A stretch of 64,000 nt of DNA from Oscillospiraceae bacterium (GTDB lineage Bacteria > Bacillota > Clostridia > Oscillospirales > Oscillospiraceae): the NCBI GenBank assembly GCA_015067995.1, contig SVLJ01000005.1, positions 62,001-126,000 on the forward strand. The letters run 5' to 3'. The position numbers and the translations under genes were made by a program. The stretch's first letter is position 1. Each line of letters opens with the position of its first letter. The notes under the pieces were generated by a model, which did no database searches, was not told where the DNA came from, and worked only from the letters and a program-made list of their open reading frames with translations. Positions 1-64,000 of the stretch are shown piece after piece.

Positions 1-257
1 ATGAGAGAGTCCAGTTCGCCGAACACGGCGATGCGGGGGCCGGGACGGCCGGTGTCAATATCCATCCAGAAACCGGGGATATTGCCTGCCTCGGTAACGG
101 TGTATCCCAGCTCTTCATACCTGGCCTTCAGATAGGCGTGGGTCTTCCACTCCTTATAACCGGACTCGGGATTCTTCCAGATATGCCGTTCGGCGGCCAG
201 AATGGTATCCTGATAGGCTTCCACAGCCTGCAGGACAGTATCAAGCGATGTCTTCAT
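1..257 (-). CDS. M20-family amidohydrolase (AbgB-like), 5' part only
   Basis: Only the first 85 codons lie inside the window; the gene runs off the left edge. The start is the ATG at 257, preceded by GAGGAGGTAC. The protein is nearly the same as the N-terminus of the complete gene at 37748 (shared features include ERHIWKNPESGYKEWKTHAYLKA and PGFWMD.DTGRPGP), so it belongs to the zinc-dependent M20 amidohydrolases that include AbgB and hydrolyse N-acyl amino acids or small amides. It is the last visible gene of a minus-strand peptidase operon, 133 nt after pepD. The substrate cannot be told. Assignment to the family is firm because of the full-length paralogue. Confidence 0.9.
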   Translation of the reverse strand, partial: MKTSLDTVLQAVEAYQDTILAAERHIWKNPESGYKEWKTHAYLKARYEELGYTVTEAGNIPGFWMDIDTGRPGPRIAVFGELDSL

Positions 258-390
258 GTAGTACCTCCTCACACAATGATCAGCTTGCTCCGGGAATGTT
301 TATCTCCTGCAGAGATCAAGACTTATTCTGATACCTCCACAGTAAAGAAGCAGTGACAGGCAGGGTCTCCCACTCGCTTTCGGCTCTTCA

Positions 391-1839
391 TTATCCGTCT
401 TTTCGGGCCAGAACTGCCAGCAGCAGATCCCAGAAGGGCTGGACCTCGTCAACATACAGGGTCTCCGCAGGCGTATGGAAATCCGTAGCTGTCGGCTGTA
501 TAGCAACGGCGTCCATGTCCGGAATGCGACCCAGGATCACATTGACTTCAATACTGGCATGCTCGTGCAGGCCGCGGATCTCGCTTCCGAAGAGCCGCCT
601 GTGCTCCTGAGCAAACCGGGACTGCATCACGCAATTCCCGCCGATGGGCCAAGCAGGATATTCGTGTTCCAGGGTGGATGCGAAGCCAAGCATACGCACC
701 AGCTCTTCCATGCGGCGATGCCACAGGAGGCCGACGGAATCCTCCACGCTGCGGACAACATACTTTCCGGTAAACATTCCGTCCACCAGAGAAATGGCGG
801 AAAATGTAACGGATGTAATGATGATATCGAGATCCTCCGCGTCGCTCTTCCGGACGCCGGTATGTATCAGGAACATGACCCGGATGATATTCACCGAATC
901 CTCCGGCGAAAGCGCGGCCTTGTCTCCGTCCTGTACGCATGCCGCAAATTCCAGATTGGGATCGGTCACTTTATACCGTTCTTTGATCACGCGGAACTGC
1001 GCTTCCAGCAAAGACGCAGCCCGTTCGGCATCTGCGGCAGGAATCCGGATACAAGCCTCGCAGGAGCCATGGATGGCGGGGCCGTCTGCGGTGATCTCCG
1101 CCAACGCCACCGGAATTTCCTGACTGAGAAGGAACAGCAGTTCGCCCATTGCATTGATGCAGCAGGCTCGGTTTTTGTGGGCCAGAATGCCCGCGTGTCC
1201 TCCGAGACCGCCCTGGATGCTCAGGTGCAGCAGTGCGGTATCATCCGCAGTCTGGCACGCATACTGCTTTTCGAAACGCACGATCCTTCCGCCGGCTGCG
1301 CTGAGGCACATCTCGTGGGTGCTGCCGGCATCAAGGTTGACCATGCGTCTGGAGCGGATCAGCCCCATGTCAAAGTTCCGGATACCCACAAGACCCACTT
1401 CCTCCTGCACGGTACAAAGAAGCTCCAGTTCCGGATGGGGAATGGTGGGATCATCCGCGATGGCAAGCATGGTCGCGACGGCAACGCCGTCATCGGCGCC
1501 CAGGGTGGTTCCTTTTGCCTTCAGTTTGTTTCCCTCAAGGCACAGCTCCAACGGGTCTGTCAGCGGATCGACAGTGGCGGTGTCATCTCTTGCGCCCACC
1601 ATATCCATGTGCCCCTGCAGAAGGATCGGCGGTTCGTTTTCATATCCTTCCGTCGCCGGGACCCGGATCAGGATATTGCCCATCTCATCCCGTACGCAGG
1701 CCAGTCCCCGCTCCTTTGCGAAGCTCTCCAGAAACAGCGAAATCTGTTCTTCATGCCCCATCACGTGAGGGATGCGGCAGATTTCTTCAAACCATTTGAA
1801 AAAGCCTTCCGGCTTCAGTCCTTTCAAAGAGTCGCCCAT
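391..1839 (-). CDS. pepD: Aminoacyl-histidine dipeptidase (PepD, M20C)
   Basis: A 482-residue cytosolic metallopeptidase of the PepD type, the usual length for this family, which cleaves Xaa-His and other dipeptides with two metal ions. Visible metal-site motifs are QGHMDMV (first metal ligand and catalytic Asp), LGADDGVA (bridging Asp) and QEEVGLVG (catalytic Glu-Glu), in the right order, followed by the long inserted lid domain and a C-terminal Pro-Thr-x-x-D-x-H segment. RBS AAAGGGA lies 7 nt before the ATG. It follows the C45 gene by 12 nt, so the two are probably cotranscribed, and the product would finish the hydrolysis of short peptides released upstream. Confidence 0.93.
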   Translation of the reverse strand: MGDSLKGLKPEGFFKWFEEICRIPHVMGHEEQISLFLESFAKERGLACVRDEMGNILIRVPATEGYENEPPILLQGHMDMVGARDDTATVDPLTDPLELCLEGNKLKAKGTTLGADDGVAVATMLAIADDPTIPHPELELLCTVQEEVGLVGIRNFDMGLIRSRRMVNLDAGSTHEMCLSAAGGRIVRFEKQYACQTADDTALLHLSIQGGLGGHAGILAHKNRACCINAMGELLFLLSQEIPVALAEITADGPAIHGSCEACIRIPAADAERAASLLEAQFRVIKERYKVTDPNLEFAACVQDGDKAALSPEDSVNIIRVMFLIHTGVRKSDAEDLDIIITSVTFSAISLVDGMFTGKYVVRSVEDSVGLLWHRRMEELVRMLGFASTLEHEYPAWPIGGNCVMQSRFAQEHRRLFGSEIRGLHEHASIEVNVILGRIPDMDAVAIQPTATDFHTPAETLYVDEVQPFWDLLLAVLARKDG

Positions 1840-1851
1840 AATTTTATCCCT

Positions 1852-2916
1852 TTAAATATAGTATTTATCAAATTCATTCTCACAGGGATTTCCGTATGCC
1901 AAATGCATGCAGTTCTCGGTGAGATCCATGATGATGGCAAAATCCGTATCATCCCGCACTGCCACCGGATATTTGGGATCTTCGTGATCGCAGATAGAAT
2001 AAGGATATCCCGCATGATCGCTCAGCATCCGCTTGATATCCTCAAGGGTAATCTTTCCGTGGCACTCTTTGACCATTGCCTGCATGCGCTGCAGCCGAAT
2101 GTAGCTGCTGCCCATGTGATTGACATCGTTGGCAAAATACATCTTAGGTCCGAGATAATGATTCGTATGCATCAGAACGCCGTCGACCGGAATCATAGGC
2201 TCAACGCCTCTTGCATCCATCTCAAAGTCGATGGCCACACCATCTTTATGTGTTGCGATCAGGTTTCCTACGGAGGTGGGTGCATGGCTGCCCTTCACAT
2301 ATGCCTCACTGAGGTTTTCGGCTTCCAGCATGGCTCTCAGACGGACCTCGAACGGAATTCCGTTGCAGGTCGCTGTGGTTTTCAGTGCATTCAGCGTCAC
2401 CGCGACGCCGCAATCATTCATGCCGATGCCACCGATCATACCTGCACCTTCTACCACCATCACAAAATTAGGCTTATCCTCCTGATAAACATGCACGATG
2501 ACCACGGCATCTCTCATCAATCTGGTATAATCCCAGTTCTGTGCAGCAAAGACGCGGCCGCCTTCTGTGGCAGGCGCCATCACGCTGAGACAGGTGCAGG
2601 CAGACGCATCGATCATGGAGGGCTGCGAATACATGATTTCCGTACGGTTATTGATTGCAGCGATGTCCTGCAGATCCACACCGGCGCCGTCGGCAATACC
2701 CTGCATTTCCTCTACATAGGCAGGCTCAAAGTCACGGATCAGGGGCAGATAGTTTTCCGAAATCTTACGCGCCTCTTCCCAGGAAATGCCCTTTGTTCCT
2801 TCATACAGCACCGCATAAGCCTTCATTGACAGGGCAACTTCTTCCCGGCACAGCTGGCCATAGGTGAGGCCGCGTTCGTACGGGGTACCACGAACTGTGA
2901 TTTCTTTAAACTTCAT
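1852..2916 (-). CDS. C45-family Ntn-hydrolase (acyltransferase/amidase), copy 1
   Basis: A 354-residue protein of the peptidase C45 family (relatives of isopenicillin-N acyltransferase and other N-terminal-nucleophile amide hydrolases). The conserved N-terminal RGTPYERG motif is present. The predicted nucleophile is Cys107 in CTCLSV, which self-processing would expose as the new N-terminus; AAQNWDY follows, as in the family. It is a tandem duplicate of the gene directly upstream, with most residues identical. Known members cleave or transfer N-acyl groups; the actual substrate here is unknown. Sitting between an M20 peptidase and PepD suggests a role in opening N-acylated amino acids or peptides. 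Confidence 0.85.
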   Translation of the reverse strand: MKFKEITVRGTPYERGLTYGQLCREEVALSMKAYAVLYEGTKGISWEEARKISENYLPLIRDFEPAYVEEMQGIADGAGVDLQDIAAINNRTEIMYSQPSMIDASACTCLSVMAPATEGGRVFAAQNWDYTRLMRDAVVIVHVYQEDKPNFVMVVEGAGMIGGIGMNDCGVAVTLNALKTTATCNGIPFEVRLRAMLEAENLSEAYVKGSHAPTSVGNLIATHKDGVAIDFEMDARGVEPMIPVDGVLMHTNHYLGPKMYFANDVNHMGSSYIRLQRMQAMVKECHGKITLEDIKRMLSDHAGYPYSICDHEDPKYPVAVRDDTDFAIIMDLTENCMHLAYGNPCENEFDKYYI

Positions 2917-2936
2917 CGTCTCTTGTCCTCCTGATT

Positions 2937-3992
2937 TTAAATATAGTATTTTTCAAATGCATTCTCACATGGATTTCCGGGCGCCAGATACATGCAGTTC
3001 CCGCTCAGATCCATGATGACGCCAAAATTCGTAGCATCCCGCTTTACCACGGGATCCTTCAGGTTTTCGTGATCGCAGATGGACTGCGGATATCCCGCAT
3101 GATCCCGCAGCATTCTCATGACATCCTCGACGGTGATCTTTCCGTGGCATTCCTTGACAAGCGCTTTGATTCTCTGCAGCCGGATGTAGCTGCTGCCCAT
3201 GTGATTGACATCGTGGGCAAGATACATGTTCGGCCCGATGTAATGGTTCGTATGCAGCAAAACGCCATCCTCCGGGATCATGGGCTCAACGGTCTCGGAA
3301 TCCATTTCAAAGGCGATGGCCACACCGTCCTTATGGGTTGCGATCAGATTTGCAACAGAGACCGGCGCATGACTTCCCTTCACGTACGCATCGCTGAGGG
3401 TTTCGGCTTCCAGCATGGCTCTCATACGAGCACGCAGCGGAATGCCCTGACAGGGCACCTCGGCTCTGAGGGCGTTCAGCATCACCGCTATGCCGCGCTC
3501 ATTCATACCAATGCCGCCGATCATTCCCGCCTCTGCCACCATCACAAAATTGGGTTTATCCTCCTGATAAACATGTACGATGACCACGCTGTCTCTCAGC
3601 AGCCCACTGAAATCCCAATTCTGTGCGGCAATGACACGCCCGTCTGCCGTAGCAGGCGGCATCAGACTGAGCGTCGTACACTCCTTCACCTCTTCCTTTG
3701 CGGAATACATGATCTCCGTACGGGCATTCAATGCAGCGATGTCCAGCAGGTCCACACTCGCGCCTTCGGCGATACCCCGCATTTCCTCTGCATAGTCGGG
3801 TTCAAAATCACGGGTCAAAGACAGGTAATGCTCCGAAATTTTACGTGCAGCTTCCCACGAAATTCCTTTCAGTCCATCAAAGAGCATCTGATAAACCCGG
3901 ATGGATACGTCGATTTCTTCCCGGCACAGCTGGCCATAGGCTCGTCCGCGTTCGTACGGTGTTCCGCGAACTGTGATCTCTTTAAACTTCAT
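2937..3992 (-). CDS. C45-family Ntn-hydrolase, copy 2
   Basis: A 351-residue paralogue of the next gene, with the same RGTPYERG start and a predicted nucleophile Cys105 in CTTLSL. The ORF track begins 7 codons earlier at a TTG, but AGGAGG is located inside that extension and 7 nt before the ATG at 3992, so the ATG is the true start. It overlaps the 3' end of the upstream M20 gene by 11 nt, implying translational coupling. The two copies differ most around residues 95-105, just before the nucleophile, and near residue 165, which may reflect different substrates. Family assignment is secure; the reaction (amide hydrolysis or acyl transfer) is inferred. Confidence 0.86.
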   Translation of the reverse strand: MKFKEITVRGTPYERGRAYGQLCREEIDVSIRVYQMLFDGLKGISWEAARKISEHYLSLTRDFEPDYAEEMRGIAEGASVDLLDIAALNARTEIMYSAKEEVKECTTLSLMPPATADGRVIAAQNWDFSGLLRDSVVIVHVYQEDKPNFVMVAEAGMIGGIGMNERGIAVMLNALRAEVPCQGIPLRARMRAMLEAETLSDAYVKGSHAPVSVANLIATHKDGVAIAFEMDSETVEPMIPEDGVLLHTNHYIGPNMYLAHDVNHMGSSYIRLQRIKALVKECHGKITVEDVMRMLRDHAGYPQSICDHENLKDPVVKRDATNFGVIMDLSGNCMYLAPGNPCENAFEKYYI

Positions 3993-5217
3993 CGGTTTTT
4001 TCCTCCTGATCAATTAATACAGCTGATACAAATGCGCTGATACAATCGACGACTTCGATGGCAGAGGACAAACGAACCCGTTCATCACTGCTGTGGAAGT
4101 TCTCGCCGTCAGGGCCAAATAAAACGGTTGGTATCCGTAATTTACCGCCAATGTGGTTAAAATCACCAATGCTCTGAAAATATGCGATATTTGCCGGACT
4201 TCCGCACACATTCACGATGCTTTCCTTCAGAATATTCAGCATCGGATGATTTTCGTCGATGCAGTATGCGTCAAAACCGCCGTCGAATCCTTCGGCCGGA
4301 GACTGCCGGAAGACCACCTCTGTCCGGGAACGGACATTGGATGCTTCGATGGCCTTGTCCACTCGTTCCCGGAGGGTTGTCATCGTTTCTCCCCTTACCG
4401 TGTGGTGGAAAATCTCCACCTCGGCATAATCGGGAACGCTGCAGGCGGCACCGCCGCCGTGCATTCGAATGACGCAAGGAGTGGACTCTCCAAGCTTTTC
4501 ATCCTGCATAAGCGGAATCTTCTCCAGTTCGGAAACAATTACCGCCGCGTCCACCATCGCATTGATGCCCAGACGAGGTGTTGCCGCATGCGCTGACTTG
4601 CCGCGAACCTTTACAGTGTAGTTGTATCCACCTTTCGCGCCAAGGCATATACAAGGGTGCGGAACACCCGTAAATCCTGCTGAAGGTTCGCAGATGATAG
4701 CAAAGTCTGCCTCTTCGGCAATATGATGAATCTGATCGTTGATGATGAATACCGTGCCCAGACCATACGGGCCTTCTTCGTCGGAAACCAGGTGATAAAC
4801 CAGCTTCCCTTTGAACTTACCCGGCTCAAAATATTCTTTCGCAAACTTCTCCAAAACCAGCATAATGGCCGCACACCCCGCTTTCATGTCGAGAGTGCCT
4901 ACGCCATACATATAGTCCCCTTCCACAACGCCCTCAAAAGGAGGTTTTGTCCATCCGCTGCACAGGGAAACCGTGTCAAGGTGGCCGCCCAGATAGATGA
5001 CCGGCCCCGGCTTGCCGCTGTCCATGACGCCTACCACGTTTTTCCCATGGAACTTCGTTTCCTTACCTTCATAGAAAGTATGGATTTCTGCCGGAACGCC
5101 CCTTTCGTTCAACCAGTCGTTTACGAAAGCCATCACATCGTCTTCATGAAAATACGGACTTTCGATTTGAACAAGCCGCCGCAGGAGCGTGATAAACATT
5201 TCTCTTGAAATTCTCAT
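3982..5217 (-). CDS. M20-family peptidase (ArgE/DapE/ACY1-like)
   Basis: A 411-residue di-zinc metallopeptidase. The motifs GGHLDTV, GVGTLDMKAG and SDEEGPYGLG supply the metal ligands and the catalytic Glu; the dimerisation domain starts near GAKGGYNYTVKVRGKSAHAA, where the His is typical. The ORF is open far upstream, but the first residues that look like the family are MRISREMF; the ATG at 5217 is preceded only by a purine-rich GAGAGACGGAAG, so the start is likely rather than certain. It is the first gene of the operon M20 - C45 - C45 - PepD - M20. It should remove an acyl or aminoacyl group from a small substrate in the cytosol. Confidence 0.88.
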   Translation of the reverse strand: MRISREMFITLLRRLVQIESPYFHEDDVMAFVNDWLNERGVPAEIHTFYEGKETKFHGKNVVGVMDSGKPGPVIYLGGHLDTVSLCSGWTKPPFEGVVEGDYMYGVGTLDMKAGCAAIMLVLEKFAKEYFEPGKFKGKLVYHLVSDEEGPYGLGTVFIINDQIHHIAEEADFAIICEPSAGFTGVPHPCICLGAKGGYNYTVKVRGKSAHAATPRLGINAMVDAAVIVSELEKIPLMQDEKLGESTPCVIRMHGGGAACSVPDYAEVEIFHHTVRGETMTTLRERVDKAIEASNVRSRTEVVFRQSPAEGFDGGFDAYCIDENHPMLNILKESIVNVCGSPANIAYFQSIGDFNHIGGKLRIPTVLFGPDGENFHSSDERVRLSSAIEVVDCISAFVSAVLIDQEEKTDEV

Positions 5218-5538
5218 CTTCCGTCTCTCTTTCTCGTGCCTGTATCGTCCGGTACATCTGCGGTCCCTTCTGTTTATCACTTTATTCCAACAAAGTCCAA
5301 AAAGCAACTGATCACCCCGTGTGCGTATACTCCTATATTTACTTTCCGCTGTCCGCGATATTCCCGAAAATGCACTCCGATGAGCGCATTTAAACACAAG
5401 CAGACCTGTTATCCCGGGCAATCGGGTGCAACGCCCTCCCAAAAAAGTGAAATACAGGACTATCTGATTGCGTGTTTTCTATTCCCCGCGGGCGGGAAGT
5501 GTGGTACAATCATGACGATCTGCAAGCAGGAGGCGCGT
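5218..5538. promoter_or_regulatory. Divergent intergenic region between peptidase operon and AraC gene 1
   Basis: This 321-bp stretch lies between the start codons of a minus-strand peptidase operon and a plus-strand AraC-type regulator. On the plus strand TGGTACAAT (5512-5520) fits an extended -10 box just before the regulator. No tRNA, repeat or further gene is seen. By position it should hold the operators through which the regulator controls the peptidase operon. Confidence 0.5.
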
Positions 5539-6486
5539 ATGGGGAAAATACAATTCATCTGGAGCGGAGAAACGGAGCTGCCCGCCGGTTGGGCGCTGCA
5601 GACCCACTCACACGATTTCTTTCATCTGGCCTATGTCCAAAAAGGCCGGCTCATCTTTCGCGCCGACGATGTGGACTATCCCCTCTCGGATGGCTCTCTG
5701 ATCCTGATTCCTCCCGGCGTTGTTCACGCCGTACCAAAAGACACCCACAATCTCTGCACACAGTATGAGGTCATGTTCCGCGTACCGGATCCGCAGTTGC
5801 AATCTCTTCTCGAAACAAAAGAGGTTCTCATATTGCATGGGGCCGCCCACCTGGAACACCTGTTTTCCTATATCCGTATGCACTACAATAGCGTCGATCC
5901 GCTGTGCGCTCCCTGTACGGAATCGTTTCTGTGTACGATTCTGTTTTCCCTCCTGACGGGTAGCCCCGGCTCTGAGGGCAGTTACGCCGGGTATGTGGAT
6001 TCTAGCCGGTATTCTCCGCTGGTTCAGCGCATCCTTTGCCATGTTGAAAAAGACTGCAGCGGAAAATACGACCTTCCGGGGCTTGCGCTTTCTCTGGGGC
6101 TCCATAAAAGCTACCTCTGCACCGTCTTTCGCCGCGAAACCGGCATTACCATATCTGAATACATCAACTATCACAGGATCCGCGCAATACTGATCACACT
6201 GCAGTATAACGGCTACAACAGGGAGGTTCCCATCCATGAGCTTGCGGATCAGCATGGATATGTGAACGCATCTTATTTCAACCGTGTGTTTAAAAAATAC
6301 ACGGGAATAACGCCCACAGAATTCATGACCGCCCTTTCAAAAGGCTCTGACAACCCGTTTCAAAAATACTATAACGAATATCTGGATTTGAAGCGCTACC
6401 CGATCAAAGAATCTCTGGAGTATATGAGGGGACTGAAAGATGTGTCAGAGAAAAGCGTACTTTCAAATAATGGAGCAGCGGAATGA
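5539..6486 (+). CDS. AraC-family transcriptional regulator 1
   Basis: A 315-residue regulator with an N-terminal cupin sensor (His-rich THSHDFFHLAYV; IPPGVVHAVP) and a C-terminal double helix-turn-helix (first HTH around LGLHKSYLCTVFRRETG, second ending SYFNRVFKKYTGITPTEF). The ORF track begins 101 codons too early; the ATG at 5539 follows GCAGGAGG with 6 nt spacing. It is divergent from the peptidase operon and probably regulates it. It belongs to a set of four related regulators in this window, all starting with a conserved Trp at residue 8 or 9, and pairs most closely with the one at 32596 (both keep a PFQKYYNEY/PLIQYYRDH tail). The inducer is unknown. Confidence 0.92.
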   Translation: MGKIQFIWSGETELPAGWALQTHSHDFFHLAYVQKGRLIFRADDVDYPLSDGSLILIPPGVVHAVPKDTHNLCTQYEVMFRVPDPQLQSLLETKEVLILHGAAHLEHLFSYIRMHYNSVDPLCAPCTESFLCTILFSLLTGSPGSEGSYAGYVDSSRYSPLVQRILCHVEKDCSGKYDLPGLALSLGLHKSYLCTVFRRETGITISEYINYHRIRAILITLQYNGYNREVPIHELADQHGYVNASYFNRVFKKYTGITPTEFMTALSKGSDNPFQKYYNEYLDLKRYPIKESLEYMRGLKDVSEKSVLSNNGAAE

Positions 6487-6539
6487 AGCAGCTATCTTTG
6501 CACGCCACTGTATCAGTTTCGAGATAACTTATACAACAA

Positions 6540-6569
6540 GGATGTCAGCCGCAACCACGGCTGACATCC
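6540..6569. terminator. Bidirectional hairpin between convergent genes
   Basis: GGATGTCAGCCG and CGGCTGACATCC form a perfect 12-bp stem with a 6-nt loop, between the convergent AraC gene and the M20D gene. The T-tract is weak on both strands. Confidence 0.65.
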
Positions 6570-6582
6570 TAAAATTATTCTG

Positions 6583-7782
6583 TCATATCATTGTTGATTT
6601 CTGTTCCAGAAATTTTAACGCAGAGGTTACCAGTATCTCTACCCCCAGCGGGATAATGTCTTCGCCGGGATCGAATTCCGCGTTGTGCAACGGTATCTGT
6701 TTCCGATCAGGACGACCACAGCCCAACCAAAACATAGCGCCAGGTACCCGTTCGCAGTAGAAGGAGAAATCCTCGCCACCCAGAGCTGCTGTCTGGGGTA
6801 TGACAAGAGCATCCTGTCCGCCTGCCTCCAACACGGCATCCCGCACCAGACTAAACATATCATGGTCGTTTACCGCAGGAGAATAGCCTCGAACGTATCG
6901 GAATTCATAACTGCCGCCCATGCTGTCCGTGACACCACGCACCACACGCTCGATCTGCTCGGGCATGGCATCCCGAACAGTAGGATTTAGATTGCGGCAG
7001 GTACCTTCCATCTTCACTTCGTCGCAGATTACATTGTAGGCGCCGCCGCCATGGATATTGCCTACAGATACCACCGCGTTATCCAACGGACCCACATTAC
7101 GGGAGACGATGGTCTGCAAAGCGCACAGCACATGACCTGCAATGACGATGGCATCCACACCGTTCTGCGGCTCAGAGCCATGGGTGGAGGAACCCTTCAC
7201 CGTAATGAAAAACCGGTCAGAGGCCGCCATCATGGCACCGTCACGAAGGCCTACCTTGCCCGCATCTATGGAAGGCCAGACATGCTGAGCCACAATGGCA
7301 TCAACCCTGGGATCTTCCAGCACGCCGTCGGCGATCATGCTCCGGGCACCGCTAAGAACAACATTCTCCTCTGCAGGCTGAAACACCAACTTTACGCTGC
7401 CCGCGAAAGAGTCCTTCCATTCATTAAGCACATAGGCCGCACCAAGCAGCATGGCCGCATGCATGTCATGGCCGCAGGCGTGCATGACGCCGGGATTCTG
7501 GGATGAGCAGGCCAGCCCCGTATTCTCCGTGATGGGCAGAGCATCAAAATCTGCCCGGAGGCCGATGCATTTGCCAGCCCCCTTGGTGCCAGTGATCACC
7601 GCCGTCACACCGTAACCGCCCACATTCTCTCTGGGCTCCAGCCCCATTTCACGCAAGGCGCCAGCAATATAGGCGGAGGACTCCACCTCATTTCCGGCCA
7701 GTTCGGGATGCGCATGCAGATAACTGCGGTACACACAGATCTTTTCAAAACACTTCTTAACCAGAGCATTGACTTCTTTCAT
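6583..7782 (-). CDS. M20D amidohydrolase (hippurate/N-acyl-amino-acid hydrolase type)
   Basis: A 399-residue M20D enzyme. Typical features are YLHAHPEL at the N-terminus, the metal-binding MHACGHDMHAAMLLGAA segment with its Cys ligand, QPAEE with the catalytic Glu, and the C-terminal GGEDFSFY. Family members hydrolyse N-acyl or N-aroyl amino acids and indole-acetyl conjugates to a free acid plus an amino acid. It resembles the three tandem copies at 48-52 kb but is the more divergent one. It is followed on the same strand, upstream by position, by a CoA-transferase gene 15 nt away, which fits a scheme where the acid released here is then loaded onto CoA. Confidence 0.9.
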   Translation of the reverse strand: MKEVNALVKKCFEKICVYRSYLHAHPELAGNEVESSAYIAGALREMGLEPRENVGGYGVTAVITGTKGAGKCIGLRADFDALPITENTGLACSSQNPGVMHACGHDMHAAMLLGAAYVLNEWKDSFAGSVKLVFQPAEENVVLSGARSMIADGVLEDPRVDAIVAQHVWPSIDAGKVGLRDGAMMAASDRFFITVKGSSTHGSEPQNGVDAIVIAGHVLCALQTIVSRNVGPLDNAVVSVGNIHGGGAYNVICDEVKMEGTCRNLNPTVRDAMPEQIERVVRGVTDSMGGSYEFRYVRGYSPAVNDHDMFSLVRDAVLEAGGQDALVIPQTAALGGEDFSFYCERVPGAMFWLGCGRPDRKQIPLHNAEFDPGEDIIPLGVEILVTSALKFLEQKSTMI

Positions 7783-7797
7783 GGTATTCTCTCGCTT

Positions 7798-9015
7798 TCA
7801 GAATGTCAGCACTCCATCATCTTTTAACTGTCTGATCTGTTCAGCGCTCATGCTCAGCAGTTCCGTCAGGATCTCTTCCGTCTGCTGTCCGAACGCCGGT
7901 GCAGCCTCCAGCGGTACTTCGCCCCGTTCCGGGAACCGCAGCGGCAGATTCGTCACCTGTACTGTACCGACTTCCGGCTGCTCATAACGCGGGAACATAT
8001 TCCGCGCCTCAGTGAAATGCGGATCGCGCGACACCTCCCGCACGGTATTCACCGGTGCGTTGGGAATTCCTACGGCATCCAGTGCCGCGCAAACTTCTTC
8101 CACAGTGCGCTGTGCAGCCCACTCGTTCAGCCGGTCCTCCGTCAGATCACGGTGATGGATCCGGGTATTGTGCGATGCACATCGTTCATCTTCCAGAAGC
8201 TCCGGACAGTCCAGCACATCCCGCACCAGCGCCTTATAAAACAGTTCGTTGCCAACACCCAATGCGTAGTATCCGTCCTTTGCGGGATAGAGACCGTATG
8301 GACTCCACTCCCGGTATCGGTTTCCTGTGCGGACGGGCAGTTCTTCGTTATAAAGATATTTTACATGATCCATCAGCAGCGCAGAGATCATGGCATCCAC
8401 CAACGCCACTTCCACACGCTGCGCCTCGCCGGTACGCTCTGCTTCCCGCAGGGCTGCCAACACACCGATAGCCAGATTCATACCTGCGATTACATCGCCG
8501 ATGGATGTTCCTACCTTGACTGGTGGTGCGCCCTCGTCACCGTTCATCATGGCAATGCCGCTGATTGCCTGCGCGATGGCGTCGTAAGCAGGACGGTTGC
8601 AATAAGGGCCCGTGGAGCCAAATCCAGAGATGCTTCCGTATACAACTCTGGGATTTGCCTTCTTCAGTTCCTCAAATCCAAGCCCCAGCCGCTCCATGAC
8701 ACCGTGGCGGAAATTTTCCACCACAATATCCGAGCACGCCACGAGCCGGAGACACAATTCCTTTCCCTCCGCTGTAGACAAATCAACGGCGATACTCTTT
8801 TTATTGTGATTGAGCGTGCAGAAACGCAGGCTGCACCCGTTTTCCACCGGTGCTGTCCGACGGTTGATGTCTCCACCCCGCCGCGGATTTTCAATCTTGA
8901 TGATCTCCGCGCCCAACATTGCCAGATATAAGGTACAGATGGGCCCTGCCACCACATCGGTCAGATCCAGCACGCGGACACCGGCCAGGACGCCTTTATG
9001 ATTGGTATCGTTCAA
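7798..9015 (-). CDS. Family III CoA-transferase (CaiB/BaiF) 1
   Basis: A 405-residue type III CoA-transferase: N-terminal LAGVRVLDLTDVVAGP, the GAEIIKIENP nucleotide-binding strand, NHNKKSIAVDL, VVENFRHGVMERLGLG, and the predicted catalytic Asp145 in PAYDAIAQA. It would move CoA from a donor such as acetyl- or succinyl-CoA to a free carboxylic acid. The ORF begins at TTG 9030, but GGAGGG sits inside that stretch, 7 nt before a TTG at 9015, so I prefer the rare TTG at 9015; no suitable ATG exists nearby. It is the most divergent of the three CoA-transferases in the island. Confidence 0.9.
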   Translation of the reverse strand: MNDTNHKGVLAGVRVLDLTDVVAGPICTLYLAMLGAEIIKIENPRRGGDINRRTAPVENGCSLRFCTLNHNKKSIAVDLSTAEGKELCLRLVACSDIVVENFRHGVMERLGLGFEELKKANPRVVYGSISGFGSTGPYCNRPAYDAIAQAISGIAMMNGDEGAPPVKVGTSIGDVIAGMNLAIGVLAALREAERTGEAQRVEVALVDAMISALLMDHVKYLYNEELPVRTGNRYREWSPYGLYPAKDGYYALGVGNELFYKALVRDVLDCPELLEDERCASHNTRIHHRDLTEDRLNEWAAQRTVEEVCAALDAVGIPNAPVNTVREVSRDPHFTEARNMFPRYEQPEVGTVQVTNLPLRFPERGEVPLEAAPAFGQQTEEILTELLSMSAEQIRQLKDDGVLTF

Positions 9016-9062
9016 GTAAGCTCCCTCCAAAAGGATGTTCCTTGTTTGCGGTCAACTGCGCT

Positions 9063-10091
9063 TCACGCAGGATTGTTTTGAATACAGTCGCAGATGCTCT
9101 TATGCACCGCCTCAAAATAATGGTCAAATCCGGCATCATTGGGGTGCAGTCGCAGATCTCCGTAATACTGTTCCTCGTGGGGGATCGCATGGAAACAGGA
9201 GATCACAAATACATTGGAAAATTCACCGGCAATCTCCCGGATACGGTCTTCCACGTCCAACAGCACACCCATGGAACATACTGCGTCCGCGTTTTTGCGC
9301 CAGACCGGCGTCAGGGCAAAGACCGGCGTGTTGGGATAATGAGTCCTCAGGCTTGCCAACGTAGCCCGATAGTCAGCGCAAAATCGCGGCGTCGTGGAAT
9401 AGCCCCAGTCATTGGTGCCGTAAGCCATGACGATATAGTCCGGCGTGAAGGCTTCCGGTGTACGAACCAGTTCCGGGAACGTATTTGCTCCTCCAATGGC
9501 CTTGTTGAATTCCTGTGCATCCAGCGCTTGCGCCAGTCGGGCAATGTATCGGTTGGAAGGCCGTTGCGCATCATAGCCTTGCGTAATAGAATCTCCCAGC
9601 GCCAGCAGCTTTTTGGCTGGAATCAGCGGTTCTACCCGGGCTCCGTCATCCAGCGTCAGTTCCTGCAGCACAGCGCAGACAGACCACGGCAGATGGATAC
9701 ACACATTTTTGACACCCTCGCCCAGCACAAATTCCGCCGCTTCCATCCCCGGTTCATAGGGATGCTCCGCATAATTCTTCGGAAGCTCCAGATGAGAGAA
9801 GTTGTCCAGCGCACCGACGAATTTCCCATTCACTGTTACATCCAGCGAATAATACCTGCGGCCTGAACCGGGCAGCATCTTGGCCCGCACTCCCGCCGTT
9901 CTGCTATTCGTGCGGAAGGACAGCTTGATGCCGGCGGTAGAGACTCGTTTTGGCTCAAGATTCTGAATCTGGGGCTGGCTGAAGGTCATCTGTTCCCGTG
10001 TCAATCGATAGAAATGGATTCCATCCTCTTCCCGGGAAACTTCCACAGCACCGGTCGTCACAGCGCAAATCTGCTCAAAAGTCAACTGCAT
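9063..10091 (-). CDS. SGNH/GDSL-family esterase
   Basis: A 342-residue two-domain protein with an N-terminal beta-sandwich of about 150 residues and a C-terminal SGNH hydrolase domain. Block I is GDSIT (nucleophile Ser, near residue 167), block III is YGTND, block V is LHPND with the catalytic His. No signal peptide is visible, so the product is cytosolic and probably acts on an imported ester or thioester. A broken second copy is found at 16476-17106, at the equivalent position of the second acyl-CoA cassette, so the enzyme seems functionally linked to these CoA genes. The N-terminal domain plus SGNH layout recalls carbohydrate esterase family 2; the substrate is unknown. Confidence 0.85.
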   Translation of the reverse strand: MQLTFEQICAVTTGAVEVSREEDGIHFYRLTREQMTFSQPQIQNLEPKRVSTAGIKLSFRTNSRTAGVRAKMLPGSGRRYYSLDVTVNGKFVGALDNFSHLELPKNYAEHPYEPGMEAAEFVLGEGVKNVCIHLPWSVCAVLQELTLDDGARVEPLIPAKKLLALGDSITQGYDAQRPSNRYIARLAQALDAQEFNKAIGGANTFPELVRTPEAFTPDYIVMAYGTNDWGYSTTPRFCADYRATLASLRTHYPNTPVFALTPVWRKNADAVCSMGVLLDVEDRIREIAGEFSNVFVISCFHAIPHEEQYYGDLRLHPNDAGFDHYFEAVHKSICDCIQNNPA

Positions 10092-10142
10092 AAAGGCACC
10101 AGCTTTCCTTTGCGTCTAAACAGGGGGATAACTCCCCCATCA

Positions 10143-11000
10143 TTATTTCTGCTGTTCGGTATAGTCGTACCAGCCCTTGCCGGTGCGGCGACCGTAATTA
10201 CCATCCTTAATCAGCTCTTCCAGCGCAGGGATGGGCTTATACCTGTCATCTCCGGTCAGATCACACAGCAGATTCAAGCAGGTATAGGTCAGTTCCAGAT
10301 TGCCGTCCATCATCTCGAAGGGGCCCATGGGATAGTTCAGGCCCAGCTTAGCAGCCAGGTCGATGTCCTCCACAGAAGCAACGCCCTCGTTCAACAGATA
10401 CATGGCCTCCACCTGGACAGCCTTGTTGAGACGATTCACGATAAAGCCGGGCACTTCCTTCTTCACGCTTACAGGAGTCTTGCCGATGGTGGGGGCAAAG
10501 GCCAGCGCCGCCTCAAAAGCTGCGTCGCCCGTCTTCTCGCCGCGAATGACTTCCAGAAGCTTCATGGCATACACGGGATTGAAAAAGTGCATACCCAGGA
10601 AACGCTCGGGATGCTTCATATCCGCCGCCAGCGTGCTGATGGGGATATAGGAGGTGTTGGTACCGATGATGGCATCATCACGGCAAACTGCCTCCACCTT
10701 TGCAAACAGGTCCTTCTTCACCTGAATATCTTCCAGTACAGCTTCCATGATCAGGTCCGCGTCCGCAGCACAGCTGATGTCGCTGGTGGGATGCAGACGA
10801 TCCAGCAGTTCCTGCTTGGCTGCCTCGGTGATCTTGCCACGGGCAACCTGCTTCTCCAGACCGGTTGCGATTTTGCTCTTGCCGCCCTCGGCAAACGCAT
10901 CCGTCAGATCATACATCCAAACTTCATAACCGGCGTTGGCACATACCTGAGCAATTCCGCCGCCCATAGTACCGGCGCCGCATACAACAATTTTCTTCAT
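10143..11000 (-). CDS. hbd: 3-hydroxyacyl-CoA (3-hydroxybutyryl-CoA) dehydrogenase
   Basis: A 285-residue NAD(P)-dependent dehydrogenase of the Hbd/PaaH type. It starts with the Rossmann motif GAGTMGGGIAQ and shows the catalytic His138 and Asn141 in MHFFNPV, Ser117 in NTSYIP, and the C-terminal KAVQVEAMYLLNEGVAS and GYNYPMGPFE-like helices. This family oxidises (S)-3-hydroxyacyl-CoA to 3-oxoacyl-CoA or works in reverse in butyrate formation. GGGAGG precedes the ATG. It sits between two CoA-transferases and next to a thiolase, with no enoyl-CoA hydratase or acyl-CoA dehydrogenase nearby, so its likely job here is oxidation of a 3-hydroxyacyl-CoA made directly by CoA transfer. Confidence 0.93.
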   Translation of the reverse strand: MKKIVVCGAGTMGGGIAQVCANAGYEVWMYDLTDAFAEGGKSKIATGLEKQVARGKITEAAKQELLDRLHPTSDISCAADADLIMEAVLEDIQVKKDLFAKVEAVCRDDAIIGTNTSYIPISTLAADMKHPERFLGMHFFNPVYAMKLLEVIRGEKTGDAAFEAALAFAPTIGKTPVSVKKEVPGFIVNRLNKAVQVEAMYLLNEGVASVEDIDLAAKLGLNYPMGPFEMMDGNLELTYTCLNLLCDLTGDDRYKPIPALEELIKDGNYGRRTGKGWYDYTEQQK

Positions 11001-11018
11001 AACAGGTTCCTCCCTTGC

Positions 11019-12227
11019 TTAAATCACATGATTTTCCTGCAGCTGTCGAATCTCTTCCGGAGTCTTGCCCAGTGCTCCGTAGATCTCCTCATTGTCAGCA
11101 CCCACTTCCGGTGCAGACTTCAGCGGTGCCAAACCGGATCTGGAGAATCTCACCGGGATATTGGTGACCTTCAATTCTCCGATCCCTTCCTGCTGCAGCG
11201 TGGGGAACATCTCCCGTGCGCCGGCAATGTGCTCGTCTTCTACCAGTTCCACGATGGAATTCACCGGGGCACAGGGCACGCCCTTGGCCACCATGCGAGC
11301 AATGATATCCTTGACGTTCTTGTCCGCCGCCCACGCATTGATATATGCGTCCAGCTCCTCACGATGCGCCACTCTGGCATCATGTCCGATAAAGCGGGGA
11401 TCCTTGGACAGCTCTGGCTGTTCAATGACCTCTGCAAACAGCGCGAAATGCTTCTCCGTACCGACGCCCAAATTGTAATAGCCGTCTTTTGCCTGATATG
11501 TTCCGTAAGGAGTCCAGGTTTTATAGATATTACCCATGCGGGTCGGTATCTGTCCGGCCGCGAAATAACGGATGTAATCCTGAGTGCTGAGGCTGATGAG
11601 AGAGTCCACCAGGGAAGTCTCCACCTTCTGTCCCAGTCCGGTCTGACTGCGGTCATACAGGGCTGCCAGAATTGCCAGCACGATGTTAACGCCCGCAGTG
11701 GTATCACCGAAGGAAGAACCCACACGGGTAGGCGGCGCATCCGGGAATCCTGTCAGGAACATCAGGCCGCTCATGGCCTGCGCCGTGACGTCATAGCCCG
11801 GGCGCTGGCTGTAGGGACCATAGGTGCCGTAGCCGGAGATGGATGCGTAGATGATTTCAGGGTTGATCTTCGCCAGATCCTCATAGCCCAGTTCCAGTTT
11901 ATCCATGACGCCGGGCCGGAAGTTCTCGATGACCACATCCGCATCCTTCACCAGCTCCCGCAGCAACTCCTTGCCTTCCGGTGCTTTCAGATTCAGCGTA
12001 ATGGCCTTTTTATTGTGATTGACCGTGGGAAAATACGCACTCTTTCCGTTGATGCCAGGATGGTACGTACGGGTTACATCCGTATCACCGGGGTTTTCCA
12101 CCTTGATCACTTCCGCACCCATGGTGGCCATCCACATAGTTGCAAAGGGGCCGGAGAGAACACGGGTCAGGTCGATGACCTTCAATCCGGCCAGCGGCCC
12201 CTGTCTGCTTACGTGCTTTTCTTCCAT
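11019..12227 (-). CDS. Family III CoA-transferase (CaiB/BaiF) 2
   Basis: A 402-residue type III CoA-transferase with LAGLKVIDLTRVLSGPF, GAEVIKVENPGDTD, NHNKKAITLNLK, VIENFRPGVMDKLELGY and predicted catalytic Asp146 in RPGYDVTAQ. It is clearly closer to the copy at 19066 than to the one at 7798. GGAGGAAATGTC precedes the ATG. It lies 13 nt from the thiolase gene and 18 nt from hbd, so these are one operon. Expected role: activation of the free acid substrate of the pathway as its CoA thioester. Confidence 0.92.
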   Translation of the reverse strand: MEEKHVSRQGPLAGLKVIDLTRVLSGPFATMWMATMGAEVIKVENPGDTDVTRTYHPGINGKSAYFPTVNHNKKAITLNLKAPEGKELLRELVKDADVVIENFRPGVMDKLELGYEDLAKINPEIIYASISGYGTYGPYSQRPGYDVTAQAMSGLMFLTGFPDAPPTRVGSSFGDTTAGVNIVLAILAALYDRSQTGLGQKVETSLVDSLISLSTQDYIRYFAAGQIPTRMGNIYKTWTPYGTYQAKDGYYNLGVGTEKHFALFAEVIEQPELSKDPRFIGHDARVAHREELDAYINAWAADKNVKDIIARMVAKGVPCAPVNSIVELVEDEHIAGAREMFPTLQQEGIGELKVTNIPVRFSRSGLAPLKSAPEVGADNEEIYGALGKTPEEIRQLQENHVI

Positions 12228-12240
12228 GACATTTCCTCCG

Positions 12241-13419
12241 TCAACCCAGATCAGCGCCTACGATGATAACGCTGCTGACATTGTTCCACGGCTTACCGCC
12301 CAGACAATGGGCCATACCCAGACGCACATTTTCCAGCTGACGCTTGCCGGCTTTCTGATGGTACTGCAGCCAGCTCTCATAGACCATACGGATACCGCTG
12401 GCTCCCACGGGATGTCCCATAGCCTTCAGGCCTCCGTCCGTGTTGACAGGCAGCTTGCCGGTCAGTGCATACTTTCCTTCAATGGAATCCCGCCAGCCCT
12501 GACCGCGCTCACTGAGGCCAAGGGTCTCATACAGCACGATCTCTGTAATGGTGAAGCAGTCATGCAGCTCCACCAGGTCCAGCTGCTCCGCGGGATTGGT
12601 AATGCCGGCCTTCTTATAAGCACGGGTCACCGCAGCTTCTGTCTCCAGCACAGTGGTATAGTCATAGCTGGTTTCATACAGGCCGGTGCCGGAGCTGGCC
12701 ACGATCTCCGCCGCCTTGATGTACATGGGATCGGGACGATACTTCTTTGCATCCTCCGTGGAGGTTAGAATAGCGCAGGCGCAGCCGTCGGACACGCCGG
12801 AGCAGTCCATGATGGTCAGATAGGGCTCGCAGATCATGGGAGATTTCCGGATCTGCTCCATGGGGATCTCCTTGCGGTACAGTGCCTTGGGATTCAAAGA
12901 GCCGTTGTAATGGTTCTTGTAGGAGACACAGGCCATGGCCTCGCGCATATCCTCGTAGGCAACATTGTACTTATTGGCATATGCCGGCACCAGCAGAGAG
13001 AAGCTGGCAGGCCCGCCGAAGGAAGGTTCCGTGTTGTCACGGTAAGTATGACCGAAGGGGTTACCGCTGTAGCCGTGATCCTTCAGCTTATCCATACCGA
13101 TAGCCATGACCACCTTGTACTCGCCGGAAGCGACCGCGTAGGCCGCATTGCGCAGTGTATCCGAGCCGGTGCAGCAGTTGTTCTCAATGCGGGTCACAGG
13201 CTTGAAGTCGGACTTGATCACGCTGGACAGAGACGTACCATGCATCTCATAGAAGGAACCGAACCAGAATGCATCAATGTCCTTCAGTTCCATGTGGGCA
13301 TCTTCCAGAGCCTCCTGAATGGCCTCCAGAATCAAATCTTCGCGGCTGGTGTCAAACCGCTCACCGAATTTGGTGCAGCCCATGCCGATAATGGCTACCT
13401 TATCTGTAATACCGCTCAT
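12241..13419 (-). CDS. SCP-x-type thiolase
   Basis: A 392-residue thiolase of the sterol-carrier-protein-x/archaeal class. The predicted nucleophile is Cys82 in ENNCCTGSD; the HDCF motif (VELHDCFTITE) and GHPVGASG provide the other active-site residues. This class is often inactive or unstable alone and works with a DUF35 zinc-ribbon/OB-fold partner, as in the benzylsuccinate-pathway thiolase BbsAB and the archaeal thiolase/HMG-CoA synthase complex. Here the start overlaps the stop of the upstream HMGCS-like/DUF35 fusion gene by ATGA, which fits a stable complex of the two products. It should cleave a 3-oxoacyl-CoA with CoA. Confidence 0.9.
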   Translation of the reverse strand: MSGITDKVAIIGMGCTKFGERFDTSREDLILEAIQEALEDAHMELKDIDAFWFGSFYEMHGTSLSSVIKSDFKPVTRIENNCCTGSDTLRNAAYAVASGEYKVVMAIGMDKLKDHGYSGNPFGHTYRDNTEPSFGGPASFSLLVPAYANKYNVAYEDMREAMACVSYKNHYNGSLNPKALYRKEIPMEQIRKSPMICEPYLTIMDCSGVSDGCACAILTSTEDAKKYRPDPMYIKAAEIVASSGTGLYETSYDYTTVLETEAAVTRAYKKAGITNPAEQLDLVELHDCFTITEIVLYETLGLSERGQGWRDSIEGKYALTGKLPVNTDGGLKAMGHPVGASGIRMVYESWLQYHQKAGKRQLENVRLGMAHCLGGKPWNNVSSVIIVGADLG

Positions 13420-14840
13420 GCTTCTACCTCCTCTGCGGGGACTACCTTCCAGAAATACGTCTGGACGCCGTTTGCTTCAAACATCTTGCGGAATGTGGGC
13501 CGCACAGGCATACCCACATACACATCTTCCTTCTTGCAGTCCACCAGATACGTCATCAGCTTGCCGCCGCCCTCGAATTCCAGAACCACCAGAATGTTGG
13601 GAGAATCCAGCGACAGGGACAGACCGTCAATGGTAAAGGTGCGAATCTTGCCCTGCTTATCCAGGAAGCAATAGGGTTCCATTTTATCAATGGCGTGACA
13701 ATGGACGCACACACGCTGGGGCGGGAACACTGCCGTGCCGCACTCGGTACAGCGGCAGCCGTACAGGTTGTTGTTCTTCTTATAGTTGCGGAAATAATCC
13801 GGCAGAGCGGAACGCTCCTGGGCAGGGCGCTTCTGGGGCTCACAGTCCACCATGCCCTTCCACTTCAGATACTTGCCGTAGGGCAGTTCCTCATCCTTGT
13901 GAGCCAGCAGCTTTTCCACCGTTCTGGCAGGCCGATAAGTCTCCGCCTTGTCCGTCACGGTAAAGACCATGGCGTCACAGCCTTCGCCATAGGTCACCAC
14001 CAGGATCTTGTCGCCGGGCTTGGCCTTATCCAGAGCGGAGCACAGCATCAGACCGGTCGCAGCGTTGCCGGTATTGCCGATCTCGCCGTACATACCGGCC
14101 ACTACCTGCTCGGGCTGGAATCCCAGCTTGGCAGCCAGACCGCTGCGGGTCTTTTCATCATGGCCATACAGAACCACCTTGGTAATATCTGCTGCAGTCA
14201 GATCCAACTGGCCCAGAACAGCCTTCACAGCCTTGGTCACCAGCGGCGTATACAGCTGGGTGTTGGCATAGCGAACATCCCAGTCGCGGACATAGACATC
14301 ATCGTCTGCTCTCCACTGGTCCACCACATCCTTGGTCACGCTGACGCTGCCGTTCAGCTCCGCCAGCAAATTCTCATCGCCCAGCACAAATGCGGCAGCC
14401 GCATCGCCCAGATCACTTTCAAATTTTCCGTCAGCGGCACCCAGACGACAATCGCTCATAGTCACCATCACCTGTCCGCCGCCAGCCTTGACCGCATCCA
14501 TGGCAGCCAGCATAGCCGCTGAACCGGCACGCAGCGTATTGGCAAAGTCGCCCGTCCGCAGATTCTGATTCACATCCAGTGCTGCCACGATCTGCGTGGC
14601 TGCCTGTTTTTCCTGATACGGAGAGGATGCCGATGCAAAATACAGCGCCTTCAGCGCATCTCTGTCACAGCCGACTGCCGCATCCAGCGCAGCCGCCACA
14701 GCCATCGTAATGCTGTCCTCATCGCAATATGCAACAGCCTTGGCTCCTTTACCTGCACGCTTTCCATACGCCTGTGCAATGGTGCTTTTTTTCAGACGGT
14801 AATATGGAATGTACGCGCCATACGAAACAATTCCGACCAT
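13416..14840 (-). CDS. HMG-CoA-synthase-like / DUF35 (zinc ribbon + OB fold) fusion
   Basis: A 474-residue fusion. Residues 1 to about 335 have the thiolase fold of HMG-CoA synthase/KAS III (DEDSITMAVAAALDAA, GNTGNAATGL, a possible His227 in YGHDEK). Residues about 345-474 are a DUF35 module with zinc-ribbon cysteines in CRCTECG and CVHC followed by an OB fold. At the position of the nucleophilic Cys (CxAG in archaeal HMG-CoA synthases) the protein reads TLRAG, Leu103, so condensing activity is doubtful. RBS AAAGGA is unusually far (16 nt) from the ATG, with an out-of-frame ATG between. It is the first gene of the operon and overlaps the SCP-x thiolase by 4 nt; I infer it is the scaffold partner of that thiolase. 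Confidence 0.87.
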   Translation of the reverse strand: MVGIVSYGAYIPYYRLKKSTIAQAYGKRAGKGAKAVAYCDEDSITMAVAAALDAAVGCDRDALKALYFASASSPYQEKQAATQIVAALDVNQNLRTGDFANTLRAGSAAMLAAMDAVKAGGGQVMVTMSDCRLGAADGKFESDLGDAAAAFVLGDENLLAELNGSVSVTKDVVDQWRADDDVYVRDWDVRYANTQLYTPLVTKAVKAVLGQLDLTAADITKVVLYGHDEKTRSGLAAKLGFQPEQVVAGMYGEIGNTGNAATGLMLCSALDKAKPGDKILVVTYGEGCDAMVFTVTDKAETYRPARTVEKLLAHKDEELPYGKYLKWKGMVDCEPQKRPAQERSALPDYFRNYKKNNNLYGCRCTECGTAVFPPQRVCVHCHAIDKMEPYCFLDKQGKIRTFTIDGLSLSLDSPNILVVLEFEGGGKLMTYLVDCKKEDVYVGMPVRPTFRKMFEANGVQTYFWKVVPAEEVEA

Positions 14841-14915
14841 ATTTGATCACCATGATTCCTTTCTAATGCAAATATATGTGAGTTTATGTGCGTGTGCATT
14901 TTTATTTTCAACTTG

Positions 14916-14945
14916 ATTCTAATCTCTTTTTCGTGTTATAGTCAA
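14916..14945 (-). promoter_or_regulatory. Candidate promoter of the first acyl-CoA operon
   Basis: On the minus strand TTGACT (14945-14940) and TAGAAT (14921-14916) are 18 nt apart and lie 75 nt before the HMGCS-like gene. It is the best sigma-A match in the gene-free 14841-15206 stretch; the rest is A+T-rich sequence without a recognisable gene. Confidence 0.5.
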
Positions 14946-15224
14946 TGTAGTCGTATGCGCGAATTTTTACTTGTTTACTACACCATTTTTCTTGTCTTTT
15001 CCGTGGTTTTTCCCTTTAAAAACCGGCCCTCAGGTGACTACCACCGAAATCCAGCGCAATTTCAGTTTATTTTTGTGGTTTTATTTCGTTTTTTGCCTTT
15101 GATTTCACACACAAGTTTCAGTGCCTATCTGTGAGGTGCATTTTTTCACGCAAACGCCAGGCGAATATTTGTTAATTTCGCAGTCATCAGAAAGGAGCCT
15201 TGCCATATAGACAACATAGAATTG

Positions 15225-16139
15225 ATGTGGATCAATCGTCCTTCTGCTCCAGCAGGGCACGTTCAACAGCCTCATAGTCATAACTGCTATCAGCTTTACT
15301 ATGTTATAGCCGGAGAAACTGCGCCTGTTATCGGCTCACACAGTTTCCCCGCCGTCAAAGGATGCTGCTTTCTCATTCCACCTTTTGTGGAGCATCACAC
15401 CCTTCCAGTATCTCAAGCCGCGCAGCTCTATGAACTCAAAATGATCGTTCATGATCCCTTTTTGAATCAAAACCTGTCCGGCATGCTTTTATCCACATGT
15501 ACCATGCAGGATGACGGTCAACTGCAGCCCGCGTTCGATTATATTTATGAAAACTGGCTTTCTGCAGATCCGCAAAACGTTCGCAACATCAATCACATTC
15601 TGAACTATTTGCTCCTCCGTTTTTTTGTCAAGGATCTGCATTATGCCAACATCACATCGCATTTTATTGACACCTCCAGCTTTTCCCCCACGACCTGCAA
15701 GATCCTGCATTATATCGAACATCATTTTGCAGAAGATCTCTCTCTGGATCATCTTTCGCAGGCATTGAGCTACAACAAGTCTTATCTTTGTAAAATCTTC
15801 CGTCAGGATACGCAGTACACAATTGTGGATTATATTCACTTTGTAAGGATTCGGCAGGCGATCATCCATTTTGTTTTTTACGGTGACGACCTTTTCTCCG
15901 CACGGGAATGCAGCGGACTTTTCGTTCCCGGACATTTCAGCCGCATTTTTAAAGCATTGGTTGGGATGACGCCCCAACGCTTCCGCAATGCGGTTATCCA
16001 AATCCCCCACGATGAGCTTCACTCCCTATTTGCCAATGAGCCCATCATTACCTACCGCATCTGTTCAATCGACGATGCATTCTGTTCTCTTCGTTCCATC
16101 GGTCAAATCGTTTTGGCATTGAAGTCAGAGCAGGAATAG
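15225..16139 (+). CDS. AraC-family transcriptional regulator 2 (start codon probably ATA)
   Basis: A regulator with a cupin-like sensor (QPHSHNCYQLYYV; IPPFVEHHTLP) and a double HTH (SYNKSYLCKIFRQDTQYTI; GHFSRIFKALVGMTPQRF). I report the first AUG; a TTG precedes it directly. The Shine-Dalgarno AAAGGAG at 15191-15197 is 27 nt from this ATG, but 9 nt from an in-frame ATA at 15207. Starting there gives a protein whose Trp falls at residue 8, exactly as in the paralogues at 5539 and 32596, so ATA initiation or a recent ATG-to-ATA mutation is likely. The gene is divergent from the first acyl-CoA operon, its probable target. It is closest to the regulator at 20615. Confidence 0.88.
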   Translation: MWINRPSAPAGHVQQPHSHNCYQLYYVIAGETAPVIGSHSFPAVKGCCFLIPPFVEHHTLPVSQAAQLYELKMIVHDPFLNQNLSGMLLSTCTMQDDGQLQPAFDYIYENWLSADPQNVRNINHILNYLLLRFFVKDLHYANITSHFIDTSSFSPTTCKILHYIEHHFAEDLSLDHLSQALSYNKSYLCKIFRQDTQYTIVDYIHFVRIRQAIIHFVFYGDDLFSARECSGLFVPGHFSRIFKALVGMTPQRFRNAVIQIPHDELHSLFANEPIITYRICSIDDAFCSLRSIGQIVLALKSEQE

Positions 16140-16232
16140 TCATCTTCTATCTTGTTGTACTTGGTCTATAACGGAACTGAGTATCGAATGCCTAATATCC
16201 GTGTTTCCACAAAGCGATCAATACAAAAAGAC

Positions 16233-16275
16233 ATGCCCACGCCGACCTATTTGATTGGCGTGGGCATCGTTTTTC
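16233..16275. terminator. Rho-independent terminator after AraC gene 2
   Basis: ATGCCCACGCC and GGCGTGGGCAT pair as an 11-bp stem with a 13-nt loop, followed by CGTTTTT on the plus strand and preceded by AAAAAG, so it may also act on the minus strand behind the SGNH pseudogene. Confidence 0.85.
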
Positions 16276-16375
16276 ATTAATTTAAATAGAACCGGACACA
16301 CAACGGGAGACTCTGCTCCATTTTCTTTTCAAATAATTCTTCTTCGCCCCGGTTTATACCCCGGTTAAAAGGAGG

Positions 16376-16427
16376 CGGGCCGCCGCAAAACCTGCATGGC
16401 ACTATATGCAGACTTCACAGCGGCCCG
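16376..16427. repeat. Nested inverted repeat
   Basis: CGGGCCGC (16376-16383) pairs with GCGGCCCG (16420-16427), and inside it CTGCAT pairs with ATGCAG, giving two stacked or branched stems. It lies in the 336-bp gap between AraC gene 2 and the SGNH pseudogene, downstream of the latter. Function unknown; no clear T-tract. Confidence 0.5.
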
Positions 16428-16475
16428 AATGAAAAGAGGCTTATTTACTATTCACAATCATGTCATACGTATACT

Positions 16476-17106
16476 TCAGGTATCATTGTCTTTGATGTGA
16501 TTGCTGATGCTTTTATACACTGCCTGAAAATAGCGCTCAAAGCCGGCATCATTGGGGGTGCAGCTTTAGATCTCCAAAATATTCTTCTTCATGCGGGATC
16601 GCATAGAAACAGGGGATCACAAACACGTTTGAAAACTCTCGGGCGATTTCTCGGATACGTTCTTCTACATCCAAAAGCACACCCATGGCACAGAACGACC
16701 ACGGCAGATGGATACATACATCCTTGATACCTTCTCCCAGTAAGAATTCTGCCGAGTCTGCCCCCAATTCGTAGGATTGTTCCGCATGGCTTTTGGGCAT
16801 CTCCAGATGGGAGAAATTATCCAGTGCGCCGATGAATTCTCCGTTTACCGTTACATCCAGCGAATAATATTGGCGGACTGAACCGGGCAAAAACCAACCT
16901 GCAGTCCAAGCGTCCTGCTGTCTGTCCGAAACGACAGTTTGACACCGGCAGTAGCGATTCGATTTTTTGCAATGTTTTGTAAATGCGGCTGGCTGAAGGT
17001 CATCTGCTCACGGGTAAAGCGATAGAAGTGGATTCCATCCGCTTCCTGTGAAATTTCCACAGCACCCGTTTGTTACGGCGCAAATCTGCGTAAAGGACAA
17101 TTTCAT
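16476..17106 (-). pseudogene. Decayed SGNH esterase gene
   Basis: A broken second copy of the SGNH esterase at 9063-10091. Pieces in three frames align end to end with that protein: MKLSFTQICAVT at the start, DGIHFYRFTREQMTFSQP, then YYSLDVTVNGEFIGALDNFSHLEMPK, then MGVLLDVEERIREIA. Frameshifts fall after the first 12 codons, near GFCPVQ, and at a run of five G near 16555 where the intact gene has four. About 135 codons between LPWS.CA and the MGVLLDVE segment, including the GDSIT nucleophile block, are deleted. Its ATG overlaps the stop of the upstream thiolase (ATGA), so it was once the last gene of the second acyl-CoA operon. Confidence 0.92.
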
Positions 17107-18290
17107 AAAGCCTCGATCAGTGTGGAAACACCCAGTCCACCGCCGCAGCAGGAGGAGATCAGTCCATAGCCGCCCCGCCGCTTCAGTTCTTTCATGGCAG
17201 ACATGGCAATGCGGGTTCCGGACGCACCGTTGGGATGGCCAAATGCAATGGCACCGCCATGAGGATTCCAACGGTCCAGATCGATGGTACCGCCCATCTG
17301 ATTCTCCATCTCGCGGATTACGGAAAGATTCTGGGCAGCAAAAGCCTCGTTGCACTCAATGACACTGATGTCGTTCAGACTCAGGCCGAATCTCTTCAAC
17401 AGTTTGACATTGGAATACGCCGGTCCGATGCCCATGTAGCGGGGATCCACGCCGGATTCGGCAGAGCCGACCCAACGGGCAATAGGCGTATAACCAAGCT
17501 CCTTTGCCTTCTCCATGCTCATCATCAAAACAGCTGAAGCGCCGTCGTTTCTTCCACTTGCATTTCCTGCCGTGGTAACACCGGTTCCTTTGACCGGAGC
17601 AAGTCGGGCCAGTCCTTCCAGTGTGGTGACACGGGGCTGTTCGTCACTGGAAATAACGATCTCGGGCGTTTTCTTGGTGGCAGGAATCACCACGGAGAAG
17701 ATCTGGTCGTCCAGCCAGCCGCTCTCCATGGCTTCCTTGGCCAAAGTCTGGCTGCGCACCGCAAAGCGATCACATTCTTCGCGGGAAACGTCCCAGCGTT
17801 CTGCCATCAGATTGGCAATGGTCACCATATCGATGCATTCATCATCCACCGGAGAAAGGCGATTTTTGATGGCTGTGGGTGCGATCAGCTTATAGGGTTC
17901 CACTGCCATGGAGAAATGGGCGGCACGCTGGCTGTAGGACTCTCCGCCTCCGGCGATGACCACATCTGCATAACCGGTCATGATCTTCCATGCAGCGTGA
18001 TTCATGCAGTCAATGGCAGATCCGCACTGCATTTCAATGAAGCTGGCCACCGTATCGTGGGGCAACCCGGCATACAGGCTGGCATAACGGGCCATGTTGC
18101 AGCTGTGGGCATCTCCGGCAGCAGATCCCATAAACACGCAATCTACCTTGCCGCGCTTCTGGATCTCCGTACGCTCCACCAGCTCACGAATGACCATTCC
18201 GCACAATTCCGCCGGATAAAAACTGCGCAATCCCCCTCCCAGTTTTCCAAAGGGAGTACGCACGCCATCTACAAATACAACTTCCTTCAT
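17103..18290 (-). CDS. Acetyl-CoA C-acyltransferase (classical thiolase)
   Basis: A 395-residue degradative-type thiolase. Features are VFVDGVRTPFGK at the N-terminus, nucleophile Cys89 in EMQCGSA, NEAFAAQ, the His of GGAIAFGHPNGASG, and the second Cys in SSCCGGGLG. The ORF track starts at a TTG 8 codons earlier, but that TTG has no RBS and AAAGGA sits 11 nt before the ATG at 18290. It would split a 3-oxoacyl-CoA to acetyl-CoA plus a shortened acyl-CoA. The gene follows the SDR gene by about 20 nt and is the thiolase of the second acyl-CoA cassette; unlike the SCP-x thiolase it needs no DUF35 partner. Confidence 0.92.
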   Translation of the reverse strand: MKEVVFVDGVRTPFGKLGGGLRSFYPAELCGMVIRELVERTEIQKRGKVDCVFMGSAAGDAHSCNMARYASLYAGLPHDTVASFIEMQCGSAIDCMNHAAWKIMTGYADVVIAGGGESYSQRAAHFSMAVEPYKLIAPTAIKNRLSPVDDECIDMVTIANLMAERWDVSREECDRFAVRSQTLAKEAMESGWLDDQIFSVVIPATKKTPEIVISSDEQPRVTTLEGLARLAPVKGTGVTTAGNASGRNDGASAVLMMSMEKAKELGYTPIARWVGSAESGVDPRYMGIGPAYSNVKLLKRFGLSLNDISVIECNEAFAAQNLSVIREMENQMGGTIDLDRWNPHGGAIAFGHPNGASGTRIAMSAMKELKRRGGYGLISSCCGGGLGVSTLIEAL

Positions 18291-18310
18291 GTCGACACCA
18301 GTCCTTTCTA

Positions 18311-19036
18311 TCAAGAACCTCCGGTTACAGAAATCACCTGACCGGAAACATAGCTGGCATCGTCGCTGGCCAGGAACGAGACAGTATTTGCAACTTCCAT
18401 AGGCTCGCCGAGTCGTCCGAACGGTTTGTTCTTTGCCACGGCATCCCGGATCTCCTGCGGCACGTTCATGTACATCTCTGTATTGGTGGCACCCGGTGCA
18501 ACACAGTTTACGGTAATGGTCTTTCGCCCCAGTTCTTTTGCAATCGTCTTTGTAAAGCCTATCATACCGCTCTTGGCTGCCGCATAATTTGCCTGACCCG
18601 GATTTCCCAGAATGGACGTAGAGGAAATGTTAATAATACGGCCGGAATTCTGTGCACGCATCCGCTCCACGACGCAGCGGCAGGTATAGAACACGCTGTT
18701 CAGGTTGATATTGAGTACCTGATGCCACTGCTCTACGGTCATCTTGTGGAAAATCGCATCGCGGGTGATGCCGGCATTGTTCACCAGAACATCGATCCGG
18801 CCAAAATCCTCGTAGATCTTCTCAAACACAGCCTTTACATTGTCATAATCGCCCACATTGCAGACGTAGGCAAACGCTCGCTCGCCAGTAGGATCCAATT
18901 CGGTGGTATCGATTTCATTGATATCCAGCAGAGCTACTTTTGTCGCACCCTCTGCCAGAAACTTCTTAACAATACAGGCGCCAATGCCTCTGCCTGCACC
19001 GGTCACGACCGCATATTTTCCGGTTAACTGTCCCAT
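18311..19036 (-). CDS. SDR-family 3-oxoacyl reductase/3-hydroxyacyl dehydrogenase (FabG/PhaB-like)
   Basis: A 241-residue short-chain dehydrogenase. The cofactor motif is TGAGRGIG (residues 12-19), NNAG is at 87-90, and the catalytic triad is Ser138, Tyr151 and Lys155 in YAAAK. Lys/Arg-poor spacing after the glycine motif and LLDINE at the end of beta-2 suggest NAD rather than NADP, as the Asp38 would repel the phosphate. FabG/PhaB relatives act on (R)-3-hydroxyacyl groups. Since it lies between a CoA-transferase and a thiolase, I infer (R)-3-hydroxyacyl-CoA oxidation rather than fatty acid synthesis. AGGAGG precedes the ATG. Confidence 0.9.
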   Translation of the reverse strand: MGQLTGKYAVVTGAGRGIGACIVKKFLAEGATKVALLDINEIDTTELDPTGERAFAYVCNVGDYDNVKAVFEKIYEDFGRIDVLVNNAGITRDAIFHKMTVEQWHQVLNINLNSVFYTCRCVVERMRAQNSGRIINISSTSILGNPGQANYAAAKSGMIGFTKTIAKELGRKTITVNCVAPGATNTEMYMNVPQEIRDAVAKNKPFGRLGEPMEVANTVSFLASDDASYVSGQVISVTGGS

Positions 19037-19065
19037 AATAACAACCTCCTATACAATCATTATCT

Positions 19066-20280
19066 TCAGATCACGCCCCGCTCGCGCAGTCGTACCAACT
19101 CTTCTTCCGAATAGCCCAAATCGCCATAGATCTCCGCATTGTGGGCGCCGAGATCAGGTGCAGCCTTGATGGGCGCCAAGCCGGTTCCGGCAAAGCGAAG
19201 CGGGAGATTTGTGACGCGGAATGTGCCAATCTCCGGTTCGTTGATGGTGGGGAACATATCACGGGCGCCGGCAATGTGCTCATCCTGTTCCAGTTCCCGG
19301 ATGGTATAGACGGGGGCACAGGGAACACCAGCTTCATCAAGAACCGAGCACACTTCTTTAACAGACCGACTCATGGCCCATTCGTTGATAACCGCATCCA
19401 TCGCTTCGCGATTCTCCACGCGGCCTTCATGGGTAAGGAACCGCTCGTCGTCAATCATTTCCGAGTGACCAATGGCCCGGGCCAGTTTGTAGAAGAACTC
19501 ATCCGTACCGCAGCCGATGTTATAGTAACCGTCCCCTGCCTGATAGGTACCGTAAGGTGCCCAACTGCGGTAGCAGTTGCCCATGCGGACAGGCGCCAGC
19601 CCTTCAACGAAATAACGGACGTAATCCGGAGTACTCAACGCCAAGAGAGAATCCACCAGCGCGATCTCCACCTTTTGTCCTAACCCAGTCCGGTTTTTAC
19701 AGTACAAAGCCGCAAGCAAAGCCACCAGACTGGACACCCCGCCTACCGTGTCACCAATGGAACTTCCCACACGGGTAGGAGGTCCTTCCGGGAAACCGGT
19801 AATCGCCATAAGACCACTCATCGCCTGTGCAACTACATCATAGCCGGGCTTTTTGGCGTAGGGGCCATAGGTACCGTAGCCGGAGATGGAAGCATATACG
19901 ATGCCGGGATTCACCTTTTTTAGTTCCTCGTAACCGACCCCCAGTTTGTCCATCACACCGGGCCGAAAGTTTTCAATGACGGCATCGGCATCTTTCACCA
20001 GTTCCAGAAAGAGCTTTTTACCTTCCTCCGCTTTCAGATTCAAGGTGATGGAGCGCTTGTTTCGGTTCATTGTGGAATAATAGGCGCTCTTGCCGTTGAC
20101 GACCGGATAGTAGGCGCGGGATACATCAGGATCCTTGGGATTCTCGATTTTAATGACATCCGCACCCATGCTGGCCAGCCACATTGCTGCGTAGGGACCG
20201 GAAAGAACGCGGGTCAGATCCAAGACTTTTAAACCGACCAGAGGGCCGCTGTTGGGCTGCAATTCATGGCTTCCTGTCAC
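19066..20280 (-). CDS. Family III CoA-transferase (CaiB/BaiF) 3
   Basis: A 404-residue type III CoA-transferase with LVGLKVLDLTRVLSGPY, GADVIKIENPKDPD, VIENFRPGVMDKLGVGY and predicted catalytic Asp148 in KPGYDVVAQ. The open frame extends 48 codons further, but AAGGAGG lies 8 nt before a GTG at 20280, giving an N-terminus (MTGSHELQ) that matches the length of the paralogue at 11019. It heads the second acyl-CoA cassette CoA-transferase - SDR - thiolase - (SGNH pseudogene). A TATAAT at 20373-20368 on the minus strand, about 90 nt upstream, is a likely -10 box. Confidence 0.92.
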   Translation of the reverse strand: MTGSHELQPNSGPLVGLKVLDLTRVLSGPYAAMWLASMGADVIKIENPKDPDVSRAYYPVVNGKSAYYSTMNRNKRSITLNLKAEEGKKLFLELVKDADAVIENFRPGVMDKLGVGYEELKKVNPGIVYASISGYGTYGPYAKKPGYDVVAQAMSGLMAITGFPEGPPTRVGSSIGDTVGGVSSLVALLAALYCKNRTGLGQKVEIALVDSLLALSTPDYVRYFVEGLAPVRMGNCYRSWAPYGTYQAGDGYYNIGCGTDEFFYKLARAIGHSEMIDDERFLTHEGRVENREAMDAVINEWAMSRSVKEVCSVLDEAGVPCAPVYTIRELEQDEHIAGARDMFPTINEPEIGTFRVTNLPLRFAGTGLAPIKAAPDLGAHNAEIYGDLGYSEEELVRLRERGVI

Positions 20281-20352
20281 AGTTTGATCCTCCTTACACT
20301 TTTTCATTATTTTTAACTTTGGCTCAATTTCTGTCCGCTGCTCACATGCGCA

Positions 20353-20368
20353 ATGAGTATTTTGAAAA
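20353..20368. repeat. 16-bp direct repeat, copy 1 (candidate operator)
   Basis: ATGAGTATTTTGAAAA occurs here and again at 20555-20570. This copy abuts the likely -10 box (TATAAT on the minus strand, 20373-20368) of the CoA-transferase gene. AraC-type regulators usually bind direct repeats, so it may be a site for the divergent regulator. The surrounding 334-bp gap is A+T-rich and holds no other gene. Confidence 0.55.
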
Positions 20369-20554
20369 TTATATATTTTCTGTTTCCTACCTTGAATTGT
20401 AGCCCTCTTTAGCGGTATAATCAACGAAAGATATTTTCATTATTCTATGCACTTTTTCATATTGTCCCGTTTGATTTTTCTTAAGAATTCTTTGATTTAA
20501 GGGCAATTTATTTATATTCCATCGTTTTATTTCCATACTCCGGCCCGTTTGTAC

Positions 20555-20570
20555 ATGAGTATTTTGAAAA
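20555..20570. repeat. 16-bp direct repeat, copy 2 (candidate operator)
   Basis: Second perfect copy of ATGAGTATTTTGAAAA, 202 bp from the first and 44 bp before the AraC start codon, so each divergent gene has one copy near its promoter. Confidence 0.55.
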
Positions 20571-20614
20571 ACATCATTAATCATTTTGTTCTTTTAAACT
20601 CGCAGGAGGAAATT

Positions 20615-21580
20615 ATGAACAATCGGATCACTCTACTTTGGGCAAACCACGTCAAGATGTCGGCTGGCCAAAAAATGCAGCTGCACACCCACACTTGTCA
20701 TCAAGTGTACTATATTCTCTCCGGAAGCCCCATTTTCATCATTGATGAGCAGCCCATCCACATCAAGGCAGAATCATTTTTTTCCATTCCTGCCGGAGTT
20801 CGACATGGAGCTTTTCCGTTCAATCAGGATGGTTTTGAAGCCTATGAATTTAAAATCCTCCTCAACGATGTATTTTTCCAGGAGCACCTATGCACGTTTC
20901 TTTCTCCTTTAGAAAACTGCAGTTTCATGCAGCCAGCGCTGTACCATATCATCCAATACTGGCATTTTCAGAATCCTCAAATCATCGACAACACTGATTG
21001 TCTTCTTTCGCCTCTGCTTTTGCAGCTTTTCCTCAAAGACGTCCATTACAACAATCCCGGATCACGATATATACAAACAGATTGTTATAATGCGACGACG
21101 CGTTCGATCCTTGCCTATATTGACAATAGTTCCACAGGCAAATTTTCCATGGAGAACATGGGAAACGCTCTTGGCTATCACAAAAATTATCTAAGCACTT
21201 CTTTTAGCAAAAATACCGGCTTCTCAATTATCGATTACTTGAATTTCGTACGTATCCGACGTGCGATTCATGTCCTTGCTTTTTACGGACAAGATGTTTT
21301 TACTGCCTATGAAAGCAGTGGTTTTTCTTCTCTGAGTTATTTTAGCCGTACATTCAAATCCATGGTAGGCATACCCCCCCGTGATTTCCGTCGGGCATTT
21401 TCATCCGGTTCCCCTGAAATCGAGAAAAGTTTTCAAAATGAACCGATCCTGAACTACCAGCCCTGTACAATGGAAGACATGTTCCGCTCCATGCAGGCTC
21501 TTGGCAAATGTGCTTTGGCCTGTCTGAACACAGCGTCAAACGAACACGGCCCCCGCTCCCAACATAACAGCAGCGGATAG
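20615..21580 (+). CDS. AraC-family transcriptional regulator 3
   Basis: A 321-residue regulator: cupin sensor (QLHTHTCHQVYYI; IPAGVRHGAFP) and C-terminal double HTH (YHKNYLSTSFSKNTGFSI; SYFSRTFKSMVGIPPRDF). AGGAGG at 20604-20609 sets the ATG at 20615; the ORF track begins 22 codons earlier. It is divergent from the second acyl-CoA cassette and probably controls it. It is most similar to regulator 2, including a C-terminal tail (EPILNYQPCTMEDMFRS) that the other two lack, so each acyl-CoA cassette is paired with a member of the same regulator subgroup. The ligand is unknown, plausibly a pathway acid or its CoA ester. Confidence 0.92.
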   Translation: MNNRITLLWANHVKMSAGQKMQLHTHTCHQVYYILSGSPIFIIDEQPIHIKAESFFSIPAGVRHGAFPFNQDGFEAYEFKILLNDVFFQEHLCTFLSPLENCSFMQPALYHIIQYWHFQNPQIIDNTDCLLSPLLLQLFLKDVHYNNPGSRYIQTDCYNATTRSILAYIDNSSTGKFSMENMGNALGYHKNYLSTSFSKNTGFSIIDYLNFVRIRRAIHVLAFYGQDVFTAYESSGFSSLSYFSRTFKSMVGIPPRDFRRAFSSGSPEIEKSFQNEPILNYQPCTMEDMFRSMQALGKCALACLNTASNEHGPRSQHNSSG

Positions 21581-21596
21581 GCGCTGTAAAATAACC

Positions 21597-21650
21597 CCTG
21601 GAAGAAAGTCGTTGGGGCTCCAAATGGAGCCCCAACGACTTTCTTCCAGG
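21597..21650. repeat. Perfect 25-bp palindromic hairpin
   Basis: CCTGGAAGAAAGTCGTTGGG... pairs perfectly over 25 bp with its complement around a 4-nt AAAT loop. It lies between the convergent AraC 3 and MFS genes. It could serve as a bidirectional terminator although no T-tract follows, or be part of a small palindromic repeat element together with the next hairpin. Confidence 0.8.
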
Positions 21651-21691
21651 AAACAGCAGATGTGGAAACCTTTTTTACAGAAATAGGCAAA

Positions 21692-21737
21692 GCAAATACA
21701 CCTCGGGATTTTCTGCAAAATCCCGAGGTGTATTTGC
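21692..21737. repeat. Perfect 21-bp palindromic hairpin
   Basis: GCAAATACACCTCGGGATTTT pairs perfectly over 21 bp with a 4-nt CTGC loop, and the pairing continues for about 6 bp more with one bulged A. Outside it, GAAACAGCAG (21650-21659) and CTGCTGTTTC (21768-21777) are inverted copies that bracket the element. Confidence 0.8.
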
Positions 21738-21829
21738 TTGCCTTCGTCATGCGGCGTTTTGCATAACCTGCTGTTTCAGATGATATTTATGCAGGTTAAA
21801 ACCACAGGATACGAGGCCTAATTCCAAAA

Positions 21830-23116
21830 TCACACCATCTGCGATATATCCTGCTGCCTGTCAATTCTCCGTGCGAAACGTGCCTGCTCTTTTTTTGCCA
21901 TGGAAAACATCAGCAAATATACTGCAAGAACTCCAAGCAAGACTACAGAAGTCACTCTGTAGACTGGGGTATAAACCCCGGTCACATCGTAGCACATGCT
22001 ACTGATGGGGCTGGAGAACAATGATGCCGCCACCGCCAAACCGACAAAAATGCCATTTACGCTCAGGGATGCCTCATACCCAAACAAGTCAGCTGCGATC
22101 AGCGGGACCATAATGGAGGACATGCACAGGCCAGCAGCAAGGAGTATTACTGCAATCCAACACAATACGGAATCATTGGTATATGCCAAAATACCCTGAG
22201 CCACCACAGCGCACAGCATACAGACGACCATCACCGGTTTGGATCCAAACCGGTCATACAAGAAACCCAGCAGCAGTTTCACCGCCGACAGCATCAGCAT
22301 ATACACACTCTGATACATGGCCGCCTGATCCGGCGTAAAACCCTGACTGATAAAATGCGGCACCATAAAGCCGCTGGTGGTGAAGATGCACACGCAGCTG
22401 ACCAACACACACCCGCACATCAGATAAAACATCGAATGCCTGAGCTGCTCCTTTAACGGATAGCCCGAGAAGTCCGTCCGTCCCTGACGCGCATGTTTGC
22501 TTTCCACGGCCTCCCCGTATCCATATAGCTGCAGCCCCACTTGCTCTGGCCGATCCTTAATCAGGAGATACAGCGCCGCAATGACGGCAACAATAACCGC
22601 TGTCATCATGTAGGAACTGCGCCATCCTCTTGACCGGATCTCGTTGGTCAACAGCATCGTCATCAGGCTTCCTCCTATCCCCGAGGACATGGAAACTGCA
22701 CCCAACACCAATCCCTGATGCTTCCAAAACCAACTTTTAATGATCTGCACAGAACCTGCAGTAAAACAGGCACCGTAACTCATGCCGAACAGAAATTTGC
22801 CGAAGGCAAACTCAAAGATATTGTCCGACGTTGCCGATATCACCAACGCCAGGGACAAAAGCACCAGTGAAACCGTGGCTGTCTTTTTATAGCCGAAGTG
22901 TTTAAATAAAAATCCGCTCAGGCAGGTGCTGATAAAAGCGACAACGGTATAGGGCATATCGGCAAGAGCATAGGCCGTTGTATTGACACCCAAACCATTG
23001 CTGACAGGTTGAATATACACACCGCCGCTGTTGATCAGCCCTCCGTAGACCAACATCTCCAGAAACACCAGTACCGCAATCAGCCAGTGATAATTCTCCT
23101 TTATTTTCCGGTTCAT
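21830..23116 (-). CDS. Major facilitator superfamily transporter
   Basis: A 428-residue membrane protein with about 12 hydrophobic segments and the MFS hallmarks: LFKHFGYKKT between TM2 and TM3, and YDRFGSKP between TM8 and TM9, with a central cytoplasmic loop around PEQVGLQLYGYGEAVESKHARQ. The start at 23116 is set by TGGAG 9 nt before an ATG; the ORF track begins 8 codons earlier. Likely relatives are organic-anion transporters of the OFA type; the substrate is not deducible. It is the last gene of the run Opp - D-aminoacylase - M20 - MFS, so export of a released acid or import of a pathway substrate are both possible. Confidence 0.87.
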   Translation of the reverse strand: MNRKIKENYHWLIAVLVFLEMLVYGGLINSGGVYIQPVSNGLGVNTTAYALADMPYTVVAFISTCLSGFLFKHFGYKKTATVSLVLLSLALVISATSDNIFEFAFGKFLFGMSYGACFTAGSVQIIKSWFWKHQGLVLGAVSMSSGIGGSLMTMLLTNEIRSRGWRSSYMMTAVIVAVIAALYLLIKDRPEQVGLQLYGYGEAVESKHARQGRTDFSGYPLKEQLRHSMFYLMCGCVLVSCVCIFTTSGFMVPHFISQGFTPDQAAMYQSVYMLMLSAVKLLLGFLYDRFGSKPVMVVCMLCAVVAQGILAYTNDSVLCWIAVILLAAGLCMSSIMVPLIAADLFGYEASLSVNGIFVGLAVAASLFSSPISSMCYDVTGVYTPVYRVTSVVLLGVLAVYLLMFSMAKKEQARFARRIDRQQDISQMV

Positions 23117-23418
23117 ATATCCGCGCTCCAAATCTCGCAACTGTAGTTTTTTGCTTGCCGAGCCGCAGGAGATCGCTTGGAGAAAATGCGGTTCTGCAGC
23201 AGAATGGCAATTCAGATGAGGATATGATACCCCTCGCTGTTCAGGTGTAACACAGAGAGTCCATCCATATCCAGTTCGTACTTGTTTGAAAAGCCACTCT
23301 GCGCCGTGAGACAGGCCTATCCGCTACTGTCCATTTCTGCGCACACAGCGTTTCTTTCACCATGTATATTAGATTGACATCCGAATTCCTATACAAGGAA
23401 AGGTTCCTTATGCTTTTA
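23117..23418. other. Intergenic region without gene
   Basis: About 300 bp between the MFS gene and the M20 gene, both on the minus strand. A small palindrome AAGGAA-AGG-TTCCTT lies at 23395-23409 just after the M20 stop codon. The short ORFs listed here have no RBS and no recognisable product. A separate MFS promoter is possible but none is convincing. Confidence 0.4.
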
Positions 23419-24783
23419 CTATACCCGCCGCATAGACGCAATGTACTTATCACCGTCTTCGCTGCACTCCAGTTCCGACTCCATGACAGAAGCTGTTTTT
23501 TCCACATTGGCAAGGTGTTCCTCAAAAGAGTTCGCCACAGGAACAAAGCTCTCCATCACTTCATGAGCAAGACGGCCATTATCGGAAAGCAGCCGATCTG
23601 CCAGCATCAATTGCACCTTTGCCGCGTTGACACAAGCACGATCAGGATCCGCAATCGCAAATGCGGTGGAATGTACCGAAGCAGAGCCGCCGCAAACGAA
23701 CGGGTGAATACAAGGAATCACATGGGCCACATCGCCCATATCCGTGGCGCCCTTATTGACAACTTCACGGAACTCCACTCTCTCTTTTCCCACGAGATCT
23801 TCCATACAGGATCGCATCACAGAAAGCAGCTTATCATTGGATCGCATGGGCGCATAACCGACCATCTGATCACTGATTTCCACCGTAGCTCCGATGGCGG
23901 TGGCTGCCGCAAACGCAGCTCTGCTGATCTTTTTGTTTGCATCCTCAATTGCCTGCATTGAAGCTCCCTTGATTTTCACAGCCAGAACCGTTTCACCAAG
24001 AGTCGTCGCCGGTGTATTCGGGAAATTATAGCCGATCATGATACAATCCTCACCACGGAATGTCTCATGCAGCGTATTGATCGCCTGAATAGCGAGGGTC
24101 GCCGCGCTCAGAGAATTCACTGCCAGATAGGACGTTGCTCCGTGCGCAACGGATTTTCCGAGGAAGCGAATCGTTTTGTTCATAATTCCGATACTGCCCC
24201 TTGTATCGCAAGCGAAATCAAACGGTTCTCTGTTATTCGTATGAAGCATACAGCCAATATCGACGCCATCCATATAGCCCCGGCGCATGAATTCACGCTT
24301 ACCGGTTTCAAACCGAAGAGTCCCCTGTTTGATCAGCTCTTTGCGAAAACCTGTAGGATCACTTTCTTCCGCCGGCACCGCCATCAGACGAATGGAACCA
24401 CACAAGCCGTCCAGAACGCCCGGTTCCGTCAACGCAGCAGCCACGCCCAGCACACCGCAGCATTGTGCATGGTGTCCACAGGCGTGAACACACCCATCTA
24501 CATTCTCCGGATGAGCGGGAATACGCAGCGCATCCAACTCACCGCAGAACAAAATCTTAGGTCCCGGCCGGCCAGTGTCGATATCCACATAAAATCCGGG
24601 AATATCTTCGGGAGCAAACACCGTATATCCGAGTTTTTCATATGCTTCCCGCAGGATCCGCGTGGTTTTCCACTCTTTAAAGCCAACCTCCGGACACCCC
24701 CAGAGGGTCTTTTCCATTTCCACAATGAGATCCCGGTGCAGATCCACCGCTGCGATTAACTCCCGGTCTCTGCTGCTTAACAT
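23419..24783 (-). CDS. M20-family amidohydrolase (AbgB-like)
   Basis: A 454-residue relative of the genes at 1-257 and 37748, sharing FKEWKTTRILREAYEKLGY, PGFYVDIDTGRPGP, FCGELDALR, the metal-binding VHACGHHAQC, and VPAEE with the catalytic Glu. The late GATDMGDVAHVIPCIHPF segment is also typical of this amidohydrolase group. AbgB-type enzymes cleave p-aminobenzoyl-glutamate and similar N-acyl compounds. AAGGAGG precedes the ATG. It lies 101 nt after the D-aminoacylase gene in an operon that begins with the peptide transporter, so its substrate is probably an imported acylated peptide or amino acid. Confidence 0.9.
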   Translation of the reverse strand: MLSSRDRELIAAVDLHRDLIVEMEKTLWGCPEVGFKEWKTTRILREAYEKLGYTVFAPEDIPGFYVDIDTGRPGPKILFCGELDALRIPAHPENVDGCVHACGHHAQCCGVLGVAAALTEPGVLDGLCGSIRLMAVPAEESDPTGFRKELIKQGTLRFETGKREFMRRGYMDGVDIGCMLHTNNREPFDFACDTRGSIGIMNKTIRFLGKSVAHGATSYLAVNSLSAATLAIQAINTLHETFRGEDCIMIGYNFPNTPATTLGETVLAVKIKGASMQAIEDANKKISRAAFAAATAIGATVEISDQMVGYAPMRSNDKLLSVMRSCMEDLVGKERVEFREVVNKGATDMGDVAHVIPCIHPFVCGGSASVHSTAFAIADPDRACVNAAKVQLMLADRLLSDNGRLAHEVMESFVPVANSFEEHLANVEKTASVMESELECSEDGDKYIASMRRV

Positions 24784-24884
24784 ATGTTTTTCCTCCTTAT
24801 CGTGCTGTGTCTGTTACTTTCTCATGATGATTGATACAACTACTGTAACCTATAACGACAATTCTCCACACCAGAGGCTTCCTA

Positions 24885-26465
24885 TTATCTTGGAAACAGA
24901 ATCGAGCGGCCTTCCATCACTCCGGTCAGTTCATTATCTACCACTGCCGCTTTTCCGTTTACAAATACCATGTGAATGCCTTCATTGGGAATATACGGAT
25001 CGATATAAGTAGCCTTTGCGCCAACGGTATCTTTATGAAAAAGAACCATATCTGCATCGTAACCTTGCCGGATATAGCCCTTCCCCTTTAATCCATACAC
25101 ATTTGAAGGCATACCCGTTATACGGTGAATACCCTCGGCAAAAGGCAAAATTTTTCTTTCGCGGATATAATGTCCCAGATACCTGGGGAATGTGGCAAAT
25201 GCCCGAACATGAGTCTTTGCAATACCGCCTCTGAACAAACCGTCAGAACCCACCATACAACAGGGATGGGCATATAGTTGCTCAATATTCTTCTCGCTCA
25301 TGGCAAAACGGATATCCTGCACATCTCCCCGATTCAGCCGGATCACTTCGGCGTATGCCGCGATGTCATCCAGGCCCTTTTCTTCTGCATAGTCGGAAAT
25401 ACGTTTGCCAACCAGTTCCGGAGTGTTGACCGCGGTGGCGATCAGCATATTTTTGATACCGATTTTAGCTACAGGATTCTCCCAAACTTCCGTGGGATCA
25501 TAAATTGCCTTACGCAAAGCCTCAATATTCTTTTCCCCAGTCAAATGCTCTACCATCCAGTCTCTTCCATTTGCAACATAACTGGGCGGCAGCGTGGACA
25601 TAATGCCTGCCGAGCAGGCCTCATAGGGATATACATCGAAAGTAATGCACGCCCCTCGGGCATTTTCCTTCTCAATCATCTCCAGCACAGTGTCGATCTT
25701 CCGGTAATTATCTGGGAACATTGCTTTCATATGGGAGATGTTCACAGGGATGCCTGCCTCCGCGCCGATGCGGATGGCCTCTTCTACAGATTCAATCAGA
25801 CGATCACCCTCGTCGCGCATATGGGTGGAATACCTGCCTCCATAGCGGCCGACCACCTTGGCGATGGCTGTCAGTTCTTTCGTATCGCAAAACAGGCCAG
25901 GGCCATAAACCAAACCTGTGGAAAAGCCAAATGCGCCGGACTGCATAGCTTCTTCCGTCAGGCCACACATACGGTTAATCTCCTTGGCCGTTGCAGGCGT
26001 CGCACGCATACCGACAACACTGCCGCGCAAATACAAATGTCCAACAAAATTAACCTGATTGCAGCCAAATTGTTTATGTTCCAAGGCTTCCATAGCCTCG
26101 CCGAAAGTAGCGTAATGATACTTCGCTTTTTCAGGGCCAATGTATTCCTGAAAATCCGCCGGAGCATCCGGGAGATACGGCGCAGGAGACCAACCGCACT
26201 GACCACCGATCTCGGTGGTCACGCCCTGCTTCAGTTTCTCCCAACGGGAGGGGTTGTCATAGAGCTGGGAATCCGAATGAGTATGAGCATCGATAAAGCC
26301 CGGAGCCAGAGACAGTCCGGTTCCATCGATCACGACAGCTGCTTCAAGATCGTTTTTGCCGGAGACAGAAACGATCTTTCCATCCAGAACGCCCACGTTC
26401 TGTACGGCAGACGGTGCCCCACTTCCGTCAAACACTTCCACACGTTTGATCAGCACATCCAGCAT
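24885..26465 (-). CDS. N-acyl-D-amino-acid deacylase (D-aminoacylase)
   Basis: A 526-residue metal-dependent amidohydrolase of the D-aminoacylase type. It has the N-terminal beta-sandwich strand (VFDGSG), metal site IDAHTHSDSQL, ISHMKAM with a metal-binding His, MVGSDGLFRGG with the catalytic Asp, and a C-terminal imidazolonepropionase-like closing strand (GYDADMVLF). Family members release D-amino acids from their N-acyl forms; related N-acyl-D-glutamate deacylases and dihydroorotase-like enzymes share this scaffold. It follows the oppF-like gene, so it is probably part of the same peptide-use operon and suggests that D-residues, for example from cell-wall or lipopeptides, are among the substrates. 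Confidence 0.88.
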   Translation of the reverse strand: MLDVLIKRVEVFDGSGAPSAVQNVGVLDGKIVSVSGKNDLEAAVVIDGTGLSLAPGFIDAHTHSDSQLYDNPSRWEKLKQGVTTEIGGQCGWSPAPYLPDAPADFQEYIGPEKAKYHYATFGEAMEALEHKQFGCNQVNFVGHLYLRGSVVGMRATPATAKEINRMCGLTEEAMQSGAFGFSTGLVYGPGLFCDTKELTAIAKVVGRYGGRYSTHMRDEGDRLIESVEEAIRIGAEAGIPVNISHMKAMFPDNYRKIDTVLEMIEKENARGACITFDVYPYEACSAGIMSTLPPSYVANGRDWMVEHLTGEKNIEALRKAIYDPTEVWENPVAKIGIKNMLIATAVNTPELVGKRISDYAEEKGLDDIAAYAEVIRLNRGDVQDIRFAMSEKNIEQLYAHPCCMVGSDGLFRGGIAKTHVRAFATFPRYLGHYIRERKILPFAEGIHRITGMPSNVYGLKGKGYIRQGYDADMVLFHKDTVGAKATYIDPYIPNEGIHMVFVNGKAAVVDNELTGVMEGRSILFPR

Positions 26466-26661
26466 TTTTCCGCTTTTCTCCCTTAATTAAAGAAAATGCG
26501 CACCTGCGCAGAGCTTGCACAGATGCGCATAAAATCCAAACGACTGCTATTGCGATTTCAAGGGAGCAGACTCGCCCGAATCGCTTTTGTACCGTTTTCT
26601 CAAAGCATGTTCCCACGCATTTCTTTTGACATAATCGTTCCGCAATCATCCCCTAAGAGAT

Positions 26662-27636
26662 TCATCCGATTTCAGCAAGTCGACTACAGGCAACAAAGTG
26701 TCCAGGCTGTACTTCCGTCAGTTCCGGCTCCACCTCGCGGCAAGCCGCAGTGGCAAACTCGCAGCGATTTGCAAAACGGCAGCCAGGCTTGGGGTTGATG
26801 GGGCTGGTGACCTCACCCTTGATGGTCTGAATCTTCGCCTCACGCATGGAAATATCAGGGACAGGGATGGCGGAGAGCAGTGCCTTGGTGTAGGGATGCA
26901 TAGGATTCGCAAACAGCTCATCGGAGGAGGCACGCTCCACGCACTTACCCAGATACATGACCATGATATCATTGGAGATATGCTTGACCACGCTCAGGTT
27001 GTGGGTGATGAACATATAAGTCAGATGATACTCTTCCTGAAGATCCATCAGCAGATTCAGGATCTGAGCCTGAATGGAAACATCCAGTGCAGAAACAGGC
27101 TCGTCACAGACAATAAACTTGGGGTTCAGGCTCAGGGCACGAGCCACACCAATGCGCTGGCGGCGGCCGCCGTCCAGCTCATGAGGATAGGCGTCTGTCA
27201 GTCGCTTGGCCAGACCAACCGTGTCCATCAGTTCATCGACACGCTTATAGATCTCCGCTCTGGTCTTGTATGTCTTGTTGATGATCATGAATTCGGCGAT
27301 CAGATCTGACACGCATTTACGGGGATCCAGACTGGAATAGGGATCCTGGAAGATCATCTGCATGTTCTTACGCATATCCCGCATCTTCCGCTTGGAATAG
27401 TCGGCATAATTCTCGCCCTCAAACATCATCTCGCCGCTGGTAGGCTCAATGAGACGCAGAATCGTGCGGCCCAAAGTGGACTTACCGCAGCCGGACTCTC
27501 CTACCACGCCCAACGTCTGTCCGGCCATGATAGTCAAATCCACACCGTCTACCGCGTGGAGCAGACCCTTGGAGACCTGAAAGTGCTTTTTGAGGTTTTT
27601 TACTTCCAGCAAAGGGGCATTCATATTCTGTTCCAT
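26662..27636 (-). CDS. Oligopeptide ABC transporter ATP-binding protein (OppF/DppF-like)
   Basis: A 324-residue ABC ATPase. Walker A is GESGCGKST, the signature is [13 protein letters not shown] (unusual LDGG in place of the common LSGG), Walker B is FIVCDEP, and the C-terminal oligopeptide-transporter extension has the FeS/zinc-like Cys pattern ([16 protein letters not shown]). The start overlaps the OppD stop (TAATG), which implies coupled translation. It pairs with the neighbouring ATPase to drive uptake through the OppB/OppC channel. Confidence 0.93.
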
Positions 27637-28634
27637 TATACGACCTCCTCTGCATTATTCGCATACAAATGGCAGCGGATCTGGTGTGTACCGTTTTTGT
27701 AGACGCCCGGCTTTTCCGTTTTGCAGATTTCCATGCACTTGTCACATCGCGGAGCAAACGGACAGCCCTTGGGCAGATTGGTGGGATCCGGCATCAGTCC
27801 GACAATGGGGCTGAGCCGTCTGGTTTTTACCTTCAGGTTGGGAATGGAGCCAAACAGACCCACGGTGTAGGGATGATGCTTCTCTGCGCAAAAGATATCC
27901 ACGGAGGTACCGGTCTCGATAATTTCGCCGGCATACATAACGGCCACATTGTCACAGGTCTGAGCAACAATGCCCAGATCATGGGTGATCATGATCATAG
28001 CGGTGCCCAGTCTGTCACGCAGGTCGCGCATCATGGACAGCACCTGTGCCTGAATGGTGACATCCAGCGCAGTGGTAGGCTCATCCGCAATAATCATTGC
28101 CGGCTGACAGGACAGAGCCATGGCGATGATCACACGCTGCTTCATACCGCCGGAAAACTGATGGGGATAGTCGCTGTAGCGAGTGGCCGGGATGCCCACC
28201 ATCTGCAGGACCTCCTCGACGCGCGCCTGCAGCTGTGCCTTGGTGATATCAGCGTTGTGCAGCAGGATCGCCTCGCCGATCTGCTCGCCAACGGTCATGA
28301 CGGGATTCAGTGCAGTCATGGGATCCTGGAAGATCATGGCGATCTTGCCGCCGCGCATCTCGCGCAGTGTCTGGTCATCCATCTCCATCACATTCTGACC
28401 TTCCACGCAGATGGTACCATTCACCACTCTGCCGGTACGGGGCGGCAGCAGTTTCAGCAAGGACAGGGCTGTGGTTGTCTTACCTGCACCGGTCTCACCC
28501 ACAATACCGAGGGTCTGGCCCTTTTCCAGAGTAAAACTGATGCCATTGACGGCATGGACCGTCTCCAAATCCGTTTTGTAGATAATCTCCAGATCTTTGA
28601 CCTCGATAAACGGGGCTGCATTTACTTCTTTCAT
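27636..28634 (-). CDS. Oligopeptide ABC transporter ATP-binding protein (OppD/DppD-like)
   Basis: A 332-residue ABC ATPase with Walker A GETGAGKTT, signature FSGGMKQRV, Walker B MIIADEPT and the OppD-type C-terminal extension ending in CPFAPRCDKCMEICK. The ORF begins at an ATG only 2 nt after AAGGGGG; the second ATG at 28634 has 8 nt spacing and is preferred. It is the partner of the downstream ATPase, energising import of peptides into the cytosol. Confidence 0.93.
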   Translation of the reverse strand: MKEVNAAPFIEVKDLEIIYKTDLETVHAVNGISFTLEKGQTLGIVGETGAGKTTTALSLLKLLPPRTGRVVNGTICVEGQNVMEMDDQTLREMRGGKIAMIFQDPMTALNPVMTVGEQIGEAILLHNADITKAQLQARVEEVLQMVGIPATRYSDYPHQFSGGMKQRVIIAMALSCQPAMIIADEPTTALDVTIQAQVLSMMRDLRDRLGTAMIMITHDLGIVAQTCDNVAVMYAGEIIETGTSVDIFCAEKHHPYTVGLFGSIPNLKVKTRRLSPIVGLMPDPTNLPKGCPFAPRCDKCMEICKTEKPGVYKNGTHQIRCHLYANNAEEVV

Positions 28635-28650
28635 GTCCATAACCCCCTTC

Positions 28651-29523
28651 TCAAGTCTTCATTTTGGGATCCAACGCATCGCGCAGACCATTACCCACCA
28701 GATTGATGGACAATGCGGTCAGCATGATGGCCAGACCGGGGAACATCATCAGATACGGCTGTGTGCGGAAAAACTCGCGTGCGTCATTGACCATGGCGCC
28801 CCATTCGGGAGCGGGGGGCTGTACGCCCAGACCCAGGAAGCTCAGATTAACCGCACTGAGGATGAAGGTGGCAGTGTTCTGGGTAAATTGAATGATCAAC
28901 AAACTGGAAGCATTGGGAACTGCGTGGGTCAGAATATTTCTCAGGCTGCTGGCACCGCCGCCTCGTGCAGCCTCCACATATTCCTGGGAGGAAATCGTCA
29001 AGGCTGCAGACCGGGTCAAACGGGCAACACCCGGGATGTTACAGAATACAAGGGCGATGATCATATTGGTCAGACTGGGCCCAAGGACAGACACCATAAC
29101 AATGGCCAGCAGCGTTCCCGGCATTACGGAGATCATGTCTGCAAGGCGCATGATAATCATGTCAAATCGCCCGCCGAAAAAGCCGGCGGCGAGACCCATG
29201 AGTCCGCCCAGAATCAGACAACCGACAGAAACCGACAGGCCAATAAAGATGGAAGTCGGTGCACCATGGATGACACGGGCAAACACATCACGGCCGCGGC
29301 CATCGGTACCAAACCAGTGCTCTGCACTGGGGGGCTGAAGTCTCTCAGAAGCATGCGTTTTGATCGCCAGATCGTAGGGAACGATAGCGTGACGAAACAG
29401 GGCAACACAGATGATGCCGATCAGCAGGCACAGGGCAAACACCGCCAGCTTGTTTTTCTTGAAGCGGCGCCAGGTTTCCTTCAGACGCGCAATACTGCGG
29501 GCGCGCCGTTTTTTATTATCCAT
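28651..29523 (-). CDS. Oligopeptide ABC transporter permease (OppC/DppC-like)
   Basis: A 290-residue inner-membrane permease with a Lys/Arg-rich N-terminus, the OppC N-terminal domain (HWFGTDGRGRDVFARVIHGA), about six membrane helices, and the EAA loop (YVEAARGGGASSLRNILTHAVPN) that contacts the ATPases. It forms the channel with the adjacent OppB-like protein. RBS AAAGAGGTG precedes the ATG. Confidence 0.93.
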   Translation of the reverse strand: MDNKKRRARSIARLKETWRRFKKNKLAVFALCLLIGIICVALFRHAIVPYDLAIKTHASERLQPPSAEHWFGTDGRGRDVFARVIHGAPTSIFIGLSVSVGCLILGGLMGLAAGFFGGRFDMIIMRLADMISVMPGTLLAIVMVSVLGPSLTNMIIALVFCNIPGVARLTRSAALTISSQEYVEAARGGGASSLRNILTHAVPNASSLLIIQFTQNTATFILSAVNLSFLGLGVQPPAPEWGAMVNDAREFFRTQPYLMMFPGLAIMLTALSINLVGNGLRDALDPKMKT

Positions 29524-29535
29524 ATAGCACCTCTT

Positions 29536-30465
29536 TCACTTAGAGTATCTCGCCTTGACACGAGGATCGAGGAATGCAGTGGCCAGATCCGTCAGCACAA
29601 GGATCGTGTTGAACAGTACGGACACAAACAGCGCAGAAGCCACCACAGTCGGCGCATCACGCATATTGAGTGCAGTAAGGGTCAGGGTTCCCAGACCGGG
29701 GAGGGAGAACAGGCTCTCCATCACGATGGCGCCGCCCAGCATGGCACCCAGCGTACTACCAATACTGGTAACGACGGGCAGCAAACCGTTTCTCATGGCA
29801 TGCTTCCAGATAACCACCCGCTCCTTGGCGCCCTTAGCGCGGGCAGTGCGGACATAGTCGGTCTGCAAAATATCCACCATGGAGCTGCGGGTATAGCGCT
29901 GCAGGCGTGCCGCACTGCCAAAGCTGTTTGCAAAAACCGGAAGCAAATACCCCAACGGATCCTCCACGCCAAAGGATGGCACCAGATCCAGTTTGAACGC
30001 GAACAGATACAGCAGCAGCATGCCCAGCCAGAAGCCGGGAATGGCAGGGATCACCATGGACATGCTGGTGGGCAGAGTATCCCACAGGCCGCCCTGCTTC
30101 ACTGACGCCAGAACACCCAGCGGAACGCCAACCAGGGCCGCAGTGAGCACGCTCAGGCATGCTATGGTTGCCGTCACCGGCATACGGGCAAGAATTTCAT
30201 TCATAACCGGCTGCTTGGTGCGGTAGGAAATCCCCAAATCTCCGCGAAGAAGATCACTCAAAAAGTTACCGTAACGAACCAAAAACGGCCGATCAAATCC
30301 CACCGCATGATTATAGGCCTTGATCTCCTCCGGCGTGGCGTCGGTTCCCAGGATGGCGGTTCCGGGATCACCGGGAGCCAACGCCATCAAGCCGTAAATC
30401 ATAAAGGATGCCACCAGCAGCACAGGGATCAATAACAGGAATCTTTTTAACACATAACGTCCCAT
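29536..30465 (-). CDS. Oligopeptide ABC transporter permease (OppB/DppB-like)
   Basis: A 309-residue permease. The N-terminal MGRYVLKRFLLLIPVLL helix, the periplasmic-side GDPGTAILG segment, the EAA loop (YVRTARAKGAKERVVIWKHAMRN) and the final DPRVKARY are all typical of OppB. About six membrane helices are expected. GGGAGG lies 12 nt before the ATG, a slightly long spacing. It follows the binding-protein gene after a GC-rich hairpin. Confidence 0.93.
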   Translation of the reverse strand: MGRYVLKRFLLLIPVLLVASFMIYGLMALAPGDPGTAILGTDATPEEIKAYNHAVGFDRPFLVRYGNFLSDLLRGDLGISYRTKQPVMNEILARMPVTATIACLSVLTAALVGVPLGVLASVKQGGLWDTLPTSMSMVIPAIPGFWLGMLLLYLFAFKLDLVPSFGVEDPLGYLLPVFANSFGSAARLQRYTRSSMVDILQTDYVRTARAKGAKERVVIWKHAMRNGLLPVVTSIGSTLGAMLGGAIVMESLFSLPGLGTLTLTALNMRDAPTVVASALFVSVLFNTILVLTDLATAFLDPRVKARYSK

Positions 30466-30509
30466 GGAACAGTGATTCCTCCCTTTTCAGTATTTTGTGA
30501 ACAAACAGC

Positions 30510-30539
30510 GCGGGGGGGCGGATTCCTCCTCCCCCCCGC
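30510..30539 (-). terminator. G/C-tract hairpin between oppA-like and oppB-like genes
   Basis: GCGGGGGGG and CCCCCCCGC form a 9-bp stem with a 12-nt loop in the gap behind the binding-protein gene. No T-tract follows, so rather than full termination it may stabilise the upstream mRNA end and raise the level of binding protein over the permeases. Confidence 0.6.
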
Positions 30540-30570
30540 CAGTAACAAAGCTTAATATCCGCTGATTGCT

Positions 30571-32145
30571 TTACTTCCAGCTCCAGTCATAGAAATAAGG
30601 TCTCAGGCTATAAGTCACAGCGTTCAGATCCTTGTTCCATACCTGATTGTTGATCGTATTGTACAGAGGAATGATAGCGCAGAAGTCAGTCAGATACTCG
30701 TCAAGCTTGGCCCAGCCGGCCTTACGTGCTTCCAGAGACTTGGCAGCCAGCGCATCAACCTTCATGCTGTCAACCAGTGCCTGATCGAACTCCTTGTTCT
30801 GGTAGGCATGGGGCAGATGCTCCGCATCGGACCGGTACCAACCGGCATACTCGTTATAGCTGACACCCCAGGACCAGCCAAAGGGGAAGGTGTCATAGAC
30901 GGTCTCGGGATTGGTCTGGGCATCACTGAGAAGACTGGCCTTTTCACCATTCTGAATGGTGGCCTTGATGCCGATCTCTGCCAGATTCTCCAGGAACACC
31001 TCGGAAATGGGGATATAAGTGCCGCCGCCGCAGGAGATGGTCATCTCAAAGCCGTTGGGATAGCCGGCTTCCTTCAGCAGAGCCTTGGCCTTTTCGATGT
31101 TGCGGGTATAACGGAGGGGCATCTCCTCGTTCTTGGGTGCATCGGGAATAGAGGGAGAAACGAAGGTATCGGCCACCACGGCCTGACCGCTCACCGCGAT
31201 TGCAATGATATCTTCCTTGTTCACGCAGTAAGCGATGGCCTGACGCACGCGCTTATCATACAGGGGACTCTTGTCATTGCGGGTATTGAGGGCGATGAAG
31301 TAAGTAGCTCTTGCAGTAACGGGCTCCACCACGAGATTCTTGTTGGCCTGCACGATAGCAAGATCGTTGGCACTGACGGCGGAAAAGTCAATGTCGCCGC
31401 TCTCCAGAGCCATCAGACGGGCAGCTGCGTCGGTGATAATGACGTACTCAATGGTCTTGATGGCGGCCTCACCACGCCAATAATCAGGATTGGCCTCCAG
31501 AACGATCTTGTTGTTGGGATCATAGCTCACGAAGCGATAGGGGCCGGAACCGGCTTCAGATACCTGAAGTGCGAAATTGTCGCCCATCTCTTCGACGACC
31601 TTCTTGCACACCACGGGAACCATGTTCATAGAGGTCTCAAACACGGCGTTGGGAGCAGACAGCGTGAACTTGACCGCATCCGTACCAATGGCTTCGACTG
31701 CAGTCAGGTTGGGCAGCCAGGAGCCTCTGTACTTATTGTCAATACAGCGCTGGAAGGAGTACACAACGTCTTCCACGGTCACGGGGTCACCATTGTGGAA
31801 CTTGATGCCCTGACGCAGCTTGTAGGTATAGGTCAGACCATCAGCGGAAATCTCATAGCCGGTGGCCAGGCAGGGCTCCAGAGTGCCGTCTTCCTTGATA
31901 TGGTGCATACCCTCATAGACCTGCTCGGTAACCATCATGTCAACACTCATGGTCGTAGCATGGGGGTCCATGCTTTTGCCGATACCGGTCAAGGGATATA
32001 CCAGCTTGGTGCGGGAGGGTGCAGCAGGGCTGCTGGGGTTGCTGGGGTTGCTGGGAGCACCAGAGGTTGCGGGCTTATCACCGCCGCAGGCCACCAGTGC
32101 CAGGAGCATAACCAATGCCAAACACAGAGACAAGAATCGTTTCAT
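30571..32145 (-). CDS. Oligopeptide ABC transporter substrate-binding lipoprotein (OppA/DppA-like)
   Basis: A 524-residue family 5 extracellular binding protein. It begins with a lipoprotein signal (MKRFLSLC, hydrophobic core, lipobox LVAC, cleavage before Cys20) and a Ser/Pro/Asn-rich linker (APSNPSNPSSPAAPS), then the SBP_bac_5 fold with DPHATTMSVD near the start and NGDPVTVEDVVYSFQR. It would be anchored to the outer face of the membrane and deliver a peptide or peptide-like ligand to OppBCDF. It is the first gene of the operon, with GGAGGAG before the ATG. The nature of the ligand cannot be read, but all downstream genes are deacylases and amidases. Confidence 0.93.
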   Translation of the reverse strand: MKRFLSLCLALVMLLALVACGGDKPATSGAPSNPSNPSSPAAPSRTKLVYPLTGIGKSMDPHATTMSVDMMVTEQVYEGMHHIKEDGTLEPCLATGYEISADGLTYTYKLRQGIKFHNGDPVTVEDVVYSFQRCIDNKYRGSWLPNLTAVEAIGTDAVKFTLSAPNAVFETSMNMVPVVCKKVVEEMGDNFALQVSEAGSGPYRFVSYDPNNKIVLEANPDYWRGEAAIKTIEYVIITDAAARLMALESGDIDFSAVSANDLAIVQANKNLVVEPVTARATYFIALNTRNDKSPLYDKRVRQAIAYCVNKEDIIAIAVSGQAVVADTFVSPSIPDAPKNEEMPLRYTRNIEKAKALLKEAGYPNGFEMTISCGGGTYIPISEVFLENLAEIGIKATIQNGEKASLLSDAQTNPETVYDTFPFGWSWGVSYNEYAGWYRSDAEHLPHAYQNKEFDQALVDSMKVDALAAKSLEARKAGWAKLDEYLTDFCAIIPLYNTINNQVWNKDLNAVTYSLRPYFYDWSWK

Positions 32146-32595
32146 AAATGCTCTCCTCCAAAAAGAATTTTCAGTTCACAAACAAGCCGCCGTTTGTTTC
32201 TCCGTTCTGCTGTTTAATCGGCAACCTGCTGCGCCCTGTGTTGTGCATATCACGATACACATTCCGCGGCACGCGGTCAATACTCCGTCCTCGCAGAACA
32301 ATAGTCCGATATTTGGGCGTACGGCAATTTGATTCTGCGGTTGGTTTTCCTGACAAACGCATTTTTCTCCGCTCGTCCTCCCCCCAAAAAACCGCCGCTT
32401 TAGCGAATTAACCAATTAGTCAAGGCCGTTTTTAGTCAATCTACCACTTCCGCGTATTTTCGTTTTCAGCTTTTTGCCAAATATCAGATTATAGCTTTCG
32501 AAAGCGCATCTGGCAAATTTCAAAAAAATTTGCTATATTATGAGCAACCATACACGCCAAACATTCACGACGCCTTCTATAAGGGGGTCTTTACA
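32146..32595. promoter_or_regulatory. Divergent intergenic region between opp operon and AraC gene 4
   Basis: A 450-bp A+T-rich gap between divergent genes. On the plus strand an inverted repeat GCAAATTT-5 nt-AAATTTGC (32513-32533) directly precedes TATATT (32534-32539), a possible -10 box and operator for the AraC gene. GCTTTCGAAAGC at 32494-32505 is a further palindrome. The short ORFs in the stretch lack RBS and family resemblance. Confidence 0.5.
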
Positions 32596-33546
32596 ATGGA
32601 GAAAACACATCTTCTGTGGGCAGGCAAAACCGAAATGCCTTCCGGTTGGCAAACCCAAATGCATTCAGACACCTTTTTCCATTTATTTTATCTGCGCAAG
32701 GGAAATACACTGCTTGTGGGACACCATGCGGAATACCCACTCCTTCCGGGGGATTTGATGATTTTTCCGCCCGATGCACCGCATGGTACGGATCAATCCA
32801 ACCTCGGACTGGGTTTGTTTTATGAACTAAAATTCCATGTTTTTGACAGCGATCTGCTCGAACTATTTGAATCCGGGGCTCCACTTTGGGTTCAAAACGT
32901 TCCTCAGCTGAATCTCGTTCTGGAACGGATTGTTTCTCTGCATTATTCGGATCACCCCAATAAGACCGATTTGATCGACACGCTCTTGTCCGCTTTCTTA
33001 TATCTGATTGATCATAGGAGTATTGAGTCCCTTGATTCCGCTTACTTTGATACCGACAACTACTCTCCCCTTATTAAAAAAACCATCAAATATCTTGAGG
33101 TTCATTATTCAGACCCGTATGATCTCTCTGCATTATCATCCGCCCTTGGCTTCAATAAAAGCTATCTCTGTTCCCAATTTCAAAAAGAAACCGGCGTTGT
33201 CATATCCACTTGCCTGCACTACATGCGTATCCGCCGTGTGCTGTCAACCCTTTACATGAACCGCGGAAACGTAAATTTTAATATCAACGCAGCCAGCCAG
33301 TATGCAGGTTTTGGGTCTTCCTCATACTTCAATCGCATCTTCAAAAAACTGACCGGACTGACACCCGGCCAATTCCTGGAAGCGGCCCGGGAAAGTTCCA
33401 ACAATCCGGATGAGCCGTTGATACAGTATTACAGGGATCATATTAAAGACAGTGAAAATGCCGACCGGAAAGTTACTGTTCTGAACGCCTTAAAAAAACT
33501 AAACCGCTTAGGCGAACACTATTCTCCCCCCGCCTCACCCGAATGA
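32596..33546 (+). CDS. AraC-family transcriptional regulator 4
   Basis: A 316-residue regulator with the sensor motifs QMHSDTFFHLFYL and FPPDAPHGTD and a double HTH (LGFNKSYLCSQFQKETGVVI; SYFNRIFKKLTGLTPGQF). AAGGGGG sets the ATG at 32596; the ORF track starts 22 codons early. It is divergent from the opp operon and likely governs it. With regulator 1 it forms a subgroup that ends in a Gln/Tyr-Tyr tail, and both are next to peptide-processing operons, while regulators 2 and 3 face acyl-CoA cassettes. Confidence 0.92.
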   Translation: MEKTHLLWAGKTEMPSGWQTQMHSDTFFHLFYLRKGNTLLVGHHAEYPLLPGDLMIFPPDAPHGTDQSNLGLGLFYELKFHVFDSDLLELFESGAPLWVQNVPQLNLVLERIVSLHYSDHPNKTDLIDTLLSAFLYLIDHRSIESLDSAYFDTDNYSPLIKKTIKYLEVHYSDPYDLSALSSALGFNKSYLCSQFQKETGVVISTCLHYMRIRRVLSTLYMNRGNVNFNINAASQYAGFGSSSYFNRIFKKLTGLTPGQFLEAARESSNNPDEPLIQYYRDHIKDSENADRKVTVLNALKKLNRLGEHYSPPASPE

Positions 33547-33607
33547 CGGCTGGCAGAGCATCCTTGCGGCTTCTTGTCCTGTTTCCACCGTGTAGTCGGA
33601 GGTACCA

Positions 33608-33805
33608 ATGTATTTTTTCAAAGACACCTACGAAGAGTGTCCATATACGAAAAAACCCGTTCTGATCACAGTCCATATTGATGCAGACGGCGGCTTTGAT
33701 TGTTCTATCGAGTGTACTGAGCCGGAGATTGCCTGCCAACATCAGTCAAATTGTATGTATGCTCACAGAGAAATGTGCTGGCTTGCTCAAAATGCGTTTA
33801 AATAA
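33608..33805 (+). CDS. Small cysteine-rich protein of unknown function
   Basis: A 65-residue ORF beginning 5 nt after a clean GGAGG. It has six cysteines (EECPY; FDCSIEC; ACQHQSNC; EMCW) and no signal peptide or membrane segment, so a small metal-binding or redox protein is possible. I do not recognise a named family. It is 61 nt behind AraC gene 4 and followed by a strong terminator, so it may be cotranscribed with that regulator. It is the last gene before the tRNA-Ser scar. Confidence 0.65.
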   Translation: MYFFKDTYEECPYTKKPVLITVHIDADGGFDCSIECTEPEIACQHQSNCMYAHREMCWLAQNAFK

Positions 33806-33923
33806 TGTAAAAATCAAAATATTATCACTTTTGAACAAATATCCAGAAAACGAAATAGACAGCAATTTTATTATGGCATGCTGTTAAACGGCCACATATT
33901 CAATTGGATGCCATGATAAACTC

Positions 33924-33964
33924 AAAAGAAACTGCGGACGCTTATGTAGCCCGCAGTTTCTTTT
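33924..33964 (+). terminator. Rho-independent terminator
   Basis: AAAAGAAACTGCGG pairs with CCGCAGTTTCTTTT over 14 bp with a 13-nt loop, ending in T residues. It closes the AraC 4/small-protein unit and, having A residues on the other side, could also work in reverse. Confidence 0.85.
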
Positions 33965-34017
33965 AGGCTTGTCGTTGACAAAGTCAACCACTGGCTCTGC
34001 CGGGGTACCGTTAAGAG

Positions 34018-34066
34018 TTATGCGCAAATTAGTTTGCGCATAATGACCCTTATTGTGACCCTTTAT
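34018..34066. repeat. Inverted and direct repeats next to the tRNA scar
   Basis: TTATGCGCAAA and TTTGCGCATAA form a perfect 11-bp inverted repeat with a 4-nt spacer, followed directly by TGACCCTTAT and TGACCCTTTAT as a direct repeat. GTTGACAAAGTCAAC (33974-33988) is a further short palindrome. Such clusters about 100 bp from an attachment core resemble arm-type binding sites of tyrosine integrases. The rest of the 525-bp gene-free stretch is A+T-rich. Confidence 0.5.
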
Positions 34067-34170
34067 ACATTACAATATCAAAAAATCTATGGACTGACCG
34101 ACAGAAAAGCCTAATAATTCTGAATTAAACAAACTAAATTTTATGGACAAAAAGAATTATGTATCGCTTA

Positions 34171-34193
34171 TTCGAATCCCTCTTTCTCCGCCA
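34171..34193 (+). other. tRNA-Ser 3'-end fragment (probable attachment site scar)
   Basis: TTCGAATCCCTCTTTCTCCGCCA has the exact layout of a tRNA 3' end: T-loop TTCGAAT, T-stem 3' strand CCCTC, acceptor 3' strand TTTCTCC, discriminator G and encoded CCA. The discriminator G73 fits tRNA-Ser. No 5' half is present upstream (no matching GAGGG or GGAGAAA), so it is not a tRNA gene. A terminator follows immediately. Integrases commonly use this part of tRNA genes as attB, leaving such a copy at the far end of the integrated DNA. Confidence 0.75.
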
Positions 34194-34196
34194 GAA

Positions 34197-34232
34197 ACAG
34201 AGGACACGCAAAAGCGTGTCCTCTGTTTTTTT
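34197..34232 (+). terminator. Rho-independent terminator behind the tRNA fragment
   Basis: ACAGAGGACACGC and GCGTGTCCTCTGT pair over 13 bp with an AAAA loop, followed by seven T. It was probably the terminator of the original tRNA-Ser gene. Confidence 0.9.
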
Positions 34233-34330
34233 GTTCACCGGTCTCTTCTCTCTCAGAACCGGTTGCGCCCCGACGCTTTCTGTGCTACCATGATGTCCAG
34301 CAAGACAAATACTGTTTGGGAGCTGCTTTT

Positions 34331-34621
34331 ATGGAAAATCTGAACTGTCTGCGCTGTCAGGAACCCATGCGTTTCCTCTCCCGGGAGCGGATTCAGCTGG
34401 GCAAGACCGGTTGGCTGCTGGGTGACCTTCCGAACCTGCTTTCCGGCGCGCTGGAAACCGACATTTACATCTGTCCCCGATGCCGCAAGCTGGAGTTTTA
34501 TTCAGAGTGCACGGAGCTTCAGAGCGATACTCTGCCCCAGAAGACCTGCCCTGTCTGCGGTGCCATCCACGATTTCGATTATCCCAAGTGTCCCAAGTGC
34601 AAATACGATTACCAGAAATAA
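34331..34621 (+). CDS. Small double zinc-ribbon protein
   Basis: A 96-residue protein with four CxxC knuckles (CLRC, CPRC, CPVC, CPKC), enough for two zinc sites, and no membrane segment. ATG at 34331 follows GGGAGC at 11 nt; an upstream TTG in the same frame is less likely. The function is unknown; zinc ribbons of this size usually mediate protein or nucleic acid contacts. It is a stand-alone gene with terminators on both sides, the first gene of the higher-G+C chromosome to the right of the tRNA scar. Confidence 0.75.
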   Translation: MENLNCLRCQEPMRFLSRERIQLGKTGWLLGDLPNLLSGALETDIYICPRCRKLEFYSECTELQSDTLPQKTCPVCGAIHDFDYPKCPKCKYDYQK

Positions 34622-34626
34622 AAAGA

Positions 34627-34657
34627 AAGGAGGCGTTGCATTTTGCAACGCCTCCTT
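34627..34657. terminator. Hairpin terminator
   Basis: AAGGAGGCGTTGCA and TGCAACGCCTCCTT form a perfect 14-bp stem with a 3-nt loop just after the zinc-ribbon gene. Confidence 0.8.
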
Positions 34658-34658
34658 G

Positions 34659-34695
34659 AAATTCCGCAAGAAGTCATAAACTTCTTGCGGAATTT
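34659..34695. terminator. Hairpin terminator
   Basis: AAATTCCGCAAGAAGT and ACTTCTTGCGGAATTT form a 16-bp stem with a 5-nt loop; it ends in T on the plus strand and in AAATTTC on the minus strand, so it can close transcripts from either side. Confidence 0.75.
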
Positions 34696-34696
34696 T

Positions 34697-34876
34697 CGCC
34701 TGCGGGCCGGTGATTTGAACCGTGACAGCCCAGGCTGCCTTCTCTTGCCGCTGCGCGGCAATTCACCTTGTGGGGAGCTCCAAGACCGCTCCCTTCACAC
34801 ATCCCCTGCCAGGAGTGCATGCTCCTCTTGCAGGTATTCCTATTTTGCAACAGGCCCTTTGTGATATCCTTTCGGT
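34697..34876 (-). ncRNA. Candidate structured non-coding RNA or intergenic repeat
   Basis: About 180 G+C-rich bases between the nitrilase-like gene and the terminator above have no credible ORF but, read on the minus strand, contain several stems: CCTGC...GCAGG enclosing AGGAG...CTCCT, GGGAGC...GCTCCC, and GCCGC-GCA-GCGGC, ending at the 34695 hairpin. I cannot match it to a known RNA family; a 3' UTR element or a dispersed repeat is equally possible. Confidence 0.35.
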
Positions 34877-35707
34877 TTATATACCCATCAGGCGGTAAAC
34901 GTCCTCCCGCCGGTTGGTCAGGCTGCCCAGCCGTTCTTTCAGCTCGTCTGTGTAGTCCAGATCGATCTCCGCCGTCAGCAGTGCCTCCCGCTCCTGTCCG
35001 GCCTCCGCAAGGACGGTGCCCCATGGATCGACGATCATGGAGTGTCCCCAGCGGACAAGTCCACCCGCGGTGGTACCGCACTGTCCGGAAGCCAGCACGT
35101 AGCAGTGGTTGTGGATGGCCATGGTTCGCAGCATGACCTCCCAGTGTGCGCAGCCGGTGGTTATGCCGAAGCTGGCGGGCAGGCAGATGATCTTCGCGCC
35201 CTGCAGCGCCATCAGGCGGAACAGCTCCGGGAATCGCATGTCATAGCAGATGGCCATTCCGATCTTGCCCAGTTCCGTGTCCGCCACCACCACCTCGCTG
35301 CCGGGGAGCATGCGGTCGGATTCCTGACTGCGGCTGCCCGGCCGGGCAGACATGTCGCAAAGATGGATCTTGCGGTATTTGGCCGCCATGGTGCCGTCCG
35401 GCGCATAGAGCATGGCGGTGTTGTACGCCTTGTACGGGTCTTCGCTGATCTCCTTGATGGAACCGGTATGTACCCAGAGTCCATACTTTTTTGCCGCGGC
35501 GGACAGCCTCCTGCAGCACTCGCCTCCGGGAATGGTCTCGCGATATTCCGGAGAATATGCGCCCATGCGGTTCATGTTTTCCGGAAATACAATGAGACGC
35601 GCACCCTTCTCCGCAGCCTCCGCGATCATAGCTTCGGCTTTTGCGTAGTTTTCCGCAAAATCATCGGAAGAGGCGATCTGCGCCACAGCGACGGTTATCT
35701 TACGCAT
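34877..35707 (-). CDS. Carbon-nitrogen hydrolase (nitrilase superfamily, omega-amidase-like)
   Basis: A 276-residue cytosolic hydrolase with the complete catalytic set Glu43 (FPEN), Lys113 (YRKIHL) and Cys154 (AICYDMRFPE). The length and the HLCDM...E and CYDMRFPE motifs fit the Nit1/Nit2 branch (omega-amidase or deaminated-glutathione amidase), which hydrolyses the amide of alpha-keto-glutaramate-like compounds. AAAGGAG gives 7 nt spacing to the second ATG at 35707, preferred over the one at 35713. It is followed by the non-coding region above and is 36 nt from an M20 peptidase gene on the same strand. Confidence 0.9.
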   Translation of the reverse strand: MRKITVAVAQIASSDDFAENYAKAEAMIAEAAEKGARLIVFPENMNRMGAYSPEYRETIPGGECCRRLSAAAKKYGLWVHTGSIKEISEDPYKAYNTAMLYAPDGTMAAKYRKIHLCDMSARPGSRSQESDRMLPGSEVVVADTELGKIGMAICYDMRFPELFRLMALQGAKIICLPASFGITTGCAHWEVMLRTMAIHNHCYVLASGQCGTTAGGLVRWGHSMIVDPWGTVLAEAGQEREALLTAEIDLDYTDELKERLGSLTNRREDVYRLMGI

Positions 35708-35743
35708 ATACATTCTCCTTTGTCGGCAGCTTCGCTTCGGCTC

Positions 35744-36928
35744 TCAGCACCCGCAGTACTGAAGCGCAATGTCCGCGTAGATCTCCGCAGCCTTGTTCAG
35801 TTCCGCAATGCTGACCTTTTCCCGGGTAGAATGTGCCACCGACAGCTCACCGGGTCCCAGCACGATGCACTTGCAGTCTCCGGCGGCGGCCATAAAGCCG
35901 GAATCCGCCCACGCCTTGAAAGCCGTCAGTTCACCGCTGACACCGCGGGAGGCCACCGCATTCACCGCCGCACGAACAATGGGTTCCTCAGCGTCCGTGC
36001 AGAAGGGCTCGTGGGGCAGAGTCTGCCCGTCAAACACATCCCGGATCTCGCCCTGGAAGCTGGGATCTTCAGCGCGCAGCTCTTCCAGAATGGCTTCCAG
36101 CTCGCCGTACACCTGAGGGATGGTCTCGCCCACGATACACCGCCGATCCATCCGCACCTTGCACAGATCCGGCACGGTGCTGGGCTGGTCGCCGCCGACG
36201 ATAGTACCCACATTGATGGTGGGTCTGCCAAGGAGCGGATGGACTCTTCCCCGCAGCACCGGCTTATACTCCGATTCGATCTTACAGACAAATTTGGCGG
36301 CGGAGGCAATGGCGTTGACGCCCTGCTCCTCGCTGGCGCCGTGCACCTTCGTCCCGTGGAAGGCGGCTTCGATCCACTCGATTCCCTTGTGGCCCACCGC
36401 CACCCGCAGCTCTGTAGGCTCACCGATAATGGCCGCGGAGGTCATGGGGCCTCTCTCGATCATGGCCTTGGCGCCGATTCCCATTTCCTCCTCATCGGAC
36501 ACGCCGTAAAAGACCAGATCGCCCTTCAGCTTCGTTCCGCTGCGGTGAATGGCGGCCATGGCCGCCATCATGGCGGCCAGCGGCCCCTTCATGTCGCAGG
36601 AACCGCGGCCATAGATGTACTCTCCGTCCGTCCGTCCTTCAAAAGCCTCCGCAAAATCGTAAGCCTGCACAGTGTCCAGATGACCGGACAGCATCAGGGA
36701 ATTGCCCTCCTCCGGTGCTTCACCCCGGAGAATGGCCACAGCATTGAATCTGCCCGGCTCGATCTCATAGCGGTAGGCTTCAATGCCCTCCCGCTGGAAA
36801 AAATCCACGATATACTGAGAGATGGCGTTCTCCTGCTGCTCCATAAAGGAATAGCTGGGGATCCGCACCATCTCTGCCGTCAGGGCAGCAACATCCACGC
36901 CCTTCAATTCTTCATACACTCGGTTCAT
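35744..36928 (-). CDS. M20-family peptidase (YgeY/ArgE/DapE-like)
   Basis: A 394-residue di-zinc hydrolase. Motifs are LSGHLDTV, GRGSCDMKG (bridging Asp), VSDEEEMGIGA (catalytic Glu), and GEPTELRVAVGHKG at the domain border, as in YgeY and acetylornithine/succinyl-diaminopimelate deacylases. The start ATG overlaps the stop of the upstream methyltransferase gene by 4 nt. The substrate is unclear; YgeY-type proteins accompany purine or nitrogen-compound catabolism in other bacteria, and a nitrilase-family amidase lies just downstream. Confidence 0.88.
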   Translation of the reverse strand: MNRVYEELKGVDVAALTAEMVRIPSYSFMEQQENAISQYIVDFFQREGIEAYRYEIEPGRFNAVAILRGEAPEEGNSLMLSGHLDTVQAYDFAEAFEGRTDGEYIYGRGSCDMKGPLAAMMAAMAAIHRSGTKLKGDLVFYGVSDEEEMGIGAKAMIERGPMTSAAIIGEPTELRVAVGHKGIEWIEAAFHGTKVHGASEEQGVNAIASAAKFVCKIESEYKPVLRGRVHPLLGRPTINVGTIVGGDQPSTVPDLCKVRMDRRCIVGETIPQVYGELEAILEELRAEDPSFQGEIRDVFDGQTLPHEPFCTDAEEPIVRAAVNAVASRGVSGELTAFKAWADSGFMAAAGDCKCIVLGPGELSVAHSTREKVSIAELNKAAEIYADIALQYCGC

Positions 36929-37530
36929 ACCTGTTCTTCCTCGCCTTCCGTACGCCGTACACCGGACACAATATATTTTTCATCATCGGACACCATCACG
37001 TCCACAGCAAACCGGGGGGCGAAGATGGCCGCCAGCTCCCCGGCAGTCAGCATCTCCCGGGAAACATGCCGCGCACCGGCATGATGGCGGTGCAGCGTCT
37101 CCAGACTCATTCCGTGGGCCACCGTCAGCCGTCCGCCGGGCTTGACCCACGCGCTCAGCCGTTCCACCAGCCGCGCCGGTTCTTCAAAATGGGGAAATGC
37201 GTTGTATACCACGCAGCAGTCGTACTGCCGTGTCACCGGCAGCATCTCCATATCCCCACAGAGGATTTCCACTCTGGGATCGCTGTTCTTTTTCATGGCC
37301 ATCCGCACCATCTCAGGAGAGATGTCCACCGCCGTGACGCTGTCCACATTCCGCGCCAGATAGTACGGAAACAGCACGCCGGTGCCGCAGGCCACATCCA
37401 GCACGGTAACGCCGTCACGGATACCTGCTGCGTCCATGATCACCGCCAGCTTGGCGTCGTTTGTCTCCAGATGGGTATCCCAATGGGGGGCATGGTGGTC
37501 AAAAAAAGCTGTGATCTCGTGTTTGTTCAT
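36925..37530 (-). CDS. Class I SAM-dependent methyltransferase
   Basis: A 201-residue methyltransferase with SAM-binding motif I VLDVACGTGVLFPYY, the acidic end of beta-2 (AVDISPEMV), GDMEMLP and YNAFPHFEEP. The Met-Asn-Lys-His-Glu start and DHHAPHWD resemble small methyltransferases found next to peptidase genes. AAGGAG precedes the ATG. Overlap with the downstream M20 peptidase indicates joint expression. The methyl acceptor is unknown. Confidence 0.88.
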   Translation of the reverse strand: MNKHEITAFFDHHAPHWDTHLETNDAKLAVIMDAAGIRDGVTVLDVACGTGVLFPYYLARNVDSVTAVDISPEMVRMAMKKNSDPRVEILCGDMEMLPVTRQYDCCVVYNAFPHFEEPARLVERLSAWVKPGGRLTVAHGMSLETLHRHHAGARHVSREMLTAGELAAIFAPRFAVDVMVSDDEKYIVSGVRRTEGEEEQV

Positions 37531-37636
37531 GCAATACTCCTTGTTTCATCATCGTTCCCATTCTACTGGATTTTTGCACATTTTCAATAGTTTTGCTTGA
37601 TTTGTTTGGGAAACCTTCTTTTTCGCCGCAGCGTTC

Positions 37637-37665
37637 TTGTCAATCAGGTAAAGTTGTGCTATGCT
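37637..37665 (+). promoter_or_regulatory. Sigma-A promoter of M20 gene
   Basis: TTGTCA (37637-37642) and TATGCT (37660-37665) are exactly 17 nt apart, 83 nt before the ATG at 37748. Confidence 0.7.
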
Positions 37666-37747
37666 GTGCGCAGCATCCTGATTGGAAAGGAGCTTTCTGA
37701 TCAAATACATGCCGGGGCACACCCGGAACGATTACAGGAGGTACCGT

Positions 37748-39097
37748 ATGAAGAAGTCTCTTGACACCATTCTGCAGGCTGTGGATGCCTATCAGGATAC
37801 CATTCTGGCCGCCGAGCGGCACATCTGGAAGAATCCCGAGTCCGGCTATAAGGAGTGGAAGACCCACGCCTATCTGAAAGCAAAGTATGAAGAACTGGGC
37901 TATGTTGTGAACGAAGTGGGCAACATCCCCGGCTTCTGGATGGATGTTGACACCGGCCGCCCCGGCCCCAAGGTGGTGGTTTTCGGTGAGATGGACTCCC
38001 TCATCGTTCCCACCCATCCCGAGTGCGATCCCGAAACCGGGGCCGTCCACGCCTGTGGTCACCACTGCCAGAGCGCCGCTTTGCTGGGCGTGGCAGCCGC
38101 GCTGAAGGCGCCCGGCGCACTGGAGGGTCTCTCCGGCTCCATCCGCCTGATGGCCGTTCCCGCCGAGGAGCTTATTGAGCTGGGCTACCGCAAGGAGCTG
38201 AAGGAGCAGGGCGTCATCCGCTACTTCGGCGGCAAGCAGGAATATATGGCCCGCGGTCTGCTGGACGATGTGGATATGGCCTTCATGGTGCACACCAGCA
38301 GTACCGACTATCTCTCCTGCAGCGCCGGCGGAAACGGCTGCGTCATCAAGGAGGCAACCTTCATGGGTAAGGGCTCTCACGCAGGCGGCTCTCCCCATCG
38401 CGGCATCAACGCCCTGTACGCCGCCAACTGCGGCATGCAGGCAGCCAACGCCATCCGTGAGACCTTCCCGGACGCCGACCACATCCGCTTCCATCCTATC
38501 ATCACACAGGGCGGTGCCGCCGTCAACGCCATCCCTGACCGTGTGGTGACGGAGAGCTATCTCCGCGCCTCCTCCATGGAAGCCATGGCACGGGAAAATC
38601 TGAAGGTCAACCGTGCCTTTGCCGGCGCCGCCGCTGCCATGGGCGCACAGGTACACCTGTGGGATCACCACGGTTACGCCCCCCTCATTCAGGAAACCAA
38701 TCTGAAGGAAACCGCCCGTCAGGTGGGCATTGAGGTGCTGGGCGAAGAGCGCGTCAAGTTCGGCAATGCATGGGGCGGCGGCTCCACCGATATGGGCGAT
38801 ATTTCCTGCGTCATGCCCGCTCTGCACCCCTCCATCGGCGGTGCCGAGAACGCCGCTCACTCCAAGGATTACATCATCACCGACCCCGTTCTGGCCTGTG
38901 TGGACAGCGCCAAGTTCCAGGCCGCCATGCTGGTGCGCCTGCTGGAGGAGGACGCCGCTCTGGCAAAGCAGATCATCGCCGAGGGGCGTCAGGACTATCC
39001 CACCATTCCCGAATATCTGGCTCAGATCGACGCCCTGTGCATTGACAAGCAGGCCGTCATCTACGATGAGGAGCGCGGCGCACAGCTGTCCTTCTGA
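37748..39097 (+). CDS. M20-family amidohydrolase (AbgB-like)
   Basis: A 449-residue member of the same subgroup as the genes at 1 and 23419. Metal-site and catalytic motifs are VFGEMDSL, VHACGHHCQSA (Cys/His ligands) and VPAEE; GSHAGGSPHRGINAL is in the dimerisation domain and GGGSTDMGDISCVMPALHP near the C-terminus. AGGAGG 8 nt upstream fixes the ATG at 37748. It is monocistronic, with its own promoter and terminator, and is the higher-G+C host-side paralogue of the partial gene at the left edge of the island. Expected reaction: hydrolysis of an N-acyl or aminobenzoyl amide. Confidence 0.92.
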   Translation: MKKSLDTILQAVDAYQDTILAAERHIWKNPESGYKEWKTHAYLKAKYEELGYVVNEVGNIPGFWMDVDTGRPGPKVVVFGEMDSLIVPTHPECDPETGAVHACGHHCQSAALLGVAAALKAPGALEGLSGSIRLMAVPAEELIELGYRKELKEQGVIRYFGGKQEYMARGLLDDVDMAFMVHTSSTDYLSCSAGGNGCVIKEATFMGKGSHAGGSPHRGINALYAANCGMQAANAIRETFPDADHIRFHPIITQGGAAVNAIPDRVVTESYLRASSMEAMARENLKVNRAFAGAAAAMGAQVHLWDHHGYAPLIQETNLKETARQVGIEVLGEERVKFGNAWGGGSTDMGDISCVMPALHPSIGGAENAAHSKDYIITDPVLACVDSAKFQAAMLVRLLEEDAALAKQIIAEGRQDYPTIPEYLAQIDALCIDKQAVIYDEERGAQLSF

Positions 39098-39115
39098 TTT
39101 CTCCCAATATGCTTT

Positions 39116-39143
39116 CAGCCGCCCCGGTTACCCGGGGCGGCTG
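39116..39143. terminator. Rho-independent terminator between convergent genes
   Basis: CAGCCGCCCCGG and CCGGGGCGGCTG form a 12-bp stem with a 4-nt loop, followed by CTCTTTCG. Confidence 0.8.
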
Positions 39144-39168
39144 CTCTTTCGTATGGCAGAATCATTAT

Positions 39169-39960
39169 TTATCCCTTCAGGAAATCGTATACCCGTTTGT
39201 TGAAATCCTTTGCCTCTTCATAGGCCGCATGACCCAAATGATCGTACATAAAGATGGGGCAGCCGAGTTTGGCCGCAATTTCTTCCGACGCATCTCCACT
39301 GACTACCCTGTCCTGCCTGCCGCCAATCACAAACACGGGGCACTGAATTCTGTCCAGCGCGCCATACGTATCACAGGTGAGGCAGGATTTTGTCAGGATC
39401 ATAAACCGCTGCGCATCCTTTGGGCGCTGCAGCACAGTCAGCAGCGGCATGAACGGCTTGTATCGTTTCACATATGCCTCTGAATACATGCTTGCCGCCA
39501 TATCTGCCACAAGTTCCCGCATACGCCCCTGTCCGGTCATTTCCAGCCAGCGTCCAATCGCACTCTCCACCGTATCGTTGTTTCGGGAAAGCGTCACGGC
39601 AAGAACAAGCCTGCTGACCAGATCCGGCCGGTCAATGGCAAGATACTGCGCGATCATACCGCCCTGGGACACACCGAATACGCCGGCATCCGCAATGCCC
39701 AGAGAATCCATGGCCGCGGCAACATCCGCCGCCAGCTCTCTTACGGTGATGCCTTCCCAGACATCCGCCCTGCGGTCGAACAGATACACCTTATGATCCC
39801 TTGCAAAAATTCGATACAGATAAGCCAGTGACAGCCCGGCTCCTCTGATGCCGCGGGTATTCAGCCCCTGTATCATGATCAGCGGTTTTGTGCCTTTTCC
39901 GAAGGTAATACAGTCCATCTGCGTATCAGAAAGCTTCCATTCAAATTCATGATAGATCAC
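39169..39960 (-). CDS. Alpha/beta-fold hydrolase
   Basis: A 263-residue alpha/beta hydrolase. The nucleophile elbow is GVSQGG with Ser98; the acid is probably the Asp of GGRQDRVV and the base the His of YDHLGHAAYEE. The oxyanion strand IMIQGLNT follows the expected position. The start is a GTG with AAAGGAAG 9 nt upstream; no ATG fits. The layout resembles esterases and proline-iminopeptidase-like enzymes; the substrate is not deducible. It stands alone, convergent with the M20 gene. Confidence 0.87.
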   Translation of the reverse strand: MIYHEFEWKLSDTQMDCITFGKGTKPLIMIQGLNTRGIRGAGLSLAYLYRIFARDHKVYLFDRRADVWEGITVRELAADVAAAMDSLGIADAGVFGVSQGGMIAQYLAIDRPDLVSRLVLAVTLSRNNDTVESAIGRWLEMTGQGRMRELVADMAASMYSEAYVKRYKPFMPLLTVLQRPKDAQRFMILTKSCLTCDTYGALDRIQCPVFVIGGRQDRVVSGDASEEIAAKLGCPIFMYDHLGHAAYEEAKDFNKRVYDFLKG

Positions 39961-39987
39961 GTACCCACTTCCTTTCCATCGTATGCC

Positions 39988-40568
39988 TCAACGGTCAAGG
40001 AAGACCTTCCGCAGGGCAAAGAGCGCCATCATCAGGCAGATGCCTGCAATCAGAGACACCACCGCCATTGCCATGACCACATAAACCCACCACTCCGAAA
40101 ACCATTGCGCAGGATAGTCCACCAGCGCCATCATCGTCAGCAGCAGCGTCTGGATGGTTCTCCACCAAAGCAGGCGGCGGTCAAGGCCGTCCTCTGGCTG
40201 CTGAATTTGGCTGCCAGCGCGGCGAAGTCGGTGAACAGCTGAAAGTGGAAATACAGGCCTGCAAGGCTGATGATGAGACTTATAATGTCAAAGTGGCCGT
40301 CCAGCGTGCCGCCAAACCACGAAAACACCCAATCAGCACCGTGCCAGATCAGAAGCAGGATACCAAGGGGCCGAAGCAGCGCCAGATCCCGCCGTTCTTC
40401 TTTCAGCAGACGGATGGCAGACAGGAACAGGCAAATGGCAAGTCCCCAGATCGCAAACTGCCACCGGGGAGAGAGCTTATCGCGAAACATCGCCTTCACC
40501 ACCAGAAGCAGCGCAGCAGCACCGGAAGCCGTCAAGGTTTGCAGTAAAAACGCCCAGATATCACGCAT
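39988..40568 (-). pseudogene. Frameshifted membrane protein with M56/BlaR1-like start
   Basis: The first 45 or so residues (MRDIWAFLLQTLTASGAAALLL, KLSPRWQFAIWGL) look like the N-terminus of M56/BlaR1-type sensor proteins, but the following part lacks a metallopeptidase HExxH domain and is a different multi-helix protein. The open frame stops at 40137 after an apparent 1-nt frameshift near 40195-40215; in the other frame coding continues (QPEDGLDRRLLWWRTIQTLLLT to ALRKVFLDR) to a stop at 39988. It follows the BlaI-type gene by 3 nt. It is either a damaged gene, a deletion fusion, or a sequencing error in one base. Confidence 0.65.
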
Positions 40569-40571
40569 ACG

Positions 40572-40937
40572 TTACACCTCCATTTCATCCAACAACCGCC
40601 GCAGCTTCTCACGCTCTTCCCGGGAGATAGGTTCCTCCTTCAGAAAAGCGGTGATCATGTCTCCGGCTGCGCCCTGATAGACCCGGTGCAGAAAGCTGTG
40701 CCGCTCCTGCGCCTGACAAGCCCCTCGATCCAGCGCAGCACGGTACAGGTGGGGATTAGACTGCTTGTCGATGCAAACCAGCCCCTTCCCTTCCATTCGT
40801 GTCAAATAGGTCAGCACCGTATTGCGGTTCCATCCGGTGTCCGGGCGCAGCATTTCCACCAGCACTCCCAACTCAGCGCCGCCGGTCTCCCAAAGAGCGC
40901 CCAGCACCGTCCATTCTCGTTCTGACAGGCGTATCAT
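40572..40937 (-). CDS. BlaI/MecI/CopY-family transcriptional repressor
   Basis: A 121-residue winged-helix repressor: LSEREWTVLGALWETGGAEL, then the recognition helix region WNRNTVLTYLTRMEGKGLV and the C-terminal dimerisation helices. TAGGAGG sets the ATG at 40937, 10 codons after the ORF-track start. A near-ideal palindromic operator with TACA/TGTA half-sites covers its promoter, so the gene is autoregulated. Normally the partner is a BlaR1-type membrane sensor protease; here the adjoining gene is broken or chimeric, which raises the question how repression is relieved. Confidence 0.9.
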   Translation of the reverse strand: MIRLSEREWTVLGALWETGGAELGVLVEMLRPDTGWNRNTVLTYLTRMEGKGLVCIDKQSNPHLYRAALDRGACQAQERHSFLHRVYQGAAGDMITAFLKEEPISREEREKLRRLLDEMEV

Positions 40938-40948
40938 AGCCGCACCTC

Positions 40949-40987
40949 CTACACATGTAGTATCCAAATATAATACTACATGTGTAG
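40949..40987. promoter_or_regulatory. Palindromic BlaI-type operator
   Basis: CTACACATGTAGTAT and ATACTACATGTGTAG are perfect 15-bp inverted copies with a 9-nt spacer. Each arm holds the TACA/TGTA elements typical of BlaI/MecI/CopY sites. It overlaps the -10 box of the repressor gene. Confidence 0.85.
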
Positions 40988-41001
40988 TGCGCCGTTGTCA
41001 A
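40973..41001 (-). promoter_or_regulatory. Sigma-A promoter of the BlaI-type gene
   Basis: On the minus strand TTGACA (41001-40996) and TAGTAT (40978-40973) are 17 nt apart; the -10 lies within the operator arm. Confidence 0.8.
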
Positions 41002-41052
41002 TCCCACTGCAAGTAACCCGGTCAATTCGTAAGGGCAAAGCCCCGTCTTTCC

Positions 41053-41081
41053 TTGACAGTCTGCAAAACATGAAGTATACT
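41053..41081 (+). promoter_or_regulatory. Sigma-A promoter of the XRE gene
   Basis: TTGACA (41053-41058) and TATACT (41076-41081) are 17 nt apart, 41 nt before the XRE start codon. Confidence 0.85.
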
Positions 41082-41100
41082 TCATATGAAGAAAACTTCA
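41071..41100. promoter_or_regulatory. Paired palindromic operators of the XRE gene
   Basis: TGAAGTATACTTCA (41071-41084) is a perfect 14-bp palindrome covering the -10 box, and TGAAG-AAAA-CTTCA (41087-41100) follows with the same half-sites, one helical turn and a half away. This is the layout of an autoregulated XRE/Cro promoter. Confidence 0.75.
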
Positions 41101-41122
41101 CGTCGCAAAGGAAGTGACCCCC

Positions 41123-41356
41123 ATGAAAAACCATATCCGTGACGCCCGTACCGCCAAAGGTCTGACCCAGCAGCAGCTGGCTAACCGGGTATACGTTTCC
41201 AGCCGCACCATCATCGCACTGGAAAAAGGCGAGTACAATCCATCTCTCCTGCTGGCCTACCGGATTTCACTGGCACTGGAGATGCCTATGGAAGAACTGT
41301 ATTGTCTGGCAGAAAACAAGTCAAAGGAGGACACGCGCTATGAAAATCTATCATAA
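41123..41356 (+). CDS. XRE-family HTH regulator
   Basis: A 77-residue single-domain Cro/CI-type regulator: IRDARTAKGLTQQQLANRVYVSSRTIIALEKGEYNPSLLLAYRISLALEMPMEEL covers the five-helix HTH almost in full. AAAGGA is 10 nt before the ATG at 41123; the in-frame GTG at 41114 is too close. It overlaps the next gene by 17 nt. This small-regulator plus small-membrane-protein pair is common in Firmicutes. The promoter carries two matching palindromes, pointing to autorepression. Confidence 0.92.
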   Translation: MKNHIRDARTAKGLTQQQLANRVYVSSRTIIALEKGEYNPSLLLAYRISLALEMPMEELYCLAENKSKEDTRYENLS

Positions 41357-41741
41357 GAAGTATTTCCGGCTGGGTCTGCTGTTTCTGGCAGCCGCCGCAC
41401 TGTTCCCCCTGCTGCACCTTCACCGCAGCGGCTCTGTAAATCCTGTGGTCTGGTCGAACGCCGCCCTCTTCCTGTTGTTTGGATTTGGCTGCCTCCATAC
41501 GGCTTTCCATCCGGAAAAAGCCAAAAAAGCGCTGATTCACGATCACGATGAGCGGGAACAACAGCTGGCTTTGCAGCACTGCCGTACCGCCTTTTGGACA
41601 GGGCTGGTGCTCCTGCTGATCATCGGCTCCCTGCTGTACTCCATCGGCTCGGAAACCATCGCCGCGCTGGCCGTTGGACTCCAACTTGCCGCCGTGCTGC
41701 TGTGGGCAGTTTACAGGGTCATTCTTCTGCTGAATCTCTGA
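41340..41741 (+). CDS. Small membrane protein cotranscribed with XRE regulator
   Basis: A 133-residue protein with four hydrophobic stretches (around residues 10-25, 38-52, 85-100 and 107-130) separated by a hydrophilic loop HPEKAKKALIHDHDEREQQLALQH. AAAGGAGG precedes the ATG at 41340. Its family has no named function that I can assign; such proteins next to XRE regulators may be sensors or targets. Coupled to the XRE gene by overlap. Confidence 0.8.
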   Translation: MKIYHKKYFRLGLLFLAAAALFPLLHLHRSGSVNPVVWSNAALFLLFGFGCLHTAFHPEKAKKALIHDHDEREQQLALQHCRTAFWTGLVLLLIIGSLLYSIGSETIAALAVGLQLAAVLLWAVYRVILLLNL

Positions 41742-41751
41742 TCCCCTTTCC

Positions 41752-41779
41752 TTGACGCGGACGCTGTCTCTGCTATAAT
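41752..41779 (+). promoter_or_regulatory. Sigma-A promoter of the nucleoside salvage operon
   Basis: TTGACG (41752-41757) and TATAAT (41774-41779) are 16 nt apart, 34 nt before mtnA. The leader is too short for a SAM riboswitch. Confidence 0.8.
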
Positions 41780-41813
41780 AAAGGCAGCGAATCGTACATT
41801 TCAGGAGGCCGCT

Positions 41814-42878
41814 ATGAACAAGGACAACATCCTGCGCCATGACACTGTTGCCATGGACGAAACCACCGGCGAACTGGTGATCATTGACCAGACCCGACTG
41901 CCGGGCGAAACGGTTTTCCTGCGCCTCTCCCGTCCGGAGGACATCCACGAGGCCATTTATCTGCTGCGGGTGCGGGGCGCGCCTGCCATCGGTGTTGCGG
42001 CAGCCATCGGCATCTATGCCGCCTGCCGTGACCTGCCGGAGGGTGACCGCGCCGCCTTTACCGATGAATTTTTCAAAATCCGCGATTATCTGGCCTCCGC
42101 CCGCCCCACCGCCGTAAACCTCACATGGGCGCTGAACCGGATGGCGCAGGTGGTGGAAGCCCATCCTGCTTCCACGGTATCGGAACTGAAAGCGCTGCTG
42201 CGCCGGGAGGCACTGACCATCCGGGACGAAGACATTCAAGTCTGCCGCGCTCTGGGCGAGTACGGTCTCACCCTCATCCGGGACGGTGACGGCATCCTCA
42301 CCCACTGCAACGCCGGTCAGCTGGCCACCGTCCGTTACGGCACGGCGCTGGCGCCTGTCCATGTGGGACGGGAGCAGGGTATGCAGTTCCGGGTTTTTAC
42401 CGATGAGACCCGTCCGCTGCTGCAGGGCGCACGGCTCTCTGCCTTTGAGCTGGCGGCAGACGGTGTGGACACCACCCTGATCTGCGACAACATGGCCTCC
42501 GCCGTGATGAAGCAGGGCTGGGTGCAGGCGGTTTTCGTAGGCTGTGACCGGGTGGCCGCCAACGGTGACACTGCCAACAAGATCGGCACCTCCGGCGTGG
42601 CCATTCTGGCAAAGCACTACGGCATCCCCTTCTATGTCTGCGCGCCCCTGTCCACCATCGACATGCGCTGTCCTGACGGCAGCGCCATCTGCATCGAGGA
42701 ACGGCCTGCCCACGAGGTAACGGAGCTGTGGTATCAGCAGCGGATGGCTCCGGAGAACATCCGCGTTTACAACCCCGCCTTCGACGTGACGGATGCGGAG
42801 CTGATCACTGCCTTCGTCACGGAAAAGGGCGTGATCCGTCCGCCCTTCGGCCCGGCCTTCCGGGCGCTGTTTGAGTAA
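41814..42878 (+). CDS. mtnA: S-methyl-5-thioribose-1-phosphate isomerase
   Basis: A 354-residue aldose-ketose isomerase of the MtnA/eIF2B-alpha family. RVRGAPAIGVAAAIG, the catalytic Cys in THCNAGQLAT, the catalytic Asp in VGCDRVAANGD, and NKIGTSG (phosphate site) are all present. It turns 5-methylthioribose-1-phosphate, and in several organisms also 5-deoxyribose-1-phosphate, into the ribulose form. RBS AGGAGG; own promoter. The next three genes supply the aldolase, the deaminase and the phosphorylase of the same route, and no mtnBCD/mtnW genes are present, so the classic methionine salvage is not what this operon does. Confidence 0.95.
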   Translation: MNKDNILRHDTVAMDETTGELVIIDQTRLPGETVFLRLSRPEDIHEAIYLLRVRGAPAIGVAAAIGIYAACRDLPEGDRAAFTDEFFKIRDYLASARPTAVNLTWALNRMAQVVEAHPASTVSELKALLRREALTIRDEDIQVCRALGEYGLTLIRDGDGILTHCNAGQLATVRYGTALAPVHVGREQGMQFRVFTDETRPLLQGARLSAFELAADGVDTTLICDNMASAVMKQGWVQAVFVGCDRVAANGDTANKIGTSGVAILAKHYGIPFYVCAPLSTIDMRCPDGSAICIEERPAHEVTELWYQQRMAPENIRVYNPAFDVTDAELITAFVTEKGVIRPPFGPAFRALFE

Positions 42879-42890
42879 GGGGGTATCCAC

Positions 42891-43607
42891 ATGCAGGTCT
42901 ATGTAACCGATACCGAGGCCAAACGCCTGATTCTGGACATTGGACGCCGACTGTACGAGCGGCAGTATGTAGCCGCCAATGACGGCAATATCAGCGTCCG
43001 GGTCAGTGAAAACCGCATCTGGGTAACGCCCGCCGGTGTTTCCAAGGGCTATATGACGGAGAACATGCTGGTGTGCATGGATCTGGAGGGCAATGTGCGC
43101 TTCGGCACTGCAAAGCCCTCCTCAGAAACCGGAATGCACCTGCGGCTCTACCGGGAGAATCCGGCCATCCGTGCCGTGGTGCATGCCCATCCCGTCACCG
43201 CCACCTCCTTTGCCGTGGCGCGGGTGCCGCTGGACACCGCCCTGATGACGGAATCTGTGCTGGGACTGGGTGTGGTTCCGGTCACGGAGTACGCCGTCAC
43301 CGGCTCACCGGAGATCGCCGAGTCGGTCGTCCCCTTCTGCCGCGACTACAACGCCGTGCTCCTGGCCAACCACGGCGCCCTGACATGGGGCGCGGATGCC
43401 ATGCAGGCTTATTACCGGATGGAAACGCTGGAATGCTGCGCCTCCGTCATGAAAAATCTGGGCTATCTGAATGTACCGCCCCATGTGCTGACCCGCTCGC
43501 AGGTCTATGAGCTGCTGGAGCTGCGGGAACGGCAGGGCGTTTTCACCGGCGGCACGCCCCTGTGCGCCGAGGATCTTGCGAAGAAATATCAAACATCGAA
43601 AGGATGA
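42891..43607 (+). CDS. Class II aldolase (5-deoxy/methylthio-ribulose-1-phosphate aldolase candidate)
   Basis: A 238-residue member of the class II aldolase/adducin family (fuculose-1-phosphate aldolase type). GNISVRV, the phosphate site SSETGMH with its Glu, the zinc ligands in HAHP and the distal His in LLANHGALTWG are conserved. Retro-aldol cleavage of 5-methylthioribulose-1-P or 5-deoxyribulose-1-P would give dihydroxyacetone phosphate plus methylthioacetaldehyde or lactaldehyde, the known DHAP shunt. The alternative, an MtnB dehydratase, belongs to the same fold, but no downstream MtnC/D enzyme is present. It starts 12 nt after mtnA. Confidence 0.88.
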   Translation: MQVYVTDTEAKRLILDIGRRLYERQYVAANDGNISVRVSENRIWVTPAGVSKGYMTENMLVCMDLEGNVRFGTAKPSSETGMHLRLYRENPAIRAVVHAHPVTATSFAVARVPLDTALMTESVLGLGVVPVTEYAVTGSPEIAESVVPFCRDYNAVLLANHGALTWGADAMQAYYRMETLECCASVMKNLGYLNVPPHVLTRSQVYELLELRERQGVFTGGTPLCAEDLAKKYQTSKG

Positions 43608-43612
43608 ATCAT

Positions 43613-44905
43613 ATGCTGTTTTCCAACATCCACATTCTGGACGAGCAGTTTCAGCACCGCAGCGGATGCTATGTAGGCGTCCGGGACGGCGTCATCGCCT
43701 ACATTGGCGATGTGCCGCCTGCCGAAGATTTCGGCGAGGTCTATGACGGTGCCGGCCGGCTGCTGATGCCCGGTTTCGTCAATTCTCACAGCCACTCCGG
43801 CATGACCCTGATGCGGGGCTACGGTGAAAATCTTGCTCTGTCCGACTGGCTGCACCAGCGGATCTTCCCCTTCGAGGCCAAGCTCACCACCGAGGCCATC
43901 TACAACGGCACCATGCTGGCTGCCGCGGAGATGCTGCGCTTCGGTATCGTCTCCACCACGGAAATGTACTTCGATGCCGCCGCCATTCGTCAGGCGGTGC
44001 TGGATTCCGGCATCAAGATGAACATGGGGCTTTCCGTCACCTGCTTCGATGACCGCGGCTATGCGGATCTGCCCACCTACAGCGAGATGCTGGACGCCCT
44101 CCAGACCTGCCACGGCGCCGCCGGCGGACGGCTGAAGCTGGACGCCGCCCTCCACGCCGAGTACACCTCCACCCAGAAGCTGGCGGAGGGCGTGGCAGCC
44201 TTCGCCCGGGAGCACGGCCTGCGCCAGCATGTGCATCTTTCCGAGACGAAAGCCGAGCACGAGGAATGCAAGCAGCGTCGGAACGGACGCACCCCCGCCC
44301 GCTATTTCTACGACATCGGTTTCTTTGACGGTCCCACCTCCGCCGCACACTGCGTCTGGCTGGAGGACGAAGACTTTGCCCTGCTGGCAGAGAAGGGTGT
44401 TACGGTGGCCAGCTGTCCCGTCAGCAACCTGAAGCTGGCCAGCGGTTTCCCCAACGCGCCCCGGATGCTGGAGATGGGCATCAACTACGCGCTGGGCACC
44501 GACAGCGTGGCCAGCAACAACAACCTCAACCTCATGGAGGAGGTCAAACTCTTCGCCACCCTGTTCAAGTCCACCACCGGTGATCCCACCGTGGTAACTC
44601 CCGCTCAGGCGCTGTACGCCGCCACCCGGGCAGGTGCTCTGGCACAGGGACGTACCGACTGCGGTCTGGTGAAGGAGGGCTTCCGGGCAGACCTCATCGT
44701 TATGGATCTGCGGAATAAGCCCCACATGTACCCCTGCCACAGCATGGTGAACAATGTGGTCTTCGCCGGTCAGGGCAGCGATGTGTGCCTGACCATGGTG
44801 GACGGTCAGGTGCTGTATCGGGACGGTCTGTACACCACGCTGGATGTGGAGGCAGTCATTGCCAAGGCCAACGAATCCACCGAGAAGATCCTGCGCCAGC
44901 TGTAA
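43613..44905 (+). CDS. mtaD: 5-methylthioadenosine/S-adenosylhomocysteine/5'-deoxyadenosine deaminase
   Basis: A 430-residue metal-dependent deaminase of the MtaD/DadD type. The metal site NSHSHSGM, the HVHLSETKAEHEE segment (metal-binding His and catalytic Glu), HCVWLEDEDF and the terminal GTDSVASNNNLNLMEE are all characteristic. It would turn 5'-methylthioadenosine, S-adenosylhomocysteine or 5'-deoxyadenosine into the inosine form. The start at 43613 has AAAGGA 9 nt upstream; the ORF track starts 17 codons too early inside the aldolase gene. In radical-SAM-rich anaerobes 5'-deoxyadenosine is a major by-product and a likely real substrate. Confidence 0.92.
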   Translation: MLFSNIHILDEQFQHRSGCYVGVRDGVIAYIGDVPPAEDFGEVYDGAGRLLMPGFVNSHSHSGMTLMRGYGENLALSDWLHQRIFPFEAKLTTEAIYNGTMLAAAEMLRFGIVSTTEMYFDAAAIRQAVLDSGIKMNMGLSVTCFDDRGYADLPTYSEMLDALQTCHGAAGGRLKLDAALHAEYTSTQKLAEGVAAFAREHGLRQHVHLSETKAEHEECKQRRNGRTPARYFYDIGFFDGPTSAAHCVWLEDEDFALLAEKGVTVASCPVSNLKLASGFPNAPRMLEMGINYALGTDSVASNNNLNLMEEVKLFATLFKSTTGDPTVVTPAQALYAATRAGALAQGRTDCGLVKEGFRADLIVMDLRNKPHMYPCHSMVNNVVFAGQGSDVCLTMVDGQVLYRDGLYTTLDVEAVIAKANESTEKILRQL

Positions 44906-44917
44906 AGGAGAGATGGA

Positions 44918-45730
44918 ATGAACTACGAACATGTACAGGAAGCAGCCGCATACGTCCGGAACAAGCTTGCCCGTCAGCCCAGGGTGGGCATGATCCTCGG
45001 CTCCGGTCTGGGCGGCATCGCCGACGAGATCGAAAGCAAGGTGGAAATTCCCTATCGGGAAATTCCCCATTTTGCCTGCTCCACCGCACCCGGCCATAAG
45101 GGGCAGCTGGTTTGCGGCACTCTCAGCGGTACAGATGTCCTGTGTATGCAGGGACGACTCCATTATTACGAGGGTCACAGCATGCAAGACATCATTTTCC
45201 CCATCCGGGTAATGAAGCTGCTGGGCATTGAGACCCTCATCGTCACCAACGCCGCCGGCGGTGTCAATCTGGAGTTCCATGCCGGCGATCTGATGCTCAT
45301 TGAAGATCACATCAATTTCCTGCCCAATCCTCTCATCGGACCCAACGATGCGGAATTCGGTCCCCGCTTCTGCGACATGACCTACACCTACACCCCGGCT
45401 CTCCGTGAGCTGGCGCAGCAGACGGCGCAGCACATGAACATTCCCCTGCGCCGGGGCGTGTATATGTCTGTTACCGGCCCCAGCTTTGAGACCCCGGCAG
45501 AGATCCGGGCTTTCCGTACTCTGGGCGCTGATGCCGTGGGCATGTCCACGGTGCCGGAAGCCATCGCCGCCTCCCACTGCGGGATGCAGGTGCTGGCTTT
45601 CTCCCTCATCACCAACATGGCCGCCGGTATCACCGGTGAACAGCTGTCAGAGGAGGAGGTCATCGAGATCGGCAGTCGGCAGGGGCACATACTCTGCGCT
45701 CTGGTAACAGCGATCGCGGCCAGGCTCTGA
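44918..45730 (+). CDS. Purine-nucleoside phosphorylase (inosine/guanosine type)
   Basis: A 270-residue trimeric-type PNP: GMILGSGLGG (phosphate site), APGHKGQLVCG, MQGRLHYYEGHSMQ, TNAAGGVN, VTGPSFETPAEI (Glu for ribose/base) and ITNMAAGI (Asn for 6-oxopurine). The Asn in the base site fits inosine-type bases, as needed after the deaminase. In this operon it likely cleaves 5'-methylthioinosine or 5'-deoxyinosine to hypoxanthine and the sugar-1-phosphate that MtnA uses; general purine salvage remains possible. It is 12 nt after the deaminase gene. Confidence 0.92.
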   Translation: MNYEHVQEAAAYVRNKLARQPRVGMILGSGLGGIADEIESKVEIPYREIPHFACSTAPGHKGQLVCGTLSGTDVLCMQGRLHYYEGHSMQDIIFPIRVMKLLGIETLIVTNAAGGVNLEFHAGDLMLIEDHINFLPNPLIGPNDAEFGPRFCDMTYTYTPALRELAQQTAQHMNIPLRRGVYMSVTGPSFETPAEIRAFRTLGADAVGMSTVPEAIAASHCGMQVLAFSLITNMAAGITGEQLSEEEVIEIGSRQGHILCALVTAIAARL

Positions 45731-45759
45731 TGAAAAACACTCACAAGGAGGAACATATC

Positions 45760-47265
45760 ATGGATTACCGTAAATTGCAGAACGGCAGCGACATCCGCGG
45801 TGTAGCGCTGGAGGGTGTGGCCGGTCAGCCCATCACTCTGACAGAGCAGGCCTGCCGGGATATTGGCCGCGGCTTTGCTCTGTGGCTCATGGCAAAAACC
45901 GGGAAGAAGGAGAATCTTCGGGTCTCTGTAGGCCGCGACTCCCGTCTATCCGGTGAGACGCTGTGTGGCTGGCTCTGTGAAGCCATGGTGGCACAGGGTC
46001 TGCAGCTCACCAACTTTGGCATGGCCAGCACCCCCGCCATGTTCATGTCCACCGTCACCGAGGGATACAACTATGACGGTGCCGTGATGATCACCGCCAG
46101 CCACCTGCCCTTCAACCGCAACGGCTTCAAGTTCTTCACACCGGAGGGCGGTCTGGAATCCGCCGACATCAAGGCCATTCTGGCCTATGCCGGCGGTGAC
46201 GAAGTCACCGGTCTCCCCGCCGGAACGCTGAGCGACGGCGCATTCATGGACACCTATGCCGCCATTCTGGCAGACAAGGTGCGTCAGGCCACCGGTGAGG
46301 AAACGCCGTTGGCGGGACTGCGCATTGTGGTGGACGCCGGCAACGGCGCAGGCGGCTTCTACGCCGATAAGGTGCTGCGTCCTCTGGGCGCCAACACCGA
46401 CGGCAGCCGGTATCTGGACCCTGACGGCAGCTTCCCCAACCATGTGCCCAATCCCGAGGACAAGGAGGCCATGGAGAGCATCATGGAGGCCGTCCGTGAG
46501 ACCAAGGCAGACCTTGGCATCATCTTTGACACCGACGTAGACCGTGCCGGTGCCGTGCTGGCGGACGGCAGCGAGCTGAACCGCAACCGCATCATTGCCA
46601 TGCTGGCCGCCATCCTGCTGCGGGAGCATCCCGGCACCACCATTGTCACCGACTCCATCACCTCCACCGGCCTTGCCAAATTCATTGAGGCCAAGGGCGG
46701 CGTGCATCACCGGTTCAAGCGCGGCTATCGCAACGTCATCAACGAGTCCATCCGCCTTAACGAACTGGGACAGGACAGCCAGCTGGCCATTGAGACCTCC
46801 GGCCACGGTGCTCTGAAGGAAAACTACTTCCTGGACGACGGCGCGTATCTGGTGACCAAGCTCCTCATCGAGCTGGCCCGTGGCCGCAAGGAAGGCTATA
46901 CGCTGGAATCCCTCATCGCCGAGCTGGAGGAGCCCGCCGAGAGCCGTGAGTTCCGCATGAACATCCAGCTGGAGGACTTCAAGTCCTACGGGCAGCAGGT
47001 CATCTCTGATCTGCAGGCCTATGCGGAAAAACAGGCCGGCTGGTCTCTGGCGCCCAGCAACTATGAAGGCGTCCGGGTGAATCTGGACGAGGCACATGGC
47101 GGTGGATGGTTCCTGCTGCGCCTGTCCCTTCACGATCCCCTGCTCCCCCTGAACATCGAGAGCAATGTTTCCGGCGGCGTAAAGAAGATCGCCGGTGAGC
47201 TGGCGGGATTCCTCTCCGGCTATGACAAGCTGGACACCGCCGCTCTCACCGCCTTTGCAAAGTAA
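45760..47265 (+). CDS. Phosphomannomutase/phosphoglucomutase family protein
   Basis: A 501-residue alpha-D-phosphohexomutase. VGRDSRLSG, the active-site serine loop ITASHLPFNRNGFKFF, the metal-binding DTDVDRAG and the sugar-binding TSGHGALKENYFLDDGAYL are in order. The ATG at 45760 follows AAGGAGGAA; the ORF track starts 10 codons earlier at an ATG without RBS. It lies 29 nt after the PNP gene, as last gene of the operon. The direct link with nucleoside salvage is unclear: it may interconvert sugar-1- and sugar-5/6-phosphates from nucleosides that still carry a 5'-hydroxyl, or serve cell-envelope sugar synthesis. Confidence 0.9.
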   Translation: MDYRKLQNGSDIRGVALEGVAGQPITLTEQACRDIGRGFALWLMAKTGKKENLRVSVGRDSRLSGETLCGWLCEAMVAQGLQLTNFGMASTPAMFMSTVTEGYNYDGAVMITASHLPFNRNGFKFFTPEGGLESADIKAILAYAGGDEVTGLPAGTLSDGAFMDTYAAILADKVRQATGEETPLAGLRIVVDAGNGAGGFYADKVLRPLGANTDGSRYLDPDGSFPNHVPNPEDKEAMESIMEAVRETKADLGIIFDTDVDRAGAVLADGSELNRNRIIAMLAAILLREHPGTTIVTDSITSTGLAKFIEAKGGVHHRFKRGYRNVINESIRLNELGQDSQLAIETSGHGALKENYFLDDGAYLVTKLLIELARGRKEGYTLESLIAELEEPAESREFRMNIQLEDFKSYGQQVISDLQAYAEKQAGWSLAPSNYEGVRVNLDEAHGGGWFLLRLSLHDPLLPLNIESNVSGGVKKIAGELAGFLSGYDKLDTAALTAFAK

Positions 47266-47279
47266 ATTCCATATACCGT

Positions 47280-47317
47280 AAAAGACGCGGCCGCCGAACC
47301 GGCGACCGCGTCTTTTT
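47280..47317 (+). terminator. Rho-independent terminator of the salvage operon
   Basis: AAAAGACGCGG-CCGCC pairs with GGCG-A-CCGCGTCTTTT, followed by TTTT; the adjoining PepT-like gene converges on it. Confidence 0.85.
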
Positions 47318-47328
47318 TCGTATCATGA

Positions 47329-48435
47329 TTACTTTTCGCTGTAGGCCATCACCAGATCATAGACCATCCGGCCAGCCTGCTTCAGGTCCTCCACATAGAG
47401 TTCTTCTCCGGTGGAGTGGTTTTTGAAATAACCCGACGCCACACCGACACTCTTGATGCCGGCAGCATTGAAGCGGTTCGCATCCATACCGCCGCCGCCC
47501 ATTTCGATCAGCGGCGTAATGCCACGCTGTTCCAGCGCACCGCACAAGGTGGTCAGCAGCTCGTCCTCATGGGGAATGCAGAAGCCGTCATATATCCTCT
47601 CCACCCGCACCCGACAGGTGGCAGGCGTTTTGGAAATGACCTCATGACAGTGTCGCTCCACATACTCAATGTAGGCGTCCACCTTCTTCGGGTCACGGCT
47701 GCGAACCTCGCCGCCGATCTCCACATGGTCGCATACTACGTTTGTGACTCTGCCTGCGGTGATCAGTGCCCAGTTGGCAGTGGTTTCCTCATCCAGTCGG
47801 CCTTCTTTGATCTCTGCCAGGACCTTGGATGCCATCACCAGCGCGTTGACCCCCTTTTCGGGTGCCTGACCGGCATGTGCAGGCTTGCCATATACATCGA
47901 TATACAGCATGGCTTTGCCGGGTGCAGCGTTGATGATGCGCCCGGTGTGGCCGGGAGAATCGATGCAGTAGCAATGCTTTGCACGGAAGCCGCCAAAATC
48001 CAGATGCCGGCTGCCGGTGACCAGCAGCTCTTCACAGGCTGTAAAGGCCACCTCCACATCGCAGTGGGGCAGGCCGCTTGCCTTCACACGGCGCAGGCCG
48101 TCCAGAATGGCGGCAATACCGGACACATCGTCCGCCGCCAGAATGGTGGTGCCGTCGGTGGTGATCTTTTCCTCCGTGACCACATGACGGATATTGTCGC
48201 CGTTGGGCACACGGTCCATGTGGGCGGCAAACAACACCGGCTTACCCACCGTTCCACGAAGAACGGCAGCAATGTTGCCGGACGTGCCGGGGATCTTCTC
48301 CGCCGCGTCGTCCTCACGAACCTCGCAGCCAAGCTGGGCAAGCTTCTGCTTCAGCACATCCGCCATGGCTCGCTCGCCCTTGGAGGGTGAGGAAATGCCT
48401 GTCAGCTCAATAAACTCTTCAATGATTCTTTCCAT
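47329..48435 (-). CDS. PepT-like M20 peptidase (tripeptidase family)
   Basis: A 368-residue metallopeptidase in the PepT/PepT-like branch. AAHMDRVPNGDNI holds the first metal ligand, ILAADDVSGIAAIL the bridging Asp, FTACEELLVTGS the catalytic Glu pair, and GGGMDANRFNAAGI the last ligand region. The start is uncertain: an ATG at 48435 with AGGGA 4-5 nt away, or a GTG at 48447 with little RBS; the upstream stop is only a few bases away either way. It ends a run of three M20D amidohydrolase genes and probably cleaves small peptides. Confidence 0.88.
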   Translation of the reverse strand: MERIIEEFIELTGISSPSKGERAMADVLKQKLAQLGCEVREDDAAEKIPGTSGNIAAVLRGTVGKPVLFAAHMDRVPNGDNIRHVVTEEKITTDGTTILAADDVSGIAAILDGLRRVKASGLPHCDVEVAFTACEELLVTGSRHLDFGGFRAKHCYCIDSPGHTGRIINAAPGKAMLYIDVYGKPAHAGQAPEKGVNALVMASKVLAEIKEGRLDEETTANWALITAGRVTNVVCDHVEIGGEVRSRDPKKVDAYIEYVERHCHEVISKTPATCRVRVERIYDGFCIPHEDELLTTLCGALEQRGITPLIEMGGGGMDANRFNAAGIKSVGVASGYFKNHSTGEELYVEDLKQAGRMVYDLVMAYSEK

Positions 48436-48452
48436 GAGTCCCTGCACTTTCG

Positions 48453-49637
48453 TCAGTTCTTTGCCAGATACTTCAGGGCGGTGGTGATCATCACCCGGCC
48501 GCCGGTGAAGAAGCCTTCGGGGTTGGGACAGAACTTTCCGTTATGGGCAGGCGCATTCTCGCGATCCTGCCACTTGCAGCCGGTGTGGAAAAAGACACCG
48601 GGCACTTCCCGCTCAAAGAAGGAGAAATCCTCGCCGCCAAGGCTGGCGTTCTGGATGAGCTTGACGTTTTCCGTACCCAGCAGCTCACCGGCGGTTTCCT
48701 TCAGCAGGTCATACATATCCTCGTTGTTGTTGAGGGGAGAGTAGCCCCGGATATAGTTAAACCTGCAGGTGGCGCCCATGCCCTCAGCAATACCGCAGGC
48801 GATGCTCTCCATGCGCTTTTCCATCATGTCCCGAACAGCGGGATCGTGATTGCGGCAGGTGCCTGCGATCTCACAGCGGCCGGCCAGCACATTGTAGCGG
48901 TCACCGGCGGTCATCTTGCCGATGGTCAGAACAGCGCATTTCAAGGGAGCCACATTGCGTGCCACGATGCTCTGCAGGGCGGTGACGATCTGCGCGCCCA
49001 CCAGCAGGGCATCCACGCCGTTATGGGGTGCAGAAGCGTGGCAGGCCTTACCCTCAATGGTGATGGTGAAGGAATCGGAGAAAGCGGACATCAGGCCGGG
49101 ACGGGACGCCACGGTACCCACAGGATTGCCGCAGCCCACATGCTGGCCGATGACGGCGTCCACGTGGGGATTCTCCAGCGCACCGTCAGCGATCATGCGC
49201 TTGGCACCGCTATCGGAGGACTTCTCCTCCGAAGGCTGGAACAGCAGCTTCACCTTGCCGTTGAATTCGTTCTTCATCTCGCAGAGGACATAGGCGGCAC
49301 CCAGCAGCATGGCGGCGTGGGAATCGTGTCCGCATGCATGCATGACGCCGGGATTCTGGGACGCAAAGGGCAAGCCGGTCTCTTCCTGAATGGGCAGGGC
49401 GTCGAAGTCCGCCCGAAGGCCGATGCACTTGCCGGGGCCTTTTCCCTCGATGACGGCGGTAACACCGTAGCCGCCTACGTTTTCCACAGGCTCCAGACCC
49501 ATCTTCCGCAGGGCAGCAGCGATATAAGCCGCGCTTTCCTTCTCCTCACCGGATACTTCCGGATGAGCATGGAGCCAGCGGTAATGCTCCATGACAGTTT
49601 CCGCATACTTGTGAATCAGATGATCTACACGTTCCAT
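48453..49637 (-). CDS. M20D amidohydrolase, tandem copy 3
   Basis: A 394-residue M20D enzyme with HYRWLHAHPEVSGEEKE, the metal-site MHACGHDSHAAMLLGAA, QPSEE (catalytic Glu) and GGEDFSFF. It is the third of three head-to-tail copies of equal length and very high similarity, lying in one operon. Differences cluster in the region QHVGCGNPVGTVASRPG, beside the active site, and in the C-terminal third (NVKLIQNASLGGE; FHTGCKWQDRENAP), which may alter acyl-group choice. Reaction by family: N-acyl-amino acid to acid plus amino acid. Confidence 0.9.
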   Translation of the reverse strand: MERVDHLIHKYAETVMEHYRWLHAHPEVSGEEKESAAYIAAALRKMGLEPVENVGGYGVTAVIEGKGPGKCIGLRADFDALPIQEETGLPFASQNPGVMHACGHDSHAAMLLGAAYVLCEMKNEFNGKVKLLFQPSEEKSSDSGAKRMIADGALENPHVDAVIGQHVGCGNPVGTVASRPGLMSAFSDSFTITIEGKACHASAPHNGVDALLVGAQIVTALQSIVARNVAPLKCAVLTIGKMTAGDRYNVLAGRCEIAGTCRNHDPAVRDMMEKRMESIACGIAEGMGATCRFNYIRGYSPLNNNEDMYDLLKETAGELLGTENVKLIQNASLGGEDFSFFEREVPGVFFHTGCKWQDRENAPAHNGKFCPNPEGFFTGGRVMITTALKYLAKN

Positions 49638-49675
49638 CGTATGTTCTCCCTTTCAAATCTGTCGAACCGGCAGCC

Positions 49676-50860
49676 TCAATTCTTGGCCAGATACTTCAGA
49701 GCCATGTTGAGCATCACCCGCTCACCGATGAGAAAGCTGTCTGTCTCGGGCTTGAACTTCTCGTTGTGAACGGGCACTTTTGCCCCGCCGGGAACGCGGC
49801 TGCCCAGCCAGTAGTAGAGACCGGGCACCCGTTCTGCGAAGAAAGAGAAGTCCTCGCCTCCCAGATCGGCGTTTTTCTGACACTCCACATTTTCCTCGCC
49901 CAGCAACTCGTCGGCGGTTTCCTTCCACAGCTGATACATCTCCTCGTTGTTGATGACGGGAGAGTATCCGCGAATGTACCGGAAGGTATATCCGGCGCCC
50001 ATGCCTTCGCAAACGCCCTTGATGATGGACTCCATGCGGCTTTCCATCATATCACGGACAGCGGGGTCCAGATTGCGGCAGGTGCCTTCCATTTCGCAGC
50101 GGCCGGCCAGCACATTGTAGCGGTCACCGGCGGTCATCTTGCCAACGGTCATCACGGCGCTCTTGAGGGGTGCCACGTTGCGGGCCACGATGCTCTGCAG
50201 AGCGGTGACCACCTGTGCGCCCACCAGCAGGGCATCCACCCCGTTATGCGGCGCGGATGCGTGGCAGGCCTTGCCCTCGATGGTGATGAAGAAGCGGTCA
50301 GATGCGGCGGTCAGCGGACCGGGTTTGCTGGCCATTGTGCCTGTCGCACGGCTGCCGCTCACATGCTGCGCGATGACGGCATCCACGCGTGGATTCTCCA
50401 GAGCTCCGTCGGCGATCATGCGCTTGGCGCCGCAGTCGGCGGAGTTTTCCTCAGCGGGCTGGAACAGCAGCTTCACACTGCCGTTGAACTCATCCTTCAT
50501 TTCATTCAGCACATAAGCCGCGCCCAGCAGCATAGCGGAGTGGGCGTCATGGCCGCAGGCGTGCATCACACCGGGATTCTGAGATGCATAGGGCAGACCG
50601 GTATTCTCCCGAATGGGCAGGGCATCAAAATCCGCCCGCAGACCCACGCACTTGCCGGGGCCTTTTCCCTCGATGACGGCGGTAACGCCGTAACCGCCCA
50701 CATTCTCTGCAGGCTCCAGACCCATCTCACGCAGAACGGCGGCGATATAGGCGGCGGTTTCCTTTTCCTCACCGGACAGCTCCGGATGGGCATGGAGCCA
50801 GCGGTAATGCTCCAGTACGGTTTCCGCGTACTTTTCAATCAGATGATCTATACGTTCCAC
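49676..50860 (-). CDS. M20D amidohydrolase, tandem copy 2
   Basis: A 394-residue copy with HYRWLHAHPELSGEEKE, MHACGHDAHSAMLLGAA, QPAEEN and GGEDFSFF. The start codon is GTG, preceded by GGGAGG; its neighbours use ATG. Compared with copy 3 it has FAERVPGLYYWLGSRVPGG near the C-terminus where copy 3 has FHTGCKWQDRE. The spacing to both neighbours is under 40 nt. Confidence 0.9.
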   Translation of the reverse strand: MERIDHLIEKYAETVLEHYRWLHAHPELSGEEKETAAYIAAVLREMGLEPAENVGGYGVTAVIEGKGPGKCVGLRADFDALPIRENTGLPYASQNPGVMHACGHDAHSAMLLGAAYVLNEMKDEFNGSVKLLFQPAEENSADCGAKRMIADGALENPRVDAVIAQHVSGSRATGTMASKPGPLTAASDRFFITIEGKACHASAPHNGVDALLVGAQVVTALQSIVARNVAPLKSAVMTVGKMTAGDRYNVLAGRCEMEGTCRNLDPAVRDMMESRMESIIKGVCEGMGAGYTFRYIRGYSPVINNEEMYQLWKETADELLGEENVECQKNADLGGEDFSFFAERVPGLYYWLGSRVPGGAKVPVHNEKFKPETDSFLIGERVMLNMALKYLAKN

Positions 50861-50898
50861 GATATGTCCTCCCTGTCAAATCTGTCGAATCACCACGC

Positions 50899-52083
50899 TC
50901 AGTTCTTGGCCAGATACTTCAAAGCGGTGGTGAGCATCACACGCTGACCCACCTGGAATGCATCGGGGTTGGGATAGAACTTCTCGTTGTGGACAGACAT
51001 CGTCGCCTTGTCAGGCCATGCGCAGCCCAGACGGTAGAAGACGCCGGGAGCCTTCTCGGCGAAGAAGCAGAAGTCCTCGCCGCCCATACCCTGCTTGTCC
51101 ACCAGCTTGACGTTCTCCTCACCCAGAACCTCACCGGCAGTCTCCTTCCACAGGTCGTACATGTCCTGATCCACCATGACAGGAGAATAGCCGCGGATAT
51201 ACTTGAAGGTATAGCTGGCGCCCATGCCTTCGCAAACGCCCTTGATGATGGACTCCATCCGGCTCTCCATCATGTCACGAATAGCAGGATCCTGATTGCG
51301 GCAAGTGCCTTCCATTTCGCAGCGGCCAGCCAGCACATTGTAGCGGTCACCGGAGGTAAATTTGCCGATGGTCAGCACGGAGCTCTTCAGGGGAGCCACA
51401 TTGCGGGCCACGATGCTCTGCAGAGCGGTGACCACCTGAGCGCCCACCAGCAGGGCATCCACGCCGTTGTGGGGGGAAGAAGCATGGCAGGCCTTGCCCT
51501 CGATGGTGATGAAGAACCGGTCGGAAGCGCCGGACAGTGCGCCGGGCTTGGTGGCCACAGTGCCTGTAGGACGGTCGGGAGCTACATGCTGACCGATGAC
51601 GGCGTCTACATGGGGATTCTCCAGCGCGCCGTCGGCGATCATGCGCTTGGAACCGCTGTCGGCAGAGTTCTCCTCAGAGGGCTGGAACAGCAGCTTGACG
51701 CAGCCATTGAACTCGTCACGCATCTCGTTGAGCACATAGGCAGCACCCAGCAGCATGGCGGCGTGGGCGTCGTGTCCGCAGGCGTGCATGGCACCGGGAT
51801 TCTCAGAGCTGAAGGGCAGGCCGGTGCACTCCTGAATGGGCAGTGCATCGAAGTCAGCGCGCAGACCCACGCACTTGCCGGGGCCCTTGCCTTCAATGAC
51901 AGCGACAACGCCGTAGCCACCCACGTTCTCGATGGGCTTCAGCCCCATCTTCCGCAGGGTGTCGGCGATATAGGCGGCAGACTCCTTCTCTTCACCGGAG
52001 AGTTCGGGGTGTGCATGAAGCCACTTATAATGCTCATATACGGTTTCTGCGTACTTCTGGACCAGTGTATCGACCTGTTTCAT
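50899..52083 (-). CDS. M20D amidohydrolase, tandem copy 1
   Basis: First gene of the M20D trio, 394 residues, with HYKWLHAHPELSGEEKE, MHACGHDAHAAMLLGAA, QPSEEN and GGEDFCFFAEKAPG (Cys in place of the Ser seen in the other copies). GGAGG precedes the ATG at 52083. A terminator just upstream separates it from the ABC transporter, so it probably has its own promoter. Like its siblings it should hydrolyse an N-acyl amino acid or dipeptide-like amide in the cytosol. Confidence 0.9.
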   Translation of the reverse strand: MKQVDTLVQKYAETVYEHYKWLHAHPELSGEEKESAAYIADTLRKMGLKPIENVGGYGVVAVIEGKGPGKCVGLRADFDALPIQECTGLPFSSENPGAMHACGHDAHAAMLLGAAYVLNEMRDEFNGCVKLLFQPSEENSADSGSKRMIADGALENPHVDAVIGQHVAPDRPTGTVATKPGALSGASDRFFITIEGKACHASSPHNGVDALLVGAQVVTALQSIVARNVAPLKSSVLTIGKFTSGDRYNVLAGRCEMEGTCRNQDPAIRDMMESRMESIIKGVCEGMGASYTFKYIRGYSPVMVDQDMYDLWKETAGEVLGEENVKLVDKQGMGGEDFCFFAEKAPGVFYRLGCAWPDKATMSVHNEKFYPNPDAFQVGQRVMLTTALKYLAKN

Positions 52084-52127
52084 AGTAATCCTCCGTTGTA
52101 TAATTGATGGTTTCCTTCAATGGGGAA

Positions 52128-52151
52128 AAGGGGCAGCGTCTGCTGCCCCTT
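52128..52151 (-). terminator. Terminator behind the second peptide ABC operon
   Basis: AAGGGGCAGC and GCTGCCCCTT form a 10-bp stem with a 4-nt loop; read on the minus strand it runs into TTTTCCCC, 36 nt after the OppF-like stop. Confidence 0.75.
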
Positions 52152-52186
52152 CTTTGGGTTTATTTCGTTGTATCTTCCCTCTCCGC

Positions 52187-53164
52187 TCACTTCTCGTACA
52201 TCAGACGGCAAGAGACAAAGTGGCCGGGTTCGATCTCGTTGGTCTGCGGCGTCGTGGCGCAGGCCTCGGTGGCGAAACGGCAGCGGGTGCGGAAACGGCA
52301 GCCGCTGGGGGGATTGGCGGGACTGGGGATATCGCCCTCCAGCAGGATGCGGCCGGTGCTGTCGTGCTGACCCACCTTGGGGATGGCAGACAGCAGAGCC
52401 TGGGTGTAGGGATGGCTGGGATTGTCGTAGATCTGATCCACGGTGCCCAGCTCCATCAGCTGACCCAGATACATGATGGCCACGCGGTCGCACAGGTGCT
52501 CGACCACGGACAGGTCATGGGAGATGAACATGTAGGTCAGGCTCAGCTTCTCCTGCAGCTCTTCCAGCAGGTTCAGAACCTGTGCACGGACGGACACGTC
52601 CAGAGCGGAGACCGGCTCGTCGCAGATCAGCAGCTCGGGGTTGGTGGCCAGCGCGCGGGCGATGACGATACGCTGGCGCTGACCGCCGGAGAACTCATGG
52701 GGATAGCGATCCACATAAGTGGGATCCAGACCGACCATGTCCAGCAACTCATAGACGCGCTCCATACACTCGGCCTGATTCTTCTTGATACCGCTGATGA
52801 TCATGGGCTCGGAGATGATCTCGCCGATCTTCATGCGGGGGTTCAGAGAGCTGTAGGGATCCTGGAACACGATCTGCATACGGCTGCGCAGCTTACGCAG
52901 TTCCTTGCCCTTCATGGCGCACAGATCCATGCCGTCATAGATGATCTCGCCATCGGTGGGCTCGATCAGACGCAGCAGAGTACGGGCCATGGTGGACTTA
53001 CCGCAGCCGGACTCGCCAACGATACCCAAGGTCTCACCACGGTACAGGCTCAGGGTAACATCGTCAACAGCCTTCACGTAGGCCTGCTTCTCGAAGAACC
53101 ACTTCTTGATGGGGAACCATTTACGAATATGCTTGGCTTCTACCAATACCTGCTTTTCACTCAT
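52187..53164 (-). CDS. Oligopeptide/dipeptide ABC transporter ATP-binding protein (OppF/DppF-like)
   Basis: A 325-residue ABC ATPase with Walker [10 protein letters not shown], signature [13 protein letters not shown], Walker B LLICDEP and the C-terminal [14 protein letters not shown] extension. It starts within the stop of the OppD-like gene (TAATG). It is a different lineage from the copy at 26662, which has a divergent signature (DGGRRQRI). It works with the next ATPase and the two permeases. Confidence 0.93.
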
Positions 53165-54138
53165 TATGCCTGCACCTCCTTCTCATAACGGTGGCAGCGG
53201 ACGGAACGGCCCTCGCCCATCTGGAACAGCTGAGGCTTCTCAGCGTGGCAGCGCTCGGTGGCGTACTGGCAGCGGGGTGCGAACACGCAGCCCTTGGGGA
53301 ACTGACCGGCGGGGGGCACGGTACCGGGGATGACGTACAGGGTGCCTTCGCGCTGGCCGGGCTTGGGCAGTGCGTTCAGCAGACCCTCGGTGTAGGGATG
53401 CAGCGGCTTCTCGAAGAGTGCCTGGGTGGAGGACTCCTCCATGATCTCGCCGCAGTAGAGAACGATGGCGCGCTCGCACATCTCGGACACAACGCCCAGG
53501 TCGTGGGTGATGAAAGCGATGGCAGTGCCGGTCTCGTCACGCAGGCCGCGCATCAGATCCAGCACCTGTGCCTGGATGGTAACGTCCAGAGCGGTGGTGG
53601 GCTCGTCAGCGATCAGCAGCTGGGGCTTACAGGCCAGAGCCATGGCGATCATGACGCGCTGGCGCATACCACCGGACAGCTGGTGGGGATATTCCTTCAC
53701 GCGCTTTTCGGGCATGGGAATATTGACCATCTTCAGAGATTCGATGGAAGCCTGCCAGGCCTGCTGCTTGTTCATGCCCTGATGGAGACGGAACACTTCG
53801 CTGAGCTGGTGGCCAATGGTGAACACGGGGTTCAGGCAGGTCATGGGATCCTGGAAGATCATGGAGATCTCATTGCCGCGGATCTTGCGCATTTCTGCCA
53901 TGGGCAGAGTCAGCAGATTCTGCCCCTTGAAGTTGATCTCGCCTTCCAGCCGCGCCTTGTTCAGACGCATGATGGACATGGCAGTCTGGGACTTACCGCA
54001 GCCGGATTCGCCCACGATACCCAGGGTCTCACCGGCATGGATGTTGAAGGTGATGCCGTTGAGGATCTGAGTGGTGCCGTAATTGCCGTCGAAATAGAGT
54101 TTTAAGTCTTTGACTTCAATGACTTTTTCTTTTTCCAT
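53164..54138 (-). CDS. Oligopeptide/dipeptide ABC transporter ATP-binding protein (OppD/DppD-like)
   Basis: A 324-residue ABC ATPase: Walker [10 protein letters not shown] (Gln in place of the usual Thr/Ser, as in many OppD proteins), signature LSGGMRQRV, Walker B LLIADEPT, and the [14 protein letters not shown] extension near the C-terminus. Translationally coupled to the OppF-like gene. Second ATPase of the transporter. Confidence 0.93.
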
Positions 54139-54152
54139 GTGTTACAGCCTCC

Positions 54153-54995
54153 TTATCTCAGCTTGGGATCCAGGATGTCACGGACGCCGTCACCCAGGAT
54201 GGAGAATGCCAGAGTGGTGATCATGATGGCAACACCGGCGTAAGCGCACTGGTAAGGCATGGCCATGACCATGGCGCGGCCCTCATTGATGATGCCGCCC
54301 CAGTTGGGGATACGGGGATCCATGCCGACGCCCAGGAAGGCCAGAGAAGCCTGGCTCAGGATGGCGCCGCCCAGACCGCTGGTGAAACGGATGATCAGAG
54401 GAGAGGTGCACTGGGGCAGGATATGCTTGAAGATGATGCGCAGGTCGGAGGCGCCGCAGGCGCGGGCGCATTCCACGAACTCCTTCTCCTTCAGGGAGAG
54501 GACCTGCTGACGCACCAGACGGGCGATAGAGGGCAGACGCACCAACACCATAGCGATGATCAGCTTGTCAACGCCGTTGCCCAGGATGGTGATCAGGGTG
54601 ATGGACAGCAGAATGCCGGGCAGGGCGTTGAAGCCCTCCAGAATTCGCATCAGAATTCGGTCAGCCCACTTGTAGTAACCGCAGATCAGGCCCAGGCAGG
54701 TACCGATGATGATGGCCACGGTGGTGACCGTCAGGGTAATGGCAAGAGACACGCGGCTGCCGTACACTACACGGGAGAAGATGTCACGGCCAAAGACGTC
54801 GGTGCCGAAGTAATGCTCTGCACTGGGGAGCTGGTTCATGTTGTAGATGTTAGACTCATAGGGATCATGGGTAGCGATCAGCGGAGCGAAGATTGCCACG
54901 CCGAAGATAAACAGCAGCACCGCGCCGGAAACCATAACACGCAGGTATCTCTTCAGGAAGGCTTTGGGAGTCATCTTTTTCTTATTCTTCTTCAT
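54153..54995 (-). CDS. Oligopeptide/dipeptide ABC transporter permease (OppC/DppC-like)
   Basis: A 280-residue permease with a Lys-rich N-terminus (MKKNKKKMTPK), AEHYFGTDVFGRDIFSRVVYG, six predicted helices and the EAA loop FVECARACGASDLRIIFKHILPQ. GGAGG precedes the ATG. It forms the channel with the adjacent OppB-like protein. Confidence 0.93.
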   Translation of the reverse strand: MKKNKKKMTPKAFLKRYLRVMVSGAVLLFIFGVAIFAPLIATHDPYESNIYNMNQLPSAEHYFGTDVFGRDIFSRVVYGSRVSLAITLTVTTVAIIIGTCLGLICGYYKWADRILMRILEGFNALPGILLSITLITILGNGVDKLIIAMVLVRLPSIARLVRQQVLSLKEKEFVECARACGASDLRIIFKHILPQCTSPLIIRFTSGLGGAILSQASLAFLGVGMDPRIPNWGGIINEGRAMVMAMPYQCAYAGVAIMITTLAFSILGDGVRDILDPKLR

Positions 54996-55013
54996 TTCAT
55001 TCGCCCTCCTCTA

Positions 55014-55961
55014 TTAATCGAATTCAATGCGCGGATCCAACAGCTTGTAGACGATGTCCAGCAGGATGTTGGTGAAGATCAGCAGGATAGCCACGAACAG
55101 GATGATAGCCTGCTCCTGATCGTAGTCACGTCTCATCAGAGAGTCGTAGGCCAGCTTGCCGACGCCGGGCAGGTTGAACACGGTCTCGGAAACGGTGGAG
55201 CCGCCCAGCTTGGAAGCGATGGCGAAACCGATGTTGGTGACCACGGGGCCCAGAGCGTTCTTCAGAGCGTGCTTGTAGTTGACGATGTTCTCATGCAGAC
55301 CCTTGGCACGGGCGGTGCGGACATAGTCGTTGTTCAGCACGTCCAGCATCATGGTGCGGGTATAGCGGCAGAGAGTCGCCTGATGGGAAAGGCTCAGTGC
55401 CATGGCGGGCATGGTCAGGGAGCGCAGAGCGCCGGCCAGACCGCCTGCTTCAATCGTGGTATAACCCTGAACAGGGAACAGGCGCAGCTGCACGCCCAGG
55501 AAGTAGACCATCATCAGGCCCACCCAGAAACCGGGTGCAGACATACCCACTGCGGAAACGGTAGTCACCGCATAGTCCAGGGGAGAATTTCGATGTGTCG
55601 CGGCGATAATGCCGACAGGGACGCCGATGAGGACTGCAAGGGTCGTCGAGTAGAACGTCAGAACAATGGTGGGTTCCCAACGGGAGAAGATGTTTTCAAA
55701 AACGGGCTTGTTGTTGTACATGGAGGTGCCCCAGTTGCCGGTGATGATATCCTTCAGATACCGGACATACTGGACGATCATGGGGTCGTTCAGGCCCATC
55801 TTTTCGCGCAGCTCTGCGTATTCTTCATCGGTGGCTTCCTCACCCAGGATCATGATGGTGGGGTCACCGGGGATGATACGGATGAGAGCAAAGACCAGAG
55901 AAACAACGATGAACAGAACGGGGATGGCTGAAAAAATTCGGCGGATGGTAAATTTCAGCAA
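55014..55961 (-). CDS. Oligopeptide/dipeptide ABC transporter permease (OppB/DppB-like)
   Basis: A 315-residue permease starting LLKFTIRRIFSAIPVLF, with the IIPGDPTIMILGEEAT segment, the EAA loop YVRTARAKGLHENIVNYKHALKN and the closing LDPRIEFD. The open frame extends 61 codons upstream, but AAAGGAG lies 8 nt before a TTG at 55961, which gives the usual OppB N-terminus; the upstream extension is hydrophilic and Pro-rich and is not coding. The gene heads the operon; no substrate-binding protein gene is present within it or next to it. Confidence 0.92.
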   Translation of the reverse strand: MLKFTIRRIFSAIPVLFIVVSLVFALIRIIPGDPTIMILGEEATDEEYAELREKMGLNDPMIVQYVRYLKDIITGNWGTSMYNNKPVFENIFSRWEPTIVLTFYSTTLAVLIGVPVGIIAATHRNSPLDYAVTTVSAVGMSAPGFWVGLMMVYFLGVQLRLFPVQGYTTIEAGGLAGALRSLTMPAMALSLSHQATLCRYTRTMMLDVLNNDYVRTARAKGLHENIVNYKHALKNALGPVVTNIGFAIASKLGGSTVSETVFNLPGVGKLAYDSLMRRDYDQEQAIILFVAILLIFTNILLDIVYKLLDPRIEFD

Positions 55962-56223
55962 GACACTCTCTCCTTTCAGAAGATTTCCTGCCTGGGAGCC
56001 TTCCGGCCCCCAGTGCAGCTTAAGTTCCGGACAATAATCCGTGCGGGGATGGGATTTCCGGGGGACTGGCTGGCATAGCGGCGGGTTTGTCGCCGACGCA
56101 TGCCACCTGGCCACAGGCATGACCAGGTGCGGGGGGCAGTGCAAGTGCTCTTTTCGTGGGTTTGCCTCCTGATGAGACTTCTATCATCACACGGCCATGC
56201 GCCGTGAAATGACCGCAGGGGGA

Positions 56224-56247
56224 TCTGTCAGCCGTCAGGCTGACAGA
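56224..56247. repeat. REP-like intergenic palindrome
   Basis: TCTGTCAGCC-GTCA-GGCTGACAGA is a perfect 10-bp stem with a 4-nt loop flanked by G-runs (GGGGGA before, GGGGG after). It lies behind the PepV-like gene in a 307-bp gap ahead of the ABC operon. Similar CCCCCTCTGTCA...TGACAG...CCCCC units are recurrent in Oscillospiraceae genomes to my memory; here it may also act as a terminator. Confidence 0.55.
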
Positions 56248-56268
56248 GGGGGTATGTACGGGGAGTGT

Positions 56269-57687
56269 TTACCACTCCATGTCGTTGAGAGCCAGCATCG
56301 CCCGTGCGTAGATCCGCATGGCGCGCTGCATACGATCCAGAGAGACCGTCTCATCGATGCCATGGGCGCCGCCCGTTCCCTTGGGGAAATCCTCCGGCGG
56401 CTTGCAGCCGTTCATACCGTACACAAGTGCGTTGGGCAAACGGTGAGCATAGGTGCCGCCGCTCAGCGTATAGGGCTCCTTGTCCTCACCGGTGACTTCA
56501 TTGGCAATGGCGTTGAGTTTTCCGATGACCGGCCAGTTGGGGTCCAGCAGATACGGATTGACGCCCGGATTCACAAAACCGATGGTCATGCCGTTGCGCT
56601 CCGCCACGTTGCCGATGCGGGAAACGATCTGCTTGCTGGTCAGTTCAATGGGATAGCGGATGTTGATCCGCAGCTCGGGACAGCCGTCCTCTCCGGTGTC
56701 AATGCCCAGAGCGGCCAACGTCAGTGGGGGCATGACGGCAGTCTCCACATCGATGCCGAACAGGGAACCGGTGATGTCCAGCGATACCGCGCGGATAAAC
56801 TCCAGCACCTGCCGGTCTTCCTCTGCCGCCAGATGATAATCCAGCAGCAGATTCATCAGCTGGGTGATCATATTGCCGCCGGGCTTGGGGTGCGCAGAAT
56901 GGCCGGGAGGAGACTGGGTAATGATCTCCACACCGTCAGCAAAGGGAACCACCTCACATTCCGGCAGATCTGCCGGAACCTGCGCCGTTCGCAGGATGGC
57001 GGACGCCTTGCCGGGCGTCTCCTTCCGTCCTGCGGAAAGGGTAATGCCGTTCAGCGGCAGCTTGCTCTTGATGGAAAGATGGATGCCGCCCTTGCCGCCG
57101 TAGCCTACCGGGAAGCTGCCGTCCGGTACCAAAGAGAGCTTCGGCGGCGTACAGCCGTTGCAGAAGCCCCATGCGTCATCGTTTCCGGGGACACCGGCCA
57201 GATCCTTCATGCCGGTCTCTTCGTTGCTGCCTACATACAGGGCGGGATTGTACTTCAGAGGTATGTTCAGCTTGCGGAAAATCCGCAGCAGATGGAAAAT
57301 GGACACCAGCTGACCTTTGTTGTCCGTGGCGCCCCGGCCGACGATGCAGCCCTTGTATTCCACCGCGTTGTAGGGGTCGAAGCTCCAGCCGTCACCCTCC
57401 GGAACCACGTCGCCGTGGAGCCAGACGCCGAGATCCGGCTGTCCCTCCTTCAGTGCGGCGCTGATCACACCCACGCCGTAATCCACAGTATGGAAGCCTT
57501 CCTCCGCGCTCATTTCCAGCACGGCATCCAGCACGGCTCGGGGGCCTTCTCCAAAGGGCGCGCCGGGAACGGCTTCGCCCTGAGTACTCTTGATATTCAC
57601 CAACCGAATGGTGTCGCGGGCAAGCTCTGCCCGGACATTTTCGATCTCACGGTCGATGGCTTCTATGTAACGTTCCGTCAGATCCAC
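56269..57687 (-). CDS. Sapep/PepV-like M20 dipeptidase
   Basis: A 472-residue M20 dipeptidase of the PepV/Sapep type. WLHGDVVPEGDGWSFDPY carries the first metal ligand, VGRGATDNKGQLV the bridging Asp, GSNEETGMKDL the catalytic Glu pair, and GGTYAHRLPNALVYG and GGAHGIDE the remaining ligand region. The Sapep-type long lid domain spans about 190-350. The start is GTG with GAGGAGG 10 nt upstream. It hydrolyses a broad range of dipeptides in the cytosol, which fits the oligopeptide/dipeptide transporter downstream. Confidence 0.91.
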   Translation of the reverse strand: MDLTERYIEAIDREIENVRAELARDTIRLVNIKSTQGEAVPGAPFGEGPRAVLDAVLEMSAEEGFHTVDYGVGVISAALKEGQPDLGVWLHGDVVPEGDGWSFDPYNAVEYKGCIVGRGATDNKGQLVSIFHLLRIFRKLNIPLKYNPALYVGSNEETGMKDLAGVPGNDDAWGFCNGCTPPKLSLVPDGSFPVGYGGKGGIHLSIKSKLPLNGITLSAGRKETPGKASAILRTAQVPADLPECEVVPFADGVEIITQSPPGHSAHPKPGGNMITQLMNLLLDYHLAAEEDRQVLEFIRAVSLDITGSLFGIDVETAVMPPLTLAALGIDTGEDGCPELRINIRYPIELTSKQIVSRIGNVAERNGMTIGFVNPGVNPYLLDPNWPVIGKLNAIANEVTGEDKEPYTLSGGTYAHRLPNALVYGMNGCKPPEDFPKGTGGAHGIDETVSLDRMQRAMRIYARAMLALNDMEW

Positions 57688-57730
57688 AGGGGTTTACCCT
57701 CCTCTTGATGTGACCGTTGGCTTTTTAGGT

Positions 57731-57786
57731 CGGGAGGCGGCCGCAAGGGCGGTGTCGGGACAGGTCCGCCCTGCCGCCGCCTCCCG
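57731..57786 (-). terminator. Long GC-rich hairpin behind alanine dehydrogenase
   Basis: CGGGAGGCGGC pairs with GCCGCCTCCCG, and inside AGGGCGG pairs with CCGCCCT. Read on the minus strand it ends near CTAAAAAG; probably the terminator of the alanine dehydrogenase transcript. Confidence 0.65.
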
Positions 57787-57818
57787 TAAGAGGTCTTGTG
57801 TGGTAGGATGCTTGTGGT

Positions 57819-59000
57819 TTACTTGCAGCAGCAGTCCAGAGTGATGAAGTTATCGCTCTTGGTGGTGGTGGCGGGGGGAGCGGGATCCAGCTTGCGGTCA
57901 GCAATGCCCAGAATGTCCTCGGGCTTGATCCAGGGACGGCCCTGAATGCCGGAGGTCTCCTCGTGAGTCAGATAGCCCTTATAGGCAGTCAGGCTGCGGC
58001 GGATGAAGCCGTCACGGACGCAGGCTTCCTTCAGACCGTTGTTCATGATGTTCAGCAGCATGGGCAGGGTCTCAGCGGCCAGAGAGACGGAAGTGGAGTG
58101 TGCCACGGCGCCGGGAATGTTGCTGACGCAGTAGTGGACAACGCCGTTGACCACATAGCGGGGATTGTCGTGGTGGGTCTCATGGCTGGACTCGATGCAG
58201 CCGGGATCGTCGTTGGAAATGTCCACCAGAACGGAGCCGGGCTCCATCAGCTTCAGCATTTCCTTGTCCACCAGGAAGTCCTTGCGCTGCTTGGGCCACT
58301 TGACGCAGTTGATGATCATGTCGGTGGTGGGCAGCAGGGAGGCAATGATCTCCTTGGTGCAGAACATGGTGTTGATCTTGTTGTTGTACTGAGCGCCCAG
58401 GGTCTTCAGCATGCCGGGGTTGATATCCAGCACAGTGCAGTTTGCGCCCAGAGCATGCAGCACGGACAGTGCGCCCTGACCGACGTTGCCGCCGCCCATG
58501 ATGACGACGTTCATGCCGGGAGCGCCGGCGAAGCCGCCAACGAACTTGCCCTTGCCGCCGTTGATGGTCAGCATGGACTCCAGGCCGAACAGAGCGCCCT
58601 GCTTACCAGCTGCCTCGCAGTTGGGAGAGCCGTAACGATGGCTGTCCTCAGCGGTGATGGCAATGCACTTGCTGTCCAGAATGGCCTGAACCTCTTCGGG
58701 GTGACCGGCGGGATGGATGCAGCAGTAGATCATCTGATCCTCACGCAGGTAGTGGAACTCAGAGGGATCGATCTCCTTGACCTTAGCCAGGAAGTCGCAG
58801 CGAGCCCACATTTCGTCGGCGGTAGCAACGATCTCTGCACCCTGCTTGGCATAAGCCTCGTCAGGGAAGCCAGCACCAGCACCGGCACCGGCCTGCACCA
58901 GAACGGTGTGGCCTGCGGCCTTGATGGAAGCGACCTCCATGGGAGTACAAATTACGCGCCATTCGCCTTCCTTGATGTCTTTCAATACGCCAAAAATCAT
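57819..59000 (-). CDS. Alanine dehydrogenase / NAD(P) transhydrogenase alpha-like protein
   Basis: A 393-residue protein of the AlaDH/PNT family. The N-terminal substrate domain has LAKVKEIDPSEF (Lys) and IHPAGHPEE (His); the NAD-binding domain has VIMGGGNVGQGALSVLHALGA with an Asp (LDIN) at the end of the next strand, as expected for NAD. The AlaDH signature near HSTSVSLAAETLPML is also seen. The C-terminus ends in a CCC triplet before the last Lys, which is unusual. Reaction by family: L-alanine to pyruvate and ammonia, or another amino acid. An A+T-rich upstream stretch holds the probable promoter and AAAAGGAGG the RBS. Confidence 0.85.
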   Translation of the reverse strand: MIFGVLKDIKEGEWRVICTPMEVASIKAAGHTVLVQAGAGAGAGFPDEAYAKQGAEIVATADEMWARCDFLAKVKEIDPSEFHYLREDQMIYCCIHPAGHPEEVQAILDSKCIAITAEDSHRYGSPNCEAAGKQGALFGLESMLTINGGKGKFVGGFAGAPGMNVVIMGGGNVGQGALSVLHALGANCTVLDINPGMLKTLGAQYNNKINTMFCTKEIIASLLPTTDMIINCVKWPKQRKDFLVDKEMLKLMEPGSVLVDISNDDPGCIESSHETHHDNPRYVVNGVVHYCVSNIPGAVAHSTSVSLAAETLPMLLNIMNNGLKEACVRDGFIRRSLTAYKGYLTHEETSGIQGRPWIKPEDILGIADRKLDPAPPATTTKSDNFITLDCCCK

Positions 59001-59117
59001 AACAAAATCCTCCTTTTGTATGAAAAAGCACTTCTAAAACTATAAAGCACTTTGTCGAAAATTACAAGTAATTTTTAAAAAATTATTAAAAAATATTTAA
59101 ATCTCGCCAGTTCTTCT

Positions 59118-60293
59118 TTAAGCCTTGGGTTGAATTGCAGCCTTATGCTCCTCCTGAATGGCCTGCAGCAAGGCAGGATCGTGCAGGATTTTCATAGCGG
59201 TGACGCCCAGAATCTTACCTGCCGTCACCAGACACTCCCTTGCCTTTTCGCTCTTGCCGTCATTCATATAAGGAATGGTGTGACCGGGATGATCGCTGTA
59301 ATAGACGTACACATTGACGGTGGGAACAACCCAGGACACATTGCCGATGTCCGTAGAACCGCCGCTGGGTTCGGAAATGCGGCTCACCTTGGGTGCGCCG
59401 ATCTCCTCCGCGGTGTCCAGCACCAGATTCCGCAGGCTCTGCAGCGGCAGATAGTTCCAGTAGACAGGACGGGGCGTGATCTCGGCGGTGGTGCCGGTCA
59501 TAAGGCAGGCGCCCTTGACGATGTCGTGCATACGGGGCACCATCTCCTCTTCCATGTAGAGGCGGTCAGTGGAGCGCAGGGTGATGTGCGCGCTGGCCTT
59601 CTCATGGACGATGTTGGACGGGCCGGTGCCCTCACGAATGGTGTAGTGGATGCGGCAGCCGTCCTGCACATGCTCACGCATGATCTCCAGACCATGGAAA
59701 CACAGCAGCATGGCGTCCATAGCGCTGCGGCCCTTCCAGGGAGACCCGGCAGCATGGGACGGAGTACCGTGGAAGGTGACCCAGGCAGGTGCCAGCGCCT
59801 TGTTGCCGGAGGCCACGCTGGTGCTGCCGGCAGTGTGGGTGGCAAACATCACATCCACATCACGGCAGTAGCCGGCGTTGACCATGTCGATCTTACCGCC
59901 GGCGATCTCCTCGTCGGGCGTACCGTACAGCACTATTTTGAAGTCGCCCTGCCAGGCTTCCCGCAGTGCCAGCGCAGCAGCGATGGCGTTGGGGCCCTGC
60001 AGGTGGTGACCACAGGCGTGACCCATACCCTTCAGGGAATCATACTCCAGCAGGAAGCCGATGGTGGGTCCGCCGCTGCCCCGCTCCCAGACAGCACGGA
60101 AAGAGGTGGGCAGATCTGCCAGACCGCGTTCCACAGTGAACCCTTTCTCCTCCAGATACCTGGTCAGAAGATCACTGGCATACACTTCCGTACGGCCGTG
60201 CTCGGGGTGGTCAAAAATGTCACATGCCAGAGCGAACAATTCGTCCGCACAGGCATCCACGCTGCGCAGCAGCGTTTCTTTTGCAGAATTCAT
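59118..60293 (-). CDS. M20-family amidohydrolase, ACY1L2/AbgB-like, copy 2
   Basis: A 391-residue amidohydrolase with DHPEHGRTEVYASDLLTRYLEEKGF, EYDSLKGMGHACGHHLQGP (metal ligands), GTPDEEIAGGKI (catalytic Glu) and GGSTDIGNVSWVVPT. The ORF track starts at a TTG within GGAGGG; the ATG at 60293 is correct. It is a head-to-tail duplicate of the next gene with the same length. Nearest families are the PM20D2/AbgB-like hydrolases that act on aminoacyl or beta-alanyl amides. Confidence 0.9.
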   Translation of the reverse strand: MNSAKETLLRSVDACADELFALACDIFDHPEHGRTEVYASDLLTRYLEEKGFTVERGLADLPTSFRAVWERGSGGPTIGFLLEYDSLKGMGHACGHHLQGPNAIAAALALREAWQGDFKIVLYGTPDEEIAGGKIDMVNAGYCRDVDVMFATHTAGSTSVASGNKALAPAWVTFHGTPSHAAGSPWKGRSAMDAMLLCFHGLEIMREHVQDGCRIHYTIREGTGPSNIVHEKASAHITLRSTDRLYMEEEMVPRMHDIVKGACLMTGTTAEITPRPVYWNYLPLQSLRNLVLDTAEEIGAPKVSRISEPSGGSTDIGNVSWVVPTVNVYVYYSDHPGHTIPYMNDGKSEKARECLVTAGKILGVTAMKILHDPALLQAIQEEHKAAIQPKA

Positions 60294-60312
60294 ACTCGTT
60301 CCCTCCAACGAC

Positions 60313-61488
60313 TCAGTCCTGAGGCTGGATGGCGGCCTTATGCTCTTCCTGAATGGCTTTCAGCAGTGCGGGATCCTCCAGCAGCTTCAGGGCGCTCAGA
60401 CCAACGATCTTCGCAGCACTGATGACAGACTGTCTGGCCTTCTCACTCTTGCCGTCATTCATGTAAGGGACGGTGTGGCCGTTGTGGTCACTGTAATAGA
60501 CAGTGACATTGGTGGTAGGTGTCACCCAGGAAACATTAGCGATGTCCGTGGAGCCGTTGCTCATCTTGGCCTCACGGTTGATCTTGGGTGCGCCGATCTC
60601 CTCGGCAGTGTCCAGCACCAGATTCCGCAGCGTCATCACGGGCACATGGTTCCAGTACACAGGGCGGGGAGTGATCTCCGCCGTGGTGCCGGTCATCATG
60701 CAGGCGCCCTTGACGATGTCATGCATGCGGGGCACCATATCCCCCTCCAGATAGAGGCGGTCGTGAGAGCGCAGGGTGATGTGTGCGCTGGCTTTCTCGT
60801 GAACGATGTTGGACGGGCCGGTACCCTCACGGATGGTATAGTGGATGCGGCAGCCATCCTTTACATGCTCACGCATGACCTCCAGGCCGTGGAAGCACAG
60901 CAGCATGGCATCCATAGCGCTGCGGCCCTTCCAGGGAGAACCGGCCGCATGGGACGGGGTACCGTGGAAAGTGACCCAGGTAGGTGCCAGCGCCATATTC
61001 TTATAGGAAGCGCCGGTACCCTGACCGGTATGGGTGCCGAACATCACATCCACATCCCGGAAGCAGCCGGCCTTCTCCATGTCGATCTTACCGCCGGCGA
61101 TCTCCTCGTCAGGAGTACCGTACAGCACAATCTTGAAGTCACCGGGGTACGCTGCCCGCAGCGCCAGCGCTGCGGCGATGCCGTTGGGACCCTGCAGGTG
61201 ATGACCGCAAGCGTGGCCCATATCCTTCAGAGAGTCGTATTCCATCAGGATACCGATGGACGGTCCGCCGCTTCCCCGCTCCCAGGTAGCCCGGAAGGAG
61301 GTGGGCAGGTCGGCCAGACCACGCTCCACGGCAAATCCCTTCTCCTCCAGATACTTCGTCAGCAGATCGCTGGCGTACACTTCCGTGCGGCCATACTCGG
61401 GATGGTCAAAGATATCGCAGCCCAAAGCGAATACCTCATCCGCCACAGATTCTACGTACTGCAGCAGCGCTGCCTTGGTGTTGCTCAT
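60313..61488 (-). CDS. M20-family amidohydrolase, ACY1L2/AbgB-like, copy 1
   Basis: A 391-residue duplicate of the downstream gene, with EYDSLKDMGHACGHHLQGP, GTPDEEIAGGKI and NGSTDIANVSWVTPT. The start at 61488 follows CTGGAGGAAAGACA; the ORF track begins 10 codons early. Differences to its twin gather around FGTHTGQGTGASYKNM, which faces the active site in related enzymes. The pair lies 19 nt apart and is surely cotranscribed, behind the PhzF-like gene. Confidence 0.9.
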   Translation of the reverse strand: MSNTKAALLQYVESVADEVFALGCDIFDHPEYGRTEVYASDLLTKYLEEKGFAVERGLADLPTSFRATWERGSGGPSIGILMEYDSLKDMGHACGHHLQGPNGIAAALALRAAYPGDFKIVLYGTPDEEIAGGKIDMEKAGCFRDVDVMFGTHTGQGTGASYKNMALAPTWVTFHGTPSHAAGSPWKGRSAMDAMLLCFHGLEVMREHVKDGCRIHYTIREGTGPSNIVHEKASAHITLRSHDRLYLEGDMVPRMHDIVKGACMMTGTTAEITPRPVYWNHVPVMTLRNLVLDTAEEIGAPKINREAKMSNGSTDIANVSWVTPTTNVTVYYSDHNGHTVPYMNDGKSEKARQSVISAAKIVGLSALKLLEDPALLKAIQEEHKAAIQPQD

Positions 61489-61530
61489 TGTCTTTCCTCC
61501 AGTTTTATAGAATGTCAAGTGCGCCAGGCA

Positions 61531-62388
61531 TCAGCACCGCAGCAGAAGCTCCATGGAGATCACCGCCGTGCCGCCCACCTCCACCGCGTCGTTGCCGACG
61601 CTGCGGGTACAGATCTCACTGCGGCGATTCATGTGTTCCCCCTGCACGATCCGATGCTCCCCGTCTGCCGACAGTACGCCCCGGCTCACAAGATAGGCCG
61701 TCAGTCCGGCGTTGGCCGTGCCGGTGGCGCATTCCTCCGGAATGCCCCACAACGGCGCAAAATTGCTGCACCGGGCTGCGAACTCCCCCTCACCGGGGCA
61801 GAACATATGCACGCCCACCGCATCATGATGCCGGGACAGGTCACTGACAGCCTTCTCATTCTGCACGGCGGCCATCAGCGCCTCCCGGTCACGGACAGGC
61901 AGCAGAATGTCTGTCAGGCCGGAATTCACCAGTGCGGCTTTCAGGCCGGGGCATCCATGCTCCCGTTCCAGTCCGTAGGCCGCCAGTACCTCCGTGCATT
62001 CCTCCTCCGTCAGCTCCCGCAGAATGCGGACGGGACGGATGGTGAGAAACACCTTACCGTCCTCCACCCGCACAGACTGTTCGCCTGCGGCGGTGACGAG
62101 GGTGTAGATGCCGTTCTGCACAAGCCCCAGCTCCCGCAGAACGGAAAAGGAGGCAATGGTCGCGTGACCGCACAGATCTACCTCACCTGTTGGGGTGAAG
62201 TAACGAATGTGCACCCGGTCATGGGTCTGCTGCCGGACGAACGCCGTTTCCGAGTGCTTTAGTTCCCCGGCGATGGCGCGCATCAGATCCTCCTCTGGGA
62301 AGGGCTCCCCCTTCTCCAGCAGGATGACTCCGGCCTGATTTCCTCCGAACAGCTCCGAAGAAAATGCGTCTGCCACAAATCCCCGCAT
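61531..62388 (-). CDS. PhzF-family epimerase/isomerase-like protein
   Basis: A 285-residue protein with the PhzF/DapF two-barrel fold. FVADAFSSELFGGNQAGVIL matches the start of the family, ELKHSETAFV carries the catalytic Glu, and GEVDLCGHATIAS the next conserved loop. EECATGTANAGL is the C-terminal counterpart. AAGGAGG with 6 nt spacing fixes the ATG at 62388; the ORF track is 6 codons too long. PhzF-like proteins outside phenazine clusters are mostly of unknown reaction, perhaps isomerases of amino-acid-like compounds. Confidence 0.9.
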   Translation of the reverse strand: MRGFVADAFSSELFGGNQAGVILLEKGEPFPEEDLMRAIAGELKHSETAFVRQQTHDRVHIRYFTPTGEVDLCGHATIASFSVLRELGLVQNGIYTLVTAAGEQSVRVEDGKVFLTIRPVRILRELTEEECTEVLAAYGLEREHGCPGLKAALVNSGLTDILLPVRDREALMAAVQNEKAVSDLSRHHDAVGVHMFCPGEGEFAARCSNFAPLWGIPEECATGTANAGLTAYLVSRGVLSADGEHRIVQGEHMNRRSEICTRSVGNDAVEVGGTAVISMELLLRC

Positions 62389-62409
62389 CCTTTGCCTCCT
62401 TCTCATGAT

Positions 62410-62676
62410 TCATTTTCGTTTCGCCAACTCTGCAATTTCGGGAAATTTCCGGATAATGTACTCATATCCACCCGCAGAATGGGGCACGAGACAGTCTGTA
62501 CAATCCTTGATTCCCGTTTCCGTCCAGCGGAAATTTCCGCCGCACTTCTCCCCCAGTGCATACAGGGGGCAATAGCAGAACAGGCAGTTAAAGCTTTCCG
62601 GGTCAGCCTTGGGATGGCACGGAAAATACTTGCATTCCCGGTTCTGGAAAAAGCGCTCACTGTTTTTCCGTTCCAT
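62410..62676 (-). CDS. Cysteine-rich small domain protein (Pfam PF04071 type)
   Basis: An 88-residue protein with eight cysteines in a conserved layout: ECKYFPCH, NCLFCYCPLYALG, KCGGNFRW, KDCTDCLVPH. This is the hallmark of the cysteine-rich small domain family PF04071, of unknown function and probably metal-binding. GAGGAGG sets the start at the ATG 62676 (a GTG directly before it is also possible); the ORF track extends 26 codons too far. It lies 21 nt before the PhzF-like gene and 13 nt after atoA, within one run of genes. Confidence 0.85.
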   Translation of the reverse strand: MERKNSERFFQNRECKYFPCHPKADPESFNCLFCYCPLYALGEKCGGNFRWTETGIKDCTDCLVPHSAGGYEYIIRKFPEIAELAKRK

Positions 62677-62689
62677 CACAGGTTCCTCC

Positions 62690-63340
62690 TCAGAAAATGC
62701 CCACAGTCTCCGGGATGATGAGCTTGGCCTCGGTCTTGGCCACCACTTCCTCAACGGAGCTGTTCTCGTTGACCTCGCGCAGCACCAGGCCCTCGGGCGT
62801 GGACTCGATAACAGCCAGCTCGGTGATGATCCACTTGACGCGCTTGTAAGCGGTCAGAGGCAGGGTGGCCTTCTTCAGGATCTTGGCGCCGCCCTTCTTG
62901 TCGGTGTGGGTGGTGATGACGATGACGTTCTCAGCACCGGACACCAGGTCCATGGCGCCGCCCATGCCGGGAACCATCTTGCCGGGGATGATGTGGGAAG
63001 CCAGGGAGCCTTCCTCGTCCACCTGCAGAGCGCCCAGAATGGTAGCGTCCACATGGCCGCCGCGGATCAGGCCGAAGGAGGTGGCAGAGTCAAAGAACAT
63101 GGCGCCGGGAATGACGGTCACGTACTTGCTGCCGGCGTTGGAGATATCCACATCCTCGTTCTCGGGAGTGGCGGCGGGGCCCATGCCCATGATGCCGTTC
63201 TCGGACTGGAAGATGATCTCCACGTCCTCAGGCAGGTAGTTGGCCACCATTTCGGGCATACCGATGCCCAGATTCACAACGTCGCCGTCCTTCAGGAACC
63301 GGGCAGCACGTTTGGAGATTACAACCTTTGCGTCTTCCAT
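62690..63340 (-). CDS. atoA: 3-oxoacid/acetate CoA-transferase subunit B (AtoA-like)
   Basis: A 216-residue beta subunit of a type I CoA-transferase. VNLGIGMP at the N-terminus, the catalytic Glu in SENGIMGMGP and GGAMDLV are the family signatures. GGAGGAGAG precedes the ATG at 63340; the ORF-track start, 6 codons earlier, is a less suitable ATG inside the RBS region. Together with the upstream alpha subunit it moves CoA between acetyl-CoA or acetoacetyl-CoA and butyrate or related acids, as in butyrate-forming anaerobes. Confidence 0.93.
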   Translation of the reverse strand: MEDAKVVISKRAARFLKDGDVVNLGIGMPEMVANYLPEDVEIIFQSENGIMGMGPAATPENEDVDISNAGSKYVTVIPGAMFFDSATSFGLIRGGHVDATILGALQVDEEGSLASHIIPGKMVPGMGGAMDLVSGAENVIVITTHTDKKGGAKILKKATLPLTAYKRVKWIITELAVIESTPEGLVLREVNENSSVEEVVAKTEAKLIIPETVGIF

Positions 63341-63341
63341 T

Positions 63342-64000
63342 TTACTTCTCTCCTCCATAAACGATATAGTCCACCAGAATGAACGGCGTCATCACGTTCT
63401 CGGGGGGGATCTCACCGGGCTCAACCAGCTTCTCCGCTTCAACGATGACGGTCTTGCAGGCAGCTGCCATCAGGGGGCAGAAGTTGCGGGTGGTGCCCTT
63501 GTAGTACACATTGCCCAGCTTATCCACGATGGAGCCCTTGATGAGGCAGACGTCGCCCTTCATGGCAGTCTCCAGCAGGTAGTCCTTGCCGTCCACATTG
63601 ATAACCTGCTTGCCGTTGGCAACGTCGGTGCCAACTCCGGTGGGGGTCAGCACGCCGCCCAGGCCGAAACCGCCGGCACGGATCTTCTCAGCCAGAGTGC
63701 CCTGAGGAGTCAGGATGACTTCCAGAGTGCCCTCACTCATCTGCTTGCCGGTCTCAGGGTTTGTGCCAATGTGGCTGACGTGCAGGGTCTTGACCTTATG
63801 ACGGGCAATGAGCTCGCTGACGCCGCGCATACCGTACTTCTCAGCGCCTTCGGGGAAGGAGGTGTCGTTGACGGCGATGGTCAGATCCTTGACATCGCTG
63901 TCAGCCAGAGCGTTGATGATGGAATCGGGAGTGCCGTGACCCAGGAAGCCGCCGACCATGACGAAATCGCCGGACTTGACCATGGCTGCCGCTTCCTGTG
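63342..64000 (-). CDS. atoD: 3-oxoacid/acetate CoA-transferase subunit A (AtoD-like), 5' end cut off
   Basis: The alpha subunit of the same enzyme; the window ends before the start codon, so roughly the first 8-10 residues are missing. GDFVMVGGFLGHGTPDSI, the GxGG loop GFGLGGVLTPTGVGT and LMAAACKTVIVEAE are typical. The 1-nt gap to atoA shows coupled expression. The ATG shown in the ORF track (63983) is internal: the family needs a few residues more before VKSGD. Confidence 0.92.
   Translation of the reverse strand, partial: QEAAAMVKSGDFVMVGGFLGHGTPDSIINALADSDVKDLTIAVNDTSFPEGAEKYGMRGVSELIARHKVKTLHVSHIGTNPETGKQMSEGTLEVILTPQGTLAEKIRAGGFGLGGVLTPTGVGTDVANGKQVINVDGKDYLLETAMKGDVCLIKGSIVDKLGNVYYKGTTRNFCPLMAAACKTVIVEAEKLVEPGEIPPENVMTPFILVDYIVYGGEK

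Follow-up and report, generated by a model that had tools for sequence, protein, structure and literature searches.

The window analysed here is a stretch of 64 kb that corresponds to C18:62001-126000, where C18 is a contig of the 2.31-Mb, 40-contig draft genome (completeness 91.6%) of an Oscillospiraceae bacterium. Positions preceded by C18 are those of the contig, and all other positions are those of the window. At 34171-34193, on the plus strand, the window carries the sequence TTCGAATCCCTCTTTCTCCGCCA, which comprises the T-loop, the 3' strand of the T-stem, the 3' strand of the acceptor stem, G73 and the CCA end of a tRNA-Ser. ARAGORN called no complete tRNA anywhere in the 64 kb, and the fragment therefore has no 5' half. 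Behind it lies a hairpin with a T run (34195-34228), which has a perfect 15-bp stem, a folding energy of -27.5 kcal/mol and a z-score of -8.7. Ahead of it there are a perfect inverted repeat (34018-34043) and a double repeat, TGACCCTTATTGTGACCCTTTA, at 34044-34065, for which the shuffle expectation is 0.00. The preliminary description of this DNA had reported a 23-nt tRNA-Ser 3' end lacking its 5' half, a tRNA terminator behind it and an inverted and a direct repeat ahead of it, and each of these features is present. The genes to the left of the fragment are listed in Table 1; a dipeptidase-like protein is also encoded there. A second C45-type copy is found in tandem at 1852-2916 on the minus strand, and the pair has a DNA identity of 78%. 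A plus-strand ORF placed over 475-2829 by a simple gene caller was rejected, minus-strand genes being likelier there. Only one of 300 other genomes of the family that were searched matched the HMG-CoA synthase-like gene, with 35% identity, and this rarity fits acquisition from outside.

Table 1 Features of the window at and to the left of the tRNA fragment.
Feature	Position	Strand	Basis or remark
Right 34 kb of the 75.7-kb island (C18:20480-96170)	1..34170	.	Between two tRNA ends; G+C
C45-family autoproteolytic acyltransferase/hydrolase	2937..3992	-	NF040521, AAT domain
ArgE/DapE-type deacylase	3982..5199	-	Below curated cut-offs, best E 6e-53
Amidohydrolase (TIGR01891) and CaiB-type CoA-transferase	6583..9015	-	
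Thiolase-type acetyltransferase and HMG-CoA synthase-like protein	12241..14840	-	
Thiolase, SDR reductase, second CoA-transferase	17103..20280	-	
MFS transporter, M20-type amidohydrolase, amidohydrolase-family protein	21830..26465	-	
Oligopeptide-type ABC transporter: two ATPases, two permeases, binding protein	26662..32145	-	
AraC-type regulator, the large gene nearest to the right end	32530..33546	+	
Perfect 11-bp inverted repeat, 4-nt loop	34018..34043	.	Fold analysis
Double repeat TGACCCTTATTG/TGACCCTTTA, probable integrase arm site, right end	34044..34065	+	20/22 to left repeat
Right att core: 23-nt 3' end of tRNA-Ser(GGA), from T-loop to CCA	34171..34193	+	Partner C18:20457-20479
Displaced native-type tRNA terminator, 15-bp perfect stem and T run	34194..34233	+	Fold; G018/G057 parallel

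An intact tRNA-Ser(GGA) was called by ARAGORN at C18:20388-20479, 41.5 kb past the left edge of the window. Its 3' end (C18:20457-20479) is on the same strand as the fragment, at a distance of 75.7 kb, and the two are identical at 22 of 23 positions, the single difference being a base of the acceptor stem, which is T in the fragment and C in the intact gene. Within the window, 34171-34193 is the sole match to this end at up to 3 mismatches (shuffle expectation 0.00). On C18, the tRNA and the fragment are the only two close copies of the 23-nt end; weaker matches, with 2-3 mismatches, belong to other tRNA-Ser genes (CGA, TGA, GCT) on other contigs. The tRNA end and the fragment (C18:96171-96193) form a direct repeat in the same orientation, with one mismatch, that borders the island. 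The left 41.5 kb of the island, with the intact tRNA and an integrase remnant, lies outside the window.

The base composition of the island differs from that of the flanking chromosome, with a step at the borders. Between the two sites the G+C content is 50.5%, against 58.0% in the 20 kb to the left of the tRNA and 59.0% in the 38 kb to the right of the fragment, in agreement with the lower G+C that had been noted earlier on the left side of the fragment. When a segment with a fixed length of 75.7 kb was slid along C18, the best of 563 placements started at 20,500, which is at the tRNA; with both ends left free, the optimum was 19,800-96,800. Inside the island, the G+C content is 47.6% at 20.5-31 kb, 42.2% at 31-40.5 kb, 58.6% at 40.5-43 kb and 50-56% further to the right.

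Tyrosine integrases of this kind have arm sites near the recombination site (PMC8138268). The double repeat ahead of the fragment has a left partner, TGACCCTTATCT/TGACCCTTTA, located 45 nt behind the intact tRNA (C18:20525-20546). The left and right repeats share 20 of 22 bases, while the maximum in 40 shuffles was 16. A pairing of left and right repeats above that of shuffles was also found in two congeners, G060 (20/22) and G034 (19/22); in G018 (16/22) and G007 (17/22), where the right-hand copies are less clear, the pairing was not above shuffles. The left arms are most similar where the integrases are most similar, with 22/22 between G018 and G060 and 22/22 between G007 and G047. Judged by these sequences, the repeats at both ends are probable arm-binding sites of a tyrosine integrase.

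An opposite-strand ORF, convergent with the intact tRNA and ending about 50 nt beyond it, encodes the catalytic C-terminal portion of a tyrosine recombinase, having the motifs HDLRHS..LGH..YGH and a match to Pfam Phage_integrase (E 7.7e-16). Intact relatives of about 400 amino acids align to it from residue 247 onward only, and the homology stops at C18:21037. The N-terminal 60% of the integrase (246 residues), which in an intact relative includes a SAM-like N-terminal domain and the first catalytic arginine (TGMRQGE), is missing. This part is absent from C18, and its best match in the rest of the genome is a different integrase with 30% identity. Because the SAM-like domain and the first catalytic arginine are absent, the remnant is very unlikely to be active. 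Splitting of the integrase by insertion of the nested module described below was considered and rejected, the N-terminal part being absent from both the contig and the genome. An intact tRNA-Ser and an integrase had been predicted to the left of the window. The tRNA gene is there, with its end identical at 22 of 23 positions, and a tyrosine integrase homologue adjoins it, but this homologue is truncated and its missing part is nowhere in the genome. Relatives of the integrase on plasmids and in phages are moderate or distant, the best phage among the matches listed having 56.5% identity, and there were none among viral contigs. Among labelled genomes, one clear relative (54%) was found, in an uncultured Oscillospiraceae MAG.

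We inspected the surroundings of tRNA-Ser(GGA) at 48 congener loci, within the stretches that were fetched. In 24 of the 48, the left flank has the arrangement g022 - g023 - tRNA-Ser(GGA) at a nearly constant distance. Integrases that are 66-69% identical to the remnant adjoin tRNA-Ser(GGA) in G060, G018 and G052, and relatives with 44-47% identity adjoin it in G007, G047 and G034. In G007, two copies of the 23-nt end on one contig bracket a 9.1-kb element, while in G018 and G060 the intact tRNA and the integrase are on one contig and the fragment is on another. The DNA behind the G018 fragment corresponds to that behind the intact tRNA in G057, with 92.7% identity over 1342 bp and 97.6% over the first 41 bp, which comprise the terminator; it also follows the intact tRNA in G024 (89.1%) and G038 (88.2%). 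By their sequences, G018 and these three genomes can be described as filled/empty pairs for sibling elements. For the lineage of the window, the genes right of 34194 were found behind the tRNA in no congener examined, within the stretches fetched. A search for DNA similar to the right flank returned nothing beyond the tRNA end with its terminator, a dispersed repeat and matches that were short and weak; no homologue of the first right-flank gene lies near a tRNA-Ser, and the right-flank amidohydrolase has too many paralogues to serve as a probe for an empty site. In four further congeners, G012, G005, G032 and G077 (loci L104, L113, L118 and L119), 3' fragments of tRNA-Ser(GGA) of 59-63 nt were observed, which reach the anticodon arm. 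It follows that another kind of element also targets this tRNA gene, with a longer overlap.

The native terminator of G018, which in the unoccupied G057 follows the intact tRNA, lies behind the fragment, and the intact tRNA of G018 is followed by a different hairpin. This comparison shows that an element of this type displaced the native terminator to the fragment and provided a new one in its place. A hairpin similar to that behind the G018 tRNA follows the tRNA in the genome of the window and in G060, G052, G084 and G050, the copy in the window's own genome being one loop base shorter. In an alignment of six sequences (own genome, G060, G018, G052, G004 and G050), in which an N was placed in the own loop to hold the register, 98.8% of the cells are paired; at three pairs both sides vary, with four pair types occurring at one of them, and the covariation score was reached by no shuffle. 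Within the stretch examined, no integrase was found near the tRNA in G004 and only a piece of one in G050, so that these two loci may or may not be occupied by an element. The hairpin is preceded by an A-tract and followed by a T-tract, and it could therefore stop both the tRNA transcript and that of the convergent integrase. That this integrase family carries its own covarying terminator inside the att core, replacing the displaced tRNA terminator and parting the tRNA from the convergent integrase, is a tentative proposal to which we give somewhat less than an even chance.

The left part of the island encodes TnpV, a DUF6809 protein, a 605-amino acid serine recombinase (Resolvase/Recombinase/DUF4368), a MobA/MobL relaxase and a resolvase. 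The serine recombinase and the relaxase, which matches MobA/MobL and MobQ, belong to a nested module at C18:21281-29999, the ends of which were not found. Many genera of the family have DNA that resembles the recombinase and relaxase genes, mostly at 66-77% identity and once at 89-93%. No mating-pore gene was seen among the ORFs of the island that were searched; the relaxase is present in the nested module. The module is followed by a low-G+C cluster (42%) at C18:31467-39488 (L010:11467-19488), with vWA, PP2C, protein kinase and zinc-ribbon-like genes, for which PADLOC gave kinase-domain matches only and no evidence of a defence system. The next genes match the families of FGGY kinases, short-chain and zinc-type dehydrogenases, rhamnose mutarotases and M24 peptidases. 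Overall, the island has a large complement of genes for the breakdown of sugars, peptides and acyl-CoA. One gene inside the island, at C18:59804-60860, matches Kdd (3,5-diaminohexanoate dehydrogenase), a dehydrogenase of lysine fermentation, and its DNA is 99.4% identical to that of C18:129723-130779, outside the island. Furthermore, C18:60898-62269, which ends at window positions 1-269 within the island, is 82.6% identical in DNA to 37736-39107 in the right flank, both carrying amidohydrolase-family genes. From these two pairs of copies, part of the island has been exchanged with the chromosome, or duplicated from or to it.

The right flank contains other repeated sequences. Just right of the island, 34626-34876 is a dispersed repeat of about 250 nt that is strongly structured as RNA (z -8.7). 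Copies with 91-95% identity are found on four other contigs of the genome, in addition to an incomplete copy. Many congeners have its core of about 45 nt (34728-34772), often several times each. No Rfam family matched the repeat at gathering score. Three tandem genes at 48453-52087, each encoding 394 amino acids, are 76-78% identical to one another and 53-56% identical to an amidohydrolase inside the island.

We consider it very probable that the segment between the two tRNA ends is a 75.7-kb island integrated at tRNA-Ser(GGA), with the fragment and the old terminator as its right border, and that it was probably fixed by loss of its integrase. An element would have entered the 3' end of tRNA-Ser(GGA), bringing a copy of the last 23 nt so that the tRNA stayed intact, as well as a terminator of its own and arm sites for both ends. 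The right border, at 34171-34233, would then consist of the tRNA 3' end that was displaced and the earlier terminator. Later, the integrase would have lost its N-terminal domains and first catalytic arginine, after which the island would probably be fixed, or movable only with an integrase acting in trans, as for a CIME. Since the integrase is broken, the island is probably immobile by itself. We infer both integration by this integrase in the lineage of the window and the subsequent loss of mobility.

The preliminary description took at least the 34 kb left of the fragment to have arrived as one element. An integrated island is borne out by the tRNA ends, the adjoining integrase remnant, the arm repeats, the G+C step and the filled/empty sites of congeners, but a single arrival is doubtful, because the G+C content varies from segment to segment and a chromosomal gene has a 99.4% identical copy in the island. 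Given this near-identical copy and the nested mobilizable module, the island is probably a mosaic. A related reading is that successive elements accumulated in tandem at the same tRNA and that an inner att site was lost, so that the fragment and the integrase remnant would come from different elements. Such accretion is known for elements of this kind (PMC5704250), G052 has two tandem integrase homologues beside the same tRNA, and both the nested module and the uneven G+C inside the island (42-59%) would fit it. However, C18 has just two copies of the tRNA end, and the left and right arm repeats are closely alike (20/22); we regard tandem accretion as rather unlikely. Far less probable is an island that is still mobile, with an intact integrase in existence and the truncation being an artefact of the assembly or the strain. 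The genome is a draft and both att ends seem well preserved, but the remnant is surrounded by uninterrupted contig sequence, and the 246 residues that it lacks are not encoded anywhere in the assembly. Although dispersed and duplicated sequences are common on C18, a fragment that is due to chance, or that is an ordinary duplicated piece of tRNA not tied to integration, can practically be dismissed, as 0.00 such matches are expected by chance and the fragment coincides with the arm repeats, the terminator, the G+C step and the integrase at the partner tRNA.

The 75.7-kb island is ordinary in kind, genomic islands at tRNA 3' ends being already known. NBU2, which is integrated at the 3' end of a tRNA-Ser by a single tyrosine integrase, is an example (PMC5704250). 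With such islands, IMEs and ICEs it shares the tRNA 3' target, the repeat that restores the gene, a tyrosine integrase at one end and arm-like repeats flanking the sites; it differs in that the integrase is truncated and convergent and the element supplies a new terminator. The island appears closest to the CIME, an element without integration and transfer genes that retains its att sites (PMC5704250), and it seems to have decayed towards this state. It keeps both putative att ends, with cores and arm repeats, and its integrase gene is broken; unlike a CIME it has a relaxase gene, though in the nested module, and mobilization in cis or in trans is a prediction. The nested module resembles the Tn4451-like IMEs in its large serine recombinase, relaxase and TnpV-family gene, whereas its relaxase matches MobA/MobL and MobQ and that of Tn4451 is reported as MobV. 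ICEKp1 displaces the tRNA terminator and has a co-directional integrase that exploits the tRNA promoter (PMC13023037). The native tRNA terminator at the far end of the element is common to both cases, but the integrase of the present island is convergent with the tRNA and separated from it by a replacement terminator. A terminator that covaries, is carried by the element and separates the tRNA from the integrase is possibly a mildly new point.

The borders are now fixed for a 75.7-kb block rich in the catabolism of peptides, amino-acid derivatives and acyl-CoA. Across the genus, tRNA-Ser(GGA) is a repeated integration site that is used with two overlaps, of 23 nt and 59-63 nt. The species with and without an element at this site form a comparative set on how elements keep a needed tRNA gene and its terminator working. 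If the proposal of an element-borne terminator is true, it would represent a strategy opposite to that of ICEKp1-type elements, in which tRNA transcription runs into the integrase.
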